A stretch of DNA of 64,000 nucleotides, taken from Parasporobacterium sp. (GTDB taxonomy: Bacteria; Bacillota; Clostridia; Lachnospirales; Lachnospiraceae). Each line of letters opens with the position of its first letter. The first letter of the stretch is position 1. Made by a program: the position numbers and the translations under genes. The DNA lies in the NCBI GenBank assembly GCA_017459985.1, contig JAFUBX010000004.1, positions 1-64,000 on the forward strand. Direction: 5' to 3'. The notes beneath the pieces are model-generated. The model had not been told where the DNA came from. It did no database searches and saw nothing but the letters and a program-made list of their open reading frames with translations. Positions 1 to 64,000 of this stretch are shown here, one piece after another.

Positions 1-405
1 ACAGGACTTGTTGGCAAACCAGCGGTGCACCGTCAGGATCATTTCGTCCGACTTCGGAGAATAGTTCAGGGTCTTGTCCTTGTCTCCAAACCAGATGAGC
101 TTCTTCTTGCCGTTGCGTTTGCAGATATCAACGCAGAGCTTAATCAGCGTCTGGTAAACGACGTCCCGGAAGGTGTAAGGCTCTGCGGTATCAGAGGCGC
201 ACTCGATGGTGATCGCCCTTTGGTCGTTGGCGTTACTGGAGGAGCACCACGAGCGGTTTTTCTCCTCGACGTAAAGACCGACACGGCCATCACGGTCAAT
301 GCCATAGTTGCTGGAGGCCTGCGTCGAGGACTTGGCAAACCAGTCTCCGAGGCCTTCCGCTGTACACTGGCCGACGACGCAGTGAGGCGTAATGTGGTCG
401 ATTCT
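1..405 (-). pseudogene. Phage endolysin (N-acetylmuramoyl-L-alanine amidase) remnant, cut by the window edge
   Basis: Reading the minus strand from about position 405 to the left edge gives one open frame with no usable start codon. It contains RIDHITPHCVVGQCTAEGLG, then SSNYGIDRDGRVGLYVEEKN, SWCSSSNANDQRAITIECAS and, near the edge, a segment ending HRWFANKSC. This is the pattern of phage amidase_2-type endolysins, which cut the amide between muramic acid and L-alanine; the ITPHC and HRWFANKSC histidines would be zinc ligands. The N-terminus is missing. The frame is joined, out of register, to a DUF2800 fragment on its 5' side, so no intact endolysin can be made. The C-terminus lies beyond position 1. 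The family assignment is from recognition of the conserved blocks and is fairly sure; the exact junction is an estimate. Confidence 0.8.
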
Positions 406-520
406 TGGCCTTGCAGAAGCCGCACCATTCACCGCAGAGGAAGTTCCCGTCACCGGCAAAGGCGAGATCGGCAGCAGGCTTTAAGACTTCGTCTGCCCAC
501 CGGTACAGATACAACTTCAA
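406..520 (-). pseudogene. DUF2800 phage protein fragment (C-terminal Cys motif)
   Basis: The minus strand encodes RWADEVLKPAADLAFAGDGN followed by CGEWCGFCKAK. This is the end of the DUF2800 phage protein family, whose members carry a Cys cluster of the form GxxCxFC near the C-terminus and sit in the replication or recombination module of Firmicute prophages. Only about 38 codons survive. The reading frame then runs directly into endolysin DNA but one base out of frame, which marks a deletion that fused two distant prophage genes. Its upstream side is cut off by the AbiJ-like gene on the other strand. No function is expected. Confidence 0.7.
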
Positions 521-523
521 AAC

Positions 524-1320
524 ATGATAAGTGAATTGTATTCATATGTGTATAACGGTAGCTTGAACTATAGAATAGAGCATATTCAAAACTATATTAA
601 ATTCATTCTTGGTTCAGTTTATGCCGAATCAGTGGATTCACGGAAAACCTATGATGATGACCATATTATCAAAATGATAAATAATACCATTGCAAACGAT
701 GATTATGATGACGTGTTGACACTAATTGAAGCAATAGTTCAGCATTGGGATTCATATTTGAAAAAGACTTTGGGTTATAGCTATTATAATCAATATACAA
801 AAGTCTATGATGGACCATCTATTTATGAAATTGTGAATACCTATTTAGAAAGAGAGTACATCGGATACCGATTTGTTGATGGAATCATTGTGCCTATTAG
901 TGATGAGTATGAAATTGATACAATCAATGAAGCTTTTTCAAATAAGTTTACGCCTGTATACGAACATCTTTCTAAAGCAAATAGACTGCTTGCAGATAGA
1001 GAAAAGCCTGATTATGAAAATTCAATAAAGGAAAGTATTAGCGCAGTCGAGGCAATGTGCGAGATTATTACCGGGATTAAAGGTGGAGATGCAAATCTGG
1101 GAAGCATGCTAAAAAGCTTGAGGAAAAAGGAATACAAATTCATGGCGGTCTAAAAGCGGCATTTATTAAACTATATGGATACACATCAGATGCGAATGGA
1201 ATACGGCATGCAGGAGACATAGGTGGTCCGTCATCAACTTTTGAAGAAGCAAAGTTCATGTTAGTTGCTTGTAGTGCATTTATAAACTATTTAACTGCAG
1301 TATGTGCAGATAAAAATTGA
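524..1320 (+). pseudogene. AbiJ-like (HEPN-type) abortive-infection protein, frameshifted
   Basis: The frame from the ATG at 524 runs for 209 codons and stops at 1151-1153. The next frame continues the same protein without a gap: KKLEEKGIQIHGGLKAAFIK, then LYGYTSDANGIRHAGDIGG and a C-terminal helix ending at TGA 1318-1320. Restoring one A in the AAAAA run near 1111-1115 joins both parts into a protein of about 264 residues. The C-terminal block (SIKESISAVEAMCEIITG, then YGYTSDANGIRHA) matches the domain found at the end of AbiJ-like abortive-infection proteins and carries the R-x4-6-H-like pattern expected of HEPN ribonucleases. The gene sits beside a type I specificity gene in an AT-rich island. 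Either it is a pseudogene, or the A run allows slippage, or the base is a sequencing error. Confidence 0.7.
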
Positions 1321-1338
1321 GATTTGTAGGGACGGATA

Positions 1339-2430
1339 ATGATTTTTAACGATGTTCTTGAAATAAAAAATGGCCGTAATCAGAAAGCTGTAGAGAATCC
1401 AGTGGGAAGATATCCCATTTACGGCAGTGGAGGCATAATGGGTCATGCTGACGATTATATTTGCGAGGCAGAAACGGTTATTGTCGGACGGAAAGGTAGT
1501 ATAAACAACCCAATCTTTGTTGAAGAACCTTTCTGGAATGTCGATACTGCGTTTGGATTAACAGCCAAGAAAGATATTCTGTTGCCAAGATATTTGTACT
1601 ATTTTTGCAAGCATTTTGACTTTGAACAATTAAACAAGGCAGTTACAATTCCAAGCCTTACGAAATCAGATTTGCTGAAAATAGAGATAGCATTGCCTGA
1701 GCTATATGAACAGCAAAACATCGTGGATAAGATGCAGGGAGTCGAACAAGTTATTCTTCTTAATCAGAAGATGCTTGCCAAACTGGACGAATTGATCAAA
1801 GCCCGATTTGTCGAGATGTTTGGGGATCCTGAACATAATGAGAAAGAATGGCCGATAAAAAAGCTGAATGAATTATGTAACATAGGATCAAGCAAACGTA
1901 TTTACCAAGAAGAGCAGACGAAGGATGGCATTCCTTTTTGGCGCATATCCGATCTCGTTGCCAAGATGGATACTGGAAATGTGGAGAGTAGCTTATATAT
2001 ACCTGAAAGCAGATACGAGGAACTAAAAGCGCAGGGTCTTGTCCCGGAACCAGGAGATATCCTTGTAACATCAAGGGGAACGCTTGGTCGTTGCTATATT
2101 ATTTCGTCAGATGATTGTTTCTATTTTCAGGATGGGATGATTAGTTGGCTTAGCCGATATGCGGATGAAATCACGCCCTTGTACATAAAGTATCTGTTTG
2201 ATATGACGGGATTCAAAAAACAGATAGACAGCATGCAGGCGGGTTCAACAGTGGCTTATTTATCTATAGCAATGCTGAAAAAGATGAACATCATGCTACC
2301 TTCCAGAGAGCTACAAGAGCAGTTCGCCGCCTTCGTCGCCCAGGTCGACAAATCAAAAGTTGTCGTTCAGCAGGCACTGGACAAGACGCAGTTACTGTTC
2401 GATAGTTTGCTGCAAAAATATTTTGGATAA
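1339..2430 (+). CDS. hsdS: Type I restriction-modification specificity subunit (orphan HsdS)
   Basis: This 363-residue protein has two target-recognition domains. The first covers about residues 1-130, with GRYPIYGSGGIMG and TVIVGRKGSIN; the second about 170-340, with KDGIPFWRISDL and GDILVTSRGTLGR. Each is followed by a long helix, the first containing ARFVEMFGDPEHNEKEW, which is typical of HsdS spacers. In a complete system HsdS reads a split DNA sequence for the HsdM methylase and HsdR nuclease. Neither partner is present in the window; the gene stands between a broken Abi gene and an unknown gene. The N-terminal domain starts directly at the first recognition segment, so the protein may be slightly short. 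It could work with a methylase encoded elsewhere, or be a leftover used for recombination of specificity. Confidence 0.9.
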   Translation: MIFNDVLEIKNGRNQKAVENPVGRYPIYGSGGIMGHADDYICEAETVIVGRKGSINNPIFVEEPFWNVDTAFGLTAKKDILLPRYLYYFCKHFDFEQLNKAVTIPSLTKSDLLKIEIALPELYEQQNIVDKMQGVEQVILLNQKMLAKLDELIKARFVEMFGDPEHNEKEWPIKKLNELCNIGSSKRIYQEEQTKDGIPFWRISDLVAKMDTGNVESSLYIPESRYEELKAQGLVPEPGDILVTSRGTLGRCYIISSDDCFYFQDGMISWLSRYADEITPLYIKYLFDMTGFKKQIDSMQAGSTVAYLSIAMLKKMNIMLPSRELQEQFAAFVAQVDKSKVVVQQALDKTQLLFDSLLQKYFG

Positions 2431-2453
2431 AGAAATGGAGTTAAAAACCTAAA

Positions 2454-2993
2454 ATGACTATTGTAGAAAAAATTGACGACACCATCATTGCTTTAGAAAA
2501 TAAAAAACTCTCAGACTTGCTTCCAATACTGTGCTCGTTGGCGTTAGATTTTTCTGATGCAGAAGGTTTTTGTTTCTTTTCATTTTGGGGGAAACCTGTA
2601 TTTAAAGACAGTAATCAAAAAATGAACTTCGACGATATAGAGCGAAGTCTGATCGAAATAGGAATAGCAAAGGGCGAAGATAGAAGGAAAATGCTACAGA
2701 TTTCTTTCGAAAAATACATGTCATCAAGAACTATCAATAAAGACCAGGTATGCATGTACACTGCGAAAGAATTAGAGGATGTTTGTGATCGATATGAAGA
2801 TATGATTAACAACTGTGATACGCCACAAAATCTGCATCCAGTGGATTTGTATTTTAGAAGTCAAGAAAATGAAACGCTAAAATCGCAATTAATAATTCAA
2901 CTCGCTGATATTGAAAGGCAGTATGCTTTGTTGAGAAGTCAAATGGCTGAAAAACTGAATTGTTATCCGTCACCTTATATCTCGTTGATCTGA
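2454..2993 (+). CDS. Unknown protein in the defence island
   Basis: A 179-residue soluble protein that I do not recognise. It starts 23 bases after hsdS stops, so the two are probably cotranscribed. Residues 1-60 look like a mixed fold with a hydrophobic core (ILCSLALDFSDAEGFCFFSF). The middle is charged and helical, and about residues 135-165 (SQENETLKSQLIIQLADIER) could form a coiled coil. There is no signal peptide, membrane segment or clear catalytic motif. Its low GC matches hsdS and the AbiJ-like gene, so it arrived with them. A role as a defence accessory or regulator follows only from position. A strong hairpin terminator follows at 3017-3077. Confidence 0.6.
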   Translation: MTIVEKIDDTIIALENKKLSDLLPILCSLALDFSDAEGFCFFSFWGKPVFKDSNQKMNFDDIERSLIEIGIAKGEDRRKMLQISFEKYMSSRTINKDQVCMYTAKELEDVCDRYEDMINNCDTPQNLHPVDLYFRSQENETLKSQLIIQLADIERQYALLRSQMAEKLNCYPSPYISLI

Positions 2994-3016
2994 CCAGTTT
3001 TCAGTCACATTAAAAC

Positions 3017-3077
3017 AAGGCACTGCATAGTTTAATCTGATGTATCTTCCGACAGATTATCCTATGTGGTGCCTTTT
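3017..3077 (+). terminator. Terminator at the end of the defence island
   Basis: AAGGCACTGCATAG at 3017-3030 pairs with CTATGTGGTGCCTT at 3062-3075, with one internal mismatch pair, and is followed by TTTT. The position just after the 2454-2993 gene suits rho-independent termination. The loop is long, about 31 bases. Confidence 0.6.
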
Positions 3078-3108
3078 ATGGTATGATCAGTTTCGTTGCT
3101 ATGGAATA

Positions 3109-3146
3109 GGACAGTAGCCCCACCCTGAGAAAGTGAACTACTGTCC
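3109..3146. repeat. Perfect 9-bp inverted repeat upstream of the DUF6431 gene
   Basis: GGACAGTAG at 3109-3117 and CTACTGTCC at 3138-3146 are perfect inverted copies separated by 20 bases. They stand just upstream of the DUF6431 gene, a family often carried next to insertion-sequence transposases, so they could be an element end or a hairpin in its leader. No matching second end was found downstream. Confidence 0.5.
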
Positions 3147-3172
3147 CGCCAACAGTCACAGCCATAAGGACT

Positions 3173-3706
3173 GTGCCGTACGAGACTATGATAACCATTT
3201 CTGTCAGTGATTACAATCAGTTTTCGCAGGATTATTACGATTCTGTCATCAATTCACTCCAGCTGCACAGGCTGAAATGCTCCTGCGGACATTCTGCCTG
3301 CCTTTCGGTACATGCGTACTACTGCCGCTCTGTCTTCCTTCCGGATTCCATCCTTTCCCTCAGGGTCTGCCGGGTCAGGTGTTCCGAGTGCGGCCGTACA
3401 CATGCGCTTTTGCTTTCGTCAATCGTCCCCTTCTGCCGTATCAGCCTTTCCCGTCAGGTTATGGTTGTCCAGGCCTTTGAGGACTGCGCCTCCCTGAGTC
3501 CCCTGTATGATGATGACATGTTTGACGAAAACAACGTGAAATCGGTCATCCTGCGTTACCGCCGGTTCTGGCGTGAGCGCCTCCGCTCAGAAAAGATCCC
3601 CCTCGTCCCATTACCGGATCTGGTCCTTTCCTGTTTTGCCATTTATTCCATGCAGTTCATGCAGATACACAGAGGTACGAATATTCTGTTTGCAGGAACC
3701 ACATAG
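3173..3706 (+). CDS. DUF6431 domain protein (insertion-sequence-associated)
   Basis: A 177-residue protein with a zinc-ribbon-like N-terminal half: LKCSCGHSACLSVHAYYCRS near residue 33, then CRVRCSECGRTHALLLSSIV near 66. The rest is helical (ILRYRRFWRERLRSE) and ends QFMQIHRGTNILF, as full-length DUF6431 proteins do. The family commonly sits next to a transposase in clostridial mobile elements, but no transposase follows here; downstream DNA passes at once into repeat sequence. The start is uncertain: GTG at 3173 is very close to AAGGA, while ATG at 3188 is somewhat far. It is more GC-rich than the defence genes before it. Probably an isolated remnant of a mobile element. The molecular role of the family is not known to me. 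Confidence 0.65.
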   Translation: MPYETMITISVSDYNQFSQDYYDSVINSLQLHRLKCSCGHSACLSVHAYYCRSVFLPDSILSLRVCRVRCSECGRTHALLLSSIVPFCRISLSRQVMVVQAFEDCASLSPLYDDDMFDENNVKSVILRYRRFWRERLRSEKIPLVPLPDLVLSCFAIYSMQFMQIHRGTNILFAGTT

Positions 3707-3771
3707 CATTTCCACGGTTTTCAATAAGCTGCAATTATCTGATGAAGTCAGGGGTGCCATGTGGCGGCAGA

Positions 3772-3806
3772 CTATGCGAAAAATGAAAACTTTATAAAAC
3801 GCATGA
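3772..3806. repeat. 35-bp inverted-repeat unit, TCATGCG family (degenerate copy)
   Basis: The 9-mer CTATGCGAA, a 17-base middle and AACGCATGA make a 35-bp unit. The right arm CGCATGA is intact and the left arm has two changes from TCATGCG. The 9-17-9 layout equals that of the units at 16366, 16418 and 25612 and of the array at 35183. Confidence 0.65.
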
Positions 3807-3811
3807 CTTTC

Positions 3812-4592
3812 TACCGCAATGCTGCAGTTTTTTGGGCCTTTTGCCCCTAGGTGGGTGCCTTCCTGCTGTTGGAGGTGCAGTAAAGTCCATGCTGCCGTTG
3901 ACTTCATCCATACTTGCTTCCATCCTGCCATTTGGGCCATCCGGCAAATAATTGCCACTCACTATCCCTGTCATTTTTGCGAAAACAGGGATATGATTTT
4001 CCAATAATTTCATATATAGTCCAGTTCAGACTCTCGCAGGACCTTCGTTTCGGACCATATTCTGAAAAATCGTCACTTCCTATCCCTGTTTTCAATTTCG
4101 AAACAGGGATATGATTTATCAATAATTTCATATCTGGTCCAATCCGGGTCCTCTTCTACCACGCAATTCGGACTGTATATAAAAAAACTGCCAATTGCTA
4201 TCCCTGTTTTCCGGATCAGCGCAGGGATAGTAATTGGCAATTATTTCGCTGATCACCCAAAGACCTTTGGACTACGCAAATTCCTGTACGTGTATTTCTG
4301 AAAAAAAGCATCCGCTAAAGACAGTTGTCTCTGCAATTTACCATTTCCGGAAAATAACAGATACAAAGCCGACGGAATCTGGCTCAAGCTATTCATTCAA
4401 GGAACACTCCAGTGGCGGAAGGCCTGGTATGGAGTTTACAGGCTTTTTCTGAAAATACCTTCCGGATTTCCGGTGATTTGCCCGGAAAACGGAAGGCAGC
4501 ATATGGAATTTATAGGATTTTTCTGAATTTACCTTCCAAATGAAATTCCCCGGCATCGCCAGACAGCGGCAGTTGCAAACCAGCTTAATCCG
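3812..4592. repeat. Long dispersed non-coding hairpin element, copy 1
   Basis: This ~780-bp stretch matches 44068-44714 over almost its whole length, from TACCGCAATGC at the start to AACCAGCTTAATCCG at the end, yet holds no conserved reading frame. It contains three 31-bp hairpins, TATCCCTG paired with CAGGGATA, at 3963-3993, 4081-4111 and 4199-4229, exactly 118 bp apart. Between them lie two GTCC/GGAC hairpins (4014-4060 and 4130-4180) centred midway, so centres fall every 59 bp. Two 47-bp GGAAGG/CCTTCC units at 4417-4463 and 4491-4537 follow. Copy 2 lacks one 118-bp unit. It may be a large structured RNA or a non-autonomous mobile element; no function can be assigned. Confidence 0.8.
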
Positions 4593-4849
4593 ATAGAGGA
4601 TATTCACTATCCTTAAATGAGGCATCCGGAATATATGAGATATCCGGCGGCAATTAGAAGGGATTTCCGGCGTAGATTGCGGAAGATGATCACACACCCA
4701 AGAGAAGAAGTGTCTATTTTTGTAGCTTAATACACACCCAAGCTGCAGAAGCGCTCATTTTTTCGGCAGGCACTGTCAAAAACATCGAGCATTGCGGTAA
4801 CCAAAGATAAAATCAGGGTATCTGCAATGCTCGACGGCTGAAAGACGGA
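4593..4849. other. Gap with fragments of the GCAWTGC repeat family
   Basis: No gene is visible. ACACACCCAAG occurs twice, near 4691 and 4732. GCATTGC at 4789-4795 (in GAGCATTGCGGTA) and GCAATGC at 4824-4830 (in GCAATGCTCGAC) resemble the outer ends of the elements at 16108-16331 and 54450-54670, and TTTTTCGGCAGGCACTGTCA before them matches their interior. Confidence 0.5.
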
Positions 4850-5287
4850 TCAGCTCTTGTGCTGGTTGAAGGGAGTATCGCCTTTTTCTTCGAAGATCTC
4901 GATCAGGTTCCCGGAATTGTCATGAATAAAACATCCCCAGGTTCCGTCGACTTCCGCAATGAAAACGATTTCCACGCCCATGGCTTCCATTTCGGCTTTC
5001 GCTTTCGGGCCGTCGGGAACGCCGAAAGAGATGTGTTTGTTGCCCTGTACCTTCAGATCGTCGTTGGGGATTTTCCGGTGTTCCGGCAGCGGTTCCGAGC
5101 CGGCGGCTTCAAAGACTTCCAGGATAAATCCCTTTCCCTGCAGGTGGGACACCCGGGTGTTCTGTCCGGGGATCTCAGAGCGGTCAATGACTGTGAACCC
5201 CCAGACTCTGGAATACCACTCGATGGTCTCTTCCAGATTGGCGACGCTGATCGCAAAATGATTTACTCCGTTATATTCGATTGCCAT
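4850..5287 (-). CDS. VOC (glyoxalase/dioxygenase-fold) family protein
   Basis: A 145-residue protein of the vicinal-oxygen-chelate fold. The first beta-alpha-beta module contains VNHFAISVANLEETIEWYSR and the second KHISFGVPDGPKAKAEME, ending with GCFIHDNSGNLIEIFEE. The histidines (NHFAI, KHISF) and final glutamate (LIEIFE) are where these enzymes bind a divalent metal. Members isomerise, epimerise or cleave small organic substrates, and sequence alone does not tell which. The ATG at 5287 is chosen because AAAGGAGAA stands just before it; upstream codons are low-complexity. It is the last gene of a minus-strand set and may serve the neighbouring catabolic cluster. Confidence 0.8.
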   Translation of the reverse strand: MAIEYNGVNHFAISVANLEETIEWYSRVWGFTVIDRSEIPGQNTRVSHLQGKGFILEVFEAAGSEPLPEHRKIPNDDLKVQGNKHISFGVPDGPKAKAEMEAMGVEIVFIAEVDGTWGCFIHDNSGNLIEIFEEKGDTPFNQHKS

Positions 5288-5458
5288 ATTGGTAAAGTTC
5301 TCCTTTCGTTGTGCCGCTGCGTCCCTCGGTGTCTCGCCGGTACCCGCCTGATCCCGCCGGGTCAGCCGGTATCCCGCCGGGTCAGCCGGTATCCCACCGA
5401 GCTTTGCCATGTCTGCCCGCATCCATCTGATCCCGTCGGGGCAGCCAGTTCCGGGACC

Positions 5459-5692
5459 TTACTTTTGTTCAGAAAACCGTTTGATGGTTTTCTCCGGAGC
5501 CTGCCCCTTACGCCATTTCCAGTCATACTGGCAGGTGGGCGGATGGGCGGTAATCCTGTGGAATTCCGCGCAGAGCCGGCAGTTTCCATGACGGGGACAG
5601 CCGGAGTTGTCGCACAGACAGTGCGGGTTATAGGACATATTCTCTTTAAAATCAAAGTTGATCTCCTGTACGGGAGGGGTATGTTCAGCCAT
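5459..5692 (-). CDS. Small Cys-rich putative metal-binding protein
   Basis: A 77-residue protein with NPHCLCDNSGCPRHGNCRLC, then EFHR and a later TCQYDWKW. The spacing C-x-C-x4-C-x2-H-x2-C-x2-C suggests one zinc or iron site. I recognise the pattern from small uncharacterised anaerobe proteins of the form NPxCxCxxxxCxRHGxC, which are often encoded near redox or VOC genes. It is preceded on the minus strand by the DUF6273 genes and followed by the VOC gene after a GC-rich gap that carries a 20-bp tandem duplication near 5350-5390. No signal peptide or membrane segment. Function unknown. Confidence 0.7.
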   Translation of the reverse strand: MAEHTPPVQEINFDFKENMSYNPHCLCDNSGCPRHGNCRLCAEFHRITAHPPTCQYDWKWRKGQAPEKTIKRFSEQK

Positions 5693-5721
5693 GATTCTTT
5701 GTCTCCTTCCTCATTTTCTTC

Positions 5722-6600
5722 CTATGCCTGGATCAGATAGATCCCGTCTTCGCTGCGGCCGGTGACCCGGAGACTGTCGTCCAGATTCATGAGGGGCCGG
5801 ATCCCGGCGGCATAATTGACCGGGTGGAGCATCAGCGTCGCTCCGACCACATCGCCGAATTTATGCTCTACCTGATAGATCTTGCCCATGCAGGAGGATC
5901 CGCCCAGAGGGGAGCGAAGCCACAGGGCAACCGCAGACTGTTTGTAATCAAAAGAAACCTCTTTGTGAATGGCCGCATTTTCCGGAGCGCACATCCGCAT
6001 CCGGGGATCCAGGAACAGCCGGATCAGATATCCCTCCCAGCGGACTTCATCTTCCAGGCCTGTTTCGGAGGCACTGGGGAGAAAGGCCCTGCAGGGGACA
6101 TTTTCCGCCACCGGCGGTCCGTAATGAATAATATCCGGATCATTGGGCCCGAAGCAGGGAACCTGTGTTACCAGAATCGCTTCCCGGAAATCCTGTGCAA
6201 ACCGGGCCAGATAGCCCGGCTGATCCAGATAGGAATAGGGGGGAGGAAATGTCCCATCCGGATCAAACAGCCGGGATTCGAATACTTCCTGCCGCATGGA
6301 GATCAGTTCCTCCCGGGGAGGGGCGTCAAATTCGTGCTGAGGCTGATACCAGTTATCAGCCGCGCTGTTCAGCCACTGGTTGATATTGCTGAGGGAGTAG
6401 CGGTTGCATCCCTTGCCGGCGATGTCCTTATCCGGATTGTCCGGCTCCGCTGCGTCAATACAGCTGATCAGGCAGACCCGGTCGGCAATCACGGTCGTTC
6501 CGTTCCATCCGGTATGATGATGGTCGGCTATCACAAACACCGTACCGCTTTTGCTTTCACAGATTCTTGCCCCGATCGGCAGATCTTTGATCGTTGTCAT
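5722..6600 (-). CDS. DUF6273 domain protein, paralogue 1
   Basis: A 292-residue protein without signal peptide or membrane helices. It begins MTTIKDLPIGARI, continues with an Asn-Trp rich block (YSLSNINQWLNSAADNWY), a central phenylalanine/proline-rich part and a C-terminal block (VALWLRSPLG and GIRPLMNLDD). DUF6273 is known mostly from clostridial and phage-related proteins and resembles sugar- or ligand-binding C-type-lectin-like folds; its biochemical role is unknown. The next gene upstream on the strand (6675-7487) is a clear paralogue with the same order of blocks, so this is a tandem duplication. The two are probably cotranscribed; the gap is 74 bases. Confidence 0.75.
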   Translation of the reverse strand: MTTIKDLPIGARICESKSGTVFVIADHHHTGWNGTTVIADRVCLISCIDAAEPDNPDKDIAGKGCNRYSLSNINQWLNSAADNWYQPQHEFDAPPREELISMRQEVFESRLFDPDGTFPPPYSYLDQPGYLARFAQDFREAILVTQVPCFGPNDPDIIHYGPPVAENVPCRAFLPSASETGLEDEVRWEGYLIRLFLDPRMRMCAPENAAIHKEVSFDYKQSAVALWLRSPLGGSSCMGKIYQVEHKFGDVVGATLMLHPVNYAAGIRPLMNLDDSLRVTGRSEDGIYLIQA

Positions 6601-6674
6601 ATCGATAATCCTCTCTGATCATTCTGTTCCGGGATTTTCATAAAATCCCGGAGATCTTAATATACCCCGGAGGC

Positions 6675-7487
6675 TTAATATACGAACCGGCAGATACCGA
6701 AGGCGCCTTCCGAAGGAGCAACCGGCGTATCCTCCCTGAGGCTCAGCATCGGGCGGATCCCCATCCAGGGTGAGCATGCAAATTTATACATAAAGGGATT
6801 GACAAAATGGGAAACGGCGTAGAATCCGCGGGCTTTTGTGTTCGGGGTCCGGAGCCAGTACCAGAACATCCGGTGGGAACGGAAATAAGCCGGGAACCAT
6901 TCGCTTTCCATCAGGCATTCCTCCGACGGGGAGGCATATCTCATGCGGAAATCCCGGAACAGCGGGAGCTCTTCCCCTTCATTTACCACGCCGGTGCGAA
7001 GCCCCAGCTCGGCGGCCGAAGGGCAGAATACCCGGGTTTCGAAGCAGCGGATCGAAGAATCCGAGGGATCCGCACAGGGGATTTTGCTGCTGCAGATCCG
7101 GTCGGTAAATTCCTTCCGGAACCGGGTCAGAAATCCTGGTTTGTGAGCGTAGGCATTGTGTCCGATGGGATCATAGAGCGTCGGCCGGATCGACAGATAT
7201 TCCTCGGAGGGAGGCGTGTCGGCGGGATGCGACGGAGAAAACCAGTCCGCCTGATCACTGTTAAGCCACTGGCTCAAATTGCTGAGCAGATAGTCATTGT
7301 CTCCTGTAATTCTGTGATTTTCGATTTCGCTGTCCGGCTCCGGGGCGTCCATGGCCCCGACGCCGATCACCCTGTCTGTGATCAGCAGGATCCCGTCTCC
7401 GTAGGGAGATCTGCCGGCGACAAGAAATGTAAGACTGCTGTAAGGATCCAGGATCTTATCTCCGGGATAGAGCTGAGATAATGTCAT
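6675..7487 (-). CDS. DUF6273 domain protein, paralogue 2
   Basis: A 270-residue paralogue of the neighbouring DUF6273 protein. Shared blocks are MTLSQLYPGDKI at the start, YLLSNLSQWLNSDQADWFSP, FCPSAAELGLR, YWLRTPNT and MGIRPMLSLRED. The start at 7487 is chosen because AGGAGG lies eight bases before this ATG; the longer frame begins 13 codons earlier without a ribosome site. It opens the minus-strand set 7487-4850. The 120-base gap to the LysR gene is AT-rich and probably contains its promoter. Both copies lack export signals, so they should be cytoplasmic. The function of the domain is unknown. Confidence 0.75.
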   Translation of the reverse strand: MTLSQLYPGDKILDPYSSLTFLVAGRSPYGDGILLITDRVIGVGAMDAPEPDSEIENHRITGDNDYLLSNLSQWLNSDQADWFSPSHPADTPPSEEYLSIRPTLYDPIGHNAYAHKPGFLTRFRKEFTDRICSSKIPCADPSDSSIRCFETRVFCPSAAELGLRTGVVNEGEELPLFRDFRMRYASPSEECLMESEWFPAYFRSHRMFWYWLRTPNTKARGFYAVSHFVNPFMYKFACSPWMGIRPMLSLREDTPVAPSEGAFGICRFVY

Positions 7488-7610
7488 AGCATATGCCTCC
7501 TGTCCGTAGAGTGTTTTGATAATCATACATTAATAAAGTATCTCCGCAGGGAGTTCAAATCAAATAATATTTTAATTAACAGTATTAACCAAATAGTTTA
7601 CGCAGGCAGG

Positions 7611-8513
7611 TTATATGCTGTTGGGCCACCGGATCAGACTGGTGCAGCAGTCGATCAGAGCGTTCAGTCCGGGGGATTTGTTATGGGCCCACCAGGCCAG
7701 AACAATGGAATGGGTATCCGGGACGATCAGATGCCGCATGTCCGGAAGCTTCAGAGGATTCAGCCAGGAATCGCAGATGAAGAACCCCTCATTCATGCCC
7801 ACCGCCATCAGCACATCTTCCAGGGTATCTTTGAAGATCACATTGGGCTGCAGCCCCAGCCGGTGACACAGGTTCATATTATTCTGATGGGCGTCAATGG
7901 CAACCTTGGAGGACAGGGTGAGCAGCGGGAGATCACGGAAATCCGCCGGTTCCAGGCCGGGCTTTCTGGCCACCGGGCTGTCCACAGAATACAGAAACAC
8001 CTTGGGGATCCGGGCAATCTCCCGGAATTTCAGTTCATGGGACTGGGCGTAGATCAGAATATCATTGGCCAGGCAGATCACCGCGTCCAGTTCCCCCTTT
8101 TCCAGCTTGGAGTCTCCGCCGGGGTTGAAGCAGGAATGGAATTCCACATCCGCATGGCAGGGAGAATCCTTCATATACTGACGGATCTGGTGAAATTCAT
8201 CCCAGAGATGCCATTTTGCCAGCACGCCCAGATGAAGAACATTGACATTTTCGGCCGAAACGCTTTTGGCCTTGGTGTAGGCGGAGTCAAAGGCGGTCTT
8301 CTGGTTGGAAAAATGATTGTACATGATCTCCCCGGCGGGGGTCAGTTCCATTCCCCGGGAGCCGCGGTAGAACAGCTTCAGGCCCAGTTCCTCCTCCAGC
8401 AGCATGATCTGTTTGCTGATGGCGGGAGGGGAAACATACAGGTCGGCGGATGTTTTGGTGATGCTTTTTGTTTCCGCTACATGAAGAAAATACTGGGTCT
8501 GCAGATAAGTCAT
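7611..8513 (-). CDS. LysR-family transcriptional regulator
   Basis: A 300-residue LysR-type regulator. Residues 1-60 form the winged helix-turn-helix, with ITKTSADLYVSPPAISKQIM, then LEEELGLKLFYRGSRGMELT as the usual wing. From about residue 90 a periplasmic-binding-protein-like effector domain follows. It is transcribed away from the C_GCAxxG_C_C gene and the liv operon, the classic arrangement for a LysR protein that senses a substrate of the divergent operon. The effector cannot be read from sequence. A second LysR protein of another subgroup is encoded at 17362-18276. Confidence 0.9.
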   Translation of the reverse strand: MTYLQTQYFLHVAETKSITKTSADLYVSPPAISKQIMLLEEELGLKLFYRGSRGMELTPAGEIMYNHFSNQKTAFDSAYTKAKSVSAENVNVLHLGVLAKWHLWDEFHQIRQYMKDSPCHADVEFHSCFNPGGDSKLEKGELDAVICLANDILIYAQSHELKFREIARIPKVFLYSVDSPVARKPGLEPADFRDLPLLTLSSKVAIDAHQNNMNLCHRLGLQPNVIFKDTLEDVLMAVGMNEGFFICDSWLNPLKLPDMRHLIVPDTHSIVLAWWAHNKSPGLNALIDCCTSLIRWPNSI

Positions 8514-8677
8514 GATGCACCTCTTTAACTAAAAGGTTAACAGATTTAACGAAACGAATTATAGCAAAAGACAGGGGAAAATGCTACATTTAACACGAAA
8601 ATACACAAAAATTGCCGTTACAGGCAGGCTTTGATTGTAACAAATTACTTTCATCACAAAGGAATGGGGGAAGTAAA
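8514..8677. promoter_or_regulatory. Divergent control region between lysR and the liv operon
   Basis: This AT-rich 164-base gap lies between two head-to-head transcription units. It contains GGTTAACAGATTTAAC near 8536 and TTGTAACAAATTAC near 8635, which could be LysR boxes (T-N11-A type), but none is clear enough to assign. Assigned by position and composition only. Confidence 0.45.
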
Positions 8678-9064
8678 ATGCTGGATTTGAATGCGGTGGA
8701 ATGGCTGGGCGCACCGGAAAGAAAACCGGGGGAGCCGGAGCATCTGAACTGTTTTCAGAGAACGTTGATGCCAAACTGCCGGATCCTGGGGATCAGCGAG
8801 GAAGAGGCCAAACGGATGGGAACCTATTTCGGAGGCGGAATGAGGGCCCAGGGAACCTGCGGCCCGGTCAATGCGGTATTGCTTCTTCTGGGAGAAATCT
8901 ACGGGAATGACCAGGCGTCAGCCGATAAGGGAAAGGAATTCCTGATCGAATTCGCGAAGGCCAACGGCAGCTGGCTGTGCAGCGATATCCGGGACGAGGA
9001 ACACAAACACTGTGAAGCGGCAATTGAATTTGCGAAAGCATATATTGAACGTATCAGAGGTTAG
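8678..9064 (+). CDS. C_GCAxxG_C_C family redox-type protein
   Basis: A 128-residue protein of the family named for its conserved cysteines. Visible are NCRILGISEEEAKRMG near residue 31, then GGGMRAQGTCGPVNAVLL and a C-terminal pair in SWLCSDIRDEEHKHCE. Such proteins occur in strict anaerobes and are thought to carry a redox or metal centre, but their role is not established. The ATG at 8678 follows GGAATGGGGGAAG. It is the first gene of the operon and lies 11 bases before livG, so it is cotranscribed with the transporter and may act on the imported compound. Confidence 0.8.
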   Translation: MLDLNAVEWLGAPERKPGEPEHLNCFQRTLMPNCRILGISEEEAKRMGTYFGGGMRAQGTCGPVNAVLLLLGEIYGNDQASADKGKEFLIEFAKANGSWLCSDIRDEEHKHCEAAIEFAKAYIERIRG

Positions 9065-9075
9065 GAGGCGGTGAA

Positions 9076-9840
9076 TTGGGAACAATACTCTCATTGAAAA
9101 ATGTATGTAAGTACTTCGGTGGAGTGAAGGCGATCCAGGGTCTGAGCATTGATGTGGAAGAGGGGATTGTACATGGCCTGATCGGCCCGAACGGATCCGG
9201 AAAGACCACCTGCTTCAATGTGATCAGCGGCGTCTACGCCCCCACCAGCGGGAATGTGATTTTCCGCGGGGAGGATATCTCCGGGCTCAAGCCCAATCTG
9301 ATTGCACAGAAGGGCATTTCCAGAACCTTCCAGATCCCCAAGACCATGGACAAACTCAGTGTCCTGGAGAATGTGGAAGCCGGCAGATACGGCAGGACAA
9401 AGCTGGATATCGGAGGCACCTTCTTCCATGTTCCGTTTGTGAAAAGCAAACAGGAAAAGGCCATCGAAGAATACGCCATGAATCTGCTGGAATTCGTCGG
9501 GATCCAGGACAAAGCAGCCAAGATGGCAGGGGAACTGGCCTGGGCGGACCAGCAGCTTCTTCAGATTGCAAGGGCCATGGCCATGGAACCCAAACTCCTT
9601 CTGCTGGATGAGCCGACCTCCGGTATGGGTATGGAAGAATCCGAGCAGATGGAACGGATCATCGGAGAAGTCAAGAAGCAGGGAATCACGATCATTCTGA
9701 TCGCCCATGACGTCAAGCTCGTGACCCGGACTTCGGACAGAGTAACAGCAATCGAATTTGGAGAGAAGATCGCGGAAGGGACTCCGGAAGAAGTCCAGAA
9801 GGATCCAAAGGTGGTGGAAGCATATCTTGGAACAGACTAA
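9076..9840 (+). CDS. livG: Branched-chain-amino-acid-type ABC importer, ATP-binding protein LivG
   Basis: A 254-residue ATPase with Walker A GPNGSGKTTC near residue 37, an LivG-type insertion, and Walker B LLLLDEPTSGMG near 175, followed by the switch histidine in ILIAHDVKLV. The usual LSGGQ signature is replaced by MAGELAWADQQLLQIARAMA, a divergent form often seen in LivG-like subunits. It energises uptake through LivH and LivM at the inner face of the membrane. The TTG at 9076 is taken as start because AGGAGG ends seven bases before it and no other start is in frame. The substrate need not be an amino acid; this transporter class also carries urea, amides and aromatic acids. Confidence 0.9.
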   Translation: MGTILSLKNVCKYFGGVKAIQGLSIDVEEGIVHGLIGPNGSGKTTCFNVISGVYAPTSGNVIFRGEDISGLKPNLIAQKGISRTFQIPKTMDKLSVLENVEAGRYGRTKLDIGGTFFHVPFVKSKQEKAIEEYAMNLLEFVGIQDKAAKMAGELAWADQQLLQIARAMAMEPKLLLLDEPTSGMGMEESEQMERIIGEVKKQGITIILIAHDVKLVTRTSDRVTAIEFGEKIAEGTPEEVQKDPKVVEAYLGTD

Positions 9841-10546
9841 TACATTATTAAAAATAGAAAATCTCAGTGTTTATTACGGACCGATCTGCGCGGTAAAGAA
9901 GATCGATCTGGAAGTGAAGCAGGGAGAGATCGTAGCGGTCCTGGGAGCCAACGGCGCCGGCAAGAGCACCATGGTCAATACCATCATAGGACTGATGAAG
10001 GCAAAGACCGGTTCGATACAGTTTGACGGAAAAGAACTCACGAAAATGCGGACGGATCAGATCATCCAGTCCGGGATCTCGGTGGTTCCCGAAGGCCGGG
10101 GCATGCTGTCGGAGATGACAGTCATGGAGAATCTGCAGATGGGCGTGTACCATCATAAGGTGGATTTCAACTCCAATCTGGAAATGATCTTCTCCTATTT
10201 CCCGAGGCTGAAGGAACGGCAGTGGCAGAAGGCGGGAACCCTCTCCGGCGGAGAACAGCAGATGCTTGCCATCGGCAGATCCATCATCGGAGGCCCCAAG
10301 CTTCTTCTGATGGACGAGCTGAGCCTGGCCCTTTCTCCGCTGTACGTGGACAATATTTTCAAAACACTGGTGCAGTTAAGAAATGAAAAGGGATTTACGA
10401 TCCTTCTGGCGGAGCAGAACGCCAGAAAGGCTCTGCAGTATTCCGACAGAGCTTACGTGCTGGATCTCGGAAAGACTGTTATGGACGGCAGGTCTTCAGA
10501 GCTGATGGACGATCCCTTTGTACAGAAGGCTTATCTGGGGGCATAA
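9827..10546 (+). CDS. livF: Branched-chain-amino-acid-type ABC importer, ATP-binding protein LivF
   Basis: A 239-residue ATPase with Walker A GANGAGKSTM, Q-loop region VVPEGRGMLSEMTV, signature LSGGEQQMLAIGRS and Walker B LLLMDELSLALSPL. LivF proteins normally read DEPSLGLAP there, so Leu replaces the Pro after the catalytic Glu, and Ala and Ser replace Gly and Ala. The switch histidine position is Gln (LLAEQNA), normal for LivF. The likely start is TTG 9827, which overlaps the end of livG by 14 bases and follows GGTGGTGGAAG; earlier codons read into livG and are basic and unlike the family. Partner of LivG in the same importer. Confidence 0.88.
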   Translation: MEQTNTLLKIENLSVYYGPICAVKKIDLEVKQGEIVAVLGANGAGKSTMVNTIIGLMKAKTGSIQFDGKELTKMRTDQIIQSGISVVPEGRGMLSEMTVMENLQMGVYHHKVDFNSNLEMIFSYFPRLKERQWQKAGTLSGGEQQMLAIGRSIIGGPKLLLMDELSLALSPLYVDNIFKTLVQLRNEKGFTILLAEQNARKALQYSDRAYVLDLGKTVMDGRSSELMDDPFVQKAYLGA

Positions 10547-10582
10547 CGGGGATCCCCGGACAAATAAACAGGGAGGAATTAC

Positions 10583-11461
10583 ATGGAACTGTTTCTGGCA
10601 CAATTAGTAAGCGGTCTTTCCACCGGCGGCATCTATGCGTTGCTGGTTCTGGGAATGAACCTGATCACATTGGTCCGCAATGTGGTGCATCACGGTTTTT
10701 CACATACCTGTATTTTTACCATGGCCGTCGGCTGGCTGGTCTATAATAAAACGGGCATGCCCTGGCTGGCATTTCTGGCCATGTTCGCAGCGGGCGTCCT
10801 GGTGACCGTGCTTTCGGAACCGTTGTTCCGGCCGCTGTCCAAACGAGGAGCCGACCTGGAGACCATCGTACTGGCCATGGGAATCGGCATCATTCTGTCC
10901 GAGCTGATCGTCAACTTCTTTAATTCCGGACAGGTCTTAAGCTTCAATGATGAAATGAAGATCTTCACGACGAAATTCCAGGTGGGAGCCATCACAGTGT
11001 CTGTGGCAAGTATTGTGGCGCTGGTCGCCTGCGTCGTGATCGCCATCATCATTTCCACCTATCTGTTCAAGAGCTCGGAAGGCCGTGCCATGCGGGCCAT
11101 GGCCCAGAACCTCAGGGTCGCCAAGATGCTGGGCGTTCCCTTCGGCAAGACCGGCGTGCTGGGCTTTCTGATCGCGGGACTTCTGGCTGCCTGCATCGGC
11201 GTCATCTGCATCATGTGCCTGGGCTACTGCAACGCGGAAATGGGCGACAGCTTCGCCACCAAGGCGGTTATCCTGATGCTCTTCGCGGGACAGGGAGATA
11301 TCAAGGGCGGCATCCTTTCCTCCATCCTCATGGGTGTGGTGGAGGCCATGGCGCTGGCGTATCTTCCCGGCAGATGGGCAGAGGCGATTTTCTACGGTTT
11401 CATGATGGTCATCATTATCATCAAGCCGAACGGACTGTTTGCCCGGAAGGCAAAGAATTAG
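10583..11461 (+). CDS. livH: Branched-chain-amino-acid-type ABC importer, permease LivH
   Basis: A 292-residue integral membrane permease. It opens with the LivH hallmark QLVSGLSTGGIYALLVLGMN and carries about eight hydrophobic segments. The coupling region reads SSEGRAMRAMAQNLRVAKML, where the cytoplasmic loop contacts the ATPases. It lies 36 bases after livF with a GGGAGGAATT ribosome site. It pairs with LivM to form the channel for the bound substrate delivered by the 12452-13624 binding protein. Confidence 0.92.
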   Translation: MELFLAQLVSGLSTGGIYALLVLGMNLITLVRNVVHHGFSHTCIFTMAVGWLVYNKTGMPWLAFLAMFAAGVLVTVLSEPLFRPLSKRGADLETIVLAMGIGIILSELIVNFFNSGQVLSFNDEMKIFTTKFQVGAITVSVASIVALVACVVIAIIISTYLFKSSEGRAMRAMAQNLRVAKMLGVPFGKTGVLGFLIAGLLAACIGVICIMCLGYCNAEMGDSFATKAVILMLFAGQGDIKGGILSSILMGVVEAMALAYLPGRWAEAIFYGFMMVIIIIKPNGLFARKAKN

Positions 11462-11477
11462 AAGGGAGGGAACGGAC

Positions 11478-12350
11478 ATGTCATCAGGCTTAGCATATTT
11501 TATTACGTTGGTTATCGTTTATATACTGGTCGTATGGGGCGCTCTGATTCCTTTCCGTGCCGGCCTTCTGTATAACGGAACGGTTTACGTCATGGCCATC
11601 GGCGGCTATACGGCAGGATTTCTGAGCAAGACCTTCGGACTGAATTTCTGGCTGTGCATTATCGCGGCCATCATCACAGGACTGATCTTCGGATTTATCC
11701 CCGCCCTGGGATTTGCCCGGACGAATGGCATCGTAACGGCCATATCGTCCATGGCGCTGATCTTTATCATACAGTCGATCATCAAGAATATCGATTTTCT
11801 GGGCGGCACCAGAGGCCTCCGGGGAATCGCAAAGGTTCCGGCGCTTCCGTGGTTCGCGATCATCATCCTGATCATATTCGGAGCATTCCTGTACCGGCTG
11901 TTCAACTCCCGGATCGGAAGGGCCTGGGAAGCCATTGCGACGGATCCCCAGATGGCCCAGACCCTGGGCGTGGATACCCGGAAAATGACGGTCATCGCCC
12001 TGACCTTAAGCTCGGTATTTGCCGCAGTGGGCGGAGCGGTCTTCGCCTTCAACATCCGGGTGATCTATCCGGGAACCTTCAGCTTCACATTCCTTCTGAA
12101 TGTCATGACCATGCTGTTCGTGGGCGGCAGATTCACCCAGTGGGGCGTCATCATTTCCGCACCGCTTCTGTGGAGCATCAATGTCTACATGCCGGAAGCA
12201 GTCCAGAAGCTGAGTAACTATATCTTTGCAGGACTTCTGATCATCGTCCTGATGCTGCGGCCGGAGGGACTGGTCACCAGAAAGATGATCCTGTCGGTGA
12301 AGAATTTCTTCAAGGGACTGTTTAAGAAGAAGGCCCGGGAAACAGTCTGA
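11478..12350 (+). CDS. livM: Branched-chain-amino-acid-type ABC importer, permease LivM
   Basis: A 290-residue permease. It has the LivM pattern: an early ALIPFRAGLLYNGTVYVMAI, then VTAISSMALIFIIQSIIKN, GGTRGLRGI and the coupling loop SRIGRAWEAIATDPQMAQTL. The ATG at 11478 follows GAAGGGAGGGAACGG, and 16 bases separate it from livH. The C-terminus ends with a short basic tail (KGLFKKKARETV). Forms the membrane channel with LivH. Confidence 0.92.
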   Translation: MSSGLAYFITLVIVYILVVWGALIPFRAGLLYNGTVYVMAIGGYTAGFLSKTFGLNFWLCIIAAIITGLIFGFIPALGFARTNGIVTAISSMALIFIIQSIIKNIDFLGGTRGLRGIAKVPALPWFAIIILIIFGAFLYRLFNSRIGRAWEAIATDPQMAQTLGVDTRKMTVIALTLSSVFAAVGGAVFAFNIRVIYPGTFSFTFLLNVMTMLFVGGRFTQWGVIISAPLLWSINVYMPEAVQKLSNYIFAGLLIIVLMLRPEGLVTRKMILSVKNFFKGLFKKKARETV

Positions 12351-12357
12351 TCCGGGT

Positions 12358-12409
12358 GCCGGCGTTTGCGGCCGGCCTGCTGCAGATATGAACTGTACCG
12401 CGGGTACAG
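12358..12409 (+). promoter_or_regulatory. Paired hairpins between livM and the binding-protein gene
   Basis: GCCGGC at 12358-12363 pairs with GCCGGC at 12371-12376, and CTGTACC at 12393-12399 pairs with GGTACAG at 12403-12409 around GCG. Neither has a U run. Such stem-loops often protect the downstream mRNA of a highly expressed binding protein; the second could also be an operator. Confidence 0.45.
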
Positions 12410-12451
12410 AACATATAAAATAAGCTTATTTTATGTGAAAGGAGAAAATTT

Positions 12452-13624
12452 ATGAAAAAGGTTTTGGCAATTGTGATTGCAGTAATGATGCTTTCCAGCC
12501 TGATGGCAGGGTTCGCATTTGCTGCAGAAGACGGCGCTGAAGGCGGCGCAGTTGCTGTAACGGAATGGGAGATCCCGGTTCTTTCCGCAATCACCGGTCC
12601 GGTGTCCTTCGTTGGTGAGCCGGCAATCTGGGCAGCCAACTATGCTGCTGAGAAGATCAATGAGGCAGGCGGCATTGAAGGCGTTCCGGTTAAGATCGTT
12701 CCCTACGATACGGAATTTGATCCGCAGAAGGGGATGCAGTATATTACCCAGCTCCAGGATACGGCGCTGTTCATCGGCGGCTGTGTGGCTGCTCCGGTCT
12801 GTGAAGCAGAAGCTCAGGTTCTTTATGAAGAGCACATCCCGAACATCGGATCCTATGTGTCTTCCGCACTGGATGAGTATGCTCCGTATATCTGCGCATA
12901 TATGGGCGACTCCGAAATCCTTGACCTGGAACTGTGCAAGGAATGGATGGCTGCAAAGGGCTATGAGAAGCTCGTGATGTTCTATTCACCGGATGACACC
13001 GCTCAGGCAGCAACCGTGGATAGATTTGCACAGGAAGTTCCGGAATACCTTGGCGCTGTGGAAGTTCCGACAGGAACCATCGACTGCGGCCCGCTGGCTG
13101 TTCAGGCTATGAACATGGGCGCTGACGCTTTCTGGCTTGGCTGCCGTACAGAGGAAGCCTCCAAGGTCTGCAAGGAACTGGTGGAGCGTGGTGCTGTGGA
13201 AAGCGGAGAGCAGATCTGTGCAACCTTCTCAGCTATGGGCGCAGGATTCCTGGAGATCGCAGGCGAGACCGCGGAAGGCACCTATGCATACAACATGCTG
13301 GATGTCAATTGCCCGGACGAGACCTGGCAGGAACTGTCTGAGGCTTACAAGGCAGATCACAACGGAGATGCTCCGACCTATCCGCCGATTCAGGGATTCT
13401 ACAACATGATCGTTGCTCTGAAGGCCTGCTTCGAAGATCTGGGAATTACCGGTGATCCGGCTGTTCTGCAGGAAGAGCGGGAAGCCATCGCTGAGTGGCT
13501 GAACAATTCTCCGGAGATCGAAGGATGCCAGGGAACCTTCTCATGGGTCAACGGCGTTATGCAGATCGAAGCTCCTGTTGTTCAGGTACAGGATGGCAAC
13601 TATGTTGTCGTAACAATGGAATAA
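12452..13624 (+). CDS. Exported substrate-binding protein of the Liv-type importer
   Basis: A 390-residue type I periplasmic-binding-fold protein (Peripla_BP_6). A signal peptide covers about residues 1-25, ending AGFAFA before AEDG. The mature part starts with EIPVLSAITGPVSFVGEPAI and has INEAGGIEGVPVKIVPYDTE, both typical of LivJ-like ligand-binding domains. There is no lipobox cysteine, which is unusual because Gram-positive binding proteins are normally lipid-anchored; it may be held otherwise or released. It has a strong site (AAAGGAGAAAA) and follows livM closely, with a terminator after it. The ligand is unknown; genes after it point to a non-amino-acid organic compound. Confidence 0.88.
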   Translation: MKKVLAIVIAVMMLSSLMAGFAFAAEDGAEGGAVAVTEWEIPVLSAITGPVSFVGEPAIWAANYAAEKINEAGGIEGVPVKIVPYDTEFDPQKGMQYITQLQDTALFIGGCVAAPVCEAEAQVLYEEHIPNIGSYVSSALDEYAPYICAYMGDSEILDLELCKEWMAAKGYEKLVMFYSPDDTAQAATVDRFAQEVPEYLGAVEVPTGTIDCGPLAVQAMNMGADAFWLGCRTEEASKVCKELVERGAVESGEQICATFSAMGAGFLEIAGETAEGTYAYNMLDVNCPDETWQELSEAYKADHNGDAPTYPPIQGFYNMIVALKACFEDLGITGDPAVLQEEREAIAEWLNNSPEIEGCQGTFSWVNGVMQIEAPVVQVQDGNYVVVTME

Positions 13625-13645
13625 GATCCATACGGGGAATATCAA

Positions 13646-13675
13646 TATAGCCGGCGTTATGCCGGCTATATTTTT
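13646..13675 (+). terminator. Rho-independent terminator after the liv-type operon
   Basis: TATAGCCGGC at 13646-13655 pairs perfectly with GCCGGCTATA at 13661-13670 around GTTAT, followed by five T. It closes the 8678-13624 operon. Confidence 0.9.
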
Positions 13676-13737
13676 AAAGTTTTCGGCCGGATCAGGAATG
13701 GACCGGGACCGGATTTGCCGGATGAAAGGAGAGTACG

Positions 13738-15126
13738 ATGGAGAATCATCCGTTTTATGCAAAAGGGGAAGGAAATAACGGTTATATCAAAAATCTGGAG
13801 GTCTGCTCCTTCAGTGATATGGACGGGAACTGCGGCATGTTCCAGATGCAGCTGTACCGGACGGAGGATGGCAGGTATTATCTGTACGGGTGCTGCTTCG
13901 GCGGGACCCAGAACGGGATCATGATCAGTGAGGTGACGGATCCGTATCATCCCCGGTTCGTCCGGCATTTCCCGCTGCTGGATCCGGAAATATATCCGAC
14001 GACCAACAGTCCCAAGCTGCAGATCGCCGAGGATCTGATGATCGTGGCCATGAGCAGCGGCAGCGGTCCGGATTCGCTGGTGCAGTATGATCCGGGATCC
14101 ATCCGCTCGGAGGCGGGGATCCGGATCTACAGCCTGAAGAAGGATCCGGAGAATCCGGAATTTCTCTCCTACTGGGACTGCGGTCTGTCCAATGTCATGG
14201 GCGTTCACCGGTTTATGTATAACGGGGGACGCTATGTGCATCTGTCCTGCGACTGTGTTGGATTCGAGGGCCTCATTTACCGGATCCTGGATATCGAAGA
14301 TCCGTATCATCCGGTGGAAGTCGGCAGATGGTGGCGGCCGGATCAGTTTGCGGACGGGTATCCCGGGAGAACCTTTGATCCCGGAGCTCCCCATGTGCCC
14401 TCTTTCATGGATAAGGGATGGCTCCATGGCCCGCCCTTTGTCCGGGACGGGATCGCTTACTGCGGCTATGGCGGAGCCGGCCTGGTGATCCTGGATGTCC
14501 ATGACGTGACCCGCCCCAGATGTCTGGGGGAACTGAAGCTGATGCCTGCATTTTCCAGCGAACTGGCGGGCGCCAGGACCCATACGGCCCTTCCGCTTCC
14601 CGGCCGTGATCTGGTGGTGGCACAAAATGAAGGGGAACGGTTCCAGTTCTTTACGCCGGACCGGATCAAACATCCCCAGGCATTGAACAATATCCATATG
14701 ATCGATGTCAGCGATCCTTCCCGCCCGACGTTGATTGCGGAGTTTCCATACCCGGAAGTGCCGGAAGAGTTTCCGTATCCGAATTTCAATACCGCCGGAC
14801 TGGGGGTACAGGGTCCCTTCGGTCCCCACAATCTGCATGAACCCATGAGCAATAAGCCCTGGCTGGAGCAGAGAGGGGACCGGGTGTACTGCTGCTACTT
14901 CCATGCGGGACTCCGGGTCTATGATGTGTCGGATCCTTATTATATCAAGGAGATCGCCTACTTTATCCCGCCAAACCCCAACAAGAAACCGGAAGAGTCC
15001 TACTTCCCGGGGTTCAAGGGGCCCCGGCTGGCAGTGACGGAGGACATTGTTGTGGATGACCGGGGATATATCATCATTGATGCCCTGGACGACGGATTCT
15101 ATATTCTGAAGATGAAGGAAGGATGA
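13738..15126 (+). CDS. LVIVD-repeat (beta-propeller-like) cytoplasmic protein
   Basis: A 462-residue protein without a signal peptide. Blocks of the form GLVILDVHDVTRPRCLGEL, NNIHMIDVSDPSRPTLIAEF and GLRVYDVSDPYYIKEIAYF recur through its length and match LVIVD repeats, which build a beta-propeller. Related proteins are found in clusters for uptake and breakdown of organic acids, steroids or sulfur compounds, and the fold is shared with selenium-binding/methanethiol-oxidase proteins, but no catalytic role can be stated. Its ribosome site is AAAGGAGAG. It is the first gene of a set (LVIVD, EthD-like, SDR) downstream of the importer and probably handles the imported substrate. Confidence 0.75.
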   Translation: MENHPFYAKGEGNNGYIKNLEVCSFSDMDGNCGMFQMQLYRTEDGRYYLYGCCFGGTQNGIMISEVTDPYHPRFVRHFPLLDPEIYPTTNSPKLQIAEDLMIVAMSSGSGPDSLVQYDPGSIRSEAGIRIYSLKKDPENPEFLSYWDCGLSNVMGVHRFMYNGGRYVHLSCDCVGFEGLIYRILDIEDPYHPVEVGRWWRPDQFADGYPGRTFDPGAPHVPSFMDKGWLHGPPFVRDGIAYCGYGGAGLVILDVHDVTRPRCLGELKLMPAFSSELAGARTHTALPLPGRDLVVAQNEGERFQFFTPDRIKHPQALNNIHMIDVSDPSRPTLIAEFPYPEVPEEFPYPNFNTAGLGVQGPFGPHNLHEPMSNKPWLEQRGDRVYCCYFHAGLRVYDVSDPYYIKEIAYFIPPNPNKKPEESYFPGFKGPRLAVTEDIVVDDRGYIIIDALDDGFYILKMKEG

Positions 15127-15230
15127 GCTGCCGGCCGCGGCAGAAATCCCCGGATCGCGGCTGCGAACGGACCTGATCGCGGAAGGGGAGATGCTAGCTG
15201 CATCGGAAATGACAGAAAAGGAGAGAGACG

Positions 15231-15989
15231 ATGATACGATCAATGGCGCTGCATACTGTAAATATGGACAATCTTGCGGCCTGCGAACGCTGGTACTGGA
15301 CGAAGCACGGACCGGAGCTGTACCGCAGATATGAACCTTGGCTGGTGCGTTTCGAAAGCTTCCGCGCGGTCGCCGTTCCGGATGCGGAGAAGGTCACTGA
15401 GTACGGGATCACCAACTGGATGGCAACCTCCGGTTACTGGAGGGAAGTTCCGGAGCCGGGGCCGAAGGGGGAAATGAGCCTGTCCACCCCGCCGGAGCAT
15501 GCCTACAGTTTCGGGATTTGCGTTCCGCCCCAGTGCACCGAGGATTATAAAGGAAGCGAGCTGACGCCGGGGGATCTGGCTCCGCTGCGCTGGGTCCAGC
15601 TGTACCGCTGGCCCGAGGGGGTGACCCGGGAAGAGGCGGACCAGTATTATAATGAAATCCTGGCTCCGCAGATCACCGCCTGCGAAGAAGTCCGGCGATT
15701 TTTCAGCTTCCGGGCACTGGAAGAGGATGTCCGGTTCCCCGGAGAATGGACCGAGGAAGCGAAGAAGACGATGAAGGGCGGACCGGAGGATCATCACTGG
15801 GACCGCATGAGCGAGATCTGGTTCTACGGTTTCGAAGACTGGAGAACCTTCCTTACGCGCAGTTTTCCGGCGCCTTCCTGGGCCGTTCGGGATCACTATC
15901 CTTTTGTGGCGCAGAAAGATTTCGTTTCCGGATTCCTGCTGGAACGCCCGGCCTACAACTGGAAACTGGAGAATCATACCTATCTGTAG
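15231..15989 (+). CDS. EthD-like (dimeric alpha-beta barrel) protein
   Basis: A 252-residue protein that looks like two ferredoxin-like alpha-beta halves. The first has ERWYWTKHGPELYRRYEPWL, the second YRWPEGVTREEADQYYNEIL and a matching HYPFVAQKDFVSGFLLE. The W-x3-HGP motif and paired architecture suggest the EthD/dimeric alpha-beta-barrel group, often found with ring-modifying or polyketide-type enzymes. No cofactor motif is seen. The ATG follows AAAGGAGAGAGACG. It lies 104 bases after the LVIVD gene. The substrate is unknown. Similarity is by pattern and should be treated as moderate. Confidence 0.6.
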   Translation: MIRSMALHTVNMDNLAACERWYWTKHGPELYRRYEPWLVRFESFRAVAVPDAEKVTEYGITNWMATSGYWREVPEPGPKGEMSLSTPPEHAYSFGICVPPQCTEDYKGSELTPGDLAPLRWVQLYRWPEGVTREEADQYYNEILAPQITACEEVRRFFSFRALEEDVRFPGEWTEEAKKTMKGGPEDHHWDRMSEIWFYGFEDWRTFLTRSFPAPSWAVRDHYPFVAQKDFVSGFLLERPAYNWKLENHTYL

Positions 15990-16107
15990 GGCAGGTAGGG
16001 CAGCTGCTTTATTCAGGGCGGCTGTGATGAGGTCTCAGCTGCGCCCGGAGCGGCGATGCTTTGGGCGGCGATGCTTCGGGTCGGCGATGCTTCGGGTCGG
16101 CAGCAAG

Positions 16108-16331
16108 TACCGCAATGCTCGACGTTTTTGACAATGCCTGCCGAAAAATTGCAGCATTGCGTGAGATTTTCGGCAGAGCCCCTTCTTAGATCCGGTTTTT
16201 GCCGAAAAATTGCAGCATTGCGTGAGTTTTTCGGCAGACATGGTTCTCTGAGAGCCTCCGTGACGAAAAATTGCAGCAATGCGTGAGATTTTCGACAGTG
16301 CCTGCCGAAAAATTGCAGCATTGCGGTAAAT
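16108..16331. repeat. GCAWTGC five-core palindromic element (copy A)
   Basis: A ~220-bp non-coding element. GCAATGC or GCATTGC cores are centred at 16115, 16157, 16218, 16279 and 16321, giving gaps of 42, 61, 61 and 42 bp. It starts TACCGCAATGC and ends GCATTGCGGTA, so the whole is palindromic. Each inner core is framed by GCCGAAAAATT and TTTTCGGC, which can form a 35-base hairpin. An inverted copy with the same spacing lies at 54450-54670. Confidence 0.8.
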
Positions 16332-16365
16332 CCGCCGGGTCACTGAGAAGCGATCCAACCGGTGA

Positions 16366-16452
16366 TCATGCGGAAAATGAAAAAGCCGGAAAACGCATGA
16401 TACTGAACGAAGAAAAGTCATGCGGAAAATGAAAAAACTGAAAAACGCATGA
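16366..16452. repeat. Two 35-bp TCATGCG units at 52-bp period
   Basis: Unit one spans 16366-16400 and unit two 16418-16452. Each is TCATGCGGA, 17 bases, then AACGCATGA, and 17 bases separate them. This 9-17-9-17 layout is the same as that of the 12-motif array at 35183-35477 although the arm sequence differs. Confidence 0.8.
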
Positions 16453-16480
16453 CATCTCGACGAAGAAGAAAGGAAAGGAC

Positions 16481-17263
16481 ATGGACTATACGGGAAAGAC
16501 AATCTTTATCACAGGCGGAGCCTCCGGGATCGGAAAAGAAGCCGCACTTTCCTTTGCGACTGCGGGGGCGAAGGTAGCGATCGCGACCGCCCACAGCACA
16601 GAAGCCGGGGAAGCTCTGGTGCGGGAAATCGAAAGTGCCGGCGGGACGGCGATGTTCCTGAAGCTTGACACTTCTGTGGAATCACAGGTGGAAGAAGGGA
16701 TTGCGAAAATTGTAAAGGAATGGGGGTCTCTGGATGTTGCTTTCAATAATGCCGGGCGGGGACCGGACGGCGTCAGGATTCCGTTCCGGCCGCTGGCTGA
16801 ATTGGAAGAGACGTATTGGGATCAGGTAATGGACACCAATATGAAAGGAACCTTCCTGTGCCTGAAATATGAGATCCGGCAAATGCTGAAGCAGCCCGCA
16901 GGCGGGGCAATTGTCAACACCACCAGTTCCAGCGGGCTGGCCATGAAACCGGGTTTCGGCGCTTATGGCCCCAGCAAGGCGGGAGTGATTGCCCTGACCA
17001 GACTGGCGGCAATCGAATACGCCAGACAGGGAATCCGTGTGAACGCTGTTTGCCCGGGACCCACAAAGGGTACGATTCTGATGGATAACAATCTGGCCTC
17101 CAATCCTCAGGAAGAAGAGATCCTGACCCGGCGGGTGATCCCCAGCGGCAGGATCGGAACCACGCAGGATATCGTGAAGGCCGTCATGTGGCTCTGCTCC
17201 GAAGACGCTGCCCATATTACAGGAGTCAACCTGTCTGTGGACGGCGGCGTTCATCTGAACTGA
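16481..17263 (+). CDS. Short-chain dehydrogenase/reductase (SDR)
   Basis: A 260-residue classical SDR. The nucleotide site is TGGASGIGKEA near residue 12, the structural motif NNAGRGPDG near 89, and the catalytic Y-x3-K is GAYGPSKAG (Tyr about 162, Lys about 166) with serines in TTSSSGLAM. The C-terminus ITGVNLSVDGGVHLN is typical of the FabG-like branch that includes hydroxysteroid and cyclohexadienediol dehydrogenases. It should interconvert a secondary alcohol and a ketone using NAD(P). The ATG follows AGGAAAGGAC. With the LVIVD and EthD-like proteins before it and a LysR regulator after it, a catabolic role is likely. Confidence 0.88.
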   Translation: MDYTGKTIFITGGASGIGKEAALSFATAGAKVAIATAHSTEAGEALVREIESAGGTAMFLKLDTSVESQVEEGIAKIVKEWGSLDVAFNNAGRGPDGVRIPFRPLAELEETYWDQVMDTNMKGTFLCLKYEIRQMLKQPAGGAIVNTTSSSGLAMKPGFGAYGPSKAGVIALTRLAAIEYARQGIRVNAVCPGPTKGTILMDNNLASNPQEEEILTRRVIPSGRIGTTQDIVKAVMWLCSEDAAHITGVNLSVDGGVHLN

Positions 17264-17361
17264 CCGCAGGCCATTTCCGGAGACGGGACGGCCAGAAGGC
17301 CGCGCCGACAGGGACAGCAAGGCAGGGACGGCCGGCAGGGCCAACTGGCAGAGGGAGATAA

Positions 17362-18276
17362 ATGAAAGACATAGATCTGGCAGGAATCAGTCTGCAGGAT
17401 ATCAGCAACTTTATACAGGCAGCAGAGTCTCTGAATTTTTCGCAGGTGGCCAGGGACAATGAAGTTTCGCCTTCGGCAGTCAGCAAAAGCATTGCGAGAC
17501 TGGAAAATGCCACAAACCTGATCCTGTTTACCAGACATCAGGGAAAACTGCGCCTCACACCCGCGGGAAAGAAATTCCGGGAGAAGCTGGAGGATTATAT
17601 TGTTTCCTTTGAACTGGCCGCGGTGGATGCCCATAAGCTGCAGGATGGGATCCGGGAGAGTCTCTCCATCGGGATCCCCAATGAAAATGTGATGCCGGAA
17701 CTTCTGTCTTATATCCGGGAACTGAAGAAAACCTATGCTCAGGTGGATATCAGCGCGGGCATCTACGATCTGAATACATTGAAAACAAAACTGCAGGAGG
17801 GAATGCTGGATCTGATCTTCACGAGTTATTTTGAGCGGGAAGCCTTTCAAAATACGCCGATCCGGTGGAAGATCGTAAAGCAGATGCCCCTGTGCGTGTT
17901 CATTCCGGAATCCAACCCCCTGTCAAAAAAGAATTCCGTCAGTATCGCGGATCTGCGAAGCGAGAAATTTGTGGTGCATTCGCCTTCCATGGTTCCGGGG
18001 TATCTCAAACTGGTCAATGATCTTTGCAGACCTTACGGCTTTACGCCCCTGATCGATAAATATTCCGAAAATGTGGGGGCATTTATCATGGATCTCGTTT
18101 TCGGGAACGGAGTTCTGATCGGGGACGAGCTGATCAAATCCAATTTTCCCGAATCCGTCAAATGCTTTCCGCTGGAAGGGACAGTGTCCGGAAATATCAT
18201 TGCCTGGGACGCCTCCTCGGAAAGTAAGCTTCTGAAAGCGTTGATCCGGATTATCCTGAAAATGAACGGCAGATGA
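17362..18276 (+). CDS. LysR-family transcriptional regulator
   Basis: A 304-residue LysR-type regulator. The helix-turn-helix is around residues 20-40 (LNFSQVARDNEVSPSAVSKS) followed by IARLENATNLILFTRHQGKL. The effector domain begins near residue 95 (SLSIGIPNENVMPELLSYIR). It lies 98 bases after the SDR gene and before the URO-D-type methyltransferase, and is followed by a terminator, so it may be cotranscribed with the SDR and regulate either side. It differs clearly in sequence from the LysR at 7611-8513. The inducer is unknown. Confidence 0.88.
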   Translation: MKDIDLAGISLQDISNFIQAAESLNFSQVARDNEVSPSAVSKSIARLENATNLILFTRHQGKLRLTPAGKKFREKLEDYIVSFELAAVDAHKLQDGIRESLSIGIPNENVMPELLSYIRELKKTYAQVDISAGIYDLNTLKTKLQEGMLDLIFTSYFEREAFQNTPIRWKIVKQMPLCVFIPESNPLSKKNSVSIADLRSEKFVVHSPSMVPGYLKLVNDLCRPYGFTPLIDKYSENVGAFIMDLVFGNGVLIGDELIKSNFPESVKCFPLEGTVSGNIIAWDASSESKLLKALIRIILKMNGR

Positions 18277-18310
18277 ACGTCGGCTGTGCCGGACTAGGTT
18301 CCAAAAAGAA

Positions 18311-18350
18311 TGGAGCAGCTGTTCCGATTTGGAACAGGCTGTTCCTCTTT
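18311..18350 (+). terminator. Terminator between lysR and the URO-D-type gene
   Basis: GGAGCAGCTGTTCC, loop GATTT, then GGAACAGGCTGTTCC form a long stem with one bulged G, followed by TCTTTT. AAAAAG on the left side extends the pairing. Confidence 0.75.
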
Positions 18351-18411
18351 TATCATTTTTTTCCGGGCGAAGCCGGTTTATAATCAGGACAAACGGCAAA
18401 GGAGGCTCACC

Positions 18412-19755
18412 ATGGAGAATCTGTCACAGGAACAAAAAAATCTGCAGAAACAGGAAAACCCGCAGGAACAAAATAGTCTGCAGAAACAGGAAAACCCGCA
18501 GGAACAGAATAATCCGCAGGAACGGGAAAGTCTGCTGCAGGAACGGGAGAACCGGGTAGAGACAGCGGCCACCATGGGAATCCCCGACACCGTCCCCTGG
18601 GTTCCGATGGTTTCCGGCTTTTATATGCTGGGGTACCAGGTGTCCTTTTATGATTTCATGAAAGATCCCCGGACGGTCAAAGAAGGGGTCCGGCGATTCT
18701 GCCGGGAATACGAGCCGGATGCCGGATCTCTGCCGGGGTTTTACAACATGGATTCTCTGGAGGCGCTGGATACCACATTCTTACGCTGGCCGGGGCCGGA
18801 GTGCGGGGTGCCGCTGGATGTCAGCTTCCAGCATATTGACATGGAAGCGCTGATGGAGGATGAATACGACGAATTCATCGAAGATCCCACCCATACGATC
18901 CTGACGAAGATCCTCCCGAGGAAGCACAAAAAACTGAAGGGCCTTTCCAAACTGGATTTCCATGAGGTCTATGATAAAAGCATGATCGATAGTTTTGCGG
19001 CCTTCACGGATCCGGAAGTCTGGGAAGCAGTGGAAGCCATGAAGAAAGCCGGGGAGGCCTGCAACCGGTTCCGGATGCGGATGGGTGAAGTGATGTCCAT
19101 TCTTCCGGAGGAAAGCGTGCCTCATTTTGTGCACGGGGGACTGACCATCCCCTTCGACGCATTCGCGGACAGCTGCCGCGGCATCATCAATACCTCCATG
19201 GACCTTCTGACCTGTCCGGAGGATGTGGAACGGGCTGTGGGAGCATTGACCAGATTTACCGTGGAAAAGGCGATCCGGGCAGCCGCCGCCCGCGGCGCGA
19301 AACGGATCATCATGCCCCTTCACATGGGCGTGGACGAATTCATGTCTCCGGCAAATTATGAGAAATATTACTGGCCGAACCTGAAGTACTGCATCAACAC
19401 CATCATCAGGCACGGTATGACCCCAGTGGCCTTCTGCGAGGGCCATTACGACAGCCGGCTTAAGGTTCTGTGCGATGTGCCGAAGGGAAAGGTCATCTAT
19501 ATGTTTGAAAATGTCGACCTGAAGCGGATGAAGGAAACCGTCGGTCAGGTGGCCTGCGTGGCGGGAACCGTGCCCAACGCCCTGCTGGCCTACGGAAAGC
19601 CGGAACAGGTGGAGGCGGAAACCAAGCGCCAGATCGATATTCTGGCTCCGGGAGGCGGATTTATCATGAACTGTTCCGCCATGCTGGACAACGCGGATCA
19701 TAAAAATATGCACATCTGGAGAGATGTGACCAGAGAATATGGCCGCAGCCGGTAA
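18412..19755 (+). CDS. Uroporphyrinogen-decarboxylase-fold methyltransferase-like protein
   Basis: A 447-residue protein of the URO-D superfamily, which in anaerobes usually means cobamide-dependent methyltransferases rather than haem synthesis. Blocks seen are PWVPMVSGFYMLGYQVSFYD, the (beta/alpha)8 region FVHGGLTIPFDAFADSCRG, VAFCEGHYDSRLKVL and GGGFIMNCSAMLDNA. The His and Cys in the last two could be zinc ligands. Residues 1-50 are a Gln/Glu/Asn-rich extension with a 12-residue tandem repeat (LQKQENPQEQN), not part of the fold. The ATG at 18412 follows AAAGGAGG. No corrinoid protein is encoded nearby. As the last gene of the catabolic block it may demethylate or decarboxylate the imported compound. 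Confidence 0.75.
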   Translation: MENLSQEQKNLQKQENPQEQNSLQKQENPQEQNNPQERESLLQERENRVETAATMGIPDTVPWVPMVSGFYMLGYQVSFYDFMKDPRTVKEGVRRFCREYEPDAGSLPGFYNMDSLEALDTTFLRWPGPECGVPLDVSFQHIDMEALMEDEYDEFIEDPTHTILTKILPRKHKKLKGLSKLDFHEVYDKSMIDSFAAFTDPEVWEAVEAMKKAGEACNRFRMRMGEVMSILPEESVPHFVHGGLTIPFDAFADSCRGIINTSMDLLTCPEDVERAVGALTRFTVEKAIRAAAARGAKRIIMPLHMGVDEFMSPANYEKYYWPNLKYCINTIIRHGMTPVAFCEGHYDSRLKVLCDVPKGKVIYMFENVDLKRMKETVGQVACVAGTVPNALLAYGKPEQVEAETKRQIDILAPGGGFIMNCSAMLDNADHKNMHIWRDVTREYGRSR

Positions 19756-19827
19756 GGAGCCGGTAAGCGGCACAGGAACTGTCGATGAACGGCCAGGAAT
19801 CTGCCGGGGTCAGATAGCCTGCTCCGG

Positions 19828-22173
19828 TCAGATATCCCGCTCCAGGATCCGGACCGGCCGTCCGGTCTGGGACACAGCGTCCCGGGTCACCTGAAAGCCC
19901 TGACTTCCCCAGAAGGACAGGGCTTCTTTATTATCCGGGAAACATGCCAGGGAAATGTGGTCATATCCGCTTGCCTTCAGGGCGGCCCGGATATCCGCGA
20001 AGATCCCGGAACCGATTCCGCTGCGGTGTTTCCGGGCGTCCACCATGAACCAGCCGATAAATGCGTCGTCCGCTTCCGGATATCCCGTGATCAGATCCAG
20101 GATCGCCACCAGCTCCTCTTCCTGATAGAATCCAACAAAATGCTTGTTTTCCGGTCCTTTTCCCTCCGGAAGATCGGTAATGACGTCCGTCAGTTCCCTG
20201 CGGGAAGGCCGTTCTCCCAGATACAGATAATACTGCCGGTTGCTGCGGCACAGATGATAAACATCGGAAATGTCGGATTCCGTAATGGAACGGACCTCAT
20301 ATTCGCTGGACAGGATCTGCTCGTTCAGATTGTCGGCCTTGACCGCGGATTCATGATCCAGAGCCGGCCGGAACTGGGTTTCGTATAATTCCTTATAAAC
20401 TCCGCCTTCTGCCAGAAGCTCCTCGTGGGTTCCCTGTTCTTTGATCACACCGTCGCTGATCACCAGGATCTGGTCTGCCTGCAGAATCGTGGAAAGACGG
20501 TGGGCGATCACAATGCTGGTGCGGCCCTTCATCAACACCTCCAGCGCATCCTGAATGGCATTTTCGGAAATGGAATCCAGGGCCGAGGTGGCTTCGTCCA
20601 GGATCAGGATCCGGGGATCCTTCAGGATCACCCGGGCAATGGAAAGGCGCTGTTTCTCGCCGCCGGAAAGCTTCAGCCCCCGGTTGCCCACAACGGTCTC
20701 GTAGCCTTCCGGAAGGGACCGGATGAATTCGTGGATATTCGCTGCTTTGCAGGCTTCATAGACCTCCTCCGGGGAGGCGTCGTCCCGGGCGTACAGCAGA
20801 TTATCCATGACGGTACCATTAAACAGATAGGTATCCTGCGTCACCATGCCAATGTTGCGCCGCAGATATTCCAGGTCAAATTCCCGCACATCCACATCTT
20901 CGATCCGGACACTTCCGGCGTTCACATCGTAGAGACGGGGGATCAGATTGATTATCGTGGATTTGCCGGATCCGGAGGGGCCGACGATGGCCGTCATTTT
21001 CCCGCTGGGAATCCGGAAACTGACATCGGTCAGGATCAGTGTTTCCGGCTCATACCCGAATTTCACATGATCATAGGTAATATTCTGGGTGGAAAGAGAA
21101 GGCCGCTTGCCGTTCTCCGGATTGGTAATGGTATTTTTCCGGTCGAGGTAATCAAAGATCCGGGAAAAGAGGGCCAGGGAGCGGGTGAAATCCACATGGA
21201 TATTCAGAAGGGATTCCACCGGCCGGTACAGGCGGTTGACCAGGGCCACGGTGGCAGTGATGGTGCCGACGGTGAGGGTCGGATCCCATTTCCGGATGAT
21301 GAACAGTCCGCCGGCAAAATAGATCAGCAAAGGCCCCAATTGGATAAACATCCCCATGATGACCATGAACCATTTGCCGCTCCGGGATTCCCGGAGCGCA
21401 AGCTTTGTGGCTTCTTCATTCACGGCGACAAATTTGTCGTATTCCTTTTTCTCCCGGGTAAACAGCTTGACCAGCAGGGAACCGGACACCGAGAGGGTCT
21501 CATTGATGATCTGGTTCATTTCATCGTTTTTGGCCTGGCTTCTGGTCAGCAGGTCGTACCGGGTCCGCCCGGCCTTTTTGGTGGGCAGGATGAGAAGCGG
21601 GAGGATGATGATCCCCACGACGGCCAGCTGCCAGCTGAGGGTAAATAAAGCCACCAGGGTCGTTACAATGGTTGCGATATTGCTGACAATAGAAGACAGG
21701 GTGCCGCTGATCACGGAACTGACGCCGCTGATATCCGTATTCATCCGGGTTATAATATCGCCCTGTTTCTCTGTAGTGAAGAAGGAATGGGGCATATATT
21801 CCAGGTGCCGGTACATTTCATTCTTCATATCGAAAATGATCCGCTGGGAGATCCAGGCGTTGATGTAGCTTTCCAGCATGCCGATCAGCTGGCTGGCGCA
21901 GAGCGCGAAAACGGCGTAGATCAGAAGCCGGATCAGAAGCGCCATATCCTGCCCTACCAGGGCATCATCCACGATGCGGCCGGTGATGATCGACGGAAGC
22001 AGCCCCACGACGGCGGAGACAATGATCGTCGCAAACACGAGCAGAAACTGCCAGCGATAGGGTTTGAGATAAGAAAGGATCCGGAGAATCAGCCCTTTGG
22101 TTACCTTGGGCATGTTGGCTTTTTCTTCTTCGGTGAGAATTCCACGTGGTCCTAAAGCATTGGGTCCCGGCAT
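19828..22173 (-). CDS. ABC exporter (MsbA/multidrug type) fused to a C-terminal GNAT acetyltransferase
   Basis: A 781-residue fusion. About residues 40-340 are a six-helix exporter domain (PHSFFTTEKQGDIITRMNTD is the usual first coupling region). The ATPase part has GPSGSGKST near 400, LSGGEKQRLSIARVI near 505 and ILILDEATSALD near 528. After about residue 620 a separate domain begins, SEYEVRSITESDISDVYHLC, with GWFMVDARKHRSGIGSGIFA as the acetyl-CoA loop and SFWGSQGFQ near the end, all normal for GNAT N-acetyltransferases. Exporters of this type end near 600 residues, so the enzyme is a true extension and in frame. ATG 22173 follows AAAGGAG; a GTG three codons earlier is less likely. Confidence 0.9.
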   Translation of the reverse strand: MPGPNALGPRGILTEEEKANMPKVTKGLILRILSYLKPYRWQFLLVFATIIVSAVVGLLPSIITGRIVDDALVGQDMALLIRLLIYAVFALCASQLIGMLESYINAWISQRIIFDMKNEMYRHLEYMPHSFFTTEKQGDIITRMNTDISGVSSVISGTLSSIVSNIATIVTTLVALFTLSWQLAVVGIIILPLLILPTKKAGRTRYDLLTRSQAKNDEMNQIINETLSVSGSLLVKLFTREKKEYDKFVAVNEEATKLALRESRSGKWFMVIMGMFIQLGPLLIYFAGGLFIIRKWDPTLTVGTITATVALVNRLYRPVESLLNIHVDFTRSLALFSRIFDYLDRKNTITNPENGKRPSLSTQNITYDHVKFGYEPETLILTDVSFRIPSGKMTAIVGPSGSGKSTIINLIPRLYDVNAGSVRIEDVDVREFDLEYLRRNIGMVTQDTYLFNGTVMDNLLYARDDASPEEVYEACKAANIHEFIRSLPEGYETVVGNRGLKLSGGEKQRLSIARVILKDPRILILDEATSALDSISENAIQDALEVLMKGRTSIVIAHRLSTILQADQILVISDGVIKEQGTHEELLAEGGVYKELYETQFRPALDHESAVKADNLNEQILSSEYEVRSITESDISDVYHLCRSNRQYYLYLGERPSRRELTDVITDLPEGKGPENKHFVGFYQEEELVAILDLITGYPEADDAFIGWFMVDARKHRSGIGSGIFADIRAALKASGYDHISLACFPDNKEALSFWGSQGFQVTRDAVSQTGRPVRILERDI

Positions 22174-22267
22174 AATGAGCACTCCTTTGGGCTGTATTTT
22201 GGGTGTGTCCGGATTGATTATAACGCAGAATGGCGGGAAATGCCACCGCCTGTGCCGGAAGGCGGGA

Positions 22268-22295
22268 TTGATTTTTCTGAAAACAAATTTATAAT
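22268..22295 (+). promoter_or_regulatory. Promoter of the MATE gene
   Basis: TTGATT at 22268-22273 and TATAAT at 22290-22295 are 16 bases apart. The TATAAT ends only six bases before the ATG at 22302, so a transcript from here would be leaderless or the real start is the ATG at 22335. Confidence 0.6.
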
Positions 22296-22301
22296 AAAAG
22301 C

Positions 22302-23660
22302 ATGTCTATTTCAGCAGAAGAACAACGATACAGAATGCTTCATGAGCCGCCGGGAAGGCTCCTTTTTAAAATGGCCCTTCCGACGGTGATCACGCAGCTG
22401 ATCACCATTATCTATAATACAGCGGATACGTATTTTGTCGCCAAGATCAATACAGAAGCCTCCGCCGCGGTGGGGGTTGTTTTTTCTTTGATGGCCCTGA
22501 TTCAGGCGGTGGGGTTCGGCGTCGGCATGGGCTGCAGCAGTCTGGTCAGCCGGAAACTGGGAGCCGGCCGGGATAAGGAAGCCTTCCTCTATGCCAGTTC
22601 TGCCATGCTGGAGGGAATCGTCCTGGGGCTTTCGATCATGACCCTGGGTTTGATTTTCCTGCGGCCCTTCATGCAGCTTCTCGGAGCCAGTGAACAGGTG
22701 CTTCCCTACGCCAATGAATACGCGTCCTACATTCTGATCGGAGCCCCGTTCATGTGTATGTCCTTCGTCTTAAATAATATCCTGAAGGCGGAGGGGCAGA
22801 CGCTGCTGTCGATGGTCGGAATGACCGTCGGAGGAGTTCTGAATCTGATCCTGGATCCGCTGCTGATCTTCTCCTTCGGTCTGGGGATCCGGGGAGCGGC
22901 CATTGCCACAATGGCGGGACAGATCATCAGCATGCTGATCCTGGCGGGATTTTTTGTTTTTCATAAAAGTATTGTGATTATACACCCCCGGTATTTCAGC
23001 AGACGTATTTCAGATTACCTGCTGATCCTGCGGACGGGCCTGCCCACCATTCTGCGGCAGGGCCTGGCCAGCCTGTCAACGGCAATCCTGAATAATCAGG
23101 CCATGCTGTTCGGGGACAGCGCCGTGGCGGCGATCTCCATCGCCAACAAAATCTACATGCTGAGCCGGAATACGCTGATCGGAATCGGCCAGGGGTTTCA
23201 GCCGATCGCCGGATACTGCTACGGAGCCGGTATAAAATCCAGAGTCCGGAAGGTGTTCTGGAACGCTGCGGCTTCCGGGACGGTGGTCGTCCTGATCATT
23301 GCAGCCTTCGTCTTTATTTTCCGCAGTGAGATCATGATGTGGTTCCGCAATGACCCGGATGTGATCCGGATCGGAGCCGAATGCCTTCTCTTTTACAGCA
23401 TCTCTACGACCCTTCTGGCCTATTCCACCTTTGTCAATCAGCTGTATCAGTGTCTGGGGTTTGCCGCCGGAGCAAGTTTCCTGGCTTCTTTACGGCAGGG
23501 GATCTTATACATCCCGCTGGCATATATGCTTCCCCTTTGGTGGGGCCTGACCGGAATTGAAATGATCCAGCCGGCGGCGGACATCCTGACCTTCCTGATC
23601 TCCATTCCCTTCCAGATCCGGTTCTTCCGGAAACATCTGGCGGACGAAACCGGAAGGTAA
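22302..23660 (+). CDS. MATE family efflux transporter
   Basis: A 452-residue protein with about twelve membrane segments in two similar halves. The first reads PTVITQLITIIYNTADTYFV and the second LPTILRQGLASLSTAILNNQ, both characteristic of MATE antiporters that expel cationic drugs or metabolites against sodium or protons. It is divergent from the ABC-GNAT gene, which suggests a shared export or resistance theme. No ribosome site stands before ATG 22302, and the promoter is very close. A second in-frame ATG at 22335 is possible. The stop codon lies inside a dispersed 47-bp repeat at 23652-23698. Confidence 0.9.
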   Translation: MSISAEEQRYRMLHEPPGRLLFKMALPTVITQLITIIYNTADTYFVAKINTEASAAVGVVFSLMALIQAVGFGVGMGCSSLVSRKLGAGRDKEAFLYASSAMLEGIVLGLSIMTLGLIFLRPFMQLLGASEQVLPYANEYASYILIGAPFMCMSFVLNNILKAEGQTLLSMVGMTVGGVLNLILDPLLIFSFGLGIRGAAIATMAGQIISMLILAGFFVFHKSIVIIHPRYFSRRISDYLLILRTGLPTILRQGLASLSTAILNNQAMLFGDSAVAAISIANKIYMLSRNTLIGIGQGFQPIAGYCYGAGIKSRVRKVFWNAAASGTVVVLIIAAFVFIFRSEIMMWFRNDPDVIRIGAECLLFYSISTTLLAYSTFVNQLYQCLGFAAGASFLASLRQGILYIPLAYMLPLWWGLTGIEMIQPAADILTFLISIPFQIRFFRKHLADETGR

Positions 23661-23698
23661 ATTCAGAAAAAGCCCGGAAACTCCATACCCGATCTTCC
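23652..23698. repeat. 47-bp GGAAGG unit overlapping the MATE stop codon
   Basis: GGAAGG at 23652 and CTTCC ending at 23698 bound a 47-bp unit whose complement contains GGGTATGGAGTTT and TTTTTCTGAATTTACCTTCC. It is an inverted copy of the units at 4417-4463, 4491-4537, 44539-44585 and 44613-44659. The TAA of the MATE gene (23658-23660) lies inside it. Confidence 0.75.
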
Positions 23699-23745
23699 GC
23701 GCTCGCGCCGTCTGTTGCGGTATTCTTGCGATATCTGACCCTGGG

Positions 23746-23918
23746 TTGCAAAAACAATGTGGATATGTTATATAAAATGATGTTTTATATTGACATCGGG
23801 ATTATTAAATGTACACTTTGACAGACAGACAGACAGAGTGAAGTAGCTCTGTTATTTTTTATATATAGAATATAAAGAAATATGGCGGAATCATCGATTT
23901 GTCCGGCCATATTTTTTT
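23746..23918 (+). promoter_or_regulatory. Promoter and terminator-bearing leader A
   Basis: TTGCAA at 23746 and TATAAA at 23771 make a possible promoter. The leader then has AAATGTACACTTTGACAGAC, an ACAGAG/CTCTGT hairpin at 23833-23852, and a terminator-like stem ATATGGC (23880-23886) with GCCATAT (23906-23912) and seven T. The same order of elements occurs in leader B at 25727-25920, and both precede genes for peptidoglycan-binding exported proteins. Probable attenuator or unknown riboswitch-like RNA. Confidence 0.6.
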
Positions 23919-24018
23919 ATTGTTTTAAAACGATTCCGCAGGTGTTTCAGTAAAATGGTCACCGGCAATTGCGGAACGAATTGCCATTCATAGTTTCAGG
24001 AAAAGGAGGTAGGGATTC

Positions 24019-25518
24019 ATGAAACGAATGAAAACATTGGTAACTTTATTAACTGCGGCACTGCTGCTGGGACTGCTCGGAGGAATGTTCAGCGTACAGG
24101 CCGCTGAAGTGGACAGTTCGGGCCCGATCGGCGATAATGCCACCTGGACACTGTACAGCGATGGGACTGTGGTCATCTCGGGAACAGGCGATACCTGGGA
24201 TTATCAGTCCGCATCTTATCCGCTGGATTCAACGCCGCTTCGGATCGCGCAATATTATAAAAGTTTTGAATTGTATCCTGACGAAAACAACAGCAAAATG
24301 ACCCATATCAGAGGCGTGATGAGAAATGGAGAAGAAGTCGCGGACGGCGGGCTGGGAACGGTTGCGTACCGGAATGAATACGGATTAAATGTGAAATCGG
24401 TTGTGGTCGAAGACGGAATCACCAGCATCGGAAGCTCTCTGTTTACCTGTCTTTCATCCTGTGAAAGTATTATGCTGCCGGAAAGTATTGCCCGCATCGG
24501 CGATCTGGCCTTCTGGAACGGATTTGACGGACCGACCAAAGAGCAGGCGCTCGCAGCCGGGCAGACCAGATGGTCCGGCCCCATTGATACCACGATTTAT
24601 GGCGTTTCGGGATCCTATGCAGAAACCTATGCAAAGGAGAAAGAGATCGATTTCGTCGCGATAGAGCCGGAGCAGGAAGAAGCTCCGCAGGAAGAACAGC
24701 CTCAGGAGACCCCGCAGGAAGAGACTCCTGCAGCAGACGTTTCCCTGGTACGGGGAATGAATGGGGAAGCGGTGGCAGCTCTTCAGCAGAAGCTGGCAGA
24801 CCTGGGCTATGAAGTCGGTGCCGTTGACGGCGATTTCGGAGCTATGACAGAAGCTGCTGTTACAGCATTTCAGCAGAACAACGGCCTGTGGGTAGATGGT
24901 GTTGCAGGCCCAATGACACTGGCAGCCCTGGACACTGCTGCTCCGGTACAGTTACCGGAAAAGCCTGCTTCTGAGGATGGTTCGGGGACTCCCGCCGCTC
25001 AGGAAGAGACACCGGGTACTCCTTCTGCGCAGGAGGAACGTCTGGCATATGGTTCTGCAGGCACGGCCGTTCTGAATCTTCAGAAGAAGCTGGCGGATCT
25101 GGGCTATTATACCGGCGGACTGGACGGAGATTTTGGTGCAGTGACGGAGGCAGCAGTCTATGAATTCCAGCAGAACAATGGCCTGTGGGTGGATGGCGTT
25201 GCAGGCCCGCAGACAATGGGGGCGCTGCTTTCTAATCCGATCCCGAAATACGCGGAAGCACCTGCGGAAGAACCGGTTCCGGAGACGCCTGCCCCGGAGA
25301 TCTCCGGCGAAGCAAGATATCTGGTCTATGGTATGACCGGGGAGGATGTGACAATGGTTCAGGCCCGTCTGGCAGAACTGGGCTATGAAATCGGTGCTGT
25401 GGATGGCTACTTCGGAGATTATACCTATTATGCGGTCCTGGCATTCCAGAACGATTTTGGTCTGCTGGCGGACGGTGAAGCCGGCCCCTGTACCCTGGCA
25501 GCTCTTGGACTTCAGTAA
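24019..25518 (+). CDS. Exported protein with LRR-like domain and three peptidoglycan-binding repeats
   Basis: A 499-residue secreted protein with a signal peptide of about 30 residues ending SVQAAEVD. Residues 35-210 resemble BspA-type leucine-rich repeats (VVVEDGITSIGSSLFTCLSS, MLPESIARIGDLAFWNGF). Three PG_binding_1 repeats follow: AALQQKLADLGYEVGAVDGD near 250, LNLQKKLADLGYYTGGLDGD near 345 and MVQARLAELGYEIGAVDGYF near 445, linked by Glu/Pro-rich spacers. It should sit in the cell wall. No catalytic domain is present, so adhesion or scaffolding is most likely. The site AAAAGGAGG precedes the ATG. It shares an upstream leader with the gene at 25970. Confidence 0.85.
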   Translation: MKRMKTLVTLLTAALLLGLLGGMFSVQAAEVDSSGPIGDNATWTLYSDGTVVISGTGDTWDYQSASYPLDSTPLRIAQYYKSFELYPDENNSKMTHIRGVMRNGEEVADGGLGTVAYRNEYGLNVKSVVVEDGITSIGSSLFTCLSSCESIMLPESIARIGDLAFWNGFDGPTKEQALAAGQTRWSGPIDTTIYGVSGSYAETYAKEKEIDFVAIEPEQEEAPQEEQPQETPQEETPAADVSLVRGMNGEAVAALQQKLADLGYEVGAVDGDFGAMTEAAVTAFQQNNGLWVDGVAGPMTLAALDTAAPVQLPEKPASEDGSGTPAAQEETPGTPSAQEERLAYGSAGTAVLNLQKKLADLGYYTGGLDGDFGAVTEAAVYEFQQNNGLWVDGVAGPQTMGALLSNPIPKYAEAPAEEPVPETPAPEISGEARYLVYGMTGEDVTMVQARLAELGYEIGAVDGYFGDYTYYAVLAFQNDFGLLADGEAGPCTLAALGLQ

Positions 25519-25565
25519 GAGGCAGCAAAGCAGGTCAGGCAGTTATTATTGATCACATTCATTAT

Positions 25566-25606
25566 GGAAATTCCGGAGCGTGACATCAGAATGCTCCGGG
25601 ATTTCC
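25566..25606 (+). terminator. Strong hairpin after the first peptidoglycan-binding gene
   Basis: GGAAATTCCGGAGC at 25566-25579 pairs with GCTCCGGGATTTCC at 25593-25606 with one wobble. There is no U run, so termination is uncertain; it could also stabilise the mRNA end. Confidence 0.5.
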
Positions 25607-25611
25607 GGCTG

Positions 25612-25646
25612 TCATGCGGAAAATGAAAACTTCGAAAAACGCATGA
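25612..25646. repeat. 35-bp TCATGCG inverted-repeat unit
   Basis: TCATGCGGA at 25612-25620, 17 bases, then AACGCATGA at 25638-25646. It is nearly identical to the two units at 16366-16452 and has the 9-17-9 geometry of the 35.2-kb array. Confidence 0.8.
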
Positions 25647-25726
25647 CTCCATACCCAGCCTTTCCGCGCATACGGAAGACTGTAAATATCGGATATCATA
25701 GCCACAGATGCTCAAAAAATGAGATA

Positions 25727-25920
25727 TTGCGTCTGTATGTTAAAACTGCTATAATCTAAAAATCAAAATTACAAAAGGAACTGGAAATGTATATTTTGAC
25801 AGATGAACAGACGGACAGACAGGTTGGCAGAGCAAAAGGGGGTTCTGCCATTTGTTTCTGTATATTTTTATAGAAAACAAAAGGAGTATGGCGGCTGCGG
25901 AAGCAGAATGGCCATTTTTT
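25727..25920 (+). promoter_or_regulatory. Promoter and terminator-bearing leader B
   Basis: TTGCGT (25727-25732) and TATAAT (25750-25755) are 17 bases apart, a good vegetative promoter. The leader then shows AAATGTATATTTTGACAGAT, a GGCAGA/TCTGCC hairpin (25826-25849) and a terminator hairpin ATGGC (25888-25892) with GCCAT (25911-25915) around CTGCGGAAGCAG, followed by six T. It has the same element order as leader A. The terminator stands about 50 bases before the start codon, so read-through must be regulated if the gene is to be expressed from this promoter. Confidence 0.65.
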
Positions 25921-25969
25921 ATTGTTACAGCTTTCACGGAAAGTGAATAAAAGAAACAGAGGAGAGATC

Positions 25970-27589
25970 ATGAAACACGGAAAAGTATGGAGATGGATTC
26001 CGGCAGTCATTGCTTTCAGCATGTGTCTGACAGGAACCGCGATGGCGGAGGAAACTGCAGTGCAGGACGCCCCGGCGCAGACAGAAACAGAAGAAGCTTT
26101 GTATATTGGAGAGGACGGCTCGCTGTCTGCAGAGGAGATTTATACGGCGCAGCAGATTCTTTCTGAACTGGGATATTATGCCTATGCGCCGGATGGCGTC
26201 TATGGCAGTGTGACGAGAGAAGCGGTTGCAGCCTTCCAGGCAGCCTTCGGTCTGTATGTGGATGGAGAAGTGGGGCCGATCACAATGCAGGCGCTGCAAA
26301 ACGCCAGGACCCAGACTCAGGCGTCCGAACCGGCACCGCAGACATCGGCACCGGCAGAAACAGCGGATACCCAAACGACGTTATCTGTGGGATCCAACGG
26401 GGACGAAGTGGTGAAAGTGCAGCAGGCCCTTGCGGCTCTGGGATATCTGACGGCTCCGGCGGATGGAGACTACGGATGGTATACAGCCGCCGCTGTGGAG
26501 GATTTCCAGCGTGCCAATGATCTGTATGTAGACGGAGTGGCAGGCCCCTATACCCTGGGAGTCCTGTTCTCCGGGAATGCCGCCGCTGCGCCGGGAAGTA
26601 CATCTGCACCGGGAAGTACAGCCTCCCAGGAGACCTCACAGGATCCGGAGACCGAAGAGGAACCCGAAAATGCAGAAACTCCTGAGGATGCCGGAGAGTC
26701 GCTGACCATCGGATCGACGGGAGAGGCCGTGAAGAAGGTGCAGCAGGCGCTTGCGGAACTGGGCTATCTCACTGCTCCGGTGGACGGAGATTACGGGCAG
26801 TACACCGCCGGTGCCGTCACCGCGTTCCAGCGGGCAAATAACCTTTATGTGGACGGTGTGGCCGGCCCCTACACGAAGCAGGTGCTGTTTTCTGCGGACG
26901 CAGTTCCGGCAGACAGTGCACCAGAAGACGGGGAAGGAGACGACAGCGAAGTGCTTACCATCGGATCCACCGGGGAGAAGGTGAGCAAAGTACAGCAGCT
27001 CCTTTCGGACCTGGGATATCCGGATGTCACAGTGGACGGGGATTATGGTCAGTTTACGGCAAATGCCGTAAAGGTTTTCCAGCGTACCAACGGCCTTTCG
27101 GTGACCGGTGATGTGGATCCGGAGACCGCCCGGAAACTTGAGAGCGATCCCAAGGCGTATGATCCTTCCGAGGAGGTCAGCAATGCGGTCCGCCTTGCCC
27201 GGGCCAAACTGGATGCGGTCGGCTGGGATCTGTATGCGGCATACCGCTGGTCTGCCTATATTCCTTATACCAGTAATTACACCGGCATGACTGTTTCTTC
27301 AGCAGCCGAATACGGATTCAATTATGCCGTGGGAGACTGTGTTGCCAAAGCCTCCACCTTCTGCCTGATGGCCAGAGAACTGGGCTATGACTGCAAAGTG
27401 ATCTTCGGTTCCGTTCCCTATGCCCGGGGTGGATACGGGGATCATGCCTGGTGCGAGATCCAGTACAATGGCGGAACCTATGTCTGCGACCCGGATTTTG
27501 AGTGGGACGATGGGAGAAACGGCTACATGATCTATTACGGCCAGTCCGGAACCTGGAGATATATTTACGGATATGTCTTGGGAGAATGA
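25970..27589 (+). CDS. Exported protein with four peptidoglycan-binding repeats and a transglutaminase-like domain
   Basis: A 539-residue secreted protein with a signal peptide ending GTAMA. Four PG_binding_1 repeats are seen: AQQILSELGYYAYAPDGVYG, VQQALAALGYLTAPADGDYG, VQQALAELGYLTAPVDGDYG and VQQLLSDLGYPDVTVDGDYG, joined by acidic or Ala/Pro-rich linkers. From about residue 400 a transglutaminase-like cysteine enzyme domain follows with Cys in GDCVAKASTFC, His in YGDHAWCEIQ and Asp in YVCDPDFEWD, so the triad is intact. It may crosslink or cut peptides in the cell wall. ATG 25970 follows GAGGAGAG. It is preceded by leader B and followed by a third related gene. Confidence 0.88.
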   Translation: MKHGKVWRWIPAVIAFSMCLTGTAMAEETAVQDAPAQTETEEALYIGEDGSLSAEEIYTAQQILSELGYYAYAPDGVYGSVTREAVAAFQAAFGLYVDGEVGPITMQALQNARTQTQASEPAPQTSAPAETADTQTTLSVGSNGDEVVKVQQALAALGYLTAPADGDYGWYTAAAVEDFQRANDLYVDGVAGPYTLGVLFSGNAAAAPGSTSAPGSTASQETSQDPETEEEPENAETPEDAGESLTIGSTGEAVKKVQQALAELGYLTAPVDGDYGQYTAGAVTAFQRANNLYVDGVAGPYTKQVLFSADAVPADSAPEDGEGDDSEVLTIGSTGEKVSKVQQLLSDLGYPDVTVDGDYGQFTANAVKVFQRTNGLSVTGDVDPETARKLESDPKAYDPSEEVSNAVRLARAKLDAVGWDLYAAYRWSAYIPYTSNYTGMTVSSAAEYGFNYAVGDCVAKASTFCLMARELGYDCKVIFGSVPYARGGYGDHAWCEIQYNGGTYVCDPDFEWDDGRNGYMIYYGQSGTWRYIYGYVLGE

Positions 27590-27650
27590 TTACGGCGGGA
27601 CCGAACGCGGAATAGAGCAGATCATTCAGATATAATAAACGGAGGAAAAC

Positions 27651-28568
27651 ATGAAAACCAGAAATGCATTTCATAAAACAACAGCGTTAACAATGGCGGC
27701 CCTTCTGGGAATGGCGGGAACGGCTTTCGCAGCACAGCCTGCTCCGGAAGCAGAGCCGGTACAGGAAGCAGAACCGCAGGTCCGGACGATCGGAGAAGCC
27801 GCCGAAACCGCAGTGCGGTTTGAACTGACCAACAAGACCGGAAAGGATATTACCTGGCTTACTATCTATGAAGATGACGGTACAGACCGGGAGAAGGAAC
27901 TGGTCACCATCATGCAGACCGCTCTGATCGAACAGGGGTATCTGGATGATGTGGCGGACGGCTCCTATGGACCGAAGACCAAAGCCGCTGTGAAGGAGTT
28001 CCGTGAGAAGAACGGTCTTTCCGCAGAGGAACTGATGGATGAGGAAATGCTTTCGCTGCTGATTCAGGATTACGACGACGGTAACCTGCTGGACGATGGC
28101 GCGTTAATCAAAGCCGACGAGACCGTCGTGATCTTTTTCGAAGAGGCAGAGGATCCGCAAAAGCAGGACGAGGATGCCTTCCTTTCAAATGCTGGGTATA
28201 TCGCGCAGTTCCGGCTGGCCGGAGAAGAGGATACTGAATACGTATTACATGCGCTGGCACTGGACGGAGAGCCGATGCAGGTGCTCCTGGAGGACCAGAT
28301 TCCCTATGTGGAATATCAGACCGCGCAGGACGGCAATCTGATCTCCACCCTGGAGACCGAACGGGCGATCCTGTTCCCGCCGGCCCCGGTGTATGACTAT
28401 GTCACCTATGACGACGGCTATTACTACGAGGATCCGTATTACTATGATGACGGATACTATGATGACAGCTATTATGAAGCTCCGGCGGATGTGTATTATG
28501 AGCCGGTGGTGGAAAATGACGCCCAGGGAGCCGACGGCTGTCTGGAAGACGATGCTCTGACCTGGTAA
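27651..28568 (+). CDS. Exported protein with one peptidoglycan-binding repeat and Tyr/Asp-rich tail
   Basis: A 305-residue secreted protein with a signal peptide ending GTAFAAQ. One PG_binding_1-like repeat is near residues 82-125 (LVTIMQTALIEQGYLDDVAD, GSYGPKTKAAVKEFREKNGL), placed inside a domain that starts VRFELTNKTGKDITWLTIYE. The C-terminal ~40 residues are extremely rich in Tyr and Asp (YEDPYYYDDGYYDDSYYEAP), which is low complexity and very acidic. Function unknown; the tail might bind cations or other wall polymers. The gene lies 61 bases after the transglutaminase-like gene and 45 before the dlt-like operon and may be its first member. Confidence 0.75.
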   Translation: MKTRNAFHKTTALTMAALLGMAGTAFAAQPAPEAEPVQEAEPQVRTIGEAAETAVRFELTNKTGKDITWLTIYEDDGTDREKELVTIMQTALIEQGYLDDVADGSYGPKTKAAVKEFREKNGLSAEELMDEEMLSLLIQDYDDGNLLDDGALIKADETVVIFFEEAEDPQKQDEDAFLSNAGYIAQFRLAGEEDTEYVLHALALDGEPMQVLLEDQIPYVEYQTAQDGNLISTLETERAILFPPAPVYDYVTYDDGYYYEDPYYYDDGYYDDSYYEAPADVYYEPVVENDAQGADGCLEDDALTW

Positions 28569-28613
28569 TCATCAGAAGCAGAGGAGACAGAACAGATACC
28601 GGAGGTTTCACAA

Positions 28614-30146
28614 ATGCAGTTTGTTACAGATCAGATGGATCTTACCGCCCGGACGCATCCGGATCAGATCGGATTCACGGATGAGCACCGGGAGATAACC
28701 TTTTCCTGTCTGGCGGAGGAATCCCGCAGACTGGGAACCGGCATTGCCCGTCTGGGAGAACGCCGGCAGCCGGTCTGCATCTTCATGAAGAAATCCATCG
28801 AGTGCATCGAGGCGATGCTGGCGGTGATTTACAGCGGGAATTTCTATACGGTGATCGATGTGGATATGCCGGAAAGCAGGATCCGGAAGATCCTGGAGGT
28901 ACTGGAGCCGGCGGCCGTTGTGACGACAAAGGCCTTTGAGGATCAGGCAAAGGAGATCTTCCGGGAGATCCTTGAGATTCATCCCGGAAATCTGATCCTG
29001 TATGAAGACGCAGTCAGAATGCAGCAGGATCCGGAGCTTCTTTCCGCAATCAGAGCACAACAGCAGGATTCGGATACCATGTTCGTGCTCTTTACCTCCG
29101 GCTCCACCGGAGTCCCGAAGGGCGTGATCATTTCCCACAGGGCGGAACTGTGCCACCTTGCATGGATCGCCCGGGCCTACGGGCTGGATGACGGACATAT
29201 GGTTTTGGCAAGCCAGGTGCCGATGTATTTCATCATGGCCGCCTTTGATGTGTTCGAGACCATCCGGACCGGCGGACAGTGTCATCTGATCCCGGATAAG
29301 CTGTTTTCCTTCCCGGTGCTGCTGCTGCAGTTCCTGAAGGAGCGCAGGATCAATACTCTTTATATTGTTCCTTCCGTTCTTTGCATGATCGCCAATTTCC
29401 GGGCGCTTCCGGAGGTGCATCTGGATCATCTGAAGCTGGTGATCTTCGGCGGCGAAGTCATGCCGGTCAAACAGCTGAATCAATGGATCCGGGAATATCC
29501 GGATACGCTGTTCGCGGATCTGTACGGCGCGACGGAGGTGGCCGATACCCTGACCTGGTACAATGTGCCGGGGATCCTGGATGAGAATGAAACGATTCCG
29601 ATCGGCAAATGTGCCGGGCATATGGGAATCCTGATTCTGGACGAGGATCTGAAGGAGGTTCCGGACGGAGAGGTGGGAGAACTCTGCGCCACAGGCCCGT
29701 CCCTGGCGGACGGCTATTATCATGATCCGGAGCGGACGGCCCAGGTGTTCACCCCCAATCCCCTGTATCAGGAAGGGGACAGTGAGGATACAAAGAGGAT
29801 CTATCACATGGGAGACCTGGTCCGGAAGGATGAGAACGGAGACCTGATCTATATCGGCCGGAAGGACTTCCAGATCAAACATATGGGACATCGGATCGAG
29901 CTGGGCGAGATCGAGACCGCCGCGGGTTCTCTGGAGGGAATTGACAGAAACTGCTGCCTGCACCAGAAGGAGACCGACCAGATCGTTCTGTTCTATACCG
30001 GAGACGCGGAGGAAGAGGACACGGTGATCCGGCTGAGAGATTTGCTGCCGGACTATATGGTTCCGACCCGGGTGGAGAAGCTGGAGCAGATGCCCCTGAA
30101 CCTAAACGGAAAGATTGACCGGGCGCTGCTGAAAGGATACCTGTAA
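28614..30146 (+). CDS. DltA-like amino acid adenylating enzyme
   Basis: A 510-residue adenylate-forming ligase. The ATP loop is LFTSGSTGVPKGVIISHRAE, then VIFGGEVMPVKQL, YGATEVADTLTWYNV, GDLVRKDENGDLIYIGRKDF and the C-terminal lysine motif LNLNGKIDRALLKGYL. The length and IEL-GEIE pattern match DltA, which activates D-alanine and loads it on the carrier DltC. A carrier protein, MBOAT transferase and SGNH protein follow in the same operon. The specificity residues cannot be read safely, and the unusual presence of a sodium symporter in the operon leaves open an amino acid other than D-alanine. The ribosome site is GGAGG. A diverged second copy is at 46377-47912. Confidence 0.85.
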   Translation: MQFVTDQMDLTARTHPDQIGFTDEHREITFSCLAEESRRLGTGIARLGERRQPVCIFMKKSIECIEAMLAVIYSGNFYTVIDVDMPESRIRKILEVLEPAAVVTTKAFEDQAKEIFREILEIHPGNLILYEDAVRMQQDPELLSAIRAQQQDSDTMFVLFTSGSTGVPKGVIISHRAELCHLAWIARAYGLDDGHMVLASQVPMYFIMAAFDVFETIRTGGQCHLIPDKLFSFPVLLLQFLKERRINTLYIVPSVLCMIANFRALPEVHLDHLKLVIFGGEVMPVKQLNQWIREYPDTLFADLYGATEVADTLTWYNVPGILDENETIPIGKCAGHMGILILDEDLKEVPDGEVGELCATGPSLADGYYHDPERTAQVFTPNPLYQEGDSEDTKRIYHMGDLVRKDENGDLIYIGRKDFQIKHMGHRIELGEIETAAGSLEGIDRNCCLHQKETDQIVLFYTGDAEEEDTVIRLRDLLPDYMVPTRVEKLEQMPLNLNGKIDRALLKGYL

Positions 30147-30149
30147 TCT

Positions 30150-30290
30150 ATGGAGATCATCATTGCTGCCGCATTGTGCATATGGCTGACGTTCTTTTCC
30201 CTGTGGGCGTATTTCACCGTAAAGAAGGATCTGTCGGAGTCTGAAACAGACACCGGGACCAAAGAACCGGAAGAGAGAGGGACCAGATGA
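30150..30290 (+). CDS. Small membrane protein of a sodium symporter (accessory subunit-like)
   Basis: A 46-residue frame starts four bases after dltA-like stops and overlaps the symporter start as ATGA. It reads MEIIIAAALCIWLTFFSLWA, one membrane helix, followed by a charged Glu/Lys/Thr tail. Short single-helix proteins directly upstream of sodium:solute symporters are known as symporter small accessory proteins. The translational coupling at both ends argues that it is real. Whether it stabilises or modulates the carrier is not established. Confidence 0.75.
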   Translation: MEIIIAAALCIWLTFFSLWAYFTVKKDLSESETDTGTKEPEERGTR

Positions 30291-31930
30291 ACATTTATCT
30301 GATTGGAATGCTCATTACGATGGTCCTGTTCATTGTGATCGGTCTGATCGTCAGCCGGAAGATCAAAAATGCGGAGGACTTCTATGTGGCGGGCCGGCAG
30401 GCGCCGGTGCTGCTGATTGCCGGATCTCTGATCGCTTCGTATATGGGGACCGGCCTGTTCATGGGAGATGCGGCCACCAGTTATAAGGGAGCCCTCGGAC
30501 CCATGACCATCATTGCGTGTATGATGGGGGCGGGCAGCGTTTTCGGAGCGGTGTTCTTCGGAAGGCAGCTGCGCAGGTCCCGGACCTTTACGATCCCGGA
30601 GTTTTTCGGGATGCGGTTCGCATCGGAGCCGATGCGGATGCTTTCCGCCGTGGTTTCCATTGTGACCATGACGGTCTATCTTCTGAGCGTCGTGCAGGGA
30701 CTCGGGACATTAATGACGACGGTGACCGGCGTGGATTATAACATCTGCGTGATCGCTTCTGCCGTGGTGTTTACGTTTATTTCCGTCTCCTCCGGGAGCA
30801 AGGGTGTCCTGATTACTGATACAATGATGGCAGCTCTGTTCACTCTGTCCCTGATCGTGGGGATCGGGTTTATCGCGAAGGGGACCGGAGGATATTTTGA
30901 GAGCATCCGGGGGCTTGCTTCGGATCCTTTGACATCCGCGTTTCTGTCCTGGACCGGCAAGCCGGGGGTACTCGGAGCCACCGTCAATACCACCTTTGAT
31001 GTGATTCTCTGGGGCGTGGTCTATGGAGTTGTGTGGGGAGCCGTCGGGATGATCAGTCCCTGGCAGGCCAGCCGCTATCAGATGGCCAGATCGGAACATG
31101 TCATTATCAAAAGCTCGTTTATTGCCGCCTTCGGACTGTTTGCCCTGGACTTCTTCGCCATGATCGGCGCGCTGCTGGTGCAGCGGGTTTATCCGGACAT
31201 GGCGGATCCCAGCCGGGTCATGATCTGGGCCAGCATGAATCTGATGCCGAAGATCATTGGCGTCGTTCTGCTGACCGGAATCCTGTCTGCGGGGATCTCC
31301 TCCGCCACCACCTTCCAGTCCCTGATCGGGGCTTCCATCGCAAATGACGTGATGCGGAAGGTCCGGATCGGCCATCCGGAAAAGATCCGGGGGAAGCAGG
31401 AGGTGGACCGTCGGAATATCCGCATTGGCCAGGCGGCGATGATCATTGCCGCGGTGATCGTGGTCCTGATCTCCATTACCAATCCGCCGGCTCTGTTTAT
31501 TTTCATGTTCATGGGAGGCTCCATGATCGCGGGAACCTGGATGCCGGTGGCGATCGCCAGTGTATTCAGCAAACGGGTGACGAAGGCGGGAGCGTTCTGC
31601 GGAATGCTGGCAGGGTTCCTCGGAACCTTCGTATATAAAGTGGTAACTTATTTTGCGGGATGGGATCCCCCGGTCTATCTGGATTCGGCCCTGGTGGGGA
31701 TCGCCTGCAATGTGATTTTCATGGTCATAGGCTCCGCCTTCACCAAAGTCACCGAGGAGGAAAGAAAAGCCCGGGAGATGATCCTGACTCTGCCGGAGTC
31801 GGAGCGGGATCCGAAGGAACGGAAAAAGACATTGCGTTTTATGAAAGCGGGATGCTTTCTGGGGCTGGCAGTGTTTGCTGTCCTGCTGATCTTCTGGCTG
31901 GTGCCGTATCTGCAGGCGAAAGCCGGATGA
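30287..31930 (+). CDS. Sodium:solute symporter (SSF family)
   Basis: A 547-residue membrane protein with about 13 helices. The SSF signature is in the early part: RKIKNAEDFYVAGRQAPVLL, SYMGTGLFMGDAATSYKGAL and GAGSVFGAVFFGRQLRRSRT, with GISSATTFQSLIGASIANDV in the ninth-helix region. It couples sodium entry to uptake of a small solute such as an amino acid, acetate, proline or pantothenate. Its place inside a dlt-like operon suggests that it delivers the residue that is then activated, although another substrate is possible. It overlaps the small helix protein by four bases, and 62 bases separate it from the carrier protein gene. Confidence 0.9.
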   Translation: MNIYLIGMLITMVLFIVIGLIVSRKIKNAEDFYVAGRQAPVLLIAGSLIASYMGTGLFMGDAATSYKGALGPMTIIACMMGAGSVFGAVFFGRQLRRSRTFTIPEFFGMRFASEPMRMLSAVVSIVTMTVYLLSVVQGLGTLMTTVTGVDYNICVIASAVVFTFISVSSGSKGVLITDTMMAALFTLSLIVGIGFIAKGTGGYFESIRGLASDPLTSAFLSWTGKPGVLGATVNTTFDVILWGVVYGVVWGAVGMISPWQASRYQMARSEHVIIKSSFIAAFGLFALDFFAMIGALLVQRVYPDMADPSRVMIWASMNLMPKIIGVVLLTGILSAGISSATTFQSLIGASIANDVMRKVRIGHPEKIRGKQEVDRRNIRIGQAAMIIAAVIVVLISITNPPALFIFMFMGGSMIAGTWMPVAIASVFSKRVTKAGAFCGMLAGFLGTFVYKVVTYFAGWDPPVYLDSALVGIACNVIFMVIGSAFTKVTEEERKAREMILTLPESERDPKERKKTLRFMKAGCFLGLAVFAVLLIFWLVPYLQAKAG

Positions 31931-31992
31931 GCGGGCGAAGCTGCAAGAACGGGCGGAGCTGCAAGAGCGGGCAATATAAAGGAGAAACGGAA

Positions 31993-32217
31993 ATGGAACA
32001 ATTTATTGCAAATCTGAAAAAGATCAAAAGAGGAGTTGATTTCGAGAAGGAGACCAGTCTGATCGATGACGGGCTGCTGAAATCCTTCGACGTAATCCAG
32101 ATCATCGGGATGATCGACCGGGAATACGGGATCGATGTTCCCCCCTCACAGATCCTGCCGGATAATTTTAACAGCGCCCGGGCAATGTGGGATATGATGC
32201 AGCGGCTGGAGGACTGA
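31993..32217 (+). CDS. DltC-like acyl/aminoacyl carrier protein
   Basis: A 74-residue acidic helical protein. The phosphopantetheine site is expected at Ser in DGLLKSFDVIQIIGMIDREY; DltC proteins usually read LDSFD there, so Lys replaces the Asp before the Ser. The rest (YGIDVPPSQILPDNFNSARA) matches carrier-protein helices three and four. The ATG follows AAAGGAGAAACGG. It would carry the activated residue from the 28614-30146 enzyme to the MBOAT protein encoded 11 bases downstream. Confidence 0.88.
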   Translation: MEQFIANLKKIKRGVDFEKETSLIDDGLLKSFDVIQIIGMIDREYGIDVPPSQILPDNFNSARAMWDMMQRLED

Positions 32218-32227
32218 TGATCCGGCC

Positions 32228-33865
32228 ATGACACTGACTTCCCTTACTTTTTTCGCCTTTGTTCTGGCGGTACTGATCGTATATTATCTGATCCCGAAAC
32301 GGCTGCGCTGGCTGGTGCTTCTTGCCGCCAGCCTGGTTTTTTATGGCCTGCTTGCCTTAAAATCCCTGCCCTTTATCCTGTTCACCGCCCTAAGCACCTG
32401 GGCGGGAGCGCTCTGGCTGGGACAGGTCACCCGGAAACGGACGCAGATCTGGAATGAGCAGAAATCCGGATGGGATCCGGCTGCCAGAAAAGCCTATAAG
32501 AAACAGACCCAGAAGATGAAACGCCGGATCCTGGCCCTGATCCTGGTTCTGAATTTCGGGATCCTGGCAGTGCTGAAATACTATGATTTTGTCGTGGAAC
32601 AGATCAACCGGAATGCTGGGGGGCATCTTTCCTTTCTCGGGATCCTGCTGCCCCTGGGGATCAGTTTCTATACCTTCCAGTCCATGGGGTATCTCATTGA
32701 TATTTACGGAGAGAAAATGCCTCCGGAGTCAAATCCGCTGAGGTATCTGCTGTATGTGACATTTTTCCCCCAGATCATCCAGGGCCCGATCGCGGATTAT
32801 CAGAAGCTGGCGCCCCAGCTGTACGAAGGACAGGATCTTCGCTATGAGAATCTGAAATACGGATTTCAGCTGATTTTGTGGGGCTTGTTCAAGAAAATGG
32901 TGATCGCCGACCGGCTGGCAGTATCCCTGCAGTCGCTCCTTCCCGTAAAGGATGAGATCAGCAATGCCTGGCAGCTTCTGATCCTTCTGATCTACTGCGC
33001 ACAGCTTTACTGTGATTTCTCGGGAGGCATCGACGTGGTGCGGGGTGTCGGAGGCATGCTGGGGATCGAGATGGCGGTCAATTTCAAACGTCCCTTCTTT
33101 TCCAAAGGACTGGCGGAGTTCTGGCAGAGATGGCACATTTCCCTGTGTGCATGGCTCAGGACCTATCTTCTGTACCCGATTGCCGTATCCAAGCCGTTCC
33201 TCCGGTTCGGGAACCGGATCATCGAAAAGAGCAGATCAGAGCAGGAACTTCCGGAGGACAGTCTGTGGGGAGGATTTACGTTTATCCAGCATCTGGGAAG
33301 GGTTCTGCCCGGCGCGATCGCCACGCTGATCACCTTCTTGATCATCGGGATCTGGCATGGCGCAAGCTGGCAGTATGCGGGTTACGGGGTATGGAACGGC
33401 GTGATCCTGTTCTTTTCCATGCTGCTTGCTCCGGTATTTCAATGGCTGATCCGCAGGCTGCATATCCAAACCGAAAGCACCGGCTGGAAGGTCTGGCAGA
33501 TCCTGCGTACCGCTGTGATTGTGGGCCTGTCCTTTACCTTTGATATTGCGGACGGTTTGATGGATGCCCTGCGGATGATCGGAAAATGTTTTACGCCGGT
33601 GCTGGGTCCGACCACCCACCTCGGTACCGCCGTCGATACCGGACTGGCGGGCGCCGACTGGGGCGTCGTAATCGCGGGCCTTCTGATCGTATTTGCGGTC
33701 AGCCTCTATCAGGAACTGACGGGGAGGAAGGTCCGGGAATCGCTGAATGCCGATTCTGCGTGGGTTTCCTGGGTTCTGACCCTGGGATGCCTGATTGCCG
33801 TTGTCATCTTCGGGATGTACGGACCGGGAGTTGCTTCCGGCGAGTTTGTTTACATGCAGTTCTGA
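32228..33865 (+). CDS. MBOAT family membrane O-acyltransferase (DltB-like)
   Basis: A 545-residue polytopic protein. The MBOAT core is clear: LGISFYTFQSMGYLIDIYGE, FFPQIIQGPIADYQKLAPQL, YCDFSGGIDVVRGVGGMLGI, FWQRWHISLCAWLRTYLLYP and the catalytic histidine region FLIIGIWHGASWQYAGYGVW. DltB moves D-alanine from DltC across the membrane toward teichoic acids, and alginate-type acetylases are related. It is longer than typical DltB (about 400) because of an extension that includes about residues 70-100 (basic, KKQTQKMKRR) and the C-terminal segments. The ATG follows GGAGG at the end of the carrier gene. Confidence 0.9.
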   Translation: MTLTSLTFFAFVLAVLIVYYLIPKRLRWLVLLAASLVFYGLLALKSLPFILFTALSTWAGALWLGQVTRKRTQIWNEQKSGWDPAARKAYKKQTQKMKRRILALILVLNFGILAVLKYYDFVVEQINRNAGGHLSFLGILLPLGISFYTFQSMGYLIDIYGEKMPPESNPLRYLLYVTFFPQIIQGPIADYQKLAPQLYEGQDLRYENLKYGFQLILWGLFKKMVIADRLAVSLQSLLPVKDEISNAWQLLILLIYCAQLYCDFSGGIDVVRGVGGMLGIEMAVNFKRPFFSKGLAEFWQRWHISLCAWLRTYLLYPIAVSKPFLRFGNRIIEKSRSEQELPEDSLWGGFTFIQHLGRVLPGAIATLITFLIIGIWHGASWQYAGYGVWNGVILFFSMLLAPVFQWLIRRLHIQTESTGWKVWQILRTAVIVGLSFTFDIADGLMDALRMIGKCFTPVLGPTTHLGTAVDTGLAGADWGVVIAGLLIVFAVSLYQELTGRKVRESLNADSAWVSWVLTLGCLIAVVIFGMYGPGVASGEFVYMQF

Positions 33866-33996
33866 CCGCGGGAACGCCAGGACCCGGGCGGAACAGAGTC
33901 GTCTTTAGGAGATCTGAGCTTCCGGGGGACGGAGCCTTCAGAGATCTGAGCTTTCGGGGATCTGAGTCTTCTGGGAGAACTGATTACAAAAAATCA
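33866..33996. repeat. Short degenerate repeats between the MBOAT and SGNH genes
   Basis: GAGATCTGAGCTT occurs near 33909 and again near 33943, and a shorter GGGATCTGAGTCTT follows near 33958. The gap otherwise shows no gene. The ribosome site of the next gene is weak. Confidence 0.5.
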
Positions 33997-35070
33997 ATGA
34001 AAAAGAAACATTGGATCAAAATCGCTATATTTGCCGCATTGACCGCGCTGATCCTTCTGTTTGCGTCTTCACTTCTGTGTGTTGCGAATGAGAAGGATGC
34101 GGTGGGTCTGTACGGATTTTTTCTGGAACCGGAGGACAGTATCGATGTGGTACTGATCGGATCCAGTTCCATTTATACCGGATTTTATTCCCCGCTGGCC
34201 TACGAGCAGCAGGGGTTCACCAGTTACGCCCTGTCCACCTCCACGATGACGGCGCCGCTGTACCGGTACGCGGCGGAACTGGCCATCGAGAAACAGCATC
34301 CGCAGCTGCTGATCTTCGAAACCTGGAGCTTTACCTATGAGGATCAGCAGGATGAGACAAGTCTGCGGAAATTCCTGGACGCGCTTCCGGATTCGGAGCT
34401 GAAGCAGCGGGCTATCCGGGAGATCGTGCCGGAGGAATTGCAGACTTCCTTCCGCAATCCCTTCGAGAAATACCATTCTTCCTGGGACCGTTTCGGGGAA
34501 CTGCTGCAGGTGATGCAGGATAAGCTGCAGATGAAGCGGCAGGGGTATTCCGTCACCAAGAATTTCGGCACCACCCCCTTCCGCCAGCCCTATCTGCAGC
34601 GCACGACGGATTATGAGGTCTCCGAAAGCGGATTTTACTATCTTCAGGTCCTGCTGGACTATCTGAAGGAGGCGGAGATTGAGAACGTATTGTTTATCCG
34701 CTGTCCGGACATGGTGCAGTACGTCGGGACGGATTCCTACAAGAGAATGATTGAAATGATCCGGGACGCCGGGTTTGATTTTGTCAATCTCAGCGCGGCG
34801 GTGGAGGATATCGGTGTGGACATCGGCCATGACTATTATAATACGACTCATTTCAATGTCTTCGGGGCAGAGAAATTCACCACCTTCCTTGCGGATTATA
34901 TGATGAAGCGCTACCGGCTCCGGACCGACCATGATCCGGCGGTCCTGGAAGAGTGGGACCAGTGCGCCTCCCGCAACCAACAGATCCTCGGATATCTGGA
35001 GGAGCTGACGGAACAGGATGCCAATGGATTTCTCTACACCCAGCGGGATTTTCTGGAGCCCGCATTCTGA
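33997..35070 (+). CDS. Membrane-anchored SGNH-like protein (DltD-like partner of the MBOAT)
   Basis: A 357-residue protein with one N-terminal membrane helix (IKIAIFAALTALILLFASSL) and an extracellular SGNH/GDSL-like domain. Block I is VVLIGSSSIYTGFYSPLAYE, where the Ser after GS would be nucleophilic, and the C-terminal block is YYNTTHFNVFGAEKFTTFLA, with a His where the catalytic Asp-x-x-His would be. This layout is that of DltD and of AlgX/AlgJ-type partners of MBOAT proteins, which help transfer the group outside the membrane. It differs from classic DltD in length and sequence. ATG 33997 is the only in-frame start that gives an ordinary signal anchor; its ribosome site is poor. Confidence 0.75.
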   Translation: MKKKHWIKIAIFAALTALILLFASSLLCVANEKDAVGLYGFFLEPEDSIDVVLIGSSSIYTGFYSPLAYEQQGFTSYALSTSTMTAPLYRYAAELAIEKQHPQLLIFETWSFTYEDQQDETSLRKFLDALPDSELKQRAIREIVPEELQTSFRNPFEKYHSSWDRFGELLQVMQDKLQMKRQGYSVTKNFGTTPFRQPYLQRTTDYEVSESGFYYLQVLLDYLKEAEIENVLFIRCPDMVQYVGTDSYKRMIEMIRDAGFDFVNLSAAVEDIGVDIGHDYYNTTHFNVFGAEKFTTFLADYMMKRYRLRTDHDPAVLEEWDQCASRNQQILGYLEELTEQDANGFLYTQRDFLEPAF

Positions 35071-35182
35071 CCCGGGCCGCTTGCGGCACTTCTGCAGGTT
35101 TTGGCTGTCCGGAGGGCATTCGGCAAAAGTTCTGGCCTCCGGCCCTCCTGCCGCCATCCGGAATCCGTTTTATCCCTCAATG

Positions 35183-35477
35183 TCATGTAAAAACGAGAGT
35201 CAATTGGATTTACATGACTATTTTCGGAAAAGAATCATGTATAAATTAAAATCTTCTGATTTTACATGATGAAAAACAGGAATTTGTCATGTAAAAAAGA
35301 ACGTTCCCTGATCTTACATGATAATAATAGAGATTATTTCATGTAAAAAAGAGTTTAATTTGAATTTACATGATGAAAAATGGAAAACCGTCATGTAATA
35401 ATAAAAGTTGTGAATATTTACATGATGTTGAGACAGAAATCTTCATGTAAAATGGCACATTTCTGTAATATACATGA
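35183..35477. repeat. Alternating inverted 9-bp motif array, 12 motifs at exact 26-bp steps
   Basis: TCATGTAAA-type motifs start at 35183, 35235, 35287, 35339, 35391 and 35443, and their inverted form TTTACATGA starts at 35209, 35261, 35313, 35365, 35417 and 35469. Every step is 26 bp, and eleven 17-base spacers of different sequence separate them. Small changes occur: TCATGTATA at 35235, CTTACATGA at 35313, TCATGTAAT at 35391 and TATACATGA at 35469; TCATG/CATGA is always kept apart from none. No cas or other array-processing gene is near, and no reading frame crosses it. Sites 26 bp upstream of the first and downstream of the last motif are absent, so the array is six complete 35-bp units at 52-bp period. 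Confidence 0.92.
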
Positions 35478-35582
35478 TTAAACGGAGAATTAATCCGGAG
35501 AGAGAGTGCGATAAAGTCCGGGAGCTGCAGGTTTTCTGCGAAATAATTGAAAACAGCGCTGATCGGTGCTATAAATTGCCTT

Positions 35583-36185
35583 ATGAAAAAGGGATTGGAT
35601 GCGGCAGCAAAGGGGATACGGATCATTATGGTTCCGCCGGTCATCGTGACCGTATTTTTACTGCTGCTGTGGGGATCTGACCGGGGGATCTTCGGAGATA
35701 CCGCAAATCTGCTGGTCAGTATCTTAGGGCTCGGCCTCGTTCCGGTGCTGGCGTATCTTTTGTGGGCCATCGTCCCGGGACTGCGCAGGAAAGGCCGGAA
35801 GACCCAGAGATCCCTGGCGTTTCTTTTCTCCCTGATCGGATATATCGGAACCTTTCTTTACGGCCATATTCATGGCGTCCCGGAAAAGCTTCTGCTCATC
35901 CTGGACAGCTATCTGGCCTCCTTGCTCCTTCTTTCCTTTATCAATTATGTCATCCGGATAAAAGCAAGCGGACACGCCTGTTCTGTTGCGGGTCCGCTTG
36001 TTCTGTTTGTGTATTTTGCAGGATGGGTTTCTCTGATCCCCTGTCTTGCGATCGAAGTCTTAAGCTGCTGGGCGTCCCACAGGACGAAACGGCATACACT
36101 GTCCCAGCTGCTTCTGGGAACAGCGGCAGCCCTTTGCGCCTTTGGAATCGCTTGGCTGCTGCATCATCTGTTCGGGGAACTGTGA
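35583..36185 (+). CDS. Polytopic membrane protein, PAP2-like
   Basis: A 200-residue protein with about six membrane helices (PPVIVTVFLLLLWG, LVSILGLGLVPVLAYLLWAI, LLLILDSYLASLLLLSFINY, SVAGPLVLFVYFAGWVSLIP). KASGHACSVAGP near residue 143 resembles the second signature (SGH) of PAP2 phosphatases, and HRTKRHTLSQLLLGTAAALC near 175 resembles the third (R-x5-H-x-x-x-Q-x-x-x-G). The first (K-x6-R-P) motif is not clear, so activity is uncertain. Two starts are possible: ATG 35583, chosen here, and TTG 35547. Neither has a good ribosome site. The gene lies just after the inverted-motif array. Confidence 0.65.
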   Translation: MKKGLDAAAKGIRIIMVPPVIVTVFLLLLWGSDRGIFGDTANLLVSILGLGLVPVLAYLLWAIVPGLRRKGRKTQRSLAFLFSLIGYIGTFLYGHIHGVPEKLLLILDSYLASLLLLSFINYVIRIKASGHACSVAGPLVLFVYFAGWVSLIPCLAIEVLSCWASHRTKRHTLSQLLLGTAAALCAFGIAWLLHHLFGEL

Positions 36186-36259
36186 AATTATCCCCGGCTG
36201 TAGCATTTCCGGCGGAAGCTGCTCAGACTCACTGCAGCATTTCCCGGCGCAGGCTGCTC

Positions 36260-37771
36260 CTATTCCTCTTCGCCTCTGGCCAGAGCCTCTGCCTGCATTT
36301 TCTGGATATCCGGGAAATGGGAGATCATCGGCTCGATCTTTTTGCCGTGGAATTTCCGGTCGGCATAGTTCTTTGTGATCTTATAGACCAGCGGGAACAG
36401 GGCCAGAACGCCGATCAGGTTCGGGATCGCCATCAGTCCGTTGAAGGTATCGGAAATGTCCCAGGCCAGGGACAGATCCATGGTCGCACCTACAAAGATG
36501 AATAATACGAAAACGATCTTGTAGACGAAGGATGCCTTCTCGCCGAACAGGAACTCAAAGGATTTGGTTCCGTAGTGGCTCCATCCCAGTACGGTGGAGA
36601 ATGCGAAGAATAACAGGGCAATGGCGACAAATCCGGGGCCTGCAGAACCGAACAGGGTACCGAAGGCCTGGCCGACCAGTGTGGAGGTGGAAGCATCCGC
36701 ATAAGCGGCTGCCACAGCGCCTGTGCTGAGATCGATCACGCCGGAGGTCAGGACCACCAGAGCCGTCAGAGTACAGACGATGATGGTGTCCGCGAAGACT
36801 TCAAAGATGCCCCACATACCCTGACGTACAGGCTCCTTGACGTTGGAACTGGAATGAACCATAACGGAGGAACCAAGGCCGGCTTCATTGGAGAAGACCC
36901 CTCGCTTCATGCCGTAGGTCAGGGCCAGCGCCAGACCGCCGCCCACGATACCGCCGCCGGCGGCCTTCAGCCCGAAGGCACCCTTGAAAATGGCGGAAAA
37001 GGCGGGTCCCAGATTGGCTGCGTTGACACAGATTACAACGATAGCAGCGATGATATAAATGATGGCCATGAAGGGGACGATCTTCTCCGTTACGGAGGCG
37101 ACCCGCTTCAGACCGCCCAGGATGATCAGTGCACCTAATGCCAGCAGGATCAGGCCCACGATCCAGGCGGGAATGTGGAAGGCTGCGTCCATGTTGGCGG
37201 CAATGGAGTTGATCTGGCTGGCATTTCCGATTCCGAAGGAAGCCAGCACGGCGAAACAGGAGAACAGGATCGCCAGGATCTTGCCGACCCATTTCATATG
37301 CTTGTATCCGCCGAGACCGTCCTGCAGATAGTACATGGCGCCGCCGGACCATTCGTTTTTCTGGTTTTTCCGGCGGAAATAGATTCCCAGGATATTCTCG
37401 GAATAGTTGGTCATCATTCCGAAGAAGGCAACGATCCACATCCAGAAGATGGCCCCGGGACCTCCGATGGCGATGGCAGCAGCCACACCGACGATGTTGC
37501 CGGTTCCGATGGTGGCGGCCAGTGCCGTACAGAGGGACTGGAACTGGGAGATGGATTTATCATGCTTTTCGGTATGTTTGGTAATGTGCTTGTTGGTGAA
37601 AATGCTTCCCAGAGTATTCTTAAACCAGTGTCCGATGTGGGTGATCTGGAATACTTTGGTAAGAATTGTCATGAAGATGCCGGTTCCTACCAGGAGAACC
37701 AGCATGGGGACGCCCCAAACAAAACTGTTGATGGAGCCATTGAAGCTGGATAGCCATTCTAAAAATGTCAT
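36260..37771 (-). CDS. Alanine/glycine:cation symporter (AGCS family)
   Basis: A 504-residue transporter with about eleven helices. AGCS features are GVPMLVLLVGTGIFMTILTK, AATIGTGNIVGVAAAIAIGG, EAGLGSSVMVHSSSNVKEPV and GWSHYGTKSFEFLFG. The family imports glycine or alanine with sodium. The ATG at 37771 follows AAGGAAC; the longer frame upstream is the riboswitch region. A tandem glycine riboswitch lies directly before it, so the substrate is likely glycine (perhaps with alanine), and expression should answer to glycine level. It is divergent from asnA. Confidence 0.92.
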   Translation of the reverse strand: MTFLEWLSSFNGSINSFVWGVPMLVLLVGTGIFMTILTKVFQITHIGHWFKNTLGSIFTNKHITKHTEKHDKSISQFQSLCTALAATIGTGNIVGVAAAIAIGGPGAIFWMWIVAFFGMMTNYSENILGIYFRRKNQKNEWSGGAMYYLQDGLGGYKHMKWVGKILAILFSCFAVLASFGIGNASQINSIAANMDAAFHIPAWIVGLILLALGALIILGGLKRVASVTEKIVPFMAIIYIIAAIVVICVNAANLGPAFSAIFKGAFGLKAAGGGIVGGGLALALTYGMKRGVFSNEAGLGSSVMVHSSSNVKEPVRQGMWGIFEVFADTIIVCTLTALVVLTSGVIDLSTGAVAAAYADASTSTLVGQAFGTLFGSAGPGFVAIALLFFAFSTVLGWSHYGTKSFEFLFGEKASFVYKIVFVLFIFVGATMDLSLAWDISDTFNGLMAIPNLIGVLALFPLVYKITKNYADRKFHGKKIEPMISHFPDIQKMQAEALARGEEE

Positions 37772-37785
37772 TGTTGTTCCTTTCT

Positions 37786-37970
37786 GTCCTTTTGCCTGAG
37801 AGATTCGAAACCTTTGCAGATCCCTTGCCCCTTCGGCCCCCGTTGACCCGGGTGTCTCCAGATTGCCATCCAGCTGTAGTCCTGACCGCGGGCGGTCTCC
37901 TGAGAGTATTACTCCTTCGGCAGAATATCCCCGGAGGGACATTCACTTTCCTGCAGCTTTCATCTGGCAG
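37786..37970 (-). ncRNA. Tandem glycine riboswitch
   Basis: On the minus strand two glycine aptamers follow each other. The upstream one contains GCCGAAGGAGTAA and CTCTCAGG; the downstream one contains GGCCGAAGGGGCAAG and AATCTCTCAGGCAAAAGGAC, which is the hallmark 3' end. It stands directly before the AGCS symporter start. Two cooperative glycine-binding domains normally control genes for glycine use or efflux. Boundaries are approximate. Confidence 0.92.
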
Positions 37971-37989
37971 TTCTATTTACAATGTAACT

Positions 37990-38018
37990 ACTATAATCCA
38001 AACCTCTGTCTGTGGCAA
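37990..38018 (-). promoter_or_regulatory. Promoter of the glycine riboswitch-symporter transcript
   Basis: On the minus strand TTGCCA (38018-38013) and TATAGT (37995-37990) are 17 bases apart, about 20 bases before the aptamer. A consensus-like vegetative promoter. Confidence 0.75.
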
Positions 38019-38049
38019 GAGATTGTTTTGGAAATAACAGCGGACAGTA

Positions 38050-38078
38050 TTTACAAACCACCGGTTTTTTTCTAAAAT
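38050..38078 (+). promoter_or_regulatory. Promoter of asnA
   Basis: TTTACA (38050-38055) and TAAAAT (38073-38078) are 17 bases apart and about 35 bases before the asnA start. It diverges from the riboswitch promoter. Confidence 0.65.
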
Positions 38079-38113
38079 ATCAAACTGTTATAAAAAAATG
38101 ACGGGAGGATAAT

Positions 38114-39124
38114 ATGAGCAACGTACTGATACCTGAGAACTATAAGGCACCTTTGGATGAATATGACACGCAGCGGGCGATCGTCTATATCAAGGATACA
38201 TTTCAGCAGGAACTTTCGAAGGCCCTGAATCTGAAGAGGGTATCCGCACCGCTGTTTGTGATGGAGGCCTCCGGTCTTAACGATAACCTGAACGGCGTGG
38301 AGCGGCCGGTGTCCTTTGATATTCCGGCGCTGGGAGGCGCAGAGGCCCAGGTGGTCCATTCCCTGGCAAAATGGAAACGGTTTGCGCTGAAGAGATATGA
38401 TTTCCGGGTCGGCAACGGCCTTTATACGGATATGAATGCCATCCGCCGGGACGAGGAACTGGATAATTATCATTCCGTTTACGTGGATCAGTGGGACTGG
38501 GAAAAGGTGATCACCAGGCAGAACCGGAATCCGGAGTTTCTGAAGCTGATCGTAAGGTCCATCGTGGATGCGATCTGCAATACCGCTGACCGGGTGAAGG
38601 TGCATTATCCCCAGGTGGAGATTGACCTGTCCCGGGAGGTTTCCTTTGTGACGACGCAGGAGCTGGAGGATCTGTATCCGGAGCTTGACAGCCACGGAAG
38701 GGAAAATGCTTATCTGAAAGAGCATCCGACCGCCTGCATCATGCAGATCGGCGGAGCCCTGAAATCCGGAAAGCCCCATGACGGGCGGGCTCCGGACTAT
38801 GACGACTGGAATCTGAACTGTGATATCCTGTTCTGGCACAAGACCCTGTCCAGGGCAATGGAGATCTCCTCCATGGGCATCCGTGTGGACCGGGAGTCCC
38901 TGGATCGTCAGCTGACCATTGCCGGATGCGACGACCGCAGAAACCTGCCCTTCCATAAGATGCTGTTAAATGACGAACTGCCGCTCACCATCGGCGGAGG
39001 CATCGGGCAGTCCCGCCTGTGCCTGCTGCTTCTGGGCTGCGCGCATATCGGCGAAGTCCAGTCCAGTGTCTGGGACGAGGAGACCGTAGCTGCCTGCGAG
39101 GCCGCCGGCGTCAGACTGCTGTAG
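38114..39124 (+). CDS. asnA: Aspartate-ammonia ligase (asparagine synthetase A)
   Basis: A 336-residue enzyme that makes asparagine from aspartate, ammonia and ATP. Conserved blocks of the AsnA family are seen: DTFQQELSKALNLKRVSAPL, NDNLNGVERPVSFDIPAL, AQVVHSLAKWKRFALKRYDF, GLYTDMNAIRRDEELDNYHS and VDQWDWEKVI, and near the end LPLTIGGGIGQSRLCLLLLG. The length is normal. It resembles class II aspartyl-tRNA synthetases in fold but has no anticodon-binding domain. The ATG follows GGGAGGATAAT. It is transcribed alone and its 3' end faces the DUF815 gene, 25 bases away. Confidence 0.97.
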   Translation: MSNVLIPENYKAPLDEYDTQRAIVYIKDTFQQELSKALNLKRVSAPLFVMEASGLNDNLNGVERPVSFDIPALGGAEAQVVHSLAKWKRFALKRYDFRVGNGLYTDMNAIRRDEELDNYHSVYVDQWDWEKVITRQNRNPEFLKLIVRSIVDAICNTADRVKVHYPQVEIDLSREVSFVTTQELEDLYPELDSHGRENAYLKEHPTACIMQIGGALKSGKPHDGRAPDYDDWNLNCDILFWHKTLSRAMEISSMGIRVDRESLDRQLTIAGCDDRRNLPFHKMLLNDELPLTIGGGIGQSRLCLLLLGCAHIGEVQSSVWDEETVAACEAAGVRLL

Positions 39125-39149
39125 TTCGGGGCAGCGTATCGTGCCGGCG

Positions 39150-40454
39150 TCAGGACAGCAGGAAATTTACGAACTGCTGGGCGCTGCGGCCGGACAGCTC
39201 TCCGTGGCGGATCGCCCATCGGTCCGCCTGACGGATCAGCTCCTCATCGGGAAGATCGATGGCGCCGGTCCGTTCGGCCAGGGTCCGCACGATCCGGAAA
39301 TACTCCTCCCGGGCGGGATTGAAATATCCGATATTGATGCCGAAACGGGCGGCCAGGGACAGACGCTCTGCCATGGTGTCGTTTCGGTGGACATCCTCTT
39401 CGTTGATCTCATTGCGGTCGCTGAAGGTTTCCCGGATGAGATGCCGACGGTTGGAGGTGGCGTAGATCAGGACATTTTCGGGGCGGACCTCCAGGTCTCC
39501 TTCAATGACAGCCTTGAGATATTTGTATTCCGTCTCCGCGCTTTCGAAGGAGAGATCATCCATGTAGATAATGAACCGGTAATTGCGGCTCTTGATGATG
39601 CTGATGATCTCCGGCAGATAGCGGAAATCGTGTTTGTAGACCTCGATGATCCGCAGTCCCTTTTCATAGTACAGATTCAGAAGCGCCTTGATACTGGTGG
39701 ATTTGCCCGTGCCGGCATCCCCGTAAAGCAGCACATTGTTGGCAGAGCGGCCCTCAAGGAAGGCTTCTGTGTTTCTCACAAGTTCCGCTTTCTGAAGTTC
39801 ATAGCCCACCAGATCATCCAGCACCACATTGCTGGTGGCGATGATCGGCACCAGGGACATTTCCCCGCTGCCGGAACGTCCCGCAGCGATGCGGAAGGCT
39901 TTGTTCATGCCGAACTGACCGACCCCGAACTGCCGGTAGAAATCCATGATGATATCATACATTTCCTCCGGGGAACCGGCCTCTTCAATCGCAGCGCTTA
40001 ACTGCTGCACCCGGCTGCTGACGTTTTTATTGTAGAACTGTTCCTTCTTTTCCACAGAATGATAATTGCAGATCAGAGAGAAGCAGTTGATATGCAGCAT
40101 CTCTTCCATCGCCGAGAAATCATAGTGAAACAGATCGTAGAAGATCCGGAAATCATTCCGGGCAAATTCATTTACGGTACCATCCACCCGGCCCTTTTTT
40201 TCGCAGACCAGGGTAAAGGGATTTTCCGTCATGGCCAGCAGAAAGGCCAGATAATTGTGCCACAGATTCCGGTTAAAACCATAGGCGGTGGAAAGATCCA
40301 GCAGCCGGTGGATCTCATCCAGGATCCGGCCGGTGAGGACCTCCCGGTCTTCTGATCCGGCTTCAAAATCCCTGCAGATATCCGCCAGCCGGAACAGGAT
40401 GCTGTCCTTGTCAATGTTTCGGTAGATCACCAGTTTGGAAGTCAGTCGGTACAT
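39150..40454 (-). CDS. DUF815 family AAA ATPase
   Basis: A 434-residue ATPase. About residues 1-200 are family-specific helices. Walker A is [20 protein letters not shown] near 245, Walker [21 protein letters not shown], sensor 1 [20 protein letters not shown], followed by the arginine-bearing loop [20 protein letters not shown]. These are the hallmarks of DUF815 proteins, which resemble DnaA/Cdc48-type AAA domains and are widespread in Firmicutes but uncharacterised. Length and motifs are complete. The ATG is at 40454, and AGGAGAAGCG precedes it. No operon partner is on the same strand. Its cellular role is unknown. Confidence 0.88.
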
Positions 40455-40608
40455 GCGCTTCTCCTTTATTTTTGCGATTCGTTTCTGATTTTATATCATC
40501 TGCGGAGGGTTTCGAAAAGCGATTTTTAAAAAACAGTATTTCCAATGGGGAAAATAGGGTATAATCCCAATGCATCCATGCAACCGGGAATCAGGAAAGG
40601 AAATCACT

Positions 40609-40806
40609 ATGAAAATCAGTGTCAATCCGAATAAAGAGATCGCCGACCTTGTCAAGGAAGGGCTGAAGGAGACGGGCGGATACTGTCCGTGCCGGAGGGA
40701 ACAGACGGAAGATACCAAATGCATGTGCAAAGAATTCCGGGATCAGATCGCAGATCCGGAATTTGAAGGCTTCTGTCACTGTATGCTGTATTACAAAGAA
40801 AAGTAG
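40609..40806 (+). CDS. Ferredoxin-thioredoxin reductase catalytic-chain-like protein
   Basis: A 65-residue protein with the three paired cysteines of the FTR beta chain: CPC (26, 28), CMC (38, 40) and CHC (56, 58), within GGYCPCRREQTEDTKCMCKE and GFCHCMLYYK. In plant FTR these hold a 4Fe-4S cluster and a redox disulfide that reduces thioredoxin. The classic protein is about 110 residues; here only the core is left, and no variable chain is encoded nearby. Such single-domain versions occur in anaerobes. ATG 40609 follows AGGAAAGGAAA. It ends five bases before the YgiQ gene, so the two are cotranscribed. Confidence 0.85.
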   Translation: MKISVNPNKEIADLVKEGLKETGGYCPCRREQTEDTKCMCKEFRDQIADPEFEGFCHCMLYYKEK

Positions 40807-40811
40807 GATCC

Positions 40812-42815
40812 ATGGACAGGGAATTTCTTCCGATCAGTGTTGAGGATATGAAACGGCGGGGCTGGAACCGGCCGGATTTTGTGTACGTGATCGGAGACGC
40901 TTATGTGGATCATTCCTCCTTCGGGCCGGCAATCATCAGCCGGGTGCTGGAGAGCCGGGGCTATAAAGTCGCGATCATTTCCCAGCCGGATTACCGGGAT
41001 GAGAACAGCATTGCTGTATTGGGAGAGCCGCGGCTGGGATTTCTGGTAAGTGCCGGAAATATGGATTCCATGGTCAACCATTACACCGTGAACAAGAAGC
41101 CCCGTTCCAACGACGCCTATACGCCGGGAGGACAGAGCGGCCGGCGGCCGGACTACGCCACCATTGTCTACTGCAATCTGATCAACCGGAAATTCAAGAA
41201 TACCCCGGTCATTATCGGCGGAATCGAAGCGAGCCTTCGAAGGCTTGCCCATTATGATTACTGGTCGGATAAACTGAAACGGTCAATTCTTCTGGATTCC
41301 GGAGCGGATCTGCTGATCTACGGAATGGGGGAATTGTCGGTGGTCGAGATCGCGGACGCATTGGATTCCGGGATCGACATCCGGGATATCACCTATGTTC
41401 CCGGTACGGTGTATAAGACAAGGGATGTGTCCGGCGTCCGGGACGGCATTGTGCTTCCGGACTATTCCTCCCTGCAGGCGGACCGGCTGAAATATGCGGA
41501 GAGTTTCTATATTCAGTATTGCAATGCGGATTTTGCTTCCGGGCGGCCACTGATCGAGCAGTATGCCGAGCACCGCTATGTGGTGGCAAATCCGCCCCAG
41601 AGACCGTTGAAGACGCAGGAGCTGGACGATATTTATGAACTTCCCTATATGAATACCTATCATCCGTCCTATGAAGCCCGGGGCGGCGTGCCGGCAATCT
41701 CGGAGATCCGGTTTTCCCTGACCAGCAGCAGGGGATGCTTCGGAGGATGCAGCTTCTGTGCCCTGACCTTTCATCAGGGGAGGATCGTACAGGCAAGAAG
41801 CCACGAGTCTCTGATCCGGGAGGCGCAGCAGATGACAAAAGAGCCGGATTTCAAGGGAAATATTCACGATGTGGGAGGGCCGACGGCGAATTTCCGTGCG
41901 CCTGCCTGCGGGAAACAGACGGAACGGGGAGCCTGCCCGAAAAAACAGTGTTTGTTTCCGGCTCCCTGCAAACAGCTGCGGGCGTCCCATAAGGATTATG
42001 TGGAGCTTCTGAGAAAATTGCGGAATGTGAAGGGGGTCCGGAAGGTCTTTATCCGGTCCGGGATCCGGTATGACTATGTGCTGGCGGATCCGGACGATAC
42101 ATTTCTGGAGGAGCTCTGCAGGCATCATATCAGCGGACAGCTGCGGGTGGCGCCGGAGCATGTGAGCGATCATGTTCTCGCGCTGATGGGGAAGCCCTCC
42201 AATCAGGTGTATCAGGCGTTCTGCAGGAGATTTGAGCGGATCAATGCCCGTTCCGGCCGGCAGCAGTATATCGTGCCGTATCTGATCTCCTCCCATCCGG
42301 GATCTACGCTGAAGGACGCGATCCAACTGGCGGAGGCGGTCCGGGACATGGGCTATATGCCGGAGCAGGTACAGGATTTCTATCCGACGCCGTCCACGAT
42401 CTCCACCGTCATGTATTATACCGGCGTTGATCCCCGGTCGATGCAGCCGGTCTATATCCCCTCGGATCCCCGGGAGAAGGCCATGCAGAGGGCGCTGATC
42501 CAGTACCGGAAGCCGGAAAACTATGATCTGGTGAAGGAAGCTCTTCTGCGGGAAGGCCGGCAGGATCTGATCGGATTCGACCGGAAGAAGTGCCTGATCC
42601 CGCCGCGCAGGCCCAAGGCTACGGGGGCGGCGAAAGGTTCGGGCAGGACGAAACCGTCCGGGACGGCAAAAGGTTCTGGTGGGGGAAAGGGTTCCGGCGG
42701 GACAAAACCGTCCGGAACTGCCAAAGGTCAGGGCGGGACAAAGCCTTCCGGCAGCTCCCGCGCCGGTAAGGGCCTGCGTCAGCGTTCGCTCAGTTCCAGG
42801 GTTTCGAAGATCTGA
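40812..42815 (+). CDS. YgiQ family radical SAM protein
   Basis: A 667-residue protein. It opens PISVEDMKRRGWNRPDFVYV, has the N-terminal domain with GGIEASLRRLAHYDYWSDKL, the radical SAM cluster CFGGCSFCALTFHQGR near residues 308-320 and a second Cys group ACPKKQCLFPAPCKQ near 380. RVAPEHVSDHVLALMGKPS and QDFYPTPSTISTVMYYTGVD are typical of YgiQ. The family's reaction is not known. The final ~75 residues are a Gly/Lys/Ser/Thr repeat tail (GTAKGSGGGKGSGGTKPSG), absent from most homologues. Its end overlaps the converging Dus gene by 37 bases. RBS is AGGATCC, close to the FTR-like gene. Confidence 0.93.
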   Translation: MDREFLPISVEDMKRRGWNRPDFVYVIGDAYVDHSSFGPAIISRVLESRGYKVAIISQPDYRDENSIAVLGEPRLGFLVSAGNMDSMVNHYTVNKKPRSNDAYTPGGQSGRRPDYATIVYCNLINRKFKNTPVIIGGIEASLRRLAHYDYWSDKLKRSILLDSGADLLIYGMGELSVVEIADALDSGIDIRDITYVPGTVYKTRDVSGVRDGIVLPDYSSLQADRLKYAESFYIQYCNADFASGRPLIEQYAEHRYVVANPPQRPLKTQELDDIYELPYMNTYHPSYEARGGVPAISEIRFSLTSSRGCFGGCSFCALTFHQGRIVQARSHESLIREAQQMTKEPDFKGNIHDVGGPTANFRAPACGKQTERGACPKKQCLFPAPCKQLRASHKDYVELLRKLRNVKGVRKVFIRSGIRYDYVLADPDDTFLEELCRHHISGQLRVAPEHVSDHVLALMGKPSNQVYQAFCRRFERINARSGRQQYIVPYLISSHPGSTLKDAIQLAEAVRDMGYMPEQVQDFYPTPSTISTVMYYTGVDPRSMQPVYIPSDPREKAMQRALIQYRKPENYDLVKEALLREGRQDLIGFDRKKCLIPPRRPKATGAAKGSGRTKPSGTAKGSGGGKGSGGTKPSGTAKGQGGTKPSGSSRAGKGLRQRSLSSRVSKI

Positions 42816-43792
42816 TCTACGAAGATCCGGTACTCGGATGCGGACTGGCTCTTCATTAGTTTTTTCAGAAGCCGGTCGCTGCCATGAAAGCTTTTGCCGA
42901 GATTTGCCCAGATCTCTTTCATATGCATGAATACATCCTTGTCTCCGGTAAAGGTCTCCAGATATCCATCGTAAATCTCATCATGAAAGCGTCGGAGCTT
43001 TCCGCGCAGATCCTCCACAGGGATCTGTTTGATTGTGCACGCAAGATCCGGTCTGGCCAGAAGACCGCGGCCGATCATCACCGTGCCGGTTTCCGGGAAC
43101 CGTTTCAGAAGCGTCCGGCAGCAGGCGCTGTCCCAGAGGTCTCCGTTGTAGACAAGAGAAGCCGGAGAAATCCCGGGAGTTTTCTGATCTGAGCCTGAGT
43201 TCTGATTTCTGCTGACTGCCGAAGGCTCCGCAACTGTGTTGCAGCGGTCGTACGCCAGCTGGTATGCCTCCAGGTGGGGATATCCGGTATACATTTCCCG
43301 CCGGAGCCGCGGGTGGATGATCAGTTCGCTGATGGGATATTTCAGAAAGATTTCCAGAATTTCCGGCCACTCCTCCAGGGAATCAAACCCGATGCGGGTC
43401 TTGACGGAAACCGGCACGTCGGCCTTTTCGTAGATCCCGTAAAGAAATCGGTCCAGAGCCTGCGGGTCTCTTAACAGACCGCTGCCCCGGCTTTTGCTGA
43501 TCACTGTGCCGGAAGGGCAGCCCAGATTCAGATTGATTTCCCCGAATCCCAGATCCTTCAGCTTCCCGATCATGATCAGGACCTCCTCGGACCGGTTGGA
43601 GATCAGCTGCGGGACAAGACGGATCCCCGCATTATTTGCAGGATCAAGGTCCCGGAGGATCTTGCGGCTGAAGCGCTTAGCCGCAGGAATAAACGGGGTG
43701 AAATATTTATCGATCTGTCCGAAATGATGGAAAAATGCATTGCGGACAATGTATCCGGTGATCCCTTCCATCGGGGCGAGGTAAATCTGCAT
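42779..43792 (-). CDS. tRNA-dihydrouridine synthase
   Basis: A 337-residue FMN enzyme that reduces uridines in the tRNA D-loop. APMEGITGYIVRNAFFHHFG is the phosphate-binding start, LNLNLGCPSGTVISKSRGSG holds the catalytic Cys (residue 92), then VSVKTRIGFD, IIHPRLRREMYTG and GTVMIGRGLLARPDL. The HPR-x-R-x-x-x-Y-G variant of the usual HGR-x-R motif is a mark of the Dus branch often found in clostridia. A hydrophilic insertion (NQNSGSDQKTPG) near residue 200 is unusual. The ATG follows AAGGACC. It overlaps the end of the converging YgiQ gene. Confidence 0.92.
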   Translation of the reverse strand: MQIYLAPMEGITGYIVRNAFFHHFGQIDKYFTPFIPAAKRFSRKILRDLDPANNAGIRLVPQLISNRSEEVLIMIGKLKDLGFGEINLNLGCPSGTVISKSRGSGLLRDPQALDRFLYGIYEKADVPVSVKTRIGFDSLEEWPEILEIFLKYPISELIIHPRLRREMYTGYPHLEAYQLAYDRCNTVAEPSAVSRNQNSGSDQKTPGISPASLVYNGDLWDSACCRTLLKRFPETGTVMIGRGLLARPDLACTIKQIPVEDLRGKLRRFHDEIYDGYLETFTGDKDVFMHMKEIWANLGKSFHGSDRLLKKLMKSQSASEYRIFVDQIFETLELSER

Positions 43793-44067
43793 GGCAGGCA
43801 GGTCCTTCCTTGGGTTCTTTTATTTCCCGGAGGTTCCGGTTTCCTTCGGCTTGAAGTTTCTTTTGGTTCGAAGACTTCCCAGGCTCGAGGTCTTCCGGAG
43901 GTCGCTGCGGAACTCGCTGTCTGAAAATGTTCCGCATCCTGCGTCCGGTATGTGTGATAATAGTAATCGAAACGCCTGAAAATTACAATTGTCAGCAGGA
44001 TGTAAGCTGCAAAGCCTGCAGAATGATAGTTGCAAAGCAGCCTGGTGAGAACTTCCGGTCCTGCGGT

Positions 44068-44714
44068 TACCGCAATGCTCGACGTTTTCGACAGGGGCTG
44101 CCGAAAAATTGGGTGCTTCTGCACCATGGGTGGGTACCTTCCTGCTGTTGAATGTGCCGTAAAGTCCATGCCGCCGTTGACTTCATCCATACTTGCTTTC
44201 GTCATACCATTTGGACTATCCTGGAAATAATCGTCATTTACTATCCCTGCCATTTTTGCGAAAACAGGGATAAGATTTACCAATAATTTCATATCTAGTC
44301 CAGTTTAGACTCTCTCAGGACCTTCGTTTTGGACCATGTTTTGAAAAATCGTCACTTTCTATCCCTGTTTTAAACATCGAAACGGGGATATGATTTTTCA
44401 ATAATTTCGCTGATCACCCAAAGACCAACAGATAAGAACAGCTGTCTCCGCAAATTGTCGTTTCCGGAAAATAATGGATACAAAGCCGCCGGCATTTGGC
44501 TGAAGTGTACTCACTCAAGGTTCACTTCAGCGGACGGCGGAAGGTCGGGTATGGAGTTTACAGACTTTTTTCGAATTTACCTTCCGGATTTCCGGTGATT
44601 TGCCCGGAAAACGGAAGGTATAGTATGGAATTTATAAGTTTTTTTTGTATTTACCTTCCAAAATATATTTCCCTGCTTCACCAGACAGCGGCAGTTGCAA
44701 ACCAGCTTAATCCG
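44068..44714. repeat. Long dispersed non-coding hairpin element, copy 2
   Basis: This ~650-bp stretch repeats 3812-4592 with one 118-bp unit fewer. TATCCCTG/CAGGGATA-type 31-bp hairpins are at 44242-44272 and 44360-44390, 118 bp apart, with the GTCC/GGAC hairpin centred midway near 44316. GGAAGG/CCTTCC 47-bp units are at 44539-44585 and 44613-44659. It begins TACCGCAATGC and ends GCTTAATCCG like copy 1. No gene is visible between 43793 and 44934. Confidence 0.8.
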
Positions 44715-44934
44715 AATCTCCGCTGTTACAAAAAACGGTTATTCTGAGGATATCCGGCGGGGTCACATGGCCAAATACAGACGCGGGGATACATGAGGTT
44801 ATGACTAGGTTATGACTAAAACAGGATTTGCCTGCAGAATTCAGATTTCATGGCTTCAGTATAGCAGAGTTTTGTGATACTATATAAAAAAATATGCCGT
44901 TTTAAAATTACACATAAGTCAATTGGTGAGAAAA

Positions 44935-45750
44935 ATGAATTACGAGGAATTATCAGCTGCCCTGAATCGGGTCGGGGAAAAGGATGGACTGGAATTTTCC
45001 ACGGATTATGTGGGATTCCAGAAAAATATTGAAAGAGCGCTGCTTTTTCTGCTGGACGCCATGTTTCCCAATTACAGGAAATATCCGGAACTGTTCTGTA
45101 CGGATTGTCCGGACCTGAGGGCTGACGCTCTGAAAAAGGCGGATGAATATCTGACCCGGGCGCTGATCAAACGGATGGAGCAGGAAACGGCGCAGAAGGT
45201 TTCCTCGGGGCTGCTCCGGAAACTTCCGGCTGTTTATGAAGTGCTCCGGACCGATGTGATGGCCGGATATGAAGGGGACCCGGCGGCCTGCAGTCCGGAT
45301 GAGATCATACTGGCGTATCCGGCATTTATCGCCATCGGCACCCATCGGATCGCCCACGAGCTGTATCTGATGGACCAGAAGCTGGCAGCCAGGCTGATGT
45401 CCGAATATGCCCACAGAAAAACCGGCATTGACATTCATCCCGGAGCCACCATCGGAAAACATTTTTTCATTGATCACGGAACGGGAGTTGTCATCGGAGA
45501 GACCTGCGTTATCGGGGAGAATGTCAAACTGTACCAGCATGTGACCCTGGGTGCCAAGAGTTTTCCGGTGGCAGAGGACGGGACTCTGGTCAAAGGCATC
45601 AAGCGGCATCCGAATATCGGGAACAATGTTGTTATCTATGCGGGAGCGACGATTCTGGGCGGAGATGTGCAGATCGGGGACGGCTGTGTGATCGGAGGAA
45701 ACGTCTGGCTGACCCATTCCGTGGAAGCCGGTCAGACCGTGGTACAGTGA
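44935..45750 (+). CDS. cysE: Serine O-acetyltransferase
   Basis: A 271-residue enzyme that acetylates serine for cysteine synthesis. The N-terminal helical part contains [20 protein letters not shown], and from residue ~165 the left-handed beta-helix hexapeptide repeats begin: [60 protein letters not shown] and [20 protein letters not shown]. The catalytic His-Asp are in HPGATIG and DHGTG. The form with a long N-terminal helix bundle is the EpsC/SrpH-like type. ATG 44935 is preferred; a TTG 12 bases earlier is in frame. The transcript may begin in the AT-rich stretch near 44870-44890. No cysteine synthase is encoded next to it. Confidence 0.9.
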
Positions 45751-45783
45751 CTGGGAAGCAGACAACATGAATCTGCGGACAGG

Positions 45784-45880
45784 CGGCTGGAACCACCTGC
45801 AGATGACATGGACCTGCGGCCGGGACCATCTGCAAATGATATGGATCTGCAAATGGACGGCCGGGACCATCTTTGGAGGA
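45784..45880. repeat. Degenerate ~33-41 bp tandem repeats
   Basis: CGGCTGGAACCACCTGCAGA at 45784 is followed by CGGCCGGGACCATCTGCAAA at 45817 and a third partial copy starting CGGCCGGGACCATCT at 45858. Simple tandem duplication in the gap before a small membrane-protein gene. Confidence 0.5.
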
Positions 45881-45887
45881 ATTCATC

Positions 45888-46187
45888 ATGCCCGCAAATA
45901 AGGCGGCTTATAAAAAGAAGAATATAAGACTGGACGCGGGCAGGGCCGCCGGCAGGGCGACAGCAGCCTTTGTCCTGGGGATTGCTTCCATTGTTCTGTG
46001 CGGGATCCCGCTGATGCTGGCGGCAGCTGTGGTGGGACTTTCCCTGGAGAAAGAGTCGGAGCGCTGGGGCTATCATCAGCTGCAGTTTCCGGCAAAGGTG
46101 CTGTGTATCATCGGAACCATTCTCAGCGCGCTGGCCATTGTGATCATCCTGGTCAGTCTGCTGGTTCTGGGGATCCTTTCCACCTGA
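45888..46187 (+). CDS. Small DUF4190-like membrane protein
   Basis: A 99-residue protein with a basic start (MPANKAAYKKKNIRLDAGRA) and two hydrophobic helices, ATAAFVLGIASIVLCGIPLM and AKVLCIIGTILSALAIVIIL. This two-helix plan with an intervening charged stretch resembles DUF4190 proteins of unknown role. ATG 45888 follows TGGAGGA. It lies between cysE and a second DltA-like gene and is not obviously linked to either. Function unknown. Confidence 0.65.
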   Translation: MPANKAAYKKKNIRLDAGRAAGRATAAFVLGIASIVLCGIPLMLAAAVVGLSLEKESERWGYHQLQFPAKVLCIIGTILSALAIVIILVSLLVLGILST

Positions 46188-46376
46188 CGCTGCATAATTC
46201 CGGGAACCGGTTCCGAACCGAAATGCGGGCTGCGGAAACCAGTTCCGCGCTGATTAAGGGGTGATCCGGGGATCATCACCGCAGAAACGTTTATTATACC
46301 GGGGATCATTTGCTATCTCCGGACAGATAGCCTCCATTCACCGGGGCGAATCATTCTACAGAGGGGGATCTATTGT

Positions 46377-47912
46377 ATGAAGGAGTATTACAAAGTAACA
46401 AATGTGCTGGAATATCTGGAGGGATCGGCCAAACGGTTTCCGGATAAGATCGCGTTTGCGGACGAGAAGGAGACGCTGACCTTTTCACAGCTGCGGGATG
46501 AAGCCATGGGAATCGGAAGCGCCCTGAAGCAGTTTGATCTGCACAAGGATCCGGTCGTAATCCTGATGGACGCCCGTCATGTGCCGAATCTGAAGGCTAC
46601 CATGGGAATCTTATATGCGGGGTGTTTCTATATTCCGCTGGATCCGGCGTCACCGGCAGAACGACTGCAGATCATTTTCGAAAAACTGGAACCGGCGCTG
46701 GTCATCTGTGACGAAAAGGCCCAGGCAGCGAAGGAAGCTCTGGGGGGCACCTACCGGTTTGTTGATTATGAGACGCTGACGGACACCGCCATCGATGAAG
46801 ACTATCTGGAGAGCGTCCGGGCAGAGAGCAATTTCTTTGACCGCCTTTTTATCATGTATACCAGTGGATCCACCGGCGTTCCGAAGGGCGTGGTCCATAC
46901 CCACGGACAGATGATCGATTATACCGAATTTACCTACCGGAGATATCCCTTCGATGAGCATACCGTGTTCGGAAACCAGTCTCCCTTTTTCTACGCCAAC
47001 TGTCTGCTGGATATTTATCCGCCGCTGGCAGTGGGAGCAACCGTCTATGTGCTGTCCGCTTCTTTGCTGTCCTTCCCGAAGAAAATGGTGGAAGAGCTTC
47101 AGGCAAATAAGATCACGGAACTGTGCATGACTCCGTCCAGCTTCAACGCCATTGCGGAAGCCGGAGTGCTGGAGCCCGGCTGCCTTCCGGATCTGGAGTT
47201 TATCCTGCCCTCCGGAGAAACCATCAACGGCAAGGTTATGAAACAGTGGGAGAGCGCGGCGCCGAAGGCCGGCCGGTTCTGGAACTTCTACGGAAGCACG
47301 GAACTGCTGTCCGCATCCCTGTATAAAGTAGACCGGGATTACGGAGATGATGAAAATGTGCCCTCCGGGATCCCGTACCGCTGCACCCACATTCTGATCG
47401 TGGACGAGGACGGTAAGGAGCTTCCGAGGGGAGAAAAGGGAGAAATGCTGATCCATAATCCCTGGATGTTCTCCGGCTATTATAAGGATGACGCCCGTAA
47501 CGAGGCCTCCTTCGTGGATGATCCGCTGAAACAGGGCTATCACGAGCTGTTCTTCCGTACCGGCGACATGGGGTATCTGAATGAAAAAGGCGAGCTGGTG
47601 GTCGTTGGCCGCAAGGATAACATGATCAAGCACAACGGCTATCGGATGGAACTCGGGGAAGTGGAATTTGCCGCAAAGGGCATCCGGGGAACCCATGACT
47701 GCTGCTGCGTGCATGACAAGGAATCCGGGCGGATCTTCCTGTTCTACACCGGGGAGATCGAAGAGAAGGCCCTGCGGTCCGAGCTTAAGAGCAAGCTTCC
47801 GAAATATGCAATGCCGGAGAAGGTCGTTCATCTGGACAGCATTCCCTACAGTGCCAATGTCAAGGCGGACCGTCTTGCGCTGGCCCGGATGATTCCGGAA
47901 CTGGGGGACTGA
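46377..47912 (+). CDS. Second DltA-like adenylating enzyme
   Basis: A 511-residue adenylate-forming ligase. ATP loop MYTSGSTGVPKGVVHTHGQM, then PSGETINGKVMKQWESAAPK, YGSTELLSASLYKV, GDMGYLNEKGELVVVGRKDN and the C-terminal catalytic lysine in PYSANVKADRLALARM. The final motif reads NVKADR where most have NGKxDR, but the lysine is kept. It is clearly paralogous to 28614-30146. No carrier protein or MBOAT follows, so either it loads the carrier encoded at 31993 or another one elsewhere. A membrane acyltransferase-3 gene converges on it. The ribosome site is AGGGGGATC. Confidence 0.85.
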   Translation: MKEYYKVTNVLEYLEGSAKRFPDKIAFADEKETLTFSQLRDEAMGIGSALKQFDLHKDPVVILMDARHVPNLKATMGILYAGCFYIPLDPASPAERLQIIFEKLEPALVICDEKAQAAKEALGGTYRFVDYETLTDTAIDEDYLESVRAESNFFDRLFIMYTSGSTGVPKGVVHTHGQMIDYTEFTYRRYPFDEHTVFGNQSPFFYANCLLDIYPPLAVGATVYVLSASLLSFPKKMVEELQANKITELCMTPSSFNAIAEAGVLEPGCLPDLEFILPSGETINGKVMKQWESAAPKAGRFWNFYGSTELLSASLYKVDRDYGDDENVPSGIPYRCTHILIVDEDGKELPRGEKGEMLIHNPWMFSGYYKDDARNEASFVDDPLKQGYHELFFRTGDMGYLNEKGELVVVGRKDNMIKHNGYRMELGEVEFAAKGIRGTHDCCCVHDKESGRIFLFYTGEIEEKALRSELKSKLPKYAMPEKVVHLDSIPYSANVKADRLALARMIPELGD

Positions 47913-47921
47913 CACCCGGCC

Positions 47922-49088
47922 TTACTGAGGCCGGCGACTCCGGGAGAAGGCGCGTCTGACCAGAGAAATGACGAGGGCAAGCAGGAGTGAAAATCCGAGA
48001 CCTGCAAGAAAATAAATCAGGATCATCCGGGGATTGTCCACACAGGCGTAATACAGATACGAATGATACCGTTTGATGCTGAAGGTACTCAGGAATATGC
48101 TGCCGAACCGGGTCTTATACAGGAGACTGAAGATTCCATTCAGAAGAAAGGCACCAAATACATGAAAGGACATGATGTATTTGGTGTTTTTTCCTATAAA
48201 GACCAGCAGCCGGCTTTTTCCCGGGATGGCGGCGATGAGCCGGCTGATCCTGAGCCACAGGAAGGTGCCGGTCAGGCCTCCGAGAAAATACGTATATCCG
48301 GTATCCCCAAAATCGATCAGGGCGTAAAGGCCGGGGCTCAGAAGGTCATTGCCGGACAGCAGGATCAGCAAAAACTGGACTGCGAACAGGATAAGGAAAT
48401 AAACCGTGCTCGGAAGGGTGTCGATCTGCTCCAGAAATCTGCGGTAGAACAGACCCACCTGCAGGAAAAACAGCATGGCGGCGGAACGCAGATATACAAG
48501 TCCCGTATTGGACACGGATCCGTGGTTATTGATGTAAGATACGGCGATCCCGATCAGAAGCGTGAGCACCAGAAGGACGATTTCCCGGGCCAGCTCCTTT
48601 TGCAGGATCCGGCAAATCAGGGACCTGAGCAGAACAAAATAAATCTCTGCGATAAACAGGGAGATCAGATACCAGGTCGGGACGGAGAAGGTGATCAGAT
48701 ACGGCCGGGTCCAGGGGTGCAGGAGCCAGCGCTCCAGGGTAAAGGTCTGGCAGAAAGTGATGCCCCAGTGAACCAGTACGGATCCTGCCAGCAAAAAAAT
48801 CCCATTGATGATATAATAGGGCAGGATCATATTTTTGAGTTTCTTCAGGAAGAACTTTCCGAAGGAGATGAAAAAGCCCGGCGTTTCCGGAAGATCCCGG
48901 TAAAAATAACCGGAGATAAACAGGAAAATAGGCAGATGAAACGAATAATAGGGAAACCATCCGCTGAAGGTGCCGATCTCCGTGAGATCTGTATATCCGA
49001 ACCGGATGTGCCCCAGTATTACAAAGGAGATTGCGATCGCGGACAGGATATAAAGTTGATAGCTGGTGTCGGATTTGCTTTTCGGCAT
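47922..49088 (-). CDS. Acyltransferase-3 family membrane protein
   Basis: A 388-residue protein with about ten hydrophobic helices. It begins SKSDTSYQLYILSAIAISFV, where ILGHIRFGYTD contains the early His seen in acyltransferase-3 proteins, and then FPYYSFHLPIFLFISGYFYR, the typical F-H-x-P-x-F-F-x-x-S-G-Y motif, and IPGKSRLLVFIGKNTKYIMS near the C-terminus. The family acylates sugars or polymers at the membrane. ATG 49088 follows GGGAGGACTG; the longer frame adds twelve poorly supported codons. It converges on the second DltA-like gene, ending 10 bases from it. Confidence 0.85.
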   Translation of the reverse strand: MPKSKSDTSYQLYILSAIAISFVILGHIRFGYTDLTEIGTFSGWFPYYSFHLPIFLFISGYFYRDLPETPGFFISFGKFFLKKLKNMILPYYIINGIFLLAGSVLVHWGITFCQTFTLERWLLHPWTRPYLITFSVPTWYLISLFIAEIYFVLLRSLICRILQKELAREIVLLVLTLLIGIAVSYINNHGSVSNTGLVYLRSAAMLFFLQVGLFYRRFLEQIDTLPSTVYFLILFAVQFLLILLSGNDLLSPGLYALIDFGDTGYTYFLGGLTGTFLWLRISRLIAAIPGKSRLLVFIGKNTKYIMSFHVFGAFLLNGIFSLLYKTRFGSIFLSTFSIKRYHSYLYYACVDNPRMILIYFLAGLGFSLLLALVISLVRRAFSRSRRPQ

Positions 49089-49236
49089 GATAAGACAGTC
49101 CTCCCGGATTGTGCTTGATTCCACAGGATTGTATCATGAGATCCCGGCTGCGTCAAAAACACGGAATCCGTTAGGGAAAACCGTAAAAATCCTGTGATGA
49201 CAGAAAATCTTCTGATGACAGAGACATAAAACATTC

Positions 49237-51120
49237 ATGAAAAAACAAACTACCAAAAAACCCATCGATTATCACAGCATTTCCGCCCTGAAGGCCTTTT
49301 TTATCCATTATAAAGGCCATCTGGGACTGTTTACTCTGGATATGGTCTGCGCGCTCATCGTGGCGGCCGTGGATCTGCTGTTTCCGTATGTTTCCAAAAA
49401 ATGTATGGAGATCTATCTGCCGGAGGGACTGTTCCGGACCTTTTTCCTGGTCATGGCAGTCATCGTGGCGGCCTATATTCTCCGGTCCGTCCTGTATTAT
49501 GTAATCACCTACTGGGGACACCGGATGGGCGTTTATATGGAAGCGGACATGCGCAAGGAGGTATTTGACCACATCGAGACCCTGAGCTTCAGCTTCTTCG
49601 ACCAAAACCGCACCGGGCAGCTCATGAGCCGGGTGACCACGGATCTGTTTGAGATCACGGAGCTGGCCCATCACGGGCCGGAGGATCTGCTGATCTCGGG
49701 GATCACCATCATCGGAGCCTTTCTGATCCTGTGTACGGTGGAGTGGAGGCTGGCGGTGATCGTGTTCGCGGCGGTGCCGGTGTTTGTGATATTTACCGTA
49801 ATTTTGCGACGGAAAATGGCGGCGGCCAGTGTTAAGGTCAAGGCGAAGACTGCCGAGATCAACACCTCCATCGAATCCGGATTTTCCGGCATCCGTACCG
49901 CCAAGGCATTTGCCATGGAGGCGGAGGAAATCCGCAAATTTGATCATACCAATGAAGAATACGTGGAATCCAAGCGGGGATATTACAAAGCCATGGCGGT
50001 GTTTCACGGCGGGATGGAATTCGTGCTCAGCATCATGTCGGTCATGGTGATCATGGCCGGGGGATATTTTATCATGAAAGGATCCCTGGATTATATCGGG
50101 CTGGTGACCTTCAGTCTGTACATCTCCACCTTCCTGACGCCGATCCGGAAGCTGGTGGCTTTTGTGGAACAGTATATCGCCGGCATGGCCGGGTTTAAGC
50201 GGTTTCTGGAGATCATGCGGACGGAGCCGGAGATTACGGATGATCCGGACGCGGAAGAGCTGGAACGGGTGGAAGGCCGGATTGTATTTGACCATGTCAG
50301 TTTTTCCTATGATCAGAAAAGGCGGCCGGAATACCAAAGGCACGGGAACGTACCGCCGGGGCAGACAGCCGGCCAGCCGTCAGAGCATACGGCCGGAGCA
50401 GCAGAAGATGCGGTCAGCCAGCCTCCGGTGGAGGTTCTGAAGGAGGTCTCTCTGGACATTCCTGCGGGGAGCTGCTTCGCCGTGGTGGGTCCCTCCGGCG
50501 GCGGCAAGACCACTCTGTGCCATCTGATTCCCCGGTTCTATGATGTGACCGAAGGACGGATCACCATCGACGGCCGGGATATCCGTAAAGTCACGCAGCA
50601 GTCCCTGAGACGCAACATCGGGATTGTCCAACAGGATGTCTTTATGTTTGCCGGGACGATCTATGAGAATATCGCTTACGGAAAACCCGGCGCCACCATG
50701 GAGGAGGTCGTGGAGGCTGCCCGGAGGGCGGAGATCCATGAGGAGATCCTTCAGATGCCGGAGGGATATCATTCCTATATCGGGGAACGGGGCGTCATGC
50801 TTTCCGGCGGCCAGAAACAACGGATCGGGATCGCCAGGGTATTTCTGAAAAATCCGCCTGTGATTATCCTGGATGAGGCCACCAGCGCCCTGGACAGCGT
50901 GACGGAAATGCGGATCCAGAGCGCTTTCAATGAACTGGCGAAGGGCCGGACTTCGGTGATCATTGCCCACCGGCTCAGCACCATCCGGGACGCGGACAGG
51001 ATCGCGGTGATTGATGAGAACCGGATCCTGGAGATGGGCCGGCACGAGGAGCTGATGCAAAAGGATGGGGAATATGCCCGCATGGTCCGGGCCCAGAGGA
51101 TCGGAAACGAAGTCAGTTGA
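49237..51120 (+). CDS. ABC exporter, permease-ATPase fusion (half-transporter)
   Basis: A 627-residue half-transporter. Six helices occupy about residues 25-320 (SFSFFDQNRTGQLMSRVTTD is the coupling helix). Walker A is VVGPSGGGKTTLCHLIPRFY, the signature LSGGQKQRIGIARVFLKNPP and Walker B VIILDEATSALDSVTEMRIQ, with the switch His in VIIAHRLSTIRDAD. Between the beta strand DHVSFSYDQ and VLKEVSLDIPAG stands an extra ~45-residue Gln/Pro/Gly-rich insertion (PPGQTAGQPSEHTAGAAED), missing from most exporters. It probably works as a homodimer. The barnase-like lipoprotein gene starts 32 bases after it. Confidence 0.9.
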   Translation: MKKQTTKKPIDYHSISALKAFFIHYKGHLGLFTLDMVCALIVAAVDLLFPYVSKKCMEIYLPEGLFRTFFLVMAVIVAAYILRSVLYYVITYWGHRMGVYMEADMRKEVFDHIETLSFSFFDQNRTGQLMSRVTTDLFEITELAHHGPEDLLISGITIIGAFLILCTVEWRLAVIVFAAVPVFVIFTVILRRKMAAASVKVKAKTAEINTSIESGFSGIRTAKAFAMEAEEIRKFDHTNEEYVESKRGYYKAMAVFHGGMEFVLSIMSVMVIMAGGYFIMKGSLDYIGLVTFSLYISTFLTPIRKLVAFVEQYIAGMAGFKRFLEIMRTEPEITDDPDAEELERVEGRIVFDHVSFSYDQKRRPEYQRHGNVPPGQTAGQPSEHTAGAAEDAVSQPPVEVLKEVSLDIPAGSCFAVVGPSGGGKTTLCHLIPRFYDVTEGRITIDGRDIRKVTQQSLRRNIGIVQQDVFMFAGTIYENIAYGKPGATMEEVVEAARRAEIHEEILQMPEGYHSYIGERGVMLSGGQKQRIGIARVFLKNPPVIILDEATSALDSVTEMRIQSAFNELAKGRTSVIIAHRLSTIRDADRIAVIDENRILEMGRHEELMQKDGEYARMVRAQRIGNEVS

Positions 51121-51152
51121 AAGAAACCGAAATCAGCAGGAAAGGGAACAAC

Positions 51153-51758
51153 ATGAAACAATACAGAGGATGGAAACGAATTGCCGCCGTCATATTACTG
51201 GTGGCACTGACCCTGGCAATGGTCAGCGGCTGCTCCGGCGCAGGGAAGAAGCAGAATCCGGCCGCGGCGCAGGAGACCGCGGTGCAGGAGACCACAGCGC
51301 AGGGGACCACAACGACGAAGACGCAGGGAACTGCGGAACGGGAGACCACAACCGCTGCAAAAGCAGGCACTGTGACCGAAGCGGCCCAGCCGGAGACTTT
51401 GAAGATCACGGAGGACGGGGAATATACAGCCGCCCGGGACGTGGCGGAGTATCTGAATCTGTTCGGGCATCTGCCGGATAACTATATCACCAAGAATGAA
51501 GCGAAGGATCTGGGCTGGGTCAGCAGCAGGGGCAATCTGTGGGATGTGGCTCCGGGAAAATGCATTGGCGGTGATTCCTTCGGGAACCGGGAAGGCCTTC
51601 TGCCGGAAAAGAAGGGACGGAAATATTACGAATGCGATGTCAATTACGAAGGTGGTTACCGGGGAGATGACCGGATCATTTTTTCCAATGACGGCATGAT
51701 CTATTTTACGGGAGATCATTATAACAGCTTCGACCTGCTGTATGGAAAGGAGGACTGA
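51153..51758 (+). CDS. Lipoprotein barnase-type ribonuclease
   Basis: A 201-residue exported protein. The signal peptide ends in the lipobox MVSGC (Cys 27), followed by a Thr/Ala/Glu-rich linker to about residue 85. The C-terminal ~115 residues are barnase: NYITKNEAKDLGWVSSRGNL, GKCIGGDSFGN and then EGGYRGDDRIIFSNDGMIYF. The catalytic residues of barnase correspond to Glu 160 (YYECDVNY), Arg 174 (DDRIIFS) and His 189 (TGDHYNSF), all present. It should cut RNA outside the cell or when delivered into other cells. The barstar gene starts two bases after it stops. The ATG follows AAAGGGAAC. Confidence 0.92.
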   Translation: MKQYRGWKRIAAVILLVALTLAMVSGCSGAGKKQNPAAAQETAVQETTAQGTTTTKTQGTAERETTTAAKAGTVTEAAQPETLKITEDGEYTAARDVAEYLNLFGHLPDNYITKNEAKDLGWVSSRGNLWDVAPGKCIGGDSFGNREGLLPEKKGRKYYECDVNYEGGYRGDDRIIFSNDGMIYFTGDHYNSFDLLYGKED

Positions 51759-51760
51759 AA

Positions 51761-52021
51761 ATGCATGTGATCCTGAATGCCGGGAAACTGGGGGAGCGGG
51801 AAAGCGCCCACGAATATCTGAAGAGCGTTTTTGGCTTTCCGGATTATTATGGAGCCAATCTGGATGCTCTGTACGACTGTCTGTCTGAAATGGAAGAACT
51901 CCATATCCACTTGCTTCATACCAAAGAGGCGGGGCCTTATTTTGAAAAAATCCGTTCTGTGCTGGAGGATCTGGATAACGTGATAATTTACGAAATAACG
52001 GCACAAACACCTGAAAAATAA
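51761..52021 (+). CDS. Barstar family ribonuclease inhibitor
   Basis: An 86-residue acidic protein. HVILNAGKLGERESAHEYLK and FGFPDYYGANLDALYDCLSE are the barstar core, where the Asp, Tyr and Leu of the binding helix meet the RNase active site; the C-terminal strand is NVIIYEITAQ. No signal peptide, so it acts in the cytoplasm to protect the cell from the ribonuclease encoded directly before. The gene overlaps nothing but is translationally close (two bases). Together they form a toxin-immunity pair. Confidence 0.92.
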   Translation: MHVILNAGKLGERESAHEYLKSVFGFPDYYGANLDALYDCLSEMEELHIHLLHTKEAGPYFEKIRSVLEDLDNVIIYEITAQTPEK

Positions 52022-52179
52022 ACAAAAATTGTTAACCAAATATAAATTAGGAATCGGCAAACTTGATGCTGGCATTTGAATTTGTTAGTATTAAGTTGAG
52101 TTATTAGAATCTGACGGTAAACATGCGGCATGAAATCAATGCGGCATGGATTTTGCGTTCTTACGGAAAGAGATCCTAT

Positions 52180-53058
52180 ATGGAAGAGATCCGCCTCAGG
52201 GCATGCGGAAAAGTAAATCTGGGACTGGATGTGACGGGCAGAAGACCGGATGGATATCATCTGGTAAGGATGATCATGCAGACCGTACCGGTCTGGGACG
52301 AGATCACGGTCCGGAGGCTTTCTGAAGGGGATGGGCGGATTTTGCTTTCCTGTGATCTTCCGGAGATCCCTTCGGATGAGCGCAATCTTGCCTGGCGGGC
52401 AGCGGATCTGTTCCGGAAAGAGCAGAATGTCACAGCCGGGGTTCAGATCATGATCCGGAAACAGATCCCGGCCGCCGCCGGAATGGCCGGAGGCTCTGCG
52501 GATGCGGCCGGCGTCCTGGAGGCAATGCGGCAGTTGTTTGTTCCGGAGATCCCGGCGGAGGAGATGGACCGGATGGCGCTGCGTCTTGGTGCGGATGTCC
52601 CGTTTTGTCTGCGCAGAGGAACCTATCTGGCGGAGGGGATCGGAGAGAAGCTGACGAAGGTCGGCGATCTTCCGCATTGCTTTATGGTGATCGTAAAGCC
52701 GGACTTCGGAGTGTCCACTCCCTGGGCATATCAGGCGCTGGATGAATACCTGGAACAGTACGGCGCAGATCCGGAAGGACTGCATCCTGATATTGACGGG
52801 ATCATTCAGGCACTTCAGAAAGGGGATCTTCCGGAAACGGCGGCCCATATGGAGAACATCCTGGAACTGCCGGTAGCGCGGGAGTATCCGGTGATCTCTG
52901 AAATTGAAATACACCTGATGGAGGCCGGGGCTCTCAAGGCAGTCATGAGCGGTTCCGGACCGACTGTATTTGGTATCTTTACGGACGAAAAAAAAGCGAA
53001 TAAGGCTTTGGAACAAATAGGGGGAGAACGGTATGGCAAATTTAAAGTTGAGTTTTGA
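52180..53058 (+). CDS. ispE: 4-diphosphocytidyl-2-C-methyl-D-erythritol kinase
   Basis: A 292-residue GHMP kinase of the non-mevalonate isoprenoid pathway. RLRACGKVNLGLDVTGRRPD is the substrate end, the ATP loop is KQIPAAAGMAGGSADAAGVL near residue 100 with LRLGADVPFCLRRGTYLAEG, and ALKAVMSGSGPTVFGIF near the end. It phosphorylates CDP-methylerythritol. The start ATG 52180 is chosen because the aligned N-terminus begins MEEIRLRA; the longer frame is unusual. It overlaps the GntR gene by 26 bases and therefore shares its mRNA. Confidence 0.95.
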   Translation: MEEIRLRACGKVNLGLDVTGRRPDGYHLVRMIMQTVPVWDEITVRRLSEGDGRILLSCDLPEIPSDERNLAWRAADLFRKEQNVTAGVQIMIRKQIPAAAGMAGGSADAAGVLEAMRQLFVPEIPAEEMDRMALRLGADVPFCLRRGTYLAEGIGEKLTKVGDLPHCFMVIVKPDFGVSTPWAYQALDEYLEQYGADPEGLHPDIDGIIQALQKGDLPETAAHMENILELPVAREYPVISEIEIHLMEAGALKAVMSGSGPTVFGIFTDEKKANKALEQIGGERYGKFKVEF

Positions 53059-53698
53059 CGAGTATATCCCCTTGAGAGATATTGTGTTCAAAACGTTGAG
53101 AGAAGCAATTGTTACCGGCGAACTCAAGCCTGGCGAGCGGCTGATGGAAATCAAGCTTGCCAATGAGATGGGAGTCTCCAGAACGCCTGTCAGAGAGGCG
53201 ATCCGTAAACTGGAACAGGAGGGCCTGGTTTATCTCACGGCACGAAAGGGTGCGGAGGTGGCTCCGATCAATGCCAAGGATCTGAAGGAGGTCCTGGAGA
53301 TCCGGAAGGCGCTGGAAGGACTGGCCTGCCAGATGGCCTGCCAGAATGCGAAGGAGGAGGATATCCGGACCCTGCAGTCGATCAATGAGGAGATCGGAAA
53401 AGCGATCGAGCTGGGAGACATCGAGCAGATTGCCAGGCTGGACGCCAAATTTCATGATCAGATCTGCATCTGTTCCTCCAACAGCCAGCTGATCCGGATC
53501 CTGAGCCGGCTGAAAGAACATATTTACCGATACAGGCTGGAATATATTGCGGATATTAAAAACAAAAATACCATTATCGAGGATCACGAGCGGATCATTC
53601 AGGACATTGTTAAAAAGAATGAAAAAGCAGTGAAGAAAGACATCGAGCATCATATTGAGATCCAGGAAAAATACATTCTGAATTCCCTGGGGGCATAG
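53033..53698 (+). CDS. GntR-family regulator (FCD type)
   Basis: A 221-residue repressor-type protein. The winged helix covers residues ~10-75 (GERLMEIKLANEMGVSRTPV, REAIRKLEQEGLVYLTARKG). The FCD effector domain follows (VLEIRKALEGLACQMACQNA, ARLDAKFHDQICICSSNSQL, HERIIQDIVKKNEKAVKKDI), with Asp and three His able to hold a metal. It follows ispE with overlap and a GGGGGAGAA site, so translational coupling is likely. The target and effector are unknown; placement after ispE is common in clostridia and does not imply control of isoprenoid genes. Confidence 0.9.
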   Translation: MANLKLSFDEYIPLRDIVFKTLREAIVTGELKPGERLMEIKLANEMGVSRTPVREAIRKLEQEGLVYLTARKGAEVAPINAKDLKEVLEIRKALEGLACQMACQNAKEEDIRTLQSINEEIGKAIELGDIEQIARLDAKFHDQICICSSNSQLIRILSRLKEHIYRYRLEYIADIKNKNTIIEDHERIIQDIVKKNEKAVKKDIEHHIEIQEKYILNSLGA

Positions 53699-53773
53699 GG
53701 CAATATTCTTCCTTGCATGTTAATTCTTTAAATGATAGAATAACCTGGTGATTTTCGGAAAGGAAGTAGAACA

Positions 53774-54229
53774 ATGCCTGTTTGGTCGATTATATTATTA
53801 ATTGTACTGGTACTTTTGATTGCTGCATTTATCGTGCTCATGATCCTGGGCAGGAAGAGGCAGAAGAAACAGGAAGAGCAGACAGAAGAAATGGCCAAAA
53901 CGGCCCAGACCCTGTCCCTGTTTATCATTGATATGAAGAAGCTCCGCATGAAGGATTCCGGCCTTCCCAAGGTTGTATTTGAATCTACCGGCCGGATGGC
54001 CAAGCTTGCGAAGATGCCGGTTCTTAAGGTCAAGGCAGGCAATCGTGTCATGAGCCTGATCTGCGACCCGGAGGTGTACAAGACACTCCTTCCGAAGCAG
54101 GAGATCAAAGCAAAAGTGTCCGGCGTTTATGTGCTCTCCGCCAAGTACGTCCGGGGACCGAAGATCGAAGGCGGCAAGGACGCGAACAAACAGAAAAAGG
54201 TGGACAAGTTCCTGGACCGGCTCCGCTGA
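53774..54229 (+). CDS. Membrane-anchored small protein of unknown role
   Basis: A 151-residue protein with one N-terminal membrane helix (WSIILLIVLVLLIAAFIVLM), a basic/Glu-rich stretch (GRKRQKKQEEQTEEMAKTAQ) and a soluble beta-rich part (GLPKVVFESTGRMAKLAKMP, ICDPEVYKTLLPKQEIKAKV). It ends with a basic helix. I recognise the layout from conserved hypothetical proteins of Lachnospiraceae but not a function. The ATG follows GGAAAGGAAG. A terminator stands 83 bases after the stop. Confidence 0.7.
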   Translation: MPVWSIILLIVLVLLIAAFIVLMILGRKRQKKQEEQTEEMAKTAQTLSLFIIDMKKLRMKDSGLPKVVFESTGRMAKLAKMPVLKVKAGNRVMSLICDPEVYKTLLPKQEIKAKVSGVYVLSAKYVRGPKIEGGKDANKQKKVDKFLDRLR

Positions 54230-54311
54230 CGGAAGGCCGGCACGGCAGGACGGATGGGGACCGCGAAGCCCTGAACGGGTATTGCCGGGCAGTTTGTGGA
54301 TATAGAGAAGA

Positions 54312-54345
54312 GGTTGTGAAAATGAGATTTTTCACAGCCTTTTTT
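54312..54345 (+). terminator. Rho-independent terminator after the membrane-anchored protein gene
   Basis: GGTTGTGAAAA at 54312-54322 pairs with TTTTCACAGCC at 54329-54339, one wobble, followed by six T. It closes the ispE-gntR-53774 transcript. Confidence 0.85.
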
Positions 54346-54449
54346 GATGTGACGGGCATGCCGATGGCCTGTGATGAAAGACCGTTGAGGGCCAGCAGGC
54401 TGAAATGTGAAGGGCTGATTAGTCAGTTGAAGGGCATTTCAGATAGATT

Positions 54450-54670
54450 TACCGCAATGCTGCAATTTTTCGTCAGCCCTTGTCGAAAAACTCACGCATT
54501 GCTGCAACTTTTCGTCAACGAGTCGCTCCGAGAGGCGTTTCTGCCGAAAATCTCACGCATTGCTGCATTTTTTCGGCAAAATCCGTGCTGAAGAGAGGGC
54601 TCTGCCGAAAATCCCACGCAATGCTGCAATTTTTCGTCAGCCCTTGTCAAAAACTTCAAGCATTGCGGAG
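54450..54670. repeat. GCAWTGC five-core palindromic element (copy B, inverted)
   Basis: Cores are centred at 54457, 54499, 54560, 54621 and 54663, so the gaps are 42, 61, 61 and 42 bp, identical to copy A at 16108-16331, and the sequence is its reverse complement. It begins ACCGCAATGC and ends GCATTGCGG. GCCGAAAATCTCACGC and TTTTTCGGC frame the cores. No gene is visible in the gap 54230-54699. Confidence 0.85.
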
Positions 54671-54699
54671 TATTCCCATCCCGCATGACATTCAGAATT

Positions 54700-55653
54700 T
54701 CAGTCCAGGATTTTCAGACTGACTTTATCGATCTGAAGCCCCAGGATCCGGGAAGCAAAGGAACGGAAACTGTCCGGACTGTCAGAAGAGTAGAATTGAT
54801 GATCAGAGGGTGCTGCAGGAATGTCAGTTGCCATGCCGCGCTCGGCCAGCAGCCGCGCCAGCTCCATGGCGGTCGTATAGGCAGGGTTGACCAGCTGGAT
54901 TTTTCCGGCCCCGGTGCCTGCAGCAGCCTTGCCGCCCCCGTTCGGGTCCCTGCTTCCGTCTCCATCCGCGTCTGCGTCCCTGCTTTCGTTTCTGTCTCCA
55001 TCCACGTCCGCATCCAGGTCGCTCACCGGATAATCCGCGTAGGTTCCGCCGATCTCCCGGGCAATGACGCTGCGAAGCAGCGGATAATGGGTGCATCCCA
55101 GAATCAGTGTGTCGATCCGGTCGGACTCGATCATATCATCCAGATAACGGTGGATCATCTCAACCGTGACGCTGTCATCGATCATTCCTTCCTCCACCAG
55201 ATGGACAAATAAAGGACAGGCTTTGCTGAATACCCGGGCATCCGGCAGCAGATCCCGGATGCATTTCTCATACAGGCCGCTGGTGACGGTTGCCGAAGTT
55301 CCGATGATGCCGATCCGTCCGGAGGCGGTGGCGCTGACTGCAGCGCGGGCTCCGGGTTCGATTACCCCGATCACCGGGAGATCCGTCATTTCCTTGACCG
55401 CATCGATGGCGAGAGACGTGGCGGTATTACAGGCGATTACAATAGCCTTGACATTCTTTGACAAAAGAAACTGGGTGATCTGGCGGGAATACCGGATGAT
55501 AGTCTCCCGGGATTTATTGCCGTAGGGGACCCGGGCGGTATCGCCGTAATAGATGATCTTTTCATTTGGAAGGTTCCGGAAAATCTCCCGTGCTACCGTA
55601 AGGCCGCCGACACCGGAATCAAACACACCAATGGGAAGGTTTCTGAGATCCAT
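54700..55653 (-). CDS. murI: Glutamate racemase with an acidic insertion
   Basis: A 317-residue enzyme that makes D-glutamate for peptidoglycan. IGVFDSGVGGLTVAREIFRN is the start, the first catalytic Cys lies in IVIACNTATSLAIDAV, the second in LILGCTHYPLLRSVIAREIG. Family members have about 265-280 residues. Here a stretch after GTYADYPVSDL contains DADVDGDRNESRDADADGDG and a Gly/Ala-rich run before the normal C-terminus resumes with NPAYTTAMELARLLAERG. The active-site parts are intact, so the insertion is a surface loop. The ATG follows GGAGGTAATGTGAG. plsC ends two bases before it, so both are one operon. Confidence 0.93.
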   Translation of the reverse strand: MDLRNLPIGVFDSGVGGLTVAREIFRNLPNEKIIYYGDTARVPYGNKSRETIIRYSRQITQFLLSKNVKAIVIACNTATSLAIDAVKEMTDLPVIGVIEPGARAAVSATASGRIGIIGTSATVTSGLYEKCIRDLLPDARVFSKACPLFVHLVEEGMIDDSVTVEMIHRYLDDMIESDRIDTLILGCTHYPLLRSVIAREIGGTYADYPVSDLDADVDGDRNESRDADADGDGSRDPNGGGKAAAGTGAGKIQLVNPAYTTAMELARLLAERGMATDIPAAPSDHQFYSSDSPDSFRSFASRILGLQIDKVSLKILD

Positions 55654-55654
55654 C

Positions 55655-56395
55655 TCACATTACCTCCGGAGTATTGATATTCAGGCATTCCTGGATCCGG
55701 TCCCGGACAATGTTGTGAATCTCGTTCAGTTCATCCTGGGACAGGCCGGCTGTATTCACCGGGGGAAGGAATTCCACGATGGCTTTGCGGGCTTTGATAT
55801 AGGGCCGGTGATCGTCAAAGATATCTCCGGTTCCGCTGACGGCAACCGGTACGATCCGGACTCCCGGTTTGGTGGCGATCTTGAAGGTTCCCTTATGGAA
55901 CATCAGCAGCTCGCCTTCCACATGACTGCGGGTTCCCTCCGGATAAGCCAGGATGGAGATGCCGCTATTGATCAGCCGGATGCATTCCAGGACACACTCC
56001 ATGCCCTGCCGGCGGTCCTTCCGGTCAAGAAGCACTCCGTAAATGGAGCGGATCCACCATCCGATGATGGGATAGGACTTCAGTTCCTTCTTGGATAAAT
56101 TGCCCGTCAGGCCTTTGAAGGCCCGGTAGGTCAGGATTGCATCAAACAGACTGCGGTGGTTGGAGGCGAAAAGGACCGCGTCTCCGTCCTCCGGGAGATT
56201 CTCCAGCCCTTTGTAGGTGACCTTGACGCCGCAGAACCATATGAACATCGCAAATCCCCGCTGCACAAAATGAAGGGCGAACCAGTCACCCTTTTTCTGA
56301 TCGCATTTCCGGATGATCCGGTACAGCGGATAACAGACAATTGTAGCAATGGCGATCAGGAGCGCGCTGACCGCAAACAGAATTAACCTGAACAT
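55655..56395 (-). CDS. plsC: 1-acyl-sn-glycerol-3-phosphate acyltransferase
   Basis: A 246-residue membrane-bound enzyme that adds the second acyl chain in phosphatidic acid. One N-terminal helix (RLILFAVSALLIAIATIVCY) is followed by block I ASNHRSLFDAIL (the HRSLFD form of NHX4D), block II GVLLDRKDRRQGM and block III AYPEGTRSHVEGELLMFHKG. All are intact. Start 56395 and the ATG three codons earlier (56404) are both possible; neither has a strong ribosome site. It is the first gene of the plsC-murI operon and is divergent from ileS. The intergenic region (56396-56545) is short. Confidence 0.92.
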   Translation of the reverse strand: MFRLILFAVSALLIAIATIVCYPLYRIIRKCDQKKGDWFALHFVQRGFAMFIWFCGVKVTYKGLENLPEDGDAVLFASNHRSLFDAILTYRAFKGLTGNLSKKELKSYPIIGWWIRSIYGVLLDRKDRRQGMECVLECIRLINSGISILAYPEGTRSHVEGELLMFHKGTFKIATKPGVRIVPVAVSGTGDIFDDHRPYIKARKAIVEFLPPVNTAGLSQDELNEIHNIVRDRIQECLNINTPEVM

Positions 56396-56545
56396 AGGAT
56401 ACATTTTATCATCTGCAGGAAAGATGTGCAAGGCGGAAAGGATTTGGTTGCGGCAGAACAGAAAGATGTGTTAAAATAATCCTTACGCGTATATCAATAT
56501 TATCACTCCATGGTGACGAGAAAGCCATGGGGAGAGGAGGACATT

Positions 56546-59500
56546 TTGTACGAGAAAGTATTTACGGATCTGAATTTCACGGAAAGAGAAAAAAAGATCG
56601 AGCAGTTCTGGAAAGACAAGGAGATCTTCGAGAAGAGCATGAAGGAGCGGGCCGGCGGACCCCAGTATATGTTCTATGACGGACCTCCGACAGCCAACGG
56701 CAAGCCCCATATCGGACATGTGCTGACCCGGGTGATCAAGGACCTGGTTCCGAGGTTCTGGACTATGAAGGGGTACGAAGTGCCGAGAAAGGCCGGATGG
56801 GATACCCACGGTCTGCCTGTGGAGATCGAAGTGGAGAAGCTCCTGGGCCTTGACGGCAAAGAGCAGATCGAGCAGTACGGGCTGGCTCCGTTTATCCAGA
56901 AATGCAAAGAGAGCGTCTGGAAATATAAAGGCATGTGGGAAGACTTCAGCAGCACCGTCGGATTCTGGGCGGATATGGAGCACCCCTATGTCACCTATGA
57001 AAATGATTATATTGAATCCGTCTGGTGGTCATTGAAGCAGATCTGGGAGAAGGGCCTCTTATATAAAGGATATAAGATCGTTCCCTACTGCCCGCGCTGC
57101 GGAACCCCGCTGTCCAGCCACGAGGTGGCGCAGGGATATAAGGATATCAAGGAACGGACCGCCATCGCCAAGTTCAAGGCCTCCGGGGAAAACGCCTATT
57201 TCCTGGCATGGACCACCACACCCTGGACCCTTCCGTCCAATACCGCCCTGTGCGTCAATCCGGAAGAGACCTATGTGAAGGTGCAGCAGGGAGAAGAGTT
57301 CTATTACATGGCTGAAGCCCTGCTGGAGAAGGTGCTGGGAGAAGACTATGTGATCATCAAACGGTACAAGGGAAAAGAACTGGAGTACAAGGAATACCAT
57401 CCCCTGTTTGATGATGTGGATTATTCCAATGTGAAGGAAAAATGCCATTACGTGGTCTGCGACGACTATGTCACCATGGACGACGGTACCGGTATCGTTC
57501 ATATCGCGCCGGCCTTCGGTGAGGACGACTCCCGGGTCGGCCGCAAATACGGCCTGCCCTTTATTCAGTACGTGGACGCCAAGGGCTGCATGACCAAAGA
57601 GACTCCCTGGGAGGGCGTTTTCGTCAAGAAAGCGGATGGAATGATCCTGGATGCCCTGAAGGAGAGCGGCCGGCTGTTTTCCGCCCCGATGGCGGAGCAC
57701 AGCTATCCCTTCTGCTGGAGATGCGACACCCCGCTGATCTACTATGCCCGTGAGAGCTGGTTCATCAAAATGACCGCCGTCAGGGAAGACCTGATCCGCA
57801 ACAACAACACGGTCAACTGGATCCCGGAGAGCATCGGCAAGGGCCGTTTCGGCGACTGGCTGGAGAATGTGCAGGACTGGGGCCTGAGCCGGAACCGTTA
57901 CTGGGGCACTCCTCTTAATATCTGGGAATGCGAATGCGGCTGCCAGCACAGCATCGGCAGCATTGAAGAACTGAAGAGTATGTCGGACAACTGCCCGGAG
58001 GATATTGAACTTCATCGCCCGTACATCGATGAAGTGACAATCCGATGCCCGGAATGCGGCAGACAGATGCACCGGGTGCCGGAGGTGATTGACTGCTGGT
58101 ATGACTCCGGTTCCATGCCCTTTGCCCAGTATCATTATCCGTTTGAGAATCAGGAACTGTTTGAATCCCATTTTCCGGCGGACTTTATCTCAGAGGCAGT
58201 GGACCAGACCAGAGGATGGTTCTATTCCCTGATGGCCATCTCTACTCTGGTATTTAATAAAGCACCCTACAAAAACGTCATCGTCATGGGCCATGTCCAG
58301 GACAAGGACGGCCAGAAGATGAGCAAGTCCAAGGGAAATGCCGTGGATCCCTTCGACGCCCTGAACCAGTTCGGCGCCGACGCTATCCGGTGGTATTTCT
58401 ACACCAACTCCGCACCGTGGCTGCCTTCCCGGTTCCACGGGGACGCGGTGATGGAAGGACAGCGCAAATTCATGGGAACCCTGTGGAATACCTACGCGTT
58501 CTATGTCCTTTATGCCAATATCGACGGATTCAGTCCGGCCGGATATCAGCTGGAGCCGGAGAAACTCAGCGTCATGGACCGCTGGATCCTGTCCAAACTG
58601 AACACCCTGGTGAAGACCGTGGACGAATGTATGACCAATTACAAGATTCCGGAGTCCGGAAGGGCACTGCAGGAGTTTGTGGATGATCTGAGCAACTGGT
58701 ATGTGCGCCGCAGCCGGGAGCGTTTCTGGGCCAAGGGCATGGAGCAGGATAAGATCAATGCCTATATGACTCTGTACACCTGCCTGGTCACCCTGTGCAA
58801 GACCGCGGCTCCTTTCATTCCGTTCATGACAGAGGACATTTACCAGAATCTGGTGGTAAGGGATTTCCCGGAGGAGCCGGAAAGCATTCATCTGTGCCTG
58901 TTCCCGACGGTCAATGAAGCCCTGATCGATAAGGAACTGGAAGAAAACATGGATCATGTGCTCCAGGTGGTCGTCATGGGACGTGCCTGCCGCAATGCCT
59001 CCAATATCAAGAACCGTCAGCCGCTGCCCTGCATGTACATCAAGGCGCCATGGGAAATGAACGAGTTTTACACCGCGATTGTGGCAGATGAGCTGAATGT
59101 GAAGAAGGTGGAAATGCGCAGCGACGTCAGAGACTTCTCCTCCTATTCCTTCAAACCGCAGCTGAAGACCGTGGGGCCGAAGTTCGGCAAGCAGGTTGGC
59201 GCGATCCGCGGAGCGCTCCAGACCATTGACGGCAATCAGGCCATGGACGAGATCAACGCCACCGGAAAGCTGCATCTGGATCTGGACGGCGGAGCCGTGG
59301 ATCTGGATAAGGAGGATCTGCTGATCGAGACGGCCCAGGTCGAGGGATATGAGTCAATGAGCGATTACGGCATTACGGTTGTGCTGGATCTGCATCTGAC
59401 GAAGGAGCTGATTGAGGAAGGATTTATCCGGGAGATCGTCTCCAAGATCCAGACCATGCGTAAGGAAGCCGGATTCGAAGTGATGGATCTGATCACCATT

Positions 59501-59665
59501 TATCTGAACGGCAATGACAGGTTGGAGCAGCTGGCCTCCGAGAAGAAGCAGATGCTGCTCACCGACGTGATGGCCACGGATGTTGTGACCGGACAGATGG
59601 ACGGCCATTCCAGGGAATGGGATATCAACGGCGAAACCGTCACCATCGGCGTGAAGAAGAACTGA
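56546..59665 (+). CDS. ileS: Isoleucyl-tRNA synthetase
   Basis: A 1039-residue class I synthetase of the long type. The HIGH motif is PTANGKPHIGHVLTRVIKDL, the editing domain contains AWTTTPWTLPSNTALCVNPE, the KMSKS loop is GQKMSKSKGNAVDPFDALNQ, and the C-terminal part holds the anticodon-binding region (IKNRQPLPCMYIKAPWEMNE). The start is taken as TTG 56546 because AGGAGG ends six bases before it and MYEKVFTDLNF is the family's start; ATG 56510 has no ribosome site. No T-box leader is present in the 150 bases upstream, which is unusual for a clostridial ileS. Its size matches the eukaryotic-like/type II bacterial branch. Confidence 0.95.
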   Translation: MYEKVFTDLNFTEREKKIEQFWKDKEIFEKSMKERAGGPQYMFYDGPPTANGKPHIGHVLTRVIKDLVPRFWTMKGYEVPRKAGWDTHGLPVEIEVEKLLGLDGKEQIEQYGLAPFIQKCKESVWKYKGMWEDFSSTVGFWADMEHPYVTYENDYIESVWWSLKQIWEKGLLYKGYKIVPYCPRCGTPLSSHEVAQGYKDIKERTAIAKFKASGENAYFLAWTTTPWTLPSNTALCVNPEETYVKVQQGEEFYYMAEALLEKVLGEDYVIIKRYKGKELEYKEYHPLFDDVDYSNVKEKCHYVVCDDYVTMDDGTGIVHIAPAFGEDDSRVGRKYGLPFIQYVDAKGCMTKETPWEGVFVKKADGMILDALKESGRLFSAPMAEHSYPFCWRCDTPLIYYARESWFIKMTAVREDLIRNNNTVNWIPESIGKGRFGDWLENVQDWGLSRNRYWGTPLNIWECECGCQHSIGSIEELKSMSDNCPEDIELHRPYIDEVTIRCPECGRQMHRVPEVIDCWYDSGSMPFAQYHYPFENQELFESHFPADFISEAVDQTRGWFYSLMAISTLVFNKAPYKNVIVMGHVQDKDGQKMSKSKGNAVDPFDALNQFGADAIRWYFYTNSAPWLPSRFHGDAVMEGQRKFMGTLWNTYAFYVLYANIDGFSPAGYQLEPEKLSVMDRWILSKLNTLVKTVDECMTNYKIPESGRALQEFVDDLSNWYVRRSRERFWAKGMEQDKINAYMTLYTCLVTLCKTAAPFIPFMTEDIYQNLVVRDFPEEPESIHLCLFPTVNEALIDKELEENMDHVLQVVVMGRACRNASNIKNRQPLPCMYIKAPWEMNEFYTAIVADELNVKKVEMRSDVRDFSSYSFKPQLKTVGPKFGKQVGAIRGALQTIDGNQAMDEINATGKLHLDLDGGAVDLDKEDLLIETAQVEGYESMSDYGITVVLDLHLTKELIEEGFIREIVSKIQTMRKEAGFEVMDLITIYLNGNDRLEQLASEKKQMLLTDVMATDVVTGQMDGHSREWDINGETVTIGVKKN

Positions 59666-59687
59666 CCATTCGGACGATCAAAATGAC

Positions 59688-59725
59688 AGCAGGGGAAACC
59701 GCAGACCGCGGTCCCCTGCTTTTTT
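59688..59725 (+). terminator. Rho-independent terminator of ileS
   Basis: AGCAGGGG at 59688-59695 pairs with CCCCTGCT at 59713-59720, with an inner CCGC/GCGG stem, followed by five T. Confidence 0.92.
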
Positions 59726-59835
59726 GTGTCAAACTATGGGTTCTCCTGCATTTATGCGAAATGAATAAACAGCCGCCTGTGAATCCGTCAGAATGAATAA
59801 TGCTCTGACTGCTCTATATGATATATAATGGATAT

Positions 59836-59851
59836 AACAAATATATTTGTT
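59836..59851. promoter_or_regulatory. 16-bp perfect palindrome before the LytTR gene
   Basis: AACAAATATATTTGTT is a perfect palindrome about 70 bases before the LytTR start. TATAAT lies just before it at 59824-59829. It is a plausible operator, perhaps for autoregulation. Confidence 0.5.
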
Positions 59852-59922
59852 GTAACTGACAATTGAATACTGATCAGGAAACGGCAGCCGTTGACTTACA
59901 GTGACAGGAAAGAGAGGCTGTA

Positions 59923-60414
59923 ATGTTAAACATTGTACTGGGGTTTGAAAAGGGTAATTTAAATCCGGTCCTGGATTCCTTGGATTTTCGTTTACCAACC
60001 TGTATCCTGCATGCAGATCGTACGCCGGCGTTGGTCAACAGGCTTTTGATGGAAGTATCGCACATCCCGGAAGGCAGCTGTTCAAAGGTCATTACCGTCT
60101 CGAGATGCGGGGAGACCCGGTTCTTCCCGACGGGAGAAATCTATTATCTGGAATCAATGAGAAATCTCATCTGTGTGTTCGGAGAAAGGGGGAGTTTCGA
60201 ATTCTACGGAGTGTTATACAAGGTCGAGAGGCAGATCCGGAGTCTCGGTTTTTTCAGAATCAGTAATTCCTATATTATTTCCATGATCCATGTCCGGGGC
60301 GTCCGGTCCGGATATGTGGAACTGGATAACGGAAAAAAGATCAGCATCGGGCGCAAGTATCGTTCTGATTTCAAGGCCGCCCTGCGGGAAAGCGGCATTT
60401 TGGATCTGAAGTGA
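59923..60414 (+). CDS. Stand-alone LytTR-domain DNA-binding protein
   Basis: A 163-residue protein. About residues 1-55 are a small alpha/beta region that is not a normal receiver domain (no DD and K triad). Residues 60-160 are the LytTR domain: RFFPTGEIYYLESMRNLICV, VERQIRSLGFFRISNSYIIS, MIHVRGVRSGYVELDNGKKI and SIGRKYRSDFKAALRESGI. LytTR proteins bind DNA repeats and often control wall or bacteriocin genes. No histidine kinase is adjacent, so it may respond by other means or regulate its own gene. The ATG follows GAGAGGCTG. A 19-bp tandem duplication spans its stop codon. Confidence 0.85.
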   Translation: MLNIVLGFEKGNLNPVLDSLDFRLPTCILHADRTPALVNRLLMEVSHIPEGSCSKVITVSRCGETRFFPTGEIYYLESMRNLICVFGERGSFEFYGVLYKVERQIRSLGFFRISNSYIISMIHVRGVRSGYVELDNGKKISIGRKYRSDFKAALRESGILDLK

Positions 60415-60440
60415 TCCGGCCGATCTGAAGTGATCCGGCC
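60403..60440. repeat. 19-bp tandem duplication across the LytTR stop codon
   Basis: GATCTGAAGTGATCCGGCC at 60403-60421 is repeated exactly at 60422-60440. The first copy contains the final codons and stop of the LytTR gene. Confidence 0.9.
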
Positions 60441-60540
60441 GGAAAGGGCCGAAAGAGCCGGAATAGCCGGATCGGCGCAGGAAGGCACAGCCCTTCTGCG
60501 GGGTGGGAGGAAGGGAATTTGTAGAAACATTAACAGGATG

Positions 60541-60569
60541 TTGTATTTTGTGTACATTTGTTTTATAAT
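60541..60569 (+). promoter_or_regulatory. Promoter of the peptide-type ABC importer
   Basis: TTGTAT (60541-60546) and TATAAT (60564-60569) are 17 bases apart, 46 bases before the binding-protein start. It is a good vegetative promoter. Confidence 0.8.
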
Positions 60570-60615
60570 TCGCCCGTCAACTAAATATATGCTGCAGGCA
60601 GAAAGAAGGTTTACT

Positions 60616-62115
60616 ATGAAAAAATTTGTAACTTTTTGGCTGGTAATTGCAATCGTCACAGCAGCTGCACTCCCGGTATTCGGAGGCACGAGCACAGACG
60701 GTGAAGCTTCGAACTCTGTTGTTGTAGGCATATCACAGGATATCGACAGTCTTGACCCGCAGAATGCGGATTATGCAGGAACCCGAGAAGTCTTGTTCAA
60801 TCTGTTCGAAGGCCTTGTCAAGGCAACTTCAGACGGAAATATCGAGCCCGCAGTGGCCGAAAGCTATGAAGTGGCAGAAGATGCATCGTCTATATCTTTC
60901 CGGATAAGAGAAGGCATCACGTTCCACGATGGCACGCCGGTAACCGCGGAAGATATTAAATACTCTCTCGAACGGAATGCTCAGATTCAGGGCGCCGATT
61001 CTGCATTCGGAGATTTCAGCGAACTGGAAATCGTGGATGAGCAGACTGTCAGAGTAATCCTCAGTGAGCCCAACTCAGAATTCATTTATGAATTAACCTG
61101 TGCGATCTTACCGCAGGCAAATGAAGAGAATGTCAATTCCGATCCGATCGGTACCGGACCGTTCAAATTCGCATCCTTCAAGCCGGGAGAAAGCCTGGTG
61201 ATCGAAAAATACGACGGCTACTGGAAAGAGGGATTCCCGTATCTGGATTCCGTTACATTCAAGGTCGTGACGGACGTGGATTCCGCCATCAATCAGCTGA
61301 ATGCCGGTACGCTGGATATTTACCAGTACCTGACCGCCGACCAGGCAGCCACCCTGAATGAGAATTTCAATATCCTGGAAGGCAGCGTCAACTATGTGCA
61401 GGGAATGTTCCTGAACAATGCGGTAAAACCCTTTGACGACGTCCGGGTAAGACAGGCCGTGTATTACGCAGTTGACAGGGATCTGATCAATGAGTTCCTG
61501 TTCAGCGGCAAATCCCATATCATCGGCACCAACATGATCCCGGCAGCAGAGTTTTATTATAATGAAGCCACCGAGACGACCTACAGCCATGATGTGCAGA
61601 AAGCAAAGGAACTGCTGGAGGAAGCCGGATATCCGAATGGATTCGAGTTCACCATCACGGTTCCGAATAACTACGCGCCCCACGAAGGAACGGCCCAGAT
61701 CATCGCGGAGTCCCTGGCAGAGGTGGGCATCACCGCCAAGCTCAATCTGGTCGAGTTTAACACCTGGTATTCCGAAGCCTATGTGGACCGCAATTATGAA
61801 GCAACGGTCGTTGCTGTTGATGGCAAGATCGCTCCGAATTCCTGGTTCAGCAAGAATGTGTCGGATGCGTCCAACAACTTCACGAACTATGCTAATCCGG
61901 AGTATGATGAGGTCTATGCAAAGGCACTGGCAGAGATCGATCTGAATCAGAAGGCGGAGTATTACAAACAGCTGCAGCAGATCCTGGCGGATGACGCCGC
62001 ATCGATCTATGTGCAGGATCCGGCTAATCTGGTCGCGGTCAACGCACAGCTGGAGGGATATGTATTCTATCCGATCTCCGCACAGGATATGTCCGTCGTA
62101 AAATTCATCGACTGA
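60616..62115 (+). CDS. Exported substrate-binding protein, peptide/nickel ABC importer (SBP family 5)
   Basis: A 499-residue binding protein of the DppA/OppA family. The signal peptide is MKKFVTFWLVIAIVTAAALP with cleavage near VFGG; there is no lipobox Cys, unlike most Gram-positive homologues. Hallmarks are DIDSLDPQNADYAGTREVLF, EGITFHDGTPVTAEDIKYSL, SDPIGTGPFKFASFKPGESL, DVRVRQAVYYAVDRDLINEF and KAKELLEEAGYPNGFEFTIT. It binds a peptide, sugar or similar solute for the permeases encoded downstream. The start ATG 60616 follows GAAAGAAGG. A perfect 12-bp stem-loop separates it from the permease gene. Confidence 0.9.
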   Translation: MKKFVTFWLVIAIVTAAALPVFGGTSTDGEASNSVVVGISQDIDSLDPQNADYAGTREVLFNLFEGLVKATSDGNIEPAVAESYEVAEDASSISFRIREGITFHDGTPVTAEDIKYSLERNAQIQGADSAFGDFSELEIVDEQTVRVILSEPNSEFIYELTCAILPQANEENVNSDPIGTGPFKFASFKPGESLVIEKYDGYWKEGFPYLDSVTFKVVTDVDSAINQLNAGTLDIYQYLTADQAATLNENFNILEGSVNYVQGMFLNNAVKPFDDVRVRQAVYYAVDRDLINEFLFSGKSHIIGTNMIPAAEFYYNEATETTYSHDVQKAKELLEEAGYPNGFEFTITVPNNYAPHEGTAQIIAESLAEVGITAKLNLVEFNTWYSEAYVDRNYEATVVAVDGKIAPNSWFSKNVSDASNNFTNYANPEYDEVYAKALAEIDLNQKAEYYKQLQQILADDAASIYVQDPANLVAVNAQLEGYVFYPISAQDMSVVKFID

Positions 62116-62129
62116 TCCGAATGAACCCG

Positions 62130-62158
62130 CCGGGCAGGCACGGAAGGTGCCTGCCCGG
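62130..62158 (+). other. Intercistronic stem-loop after the binding-protein gene
   Basis: CCGGGCAGGCAC (62130-62141) pairs perfectly with GTGCCTGCCCGG (62147-62158) around GGAAG. No U run follows. This is the common arrangement for stabilising a binding-protein mRNA while lowering permease expression. A second small hairpin, ACCGAAG/CTTCGGT, lies at 62195-62215. Confidence 0.75.
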
Positions 62159-62227
62159 ATGTGATGTGCAGGGACGGACTATGTATTACGAAAAACCGAA
62201 GACATCGCCTTCGGTCCGATTCTAATC

Positions 62228-63169
62228 TTGAGATATATACTGAAGAAACTGTTAACACTGATCGTTGCACTGCTTCTGATCTCCATCGTGGTCTTTCTGG
62301 CCTTTTCGGTTCTCCCGGCGGATGCTTCTATTGCCAAGCTGGGGCAGAACGCAACGCCGGAACGGATCGCGGCGCTCAGGGCGGAAATGGGACTGGACCA
62401 GCCTGTGCTGGTGCAGTATTTCCGCTGGATCTCCGGCGCGGTGCGGGGAGATTTCGGAACCTCATATCAGTACACCGGAACCCGGGTCGTGGATCTGGTG
62501 GGAGGCCGGATCGGCACCAGTGCCGTTCTGTCCCTGATCTCCCTTGTCATGGTGGTGGTGATCTCCATTCCGGTCGGAATCTTCGCCGCCAAGCGGCGGT
62601 CCGCCCCGGGAAGAGCCGCCATGACAACGGTTATCCATATTACCATGGGCGTTCCCTCTTTTTTCCTGGGCCTTCTGATCACCTATCTGTTTTCCCTGGT
62701 GCTCAGGTGGTTTACTATCGGGAAATACAGTTCCCCGGCGGAGGATCTCGCCGCCAGTATTTCGTATCTGGTATTTCCTGCCATTGCGATCTCCCTCCCG
62801 AAGATCGCAATGACGGTCAAGTTCCTGGTATCTTCCATCCGAAGCGAACTCCATAAGGATTATGTAAGAACGGCCTATGCGAAGGGCTGCAGCCGCAACC
62901 GGGTCTTCTATGGCCATGTGCTGAAGAATTCGCTGGTGCCGGTCATCACCTTCATGGGGATCATCATTGCGGAGATCGTGGCGGGAAGCATTGTGGTGGA
63001 GAAGGTGTTCTCCGTTCCGGGCATTGGCATGCTGCTGGTAACGGCGATCACCAACCGGGATTATCCCGTGGTGGAAGCGGTGGTGCTGCTGATCGCCGTG
63101 GTGGTGATCGTGATCAATTTCCTGGTGGATGTGATCTATCAGATCATCGATCCGCGGGTGAGATTATAA
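62228..63169 (+). CDS. Peptide/nickel-type ABC permease (DppB-like)
   Basis: A 313-residue permease with six helices. RYILKKLLTLIVALLLISIV is the typical start, then DQPVLVQYFRWISGAVRGDF and GTSYQYTGTRVVDL; the coupling loop is RSELHKDYVRTAYAKGCSRN, followed by FSVPGIGMLLVTAITNRDYP. The start is TTG 62228, with no clear ribosome site but at the hairpin exit; no other start fits. It forms the channel with the DppC-like protein. Confidence 0.9.
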   Translation: MRYILKKLLTLIVALLLISIVVFLAFSVLPADASIAKLGQNATPERIAALRAEMGLDQPVLVQYFRWISGAVRGDFGTSYQYTGTRVVDLVGGRIGTSAVLSLISLVMVVVISIPVGIFAAKRRSAPGRAAMTTVIHITMGVPSFFLGLLITYLFSLVLRWFTIGKYSSPAEDLAASISYLVFPAIAISLPKIAMTVKFLVSSIRSELHKDYVRTAYAKGCSRNRVFYGHVLKNSLVPVITFMGIIIAEIVAGSIVVEKVFSVPGIGMLLVTAITNRDYPVVEAVVLLIAVVVIVINFLVDVIYQIIDPRVRL

Positions 63170-63194
63170 AGACAGAGTCCGTAATCGTTTTTAC

Positions 63195-63992
63195 ATGAAG
63201 AAAGTCAGAAACTACAGCTTAATCATCGGATGTGTCATTACGGGAGTCATGCTCCTGCTGGCATTGACGGCGCTTTTCTGGACGCCTTATTCCACCACGG
63301 GAATGAGTCTGTCCCTGAAGTTTGCAGCGCCGTCCTGGGCGCATCCCTTTGGCTGTGATAATTACGGACGGGATATTCTGAGCCGTGTCATGCAGGGGAT
63401 CGGAACCACATTTCTGGTGGCGGCCAGCACCGTTATTTTCGGCATGATCGTGGGAAGTGTCATCGGGTTTTTCGCCGGCTATATCGGCGGCTGGTTTGAC
63501 GAGATCGTCATGAGGATCAACGATGTTCTGAACGCTTTCCCCTCCATTTTGCTGGCGCTGGTATTTGTCAGCTTTCTGGGATCCGGACTGATGAATATCA
63601 TTCTGGCGCTGGGGATCTTGTTCATTCCGAGCTTTGCCAGGATCGCCCGGTCCGAGATGCTGCGCCTGAAGGGGCTGCAGTTTGTGCAGAGCGCGAAGCT
63701 GCAGAAGGCGGGGACCTGCCGGATTATTTTCGCCCATATCATGCCCAACGCCTATATCAATATTCTGGCGTCCGCGGCGGTGGGATTTAATAACGCGGTG
63801 ATCGCCGAGGCCGGCCTGAGCTTTCTGGGACTGGGGGTGCAGCCGCCGAATGCTTCCCTCGGACGGATGATCGACGAGGCGGGAAGTTTCCTGATGCAGG
63901 CGCCCTGGTATGCGGTTTTCCCCGGCGTCACCATCATTATTCTGGTGCTGGGAGTGGCGCTGATCAGCGACGGCATCAGCCGGATCGAGTGA
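63195..63992 (+). CDS. Peptide/nickel-type ABC permease (DppC-like)
   Basis: A 265-residue permease. FAAPSWAHPFGCDNYGRDIL and SRVMQGIGTTFLVAASTVIF are the DppC hallmarks, then NAFPSILLALVFVSFLGSGL and the coupling loop ARIARSEMLRLKGLQFVQSA. GLSFLGLGVQPPNASLGRMI and IILVLGVALISDGI close it. The stop TGA is at 63990-63992, so the protein is complete. The ATPase genes normally follow and would lie beyond the window. Confidence 0.92.
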   Translation: MKKVRNYSLIIGCVITGVMLLLALTALFWTPYSTTGMSLSLKFAAPSWAHPFGCDNYGRDILSRVMQGIGTTFLVAASTVIFGMIVGSVIGFFAGYIGGWFDEIVMRINDVLNAFPSILLALVFVSFLGSGLMNIILALGILFIPSFARIARSEMLRLKGLQFVQSAKLQKAGTCRIIFAHIMPNAYINILASAAVGFNNAVIAEAGLSFLGLGVQPPNASLGRMIDEAGSFLMQAPWYAVFPGVTIIILVLGVALISDGISRIE

Positions 63993-64000
63993 TCATATGT

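What the first reader, a model, noticed from the sequence alone, without database searches (positions are those of the whole stretch)
35183..35477. Twelve-site array of alternating inverted 9-bp motifs at an exact 26-bp pitch
TCATGTAAA and its complement TTTACATGA alternate twelve times with starts at 35183, 35209, 35235 and so on to 35469, every step 26 bp, with eleven 17-nt spacers that are all different. Either reading gives 35-bp inverted-repeat units at a 52-bp period. 26 bp is about 2.5 helical turns, so sites of the same orientation (52 bp) share one face and inverted ones face away. Transcribed, each pair could form a 9-bp stem with a 17-nt loop in two mutually exclusive registers. It is not a CRISPR (repeats too short and alternating, no cas genes), and no protein frame explains it. 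It could be a metered protein-binding array, a DNA-structuring element or an RNA with variable loops. Strongest candidate for an undescribed system.
Basis: seen in the sequence. Interest (0 to 1): 0.92.

Follow-up and report, generated by a model that had tools for sequence, protein, structure and literature searches.

The report
Dispersed 26-bp-pitch inverted site arrays
A gut bacterium and a few relatives carry many intergenic arrays in which a short DNA site alternates in direction at an almost exact 26-base step; the site and the step appear to be kept while the DNA between them changes, which suggests docking rails for an unknown DNA-binding protein.

Summary
The array is real: twelve sites at an exact 26-bp pitch. 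All share TCATGTA; the 9-mer is exact at eight.

It is one copy of a dispersed family. The window's genome has 122 TCATG-N25-CATGA units against 1 for the reversed control. With unit length left free from 20 to 50 bp, 42 of the 50 listed matches (of 143; control 0) are exactly 35 bp. Arrays occur in 3 of 14 genomes of the genus, this one included, and a variant in a further genome, G409.

The building block is a 35-bp unit plus a 17-bp linker. Spacers are diverged tandem copies. In three orthologous pairs the TCATG core keeps 137 of 140 bases and spacers 352 of 481; in units not used to find the loci, 47 of 50 against 79 of 105, p 0.004. In one pair all ten sites differ in type, CG against TA.

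RNA hairpins, TIGR-Tas and NikR were not supported. Closest known kind: REP/BIME, without the tag, compensatory changes or a proven transposase. Best reading: a BIME-like row of operators; protein and purpose unknown.

The parts
35183..35477 (.). Array of six 35-bp units TCATGTA...TACATGA separated by five 17-bp linkers; 12 sites, 26-bp pitch, TA type
35183..35217 (.). Unit 1
35235..35269 (.). Unit 2
35287..35321 (.). Unit 3
35339..35373 (.). Unit 4
35391..35425 (.). Unit 5
35443..35477 (.). Unit 6
16366..16452 (.). Two-unit array of the CG type (TCATGCGG...CGCATGA), same 35 + 17 geometry
25612..25646 (.). Single CG-type unit

Best explanation
The array is one copy of a dispersed intergenic element, BIME-like in arrangement, whose conserved part is a row of DNA operators. 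Shown: each unit is 35 bp with inverted TCATGYR ends in A/T-rich surroundings; units repeat at 52 bp; arrays grew by duplication of the 52-bp unit; the site core drifts less than the bases between. Inferred: a symmetric DNA-binding protein sits on each unit through its two TCATGYR half-sites; because 52 bp is five helical turns at about 10.4 bp per turn, successive dimers lie on one face of the helix and can touch and bind cooperatively, and the sequence type (CG or TA) sets which protein binds or how tightly. What the filled array does (insulating or organising intergenic DNA, or supporting the element's own spread) is not shown.
For: Unit length free from 20 to 50 bp: 42 of the 50 listed forward matches are 35 bp and 3 are 34 bp; 143 matches in all, control 0. 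Around the loci fetched, unit length is 35 in 70 of 75 (G000) and 72 of 74 (JAFWOB/JAFRKZ), linker 17 in 53 of 61 and 57 of 60 (these loci were found with the exact spacing, so these figures are favourable). Of 33 arrays with four or more exact sites, 27 start with TCATG and end with CATGA and none does the reverse. Orthologous arrays: core 137/140 against spacer 352/481, Fisher p 6e-13; because loci were fetched by intact sites, the fairer figure uses only units outside the search match in at least one partner: 47/50 against 79/105, p 0.004. In the four alignments the arrays differ by no indel except one whole 52-bp unit (L025/L028). In L030/L031 all 20 YR bases differ, so all ten sites are of the other type. 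Within-unit arm match (43 of 75; 36 of 50) is no better than match across a linker (39 of 59; 28 of 43), which fits separate DNA sites and not a hairpin.
Against: No binding protein was found. Neighbouring genes show no common theme by reading. Curvature and a 10.4-bp A/T rhythm are not consistent between arrays, so helical phasing rests on the 52-bp period alone. CG-type units in G000 are near-identical between loci, as a spreading mobile repeat would be. Arrays turn over: the array beside rimP is in G000 only, 1 of 14 genomes. Some JAFWOB/JAFRKZ arrays fold better than column-permuted controls (L028, L031, L033, L035, L039; z to -2.9). The spacer match of L030 and L031 (65%) is only a little above the next best arrays (61%), so replacement of the array, rather than a switch in place, is not excluded.
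Confidence: 0.47

Rival explanations
1. A purely selfish REP/BIME- or MITE-like mobile repeat: an unidentified transposase or recombinase reads the TCATGYR ends; sites and spacing are kept only because intact units are the ones that still move or amplify.
For: Dispersed single units and clusters, near-identical CG-type units at many G000 loci, copy-number change by a whole 52-bp unit; an array present at a locus in one genome of 14 only; in G000 5 of 12 CG-type loci and 0 of 7 others lie within 400 bp of a second dispersed element (p 0.11).
Against: Arrays with barely related spacers still keep every site and the pitch (window, L041). Y1 transposase genes do not track arrays: none in G002 (arrays, 79% complete), present in G001, G007 and G010 (no arrays). 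No REP-type tetranucleotide tag beside the site in the site profile. Other transposase families were not searched.
Confidence: 0.25
2. Decaying tandem duplication without function: a 52-bp repeat amplified and is now drifting.
For: Spacers are diverged copies: excess identity of adjacent units +0.147 and adjacent linkers +0.158 in JAFWOB/JAFRKZ, +0.140 and +0.142 in three G000 arrays. Part of the apparent core conservation comes from how the loci were found.
Against: Core drifts less than spacer even in units outside the search match (47/50 against 79/105, p 0.004); indels other than whole units are rare.
Confidence: 0.12
3. An RNA element: transcribed hairpins (9-bp stem, 17-nt loop) or one long hairpin from the T-rich left and A-rich right half of many JAFWOB/JAFRKZ arrays.
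For: Natural arrays fold better than spacer-shuffled ones (mean z -2.3, 34 folds); composition changes from T-rich to A-rich along many arrays; terminator-like inverted repeats follow some arrays by eye (L030, L031, L033, L039).
Against: The better control, column permutation, gives mean z -0.76 over 32 folds and +1.0/-0.2 for the window; no arm covariation within units; global-dyad excess identity is barely above other registers.
Confidence: 0.1
4. A guide-RNA array (TIGR or CRISPR type), with spacers as guides.
For: Alternating short repeats with variable spacers of fixed length, as in TIGR arrays (PMC12045711, passages read).
Against: No Nop-domain protein in 14 genomes of the genus; spacers are mutated copies of each other; 3 of the 11 spacers had no exact viral match and the array none in phage or plasmid collections; TIGR spacers are 9 nt, some up to 12.
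Confidence: 0.03

Closest known systems
REP/BIME (bacterial interspersed mosaic elements; REPINs)
   Same: More than 100 dispersed intergenic copies, inverted pairs, regularly spaced alternating orientation, tandem whole-unit amplification. BIME-2 binds DNA gyrase and BIME-1 binds IHF (PMC2817692, passages).
   Different: Site is only TCATGYR; no GTAG-type tag; no compensatory hairpin; spacing almost invariant while spacers are free; no cognate RAYT shown.
TIGR arrays (TIGR-Tas)
   Same: Alternating short repeats with spacers of fixed length; stem-loop variants exist (PMC12045711, passages).
   Different: Spacers of 17 nt between 9-mers instead of 9-12, the two repeats are reverse complements, no Nop protein in 14 genomes, arrays dispersed over the genome.
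NikR-type operators (recalled from memory, no call)
   Same: Recalled operator GTATGA-N16-TCATAC resembles RCATGA-N17-TCATGY across a linker.
   Different: NikR_C domain 0 of 14 genomes; more than 100 units in one genome.
CRISPR arrays
   Same: Repeats with spacers that differ.
   Different: Short alternating repeats, many dispersed loci, spacers homologous to each other.

Membership tests
REP/BIME | High-copy, dispersed, extragenic | tested here: met
   122 units against 1 control in G000 (2 lie on C37, a duplicate contig; one listed match, C52:16243, looks like chance). The loci examined lie between predicted genes, with small overlaps of predicted frames at L042, L054 and L017
REP/BIME | Regularly spaced repeats in alternating orientation | tested here: met
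REP/BIME | Conserved tetranucleotide (GTAG or CGTC) next to the palindrome | tested here: not met
   Site profiles of 40 and 114 sites show no such tag
REP/BIME | Palindrome kept by complementary changes | tested here: not met
   Within-unit match no better than across-linker match
REP/BIME | Cognate RAYT (Y1) transposase | tested here: inconclusive
   Y1_Tnp in 5 of 14 genomes, not tracking arrays; one of the two G000 copies was fetched (L058) and has no unit beside it; genomes incomplete
TIGR-Tas | Nop-domain Tas protein | tested here: not met
   PF01798 0 of 14
TIGR-Tas | Two different 8-12-nt repeats with 9-12-nt spacers | tested here: not met
   17-nt spacers between 9-mers, repeats reverse complements
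CRISPR | Direct repeats with unrelated foreign spacers | tested here: not met
   Alternating repeats; spacers mutually homologous; 3 of 11 spacers tested, none viral
CRISPR | cas genes | not tested
   No cas search was made
NikR operators | NikR protein (NikR_C domain) | tested here: not met
   PF08753 0 of 14

The most novel reading that the evidence does not exclude
The arrays are a metered binding rail with two interchangeable specificity classes, TCATGCG and TCATGTA. A pair of related DNA-binding proteins, not yet described, reads them; whole arrays are re-addressed from one class to the other, as L030/L031 suggest with ten sites of the other type, and the 52-bp period holds the proteins on one face of the helix.
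Probability: 0.2. Interest if true: 0.85.

Novelty: new variant of a known kind. Interest (0 to 1): 0.6.

Why it matters
REP and BIME repeats have been linked to several proteins and roles (PMC2817692, passages), and one survey of tagged repeats does not mention Firmicutes or Clostridia (PMC3733652, 0 occurrences). Here is a BIME-like family in Clostridia-type gut bacteria (placement recalled from the genus name) in which spacing rather than spacer sequence is kept, so phasing on the helix becomes a direct test of function. The difference of type at all ten sites of one orthologous array is unusual and points to a trans-acting reader that a DNA pulldown could identify.

Tried and rejected
RNA hairpins: spacer shuffles gave mean z -2.3, but these shuffles also destroy the A/T flanks of each site; column permutation reduced it to -0.76. 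Global palindrome of the whole array: weak signal only. Intrinsic curvature and helical A/T rhythm: of 14 arrays, raised clearly in the window, L031, L033, L036 and L038, not in others such as L054, L044 and L056; 10.4 bp leads only in the G000 TA group once sites are masked, 13 bp in the other two groups. RAYT: not tracking. TIGR: no Nop domain. NikR: absent. Phage or plasmid origin: none. Effector gene beside the arrays: the one protein cluster shared by all four genome groups looks like ABC-transporter proteins by reading, a common class. Bacillus dakarensis matches (L020, L040): near-exact 52-bp tandem copies, judged chance resemblance. Literature: searches listed no paper that describes these arrays by title or abstract start; passages were read in PMC12045711, PMC3116915, PMC3733652, PMC2817692 and PMC8266576, no whole paper. 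The library is open-licence papers only.

Rows left out. Searches used 9 own and 18 other arrays on a strict grid: own loci L042, L046, L048-L050, L053, L055, L057 and the short window copies were not used, nor L018, L027, L037; L024 has one shifted unit; orthologous copies were kept. One search used 4 own and 15 other arrays. One search used 15 other arrays (11 of five units, one orthologous pair among them) and 3 own. One search dropped L056. One search skipped L047 (duplicate contig) and L025, L027, L034, L037 (orthologous copies). The pooled Fisher test used 3 of 4 orthologous pairs; L036/L037, identical at 241 of 243 bases over the array, was left out. Further G000 loci listed (for example C36:9244, C46:420, C58:7197) were not fetched.

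Full report
Observation. The window holds twelve sites from 35183 to 35477 at an exact 26-bp step with alternating orientation. The 9-mer is exact at 8 of 12 sites and TCATGTA at 12 of 12. Pitch 26 gives a chain of 11 steps; no other pitch from 15 to 40 gives more than 2. The unit pattern occurs 9 times in the window, mean 0.11 in 100 shuffles.

A genome-wide family. The window lies in a 3.53-Mb assembly, G000, which has 122 forward matches of TCATG-N25-CATGA against 1 for the reversed pattern. Contig C37 repeats window 13426-18658 at 99.98% identity and so counts two units twice, and one listed match (C52:16243) looks like chance. With the unit length left free from 20 to 50 bp (TCATGYR to YRCATGA) there are 143 forward matches and 0 in the control; of the 50 listed, 42 are 35 bp, 3 are 34 bp and 5 other lengths. 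Three of 14 genomes of the genus, G000 included, carry linked sites: G000 78 forward and 85 reverse matches, G002 20 and 24, G004 41 and 40, controls 0. In a sample of 397 genomes of the family only G000 matched; G002 and G004 do not appear in that listing.

Other records. Among genome contigs a two-unit pattern gave 25 stretches: 13 in one Parasporobacterium MAG (JAFWOB), 8 in another (JAFRKZ), 2 in an uncultured MAG (CAMFGH) and 2 in Bacillus dakarensis. Identical array sequences show that JAFRKZ is G002 and JAFWOB is G004 (inference). The Bacillus case is a near-exact 52-bp tandem repeat and is probably chance. Viral contigs gave none.

A further lineage. The CAMFGH genome (G409) has 12 unit matches against 3 in the control, so single matches there prove little, but linked sites occur 6 and 3 times against 0. 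Its arrays lie at three places, mostly with TCATGG as site start, units of 35 or 36 bp and linkers of 17 or 18 bp, with some broken sites. A family search around it lists genomes of the same sizes in much the same order as the family of G000, so it is probably the same family (inference); none of its 59 companions in that sample matched.

Anatomy. Around the fetched loci unit length is 35 in 70 of 75 cases in G000 and 72 of 74 in JAFWOB/JAFRKZ; linker length is 17 in 53 of 61 and 57 of 60. These loci were found with the exact spacing, so one search is the fairer figure. Exceptions are units of 34 (four), 36, 23 and 24 bp and linkers of 16 (four), 5, 6, 29, 39, 45, 50 and 51 bp. Arrays with four or more exact sites start with TCATG and end with CATGA in 27 of 33 cases, and none does the reverse, so the building block is the 35-bp unit. 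After TCATG comes a pyrimidine-purine step (CG, TG, CA or TA), then A/T for four or five bases; on the linker side the flank is A/T-rich directly in JAFWOB/JAFRKZ and from the third or fourth base outward in G000; the middle of unit and linker is freer, apart from an A/T-rich unit centre (the TCATG columns themselves are conserved by the way sites were chosen). Some arrays are all TA (the window, L041, L023, L031), some all CG (L016, L019, L030), some mixed.

Evolution. Adjacent spacers are more alike than their composition predicts (+0.147 for units and +0.158 for linkers in JAFWOB/JAFRKZ), so arrays grew by duplication of the 52-bp unit; linkers of the same index in different arrays are also alike (+0.162 against +0.083), which suggests shared ancestry of arrays at different loci. 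Four orthologous pairs of JAFRKZ and JAFWOB were found by flanking proteins and DNA. In L030/L031 the core is identical at 50 of 50 bases, the YR step at 0 of 20, the spacers at 113 of 173, and the flank just after the array at 140 of 147 alignment columns. The two arrays are each other's best match at 65%, but the next best arrays reach 61% and the medians are 51-54%. In L033/L034 the core is 38 of 40, YR 13 of 16 and spacers 95 of 135; in L025/L028 49 of 50, 18 of 20 and 144 of 173. Pooled, core 137/140 against spacer 352/481 gives Fisher p 6e-13. Since loci were fetched because they hold intact sites, I repeated this with five units that lie outside the search match in at least one partner: core 47 of 50, interior 79 of 105, p 0.004. 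L036/L037 are identical at 241 of 243 bases. At genus scale arrays turn over: the array beside rimP is in G000 and in none of the 13 other genomes, and the G004 relative of the window's upstream gene (69% identity) has no unit in its fetched stretch.

Tests of mechanism. If the unit acted as a hairpin, its two arms should match better than neighbours across a linker. They do not: 43 of 75 against 39 of 59, and 36 of 50 against 28 of 43. Folding of the window array is no better than column-permuted copies (z +1.0 and -0.2; mean over 32 folds -0.76; some JAFWOB/JAFRKZ arrays reach -2.9), although simple spacer shuffles gave mean z -2.3. Many JAFWOB/JAFRKZ arrays run from T-rich to A-rich, which may explain the weak long-hairpin signal. 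Curvature is raised in some arrays and not in others.

What is nearby. No gene theme is seen by reading; no family search was run on the neighbours. They include, by eye, rimP, an acyl-CoA ligase, butyrate kinase and others, in all relative orientations. For the window array the gene caller chose an antisense frame on the left; the likely true left gene is the 494-aa frame ending at 35070, which makes the pair co-directional. A promoter-like TTGAAA-N17-TATAAA lies about 70 bp after the array by eye; the scan did not list it, and the five promoter-like sites that it did list lie inside the array.

Reading. The constraint appears to sit on short DNA sites and their spacing, not on RNA pairing, spacer content or curvature. 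That is best explained by a protein that binds TCATGYR half-sites as a symmetric dimer on each 35-bp unit. With 52 bp, five turns at about 10.4 bp, all dimers face the same side. This last part and any role are inference. The CG/TA difference at all ten sites of L030/L031 suggests either two readers or selection for one type per array; replacement by another array is not excluded.

Comparison. REP/BIME elements share dispersal, alternation and tandem growth (PMC2817692, passages; PMC3116915, passages; PMC8266576, passages). The tag and the complementary-change features were tested and not met, and no cognate transposase was shown. So it works like a BIME but is not filed as one. TIGR arrays look similar in outline but fail on protein and spacing.

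Noticed in passing
window 16142-16330 and about 54447-54639; loci L103-L118: A second dispersed intergenic element in G000: 31-bp unit CGAAAAATTGCAGCATTGCGTGAGATTTTCG, 57 forward and 67 reverse matches with up to 3 mismatches against 0 in the control. In 15 of 18 loci read (chosen for close matches) three units lie 61 bp apart with variable 30-nt linkers, usually followed by about 11 nt and a half unit ending GCGGTAA; left end TACCGCAATGCT. It lies within 400 bp of 5 of 12 CG-type and 0 of 7 other TCATG loci (p 0.11); L049 shows parts of one between two identical TCATG units.
   Followed up: partly
window 37774-37871, minus strand: Glycine riboswitch (Rfam RF00504, 59.9 bits), overlapping the 5' end of the longest minus-strand frame 36260-37942, which reads like a sodium:alanine/glycine symporter by eye.
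   Followed up: no
window 28614-35070: By eye the frames read like a dlt-type operon (adenylating enzyme, carrier protein, MBOAT, DltD-like) with a sodium:solute symporter inside it; no family search was run.
   Followed up: no
G000 contig C37 (L047): 99.98% copy of window 13426-18658, an assembly redundancy.
   Followed up: yes
JAFWOB/JAFRKZ arrays, for example L030, L033, L038: Top strand runs from T-rich at the left to A-rich at the right end of the array; unexplained.
   Followed up: partly
L020, L040 (Bacillus dakarensis): 52-bp tandem repeat, near-exact copies, that happens to fit the TCATG pattern.
   Followed up: no
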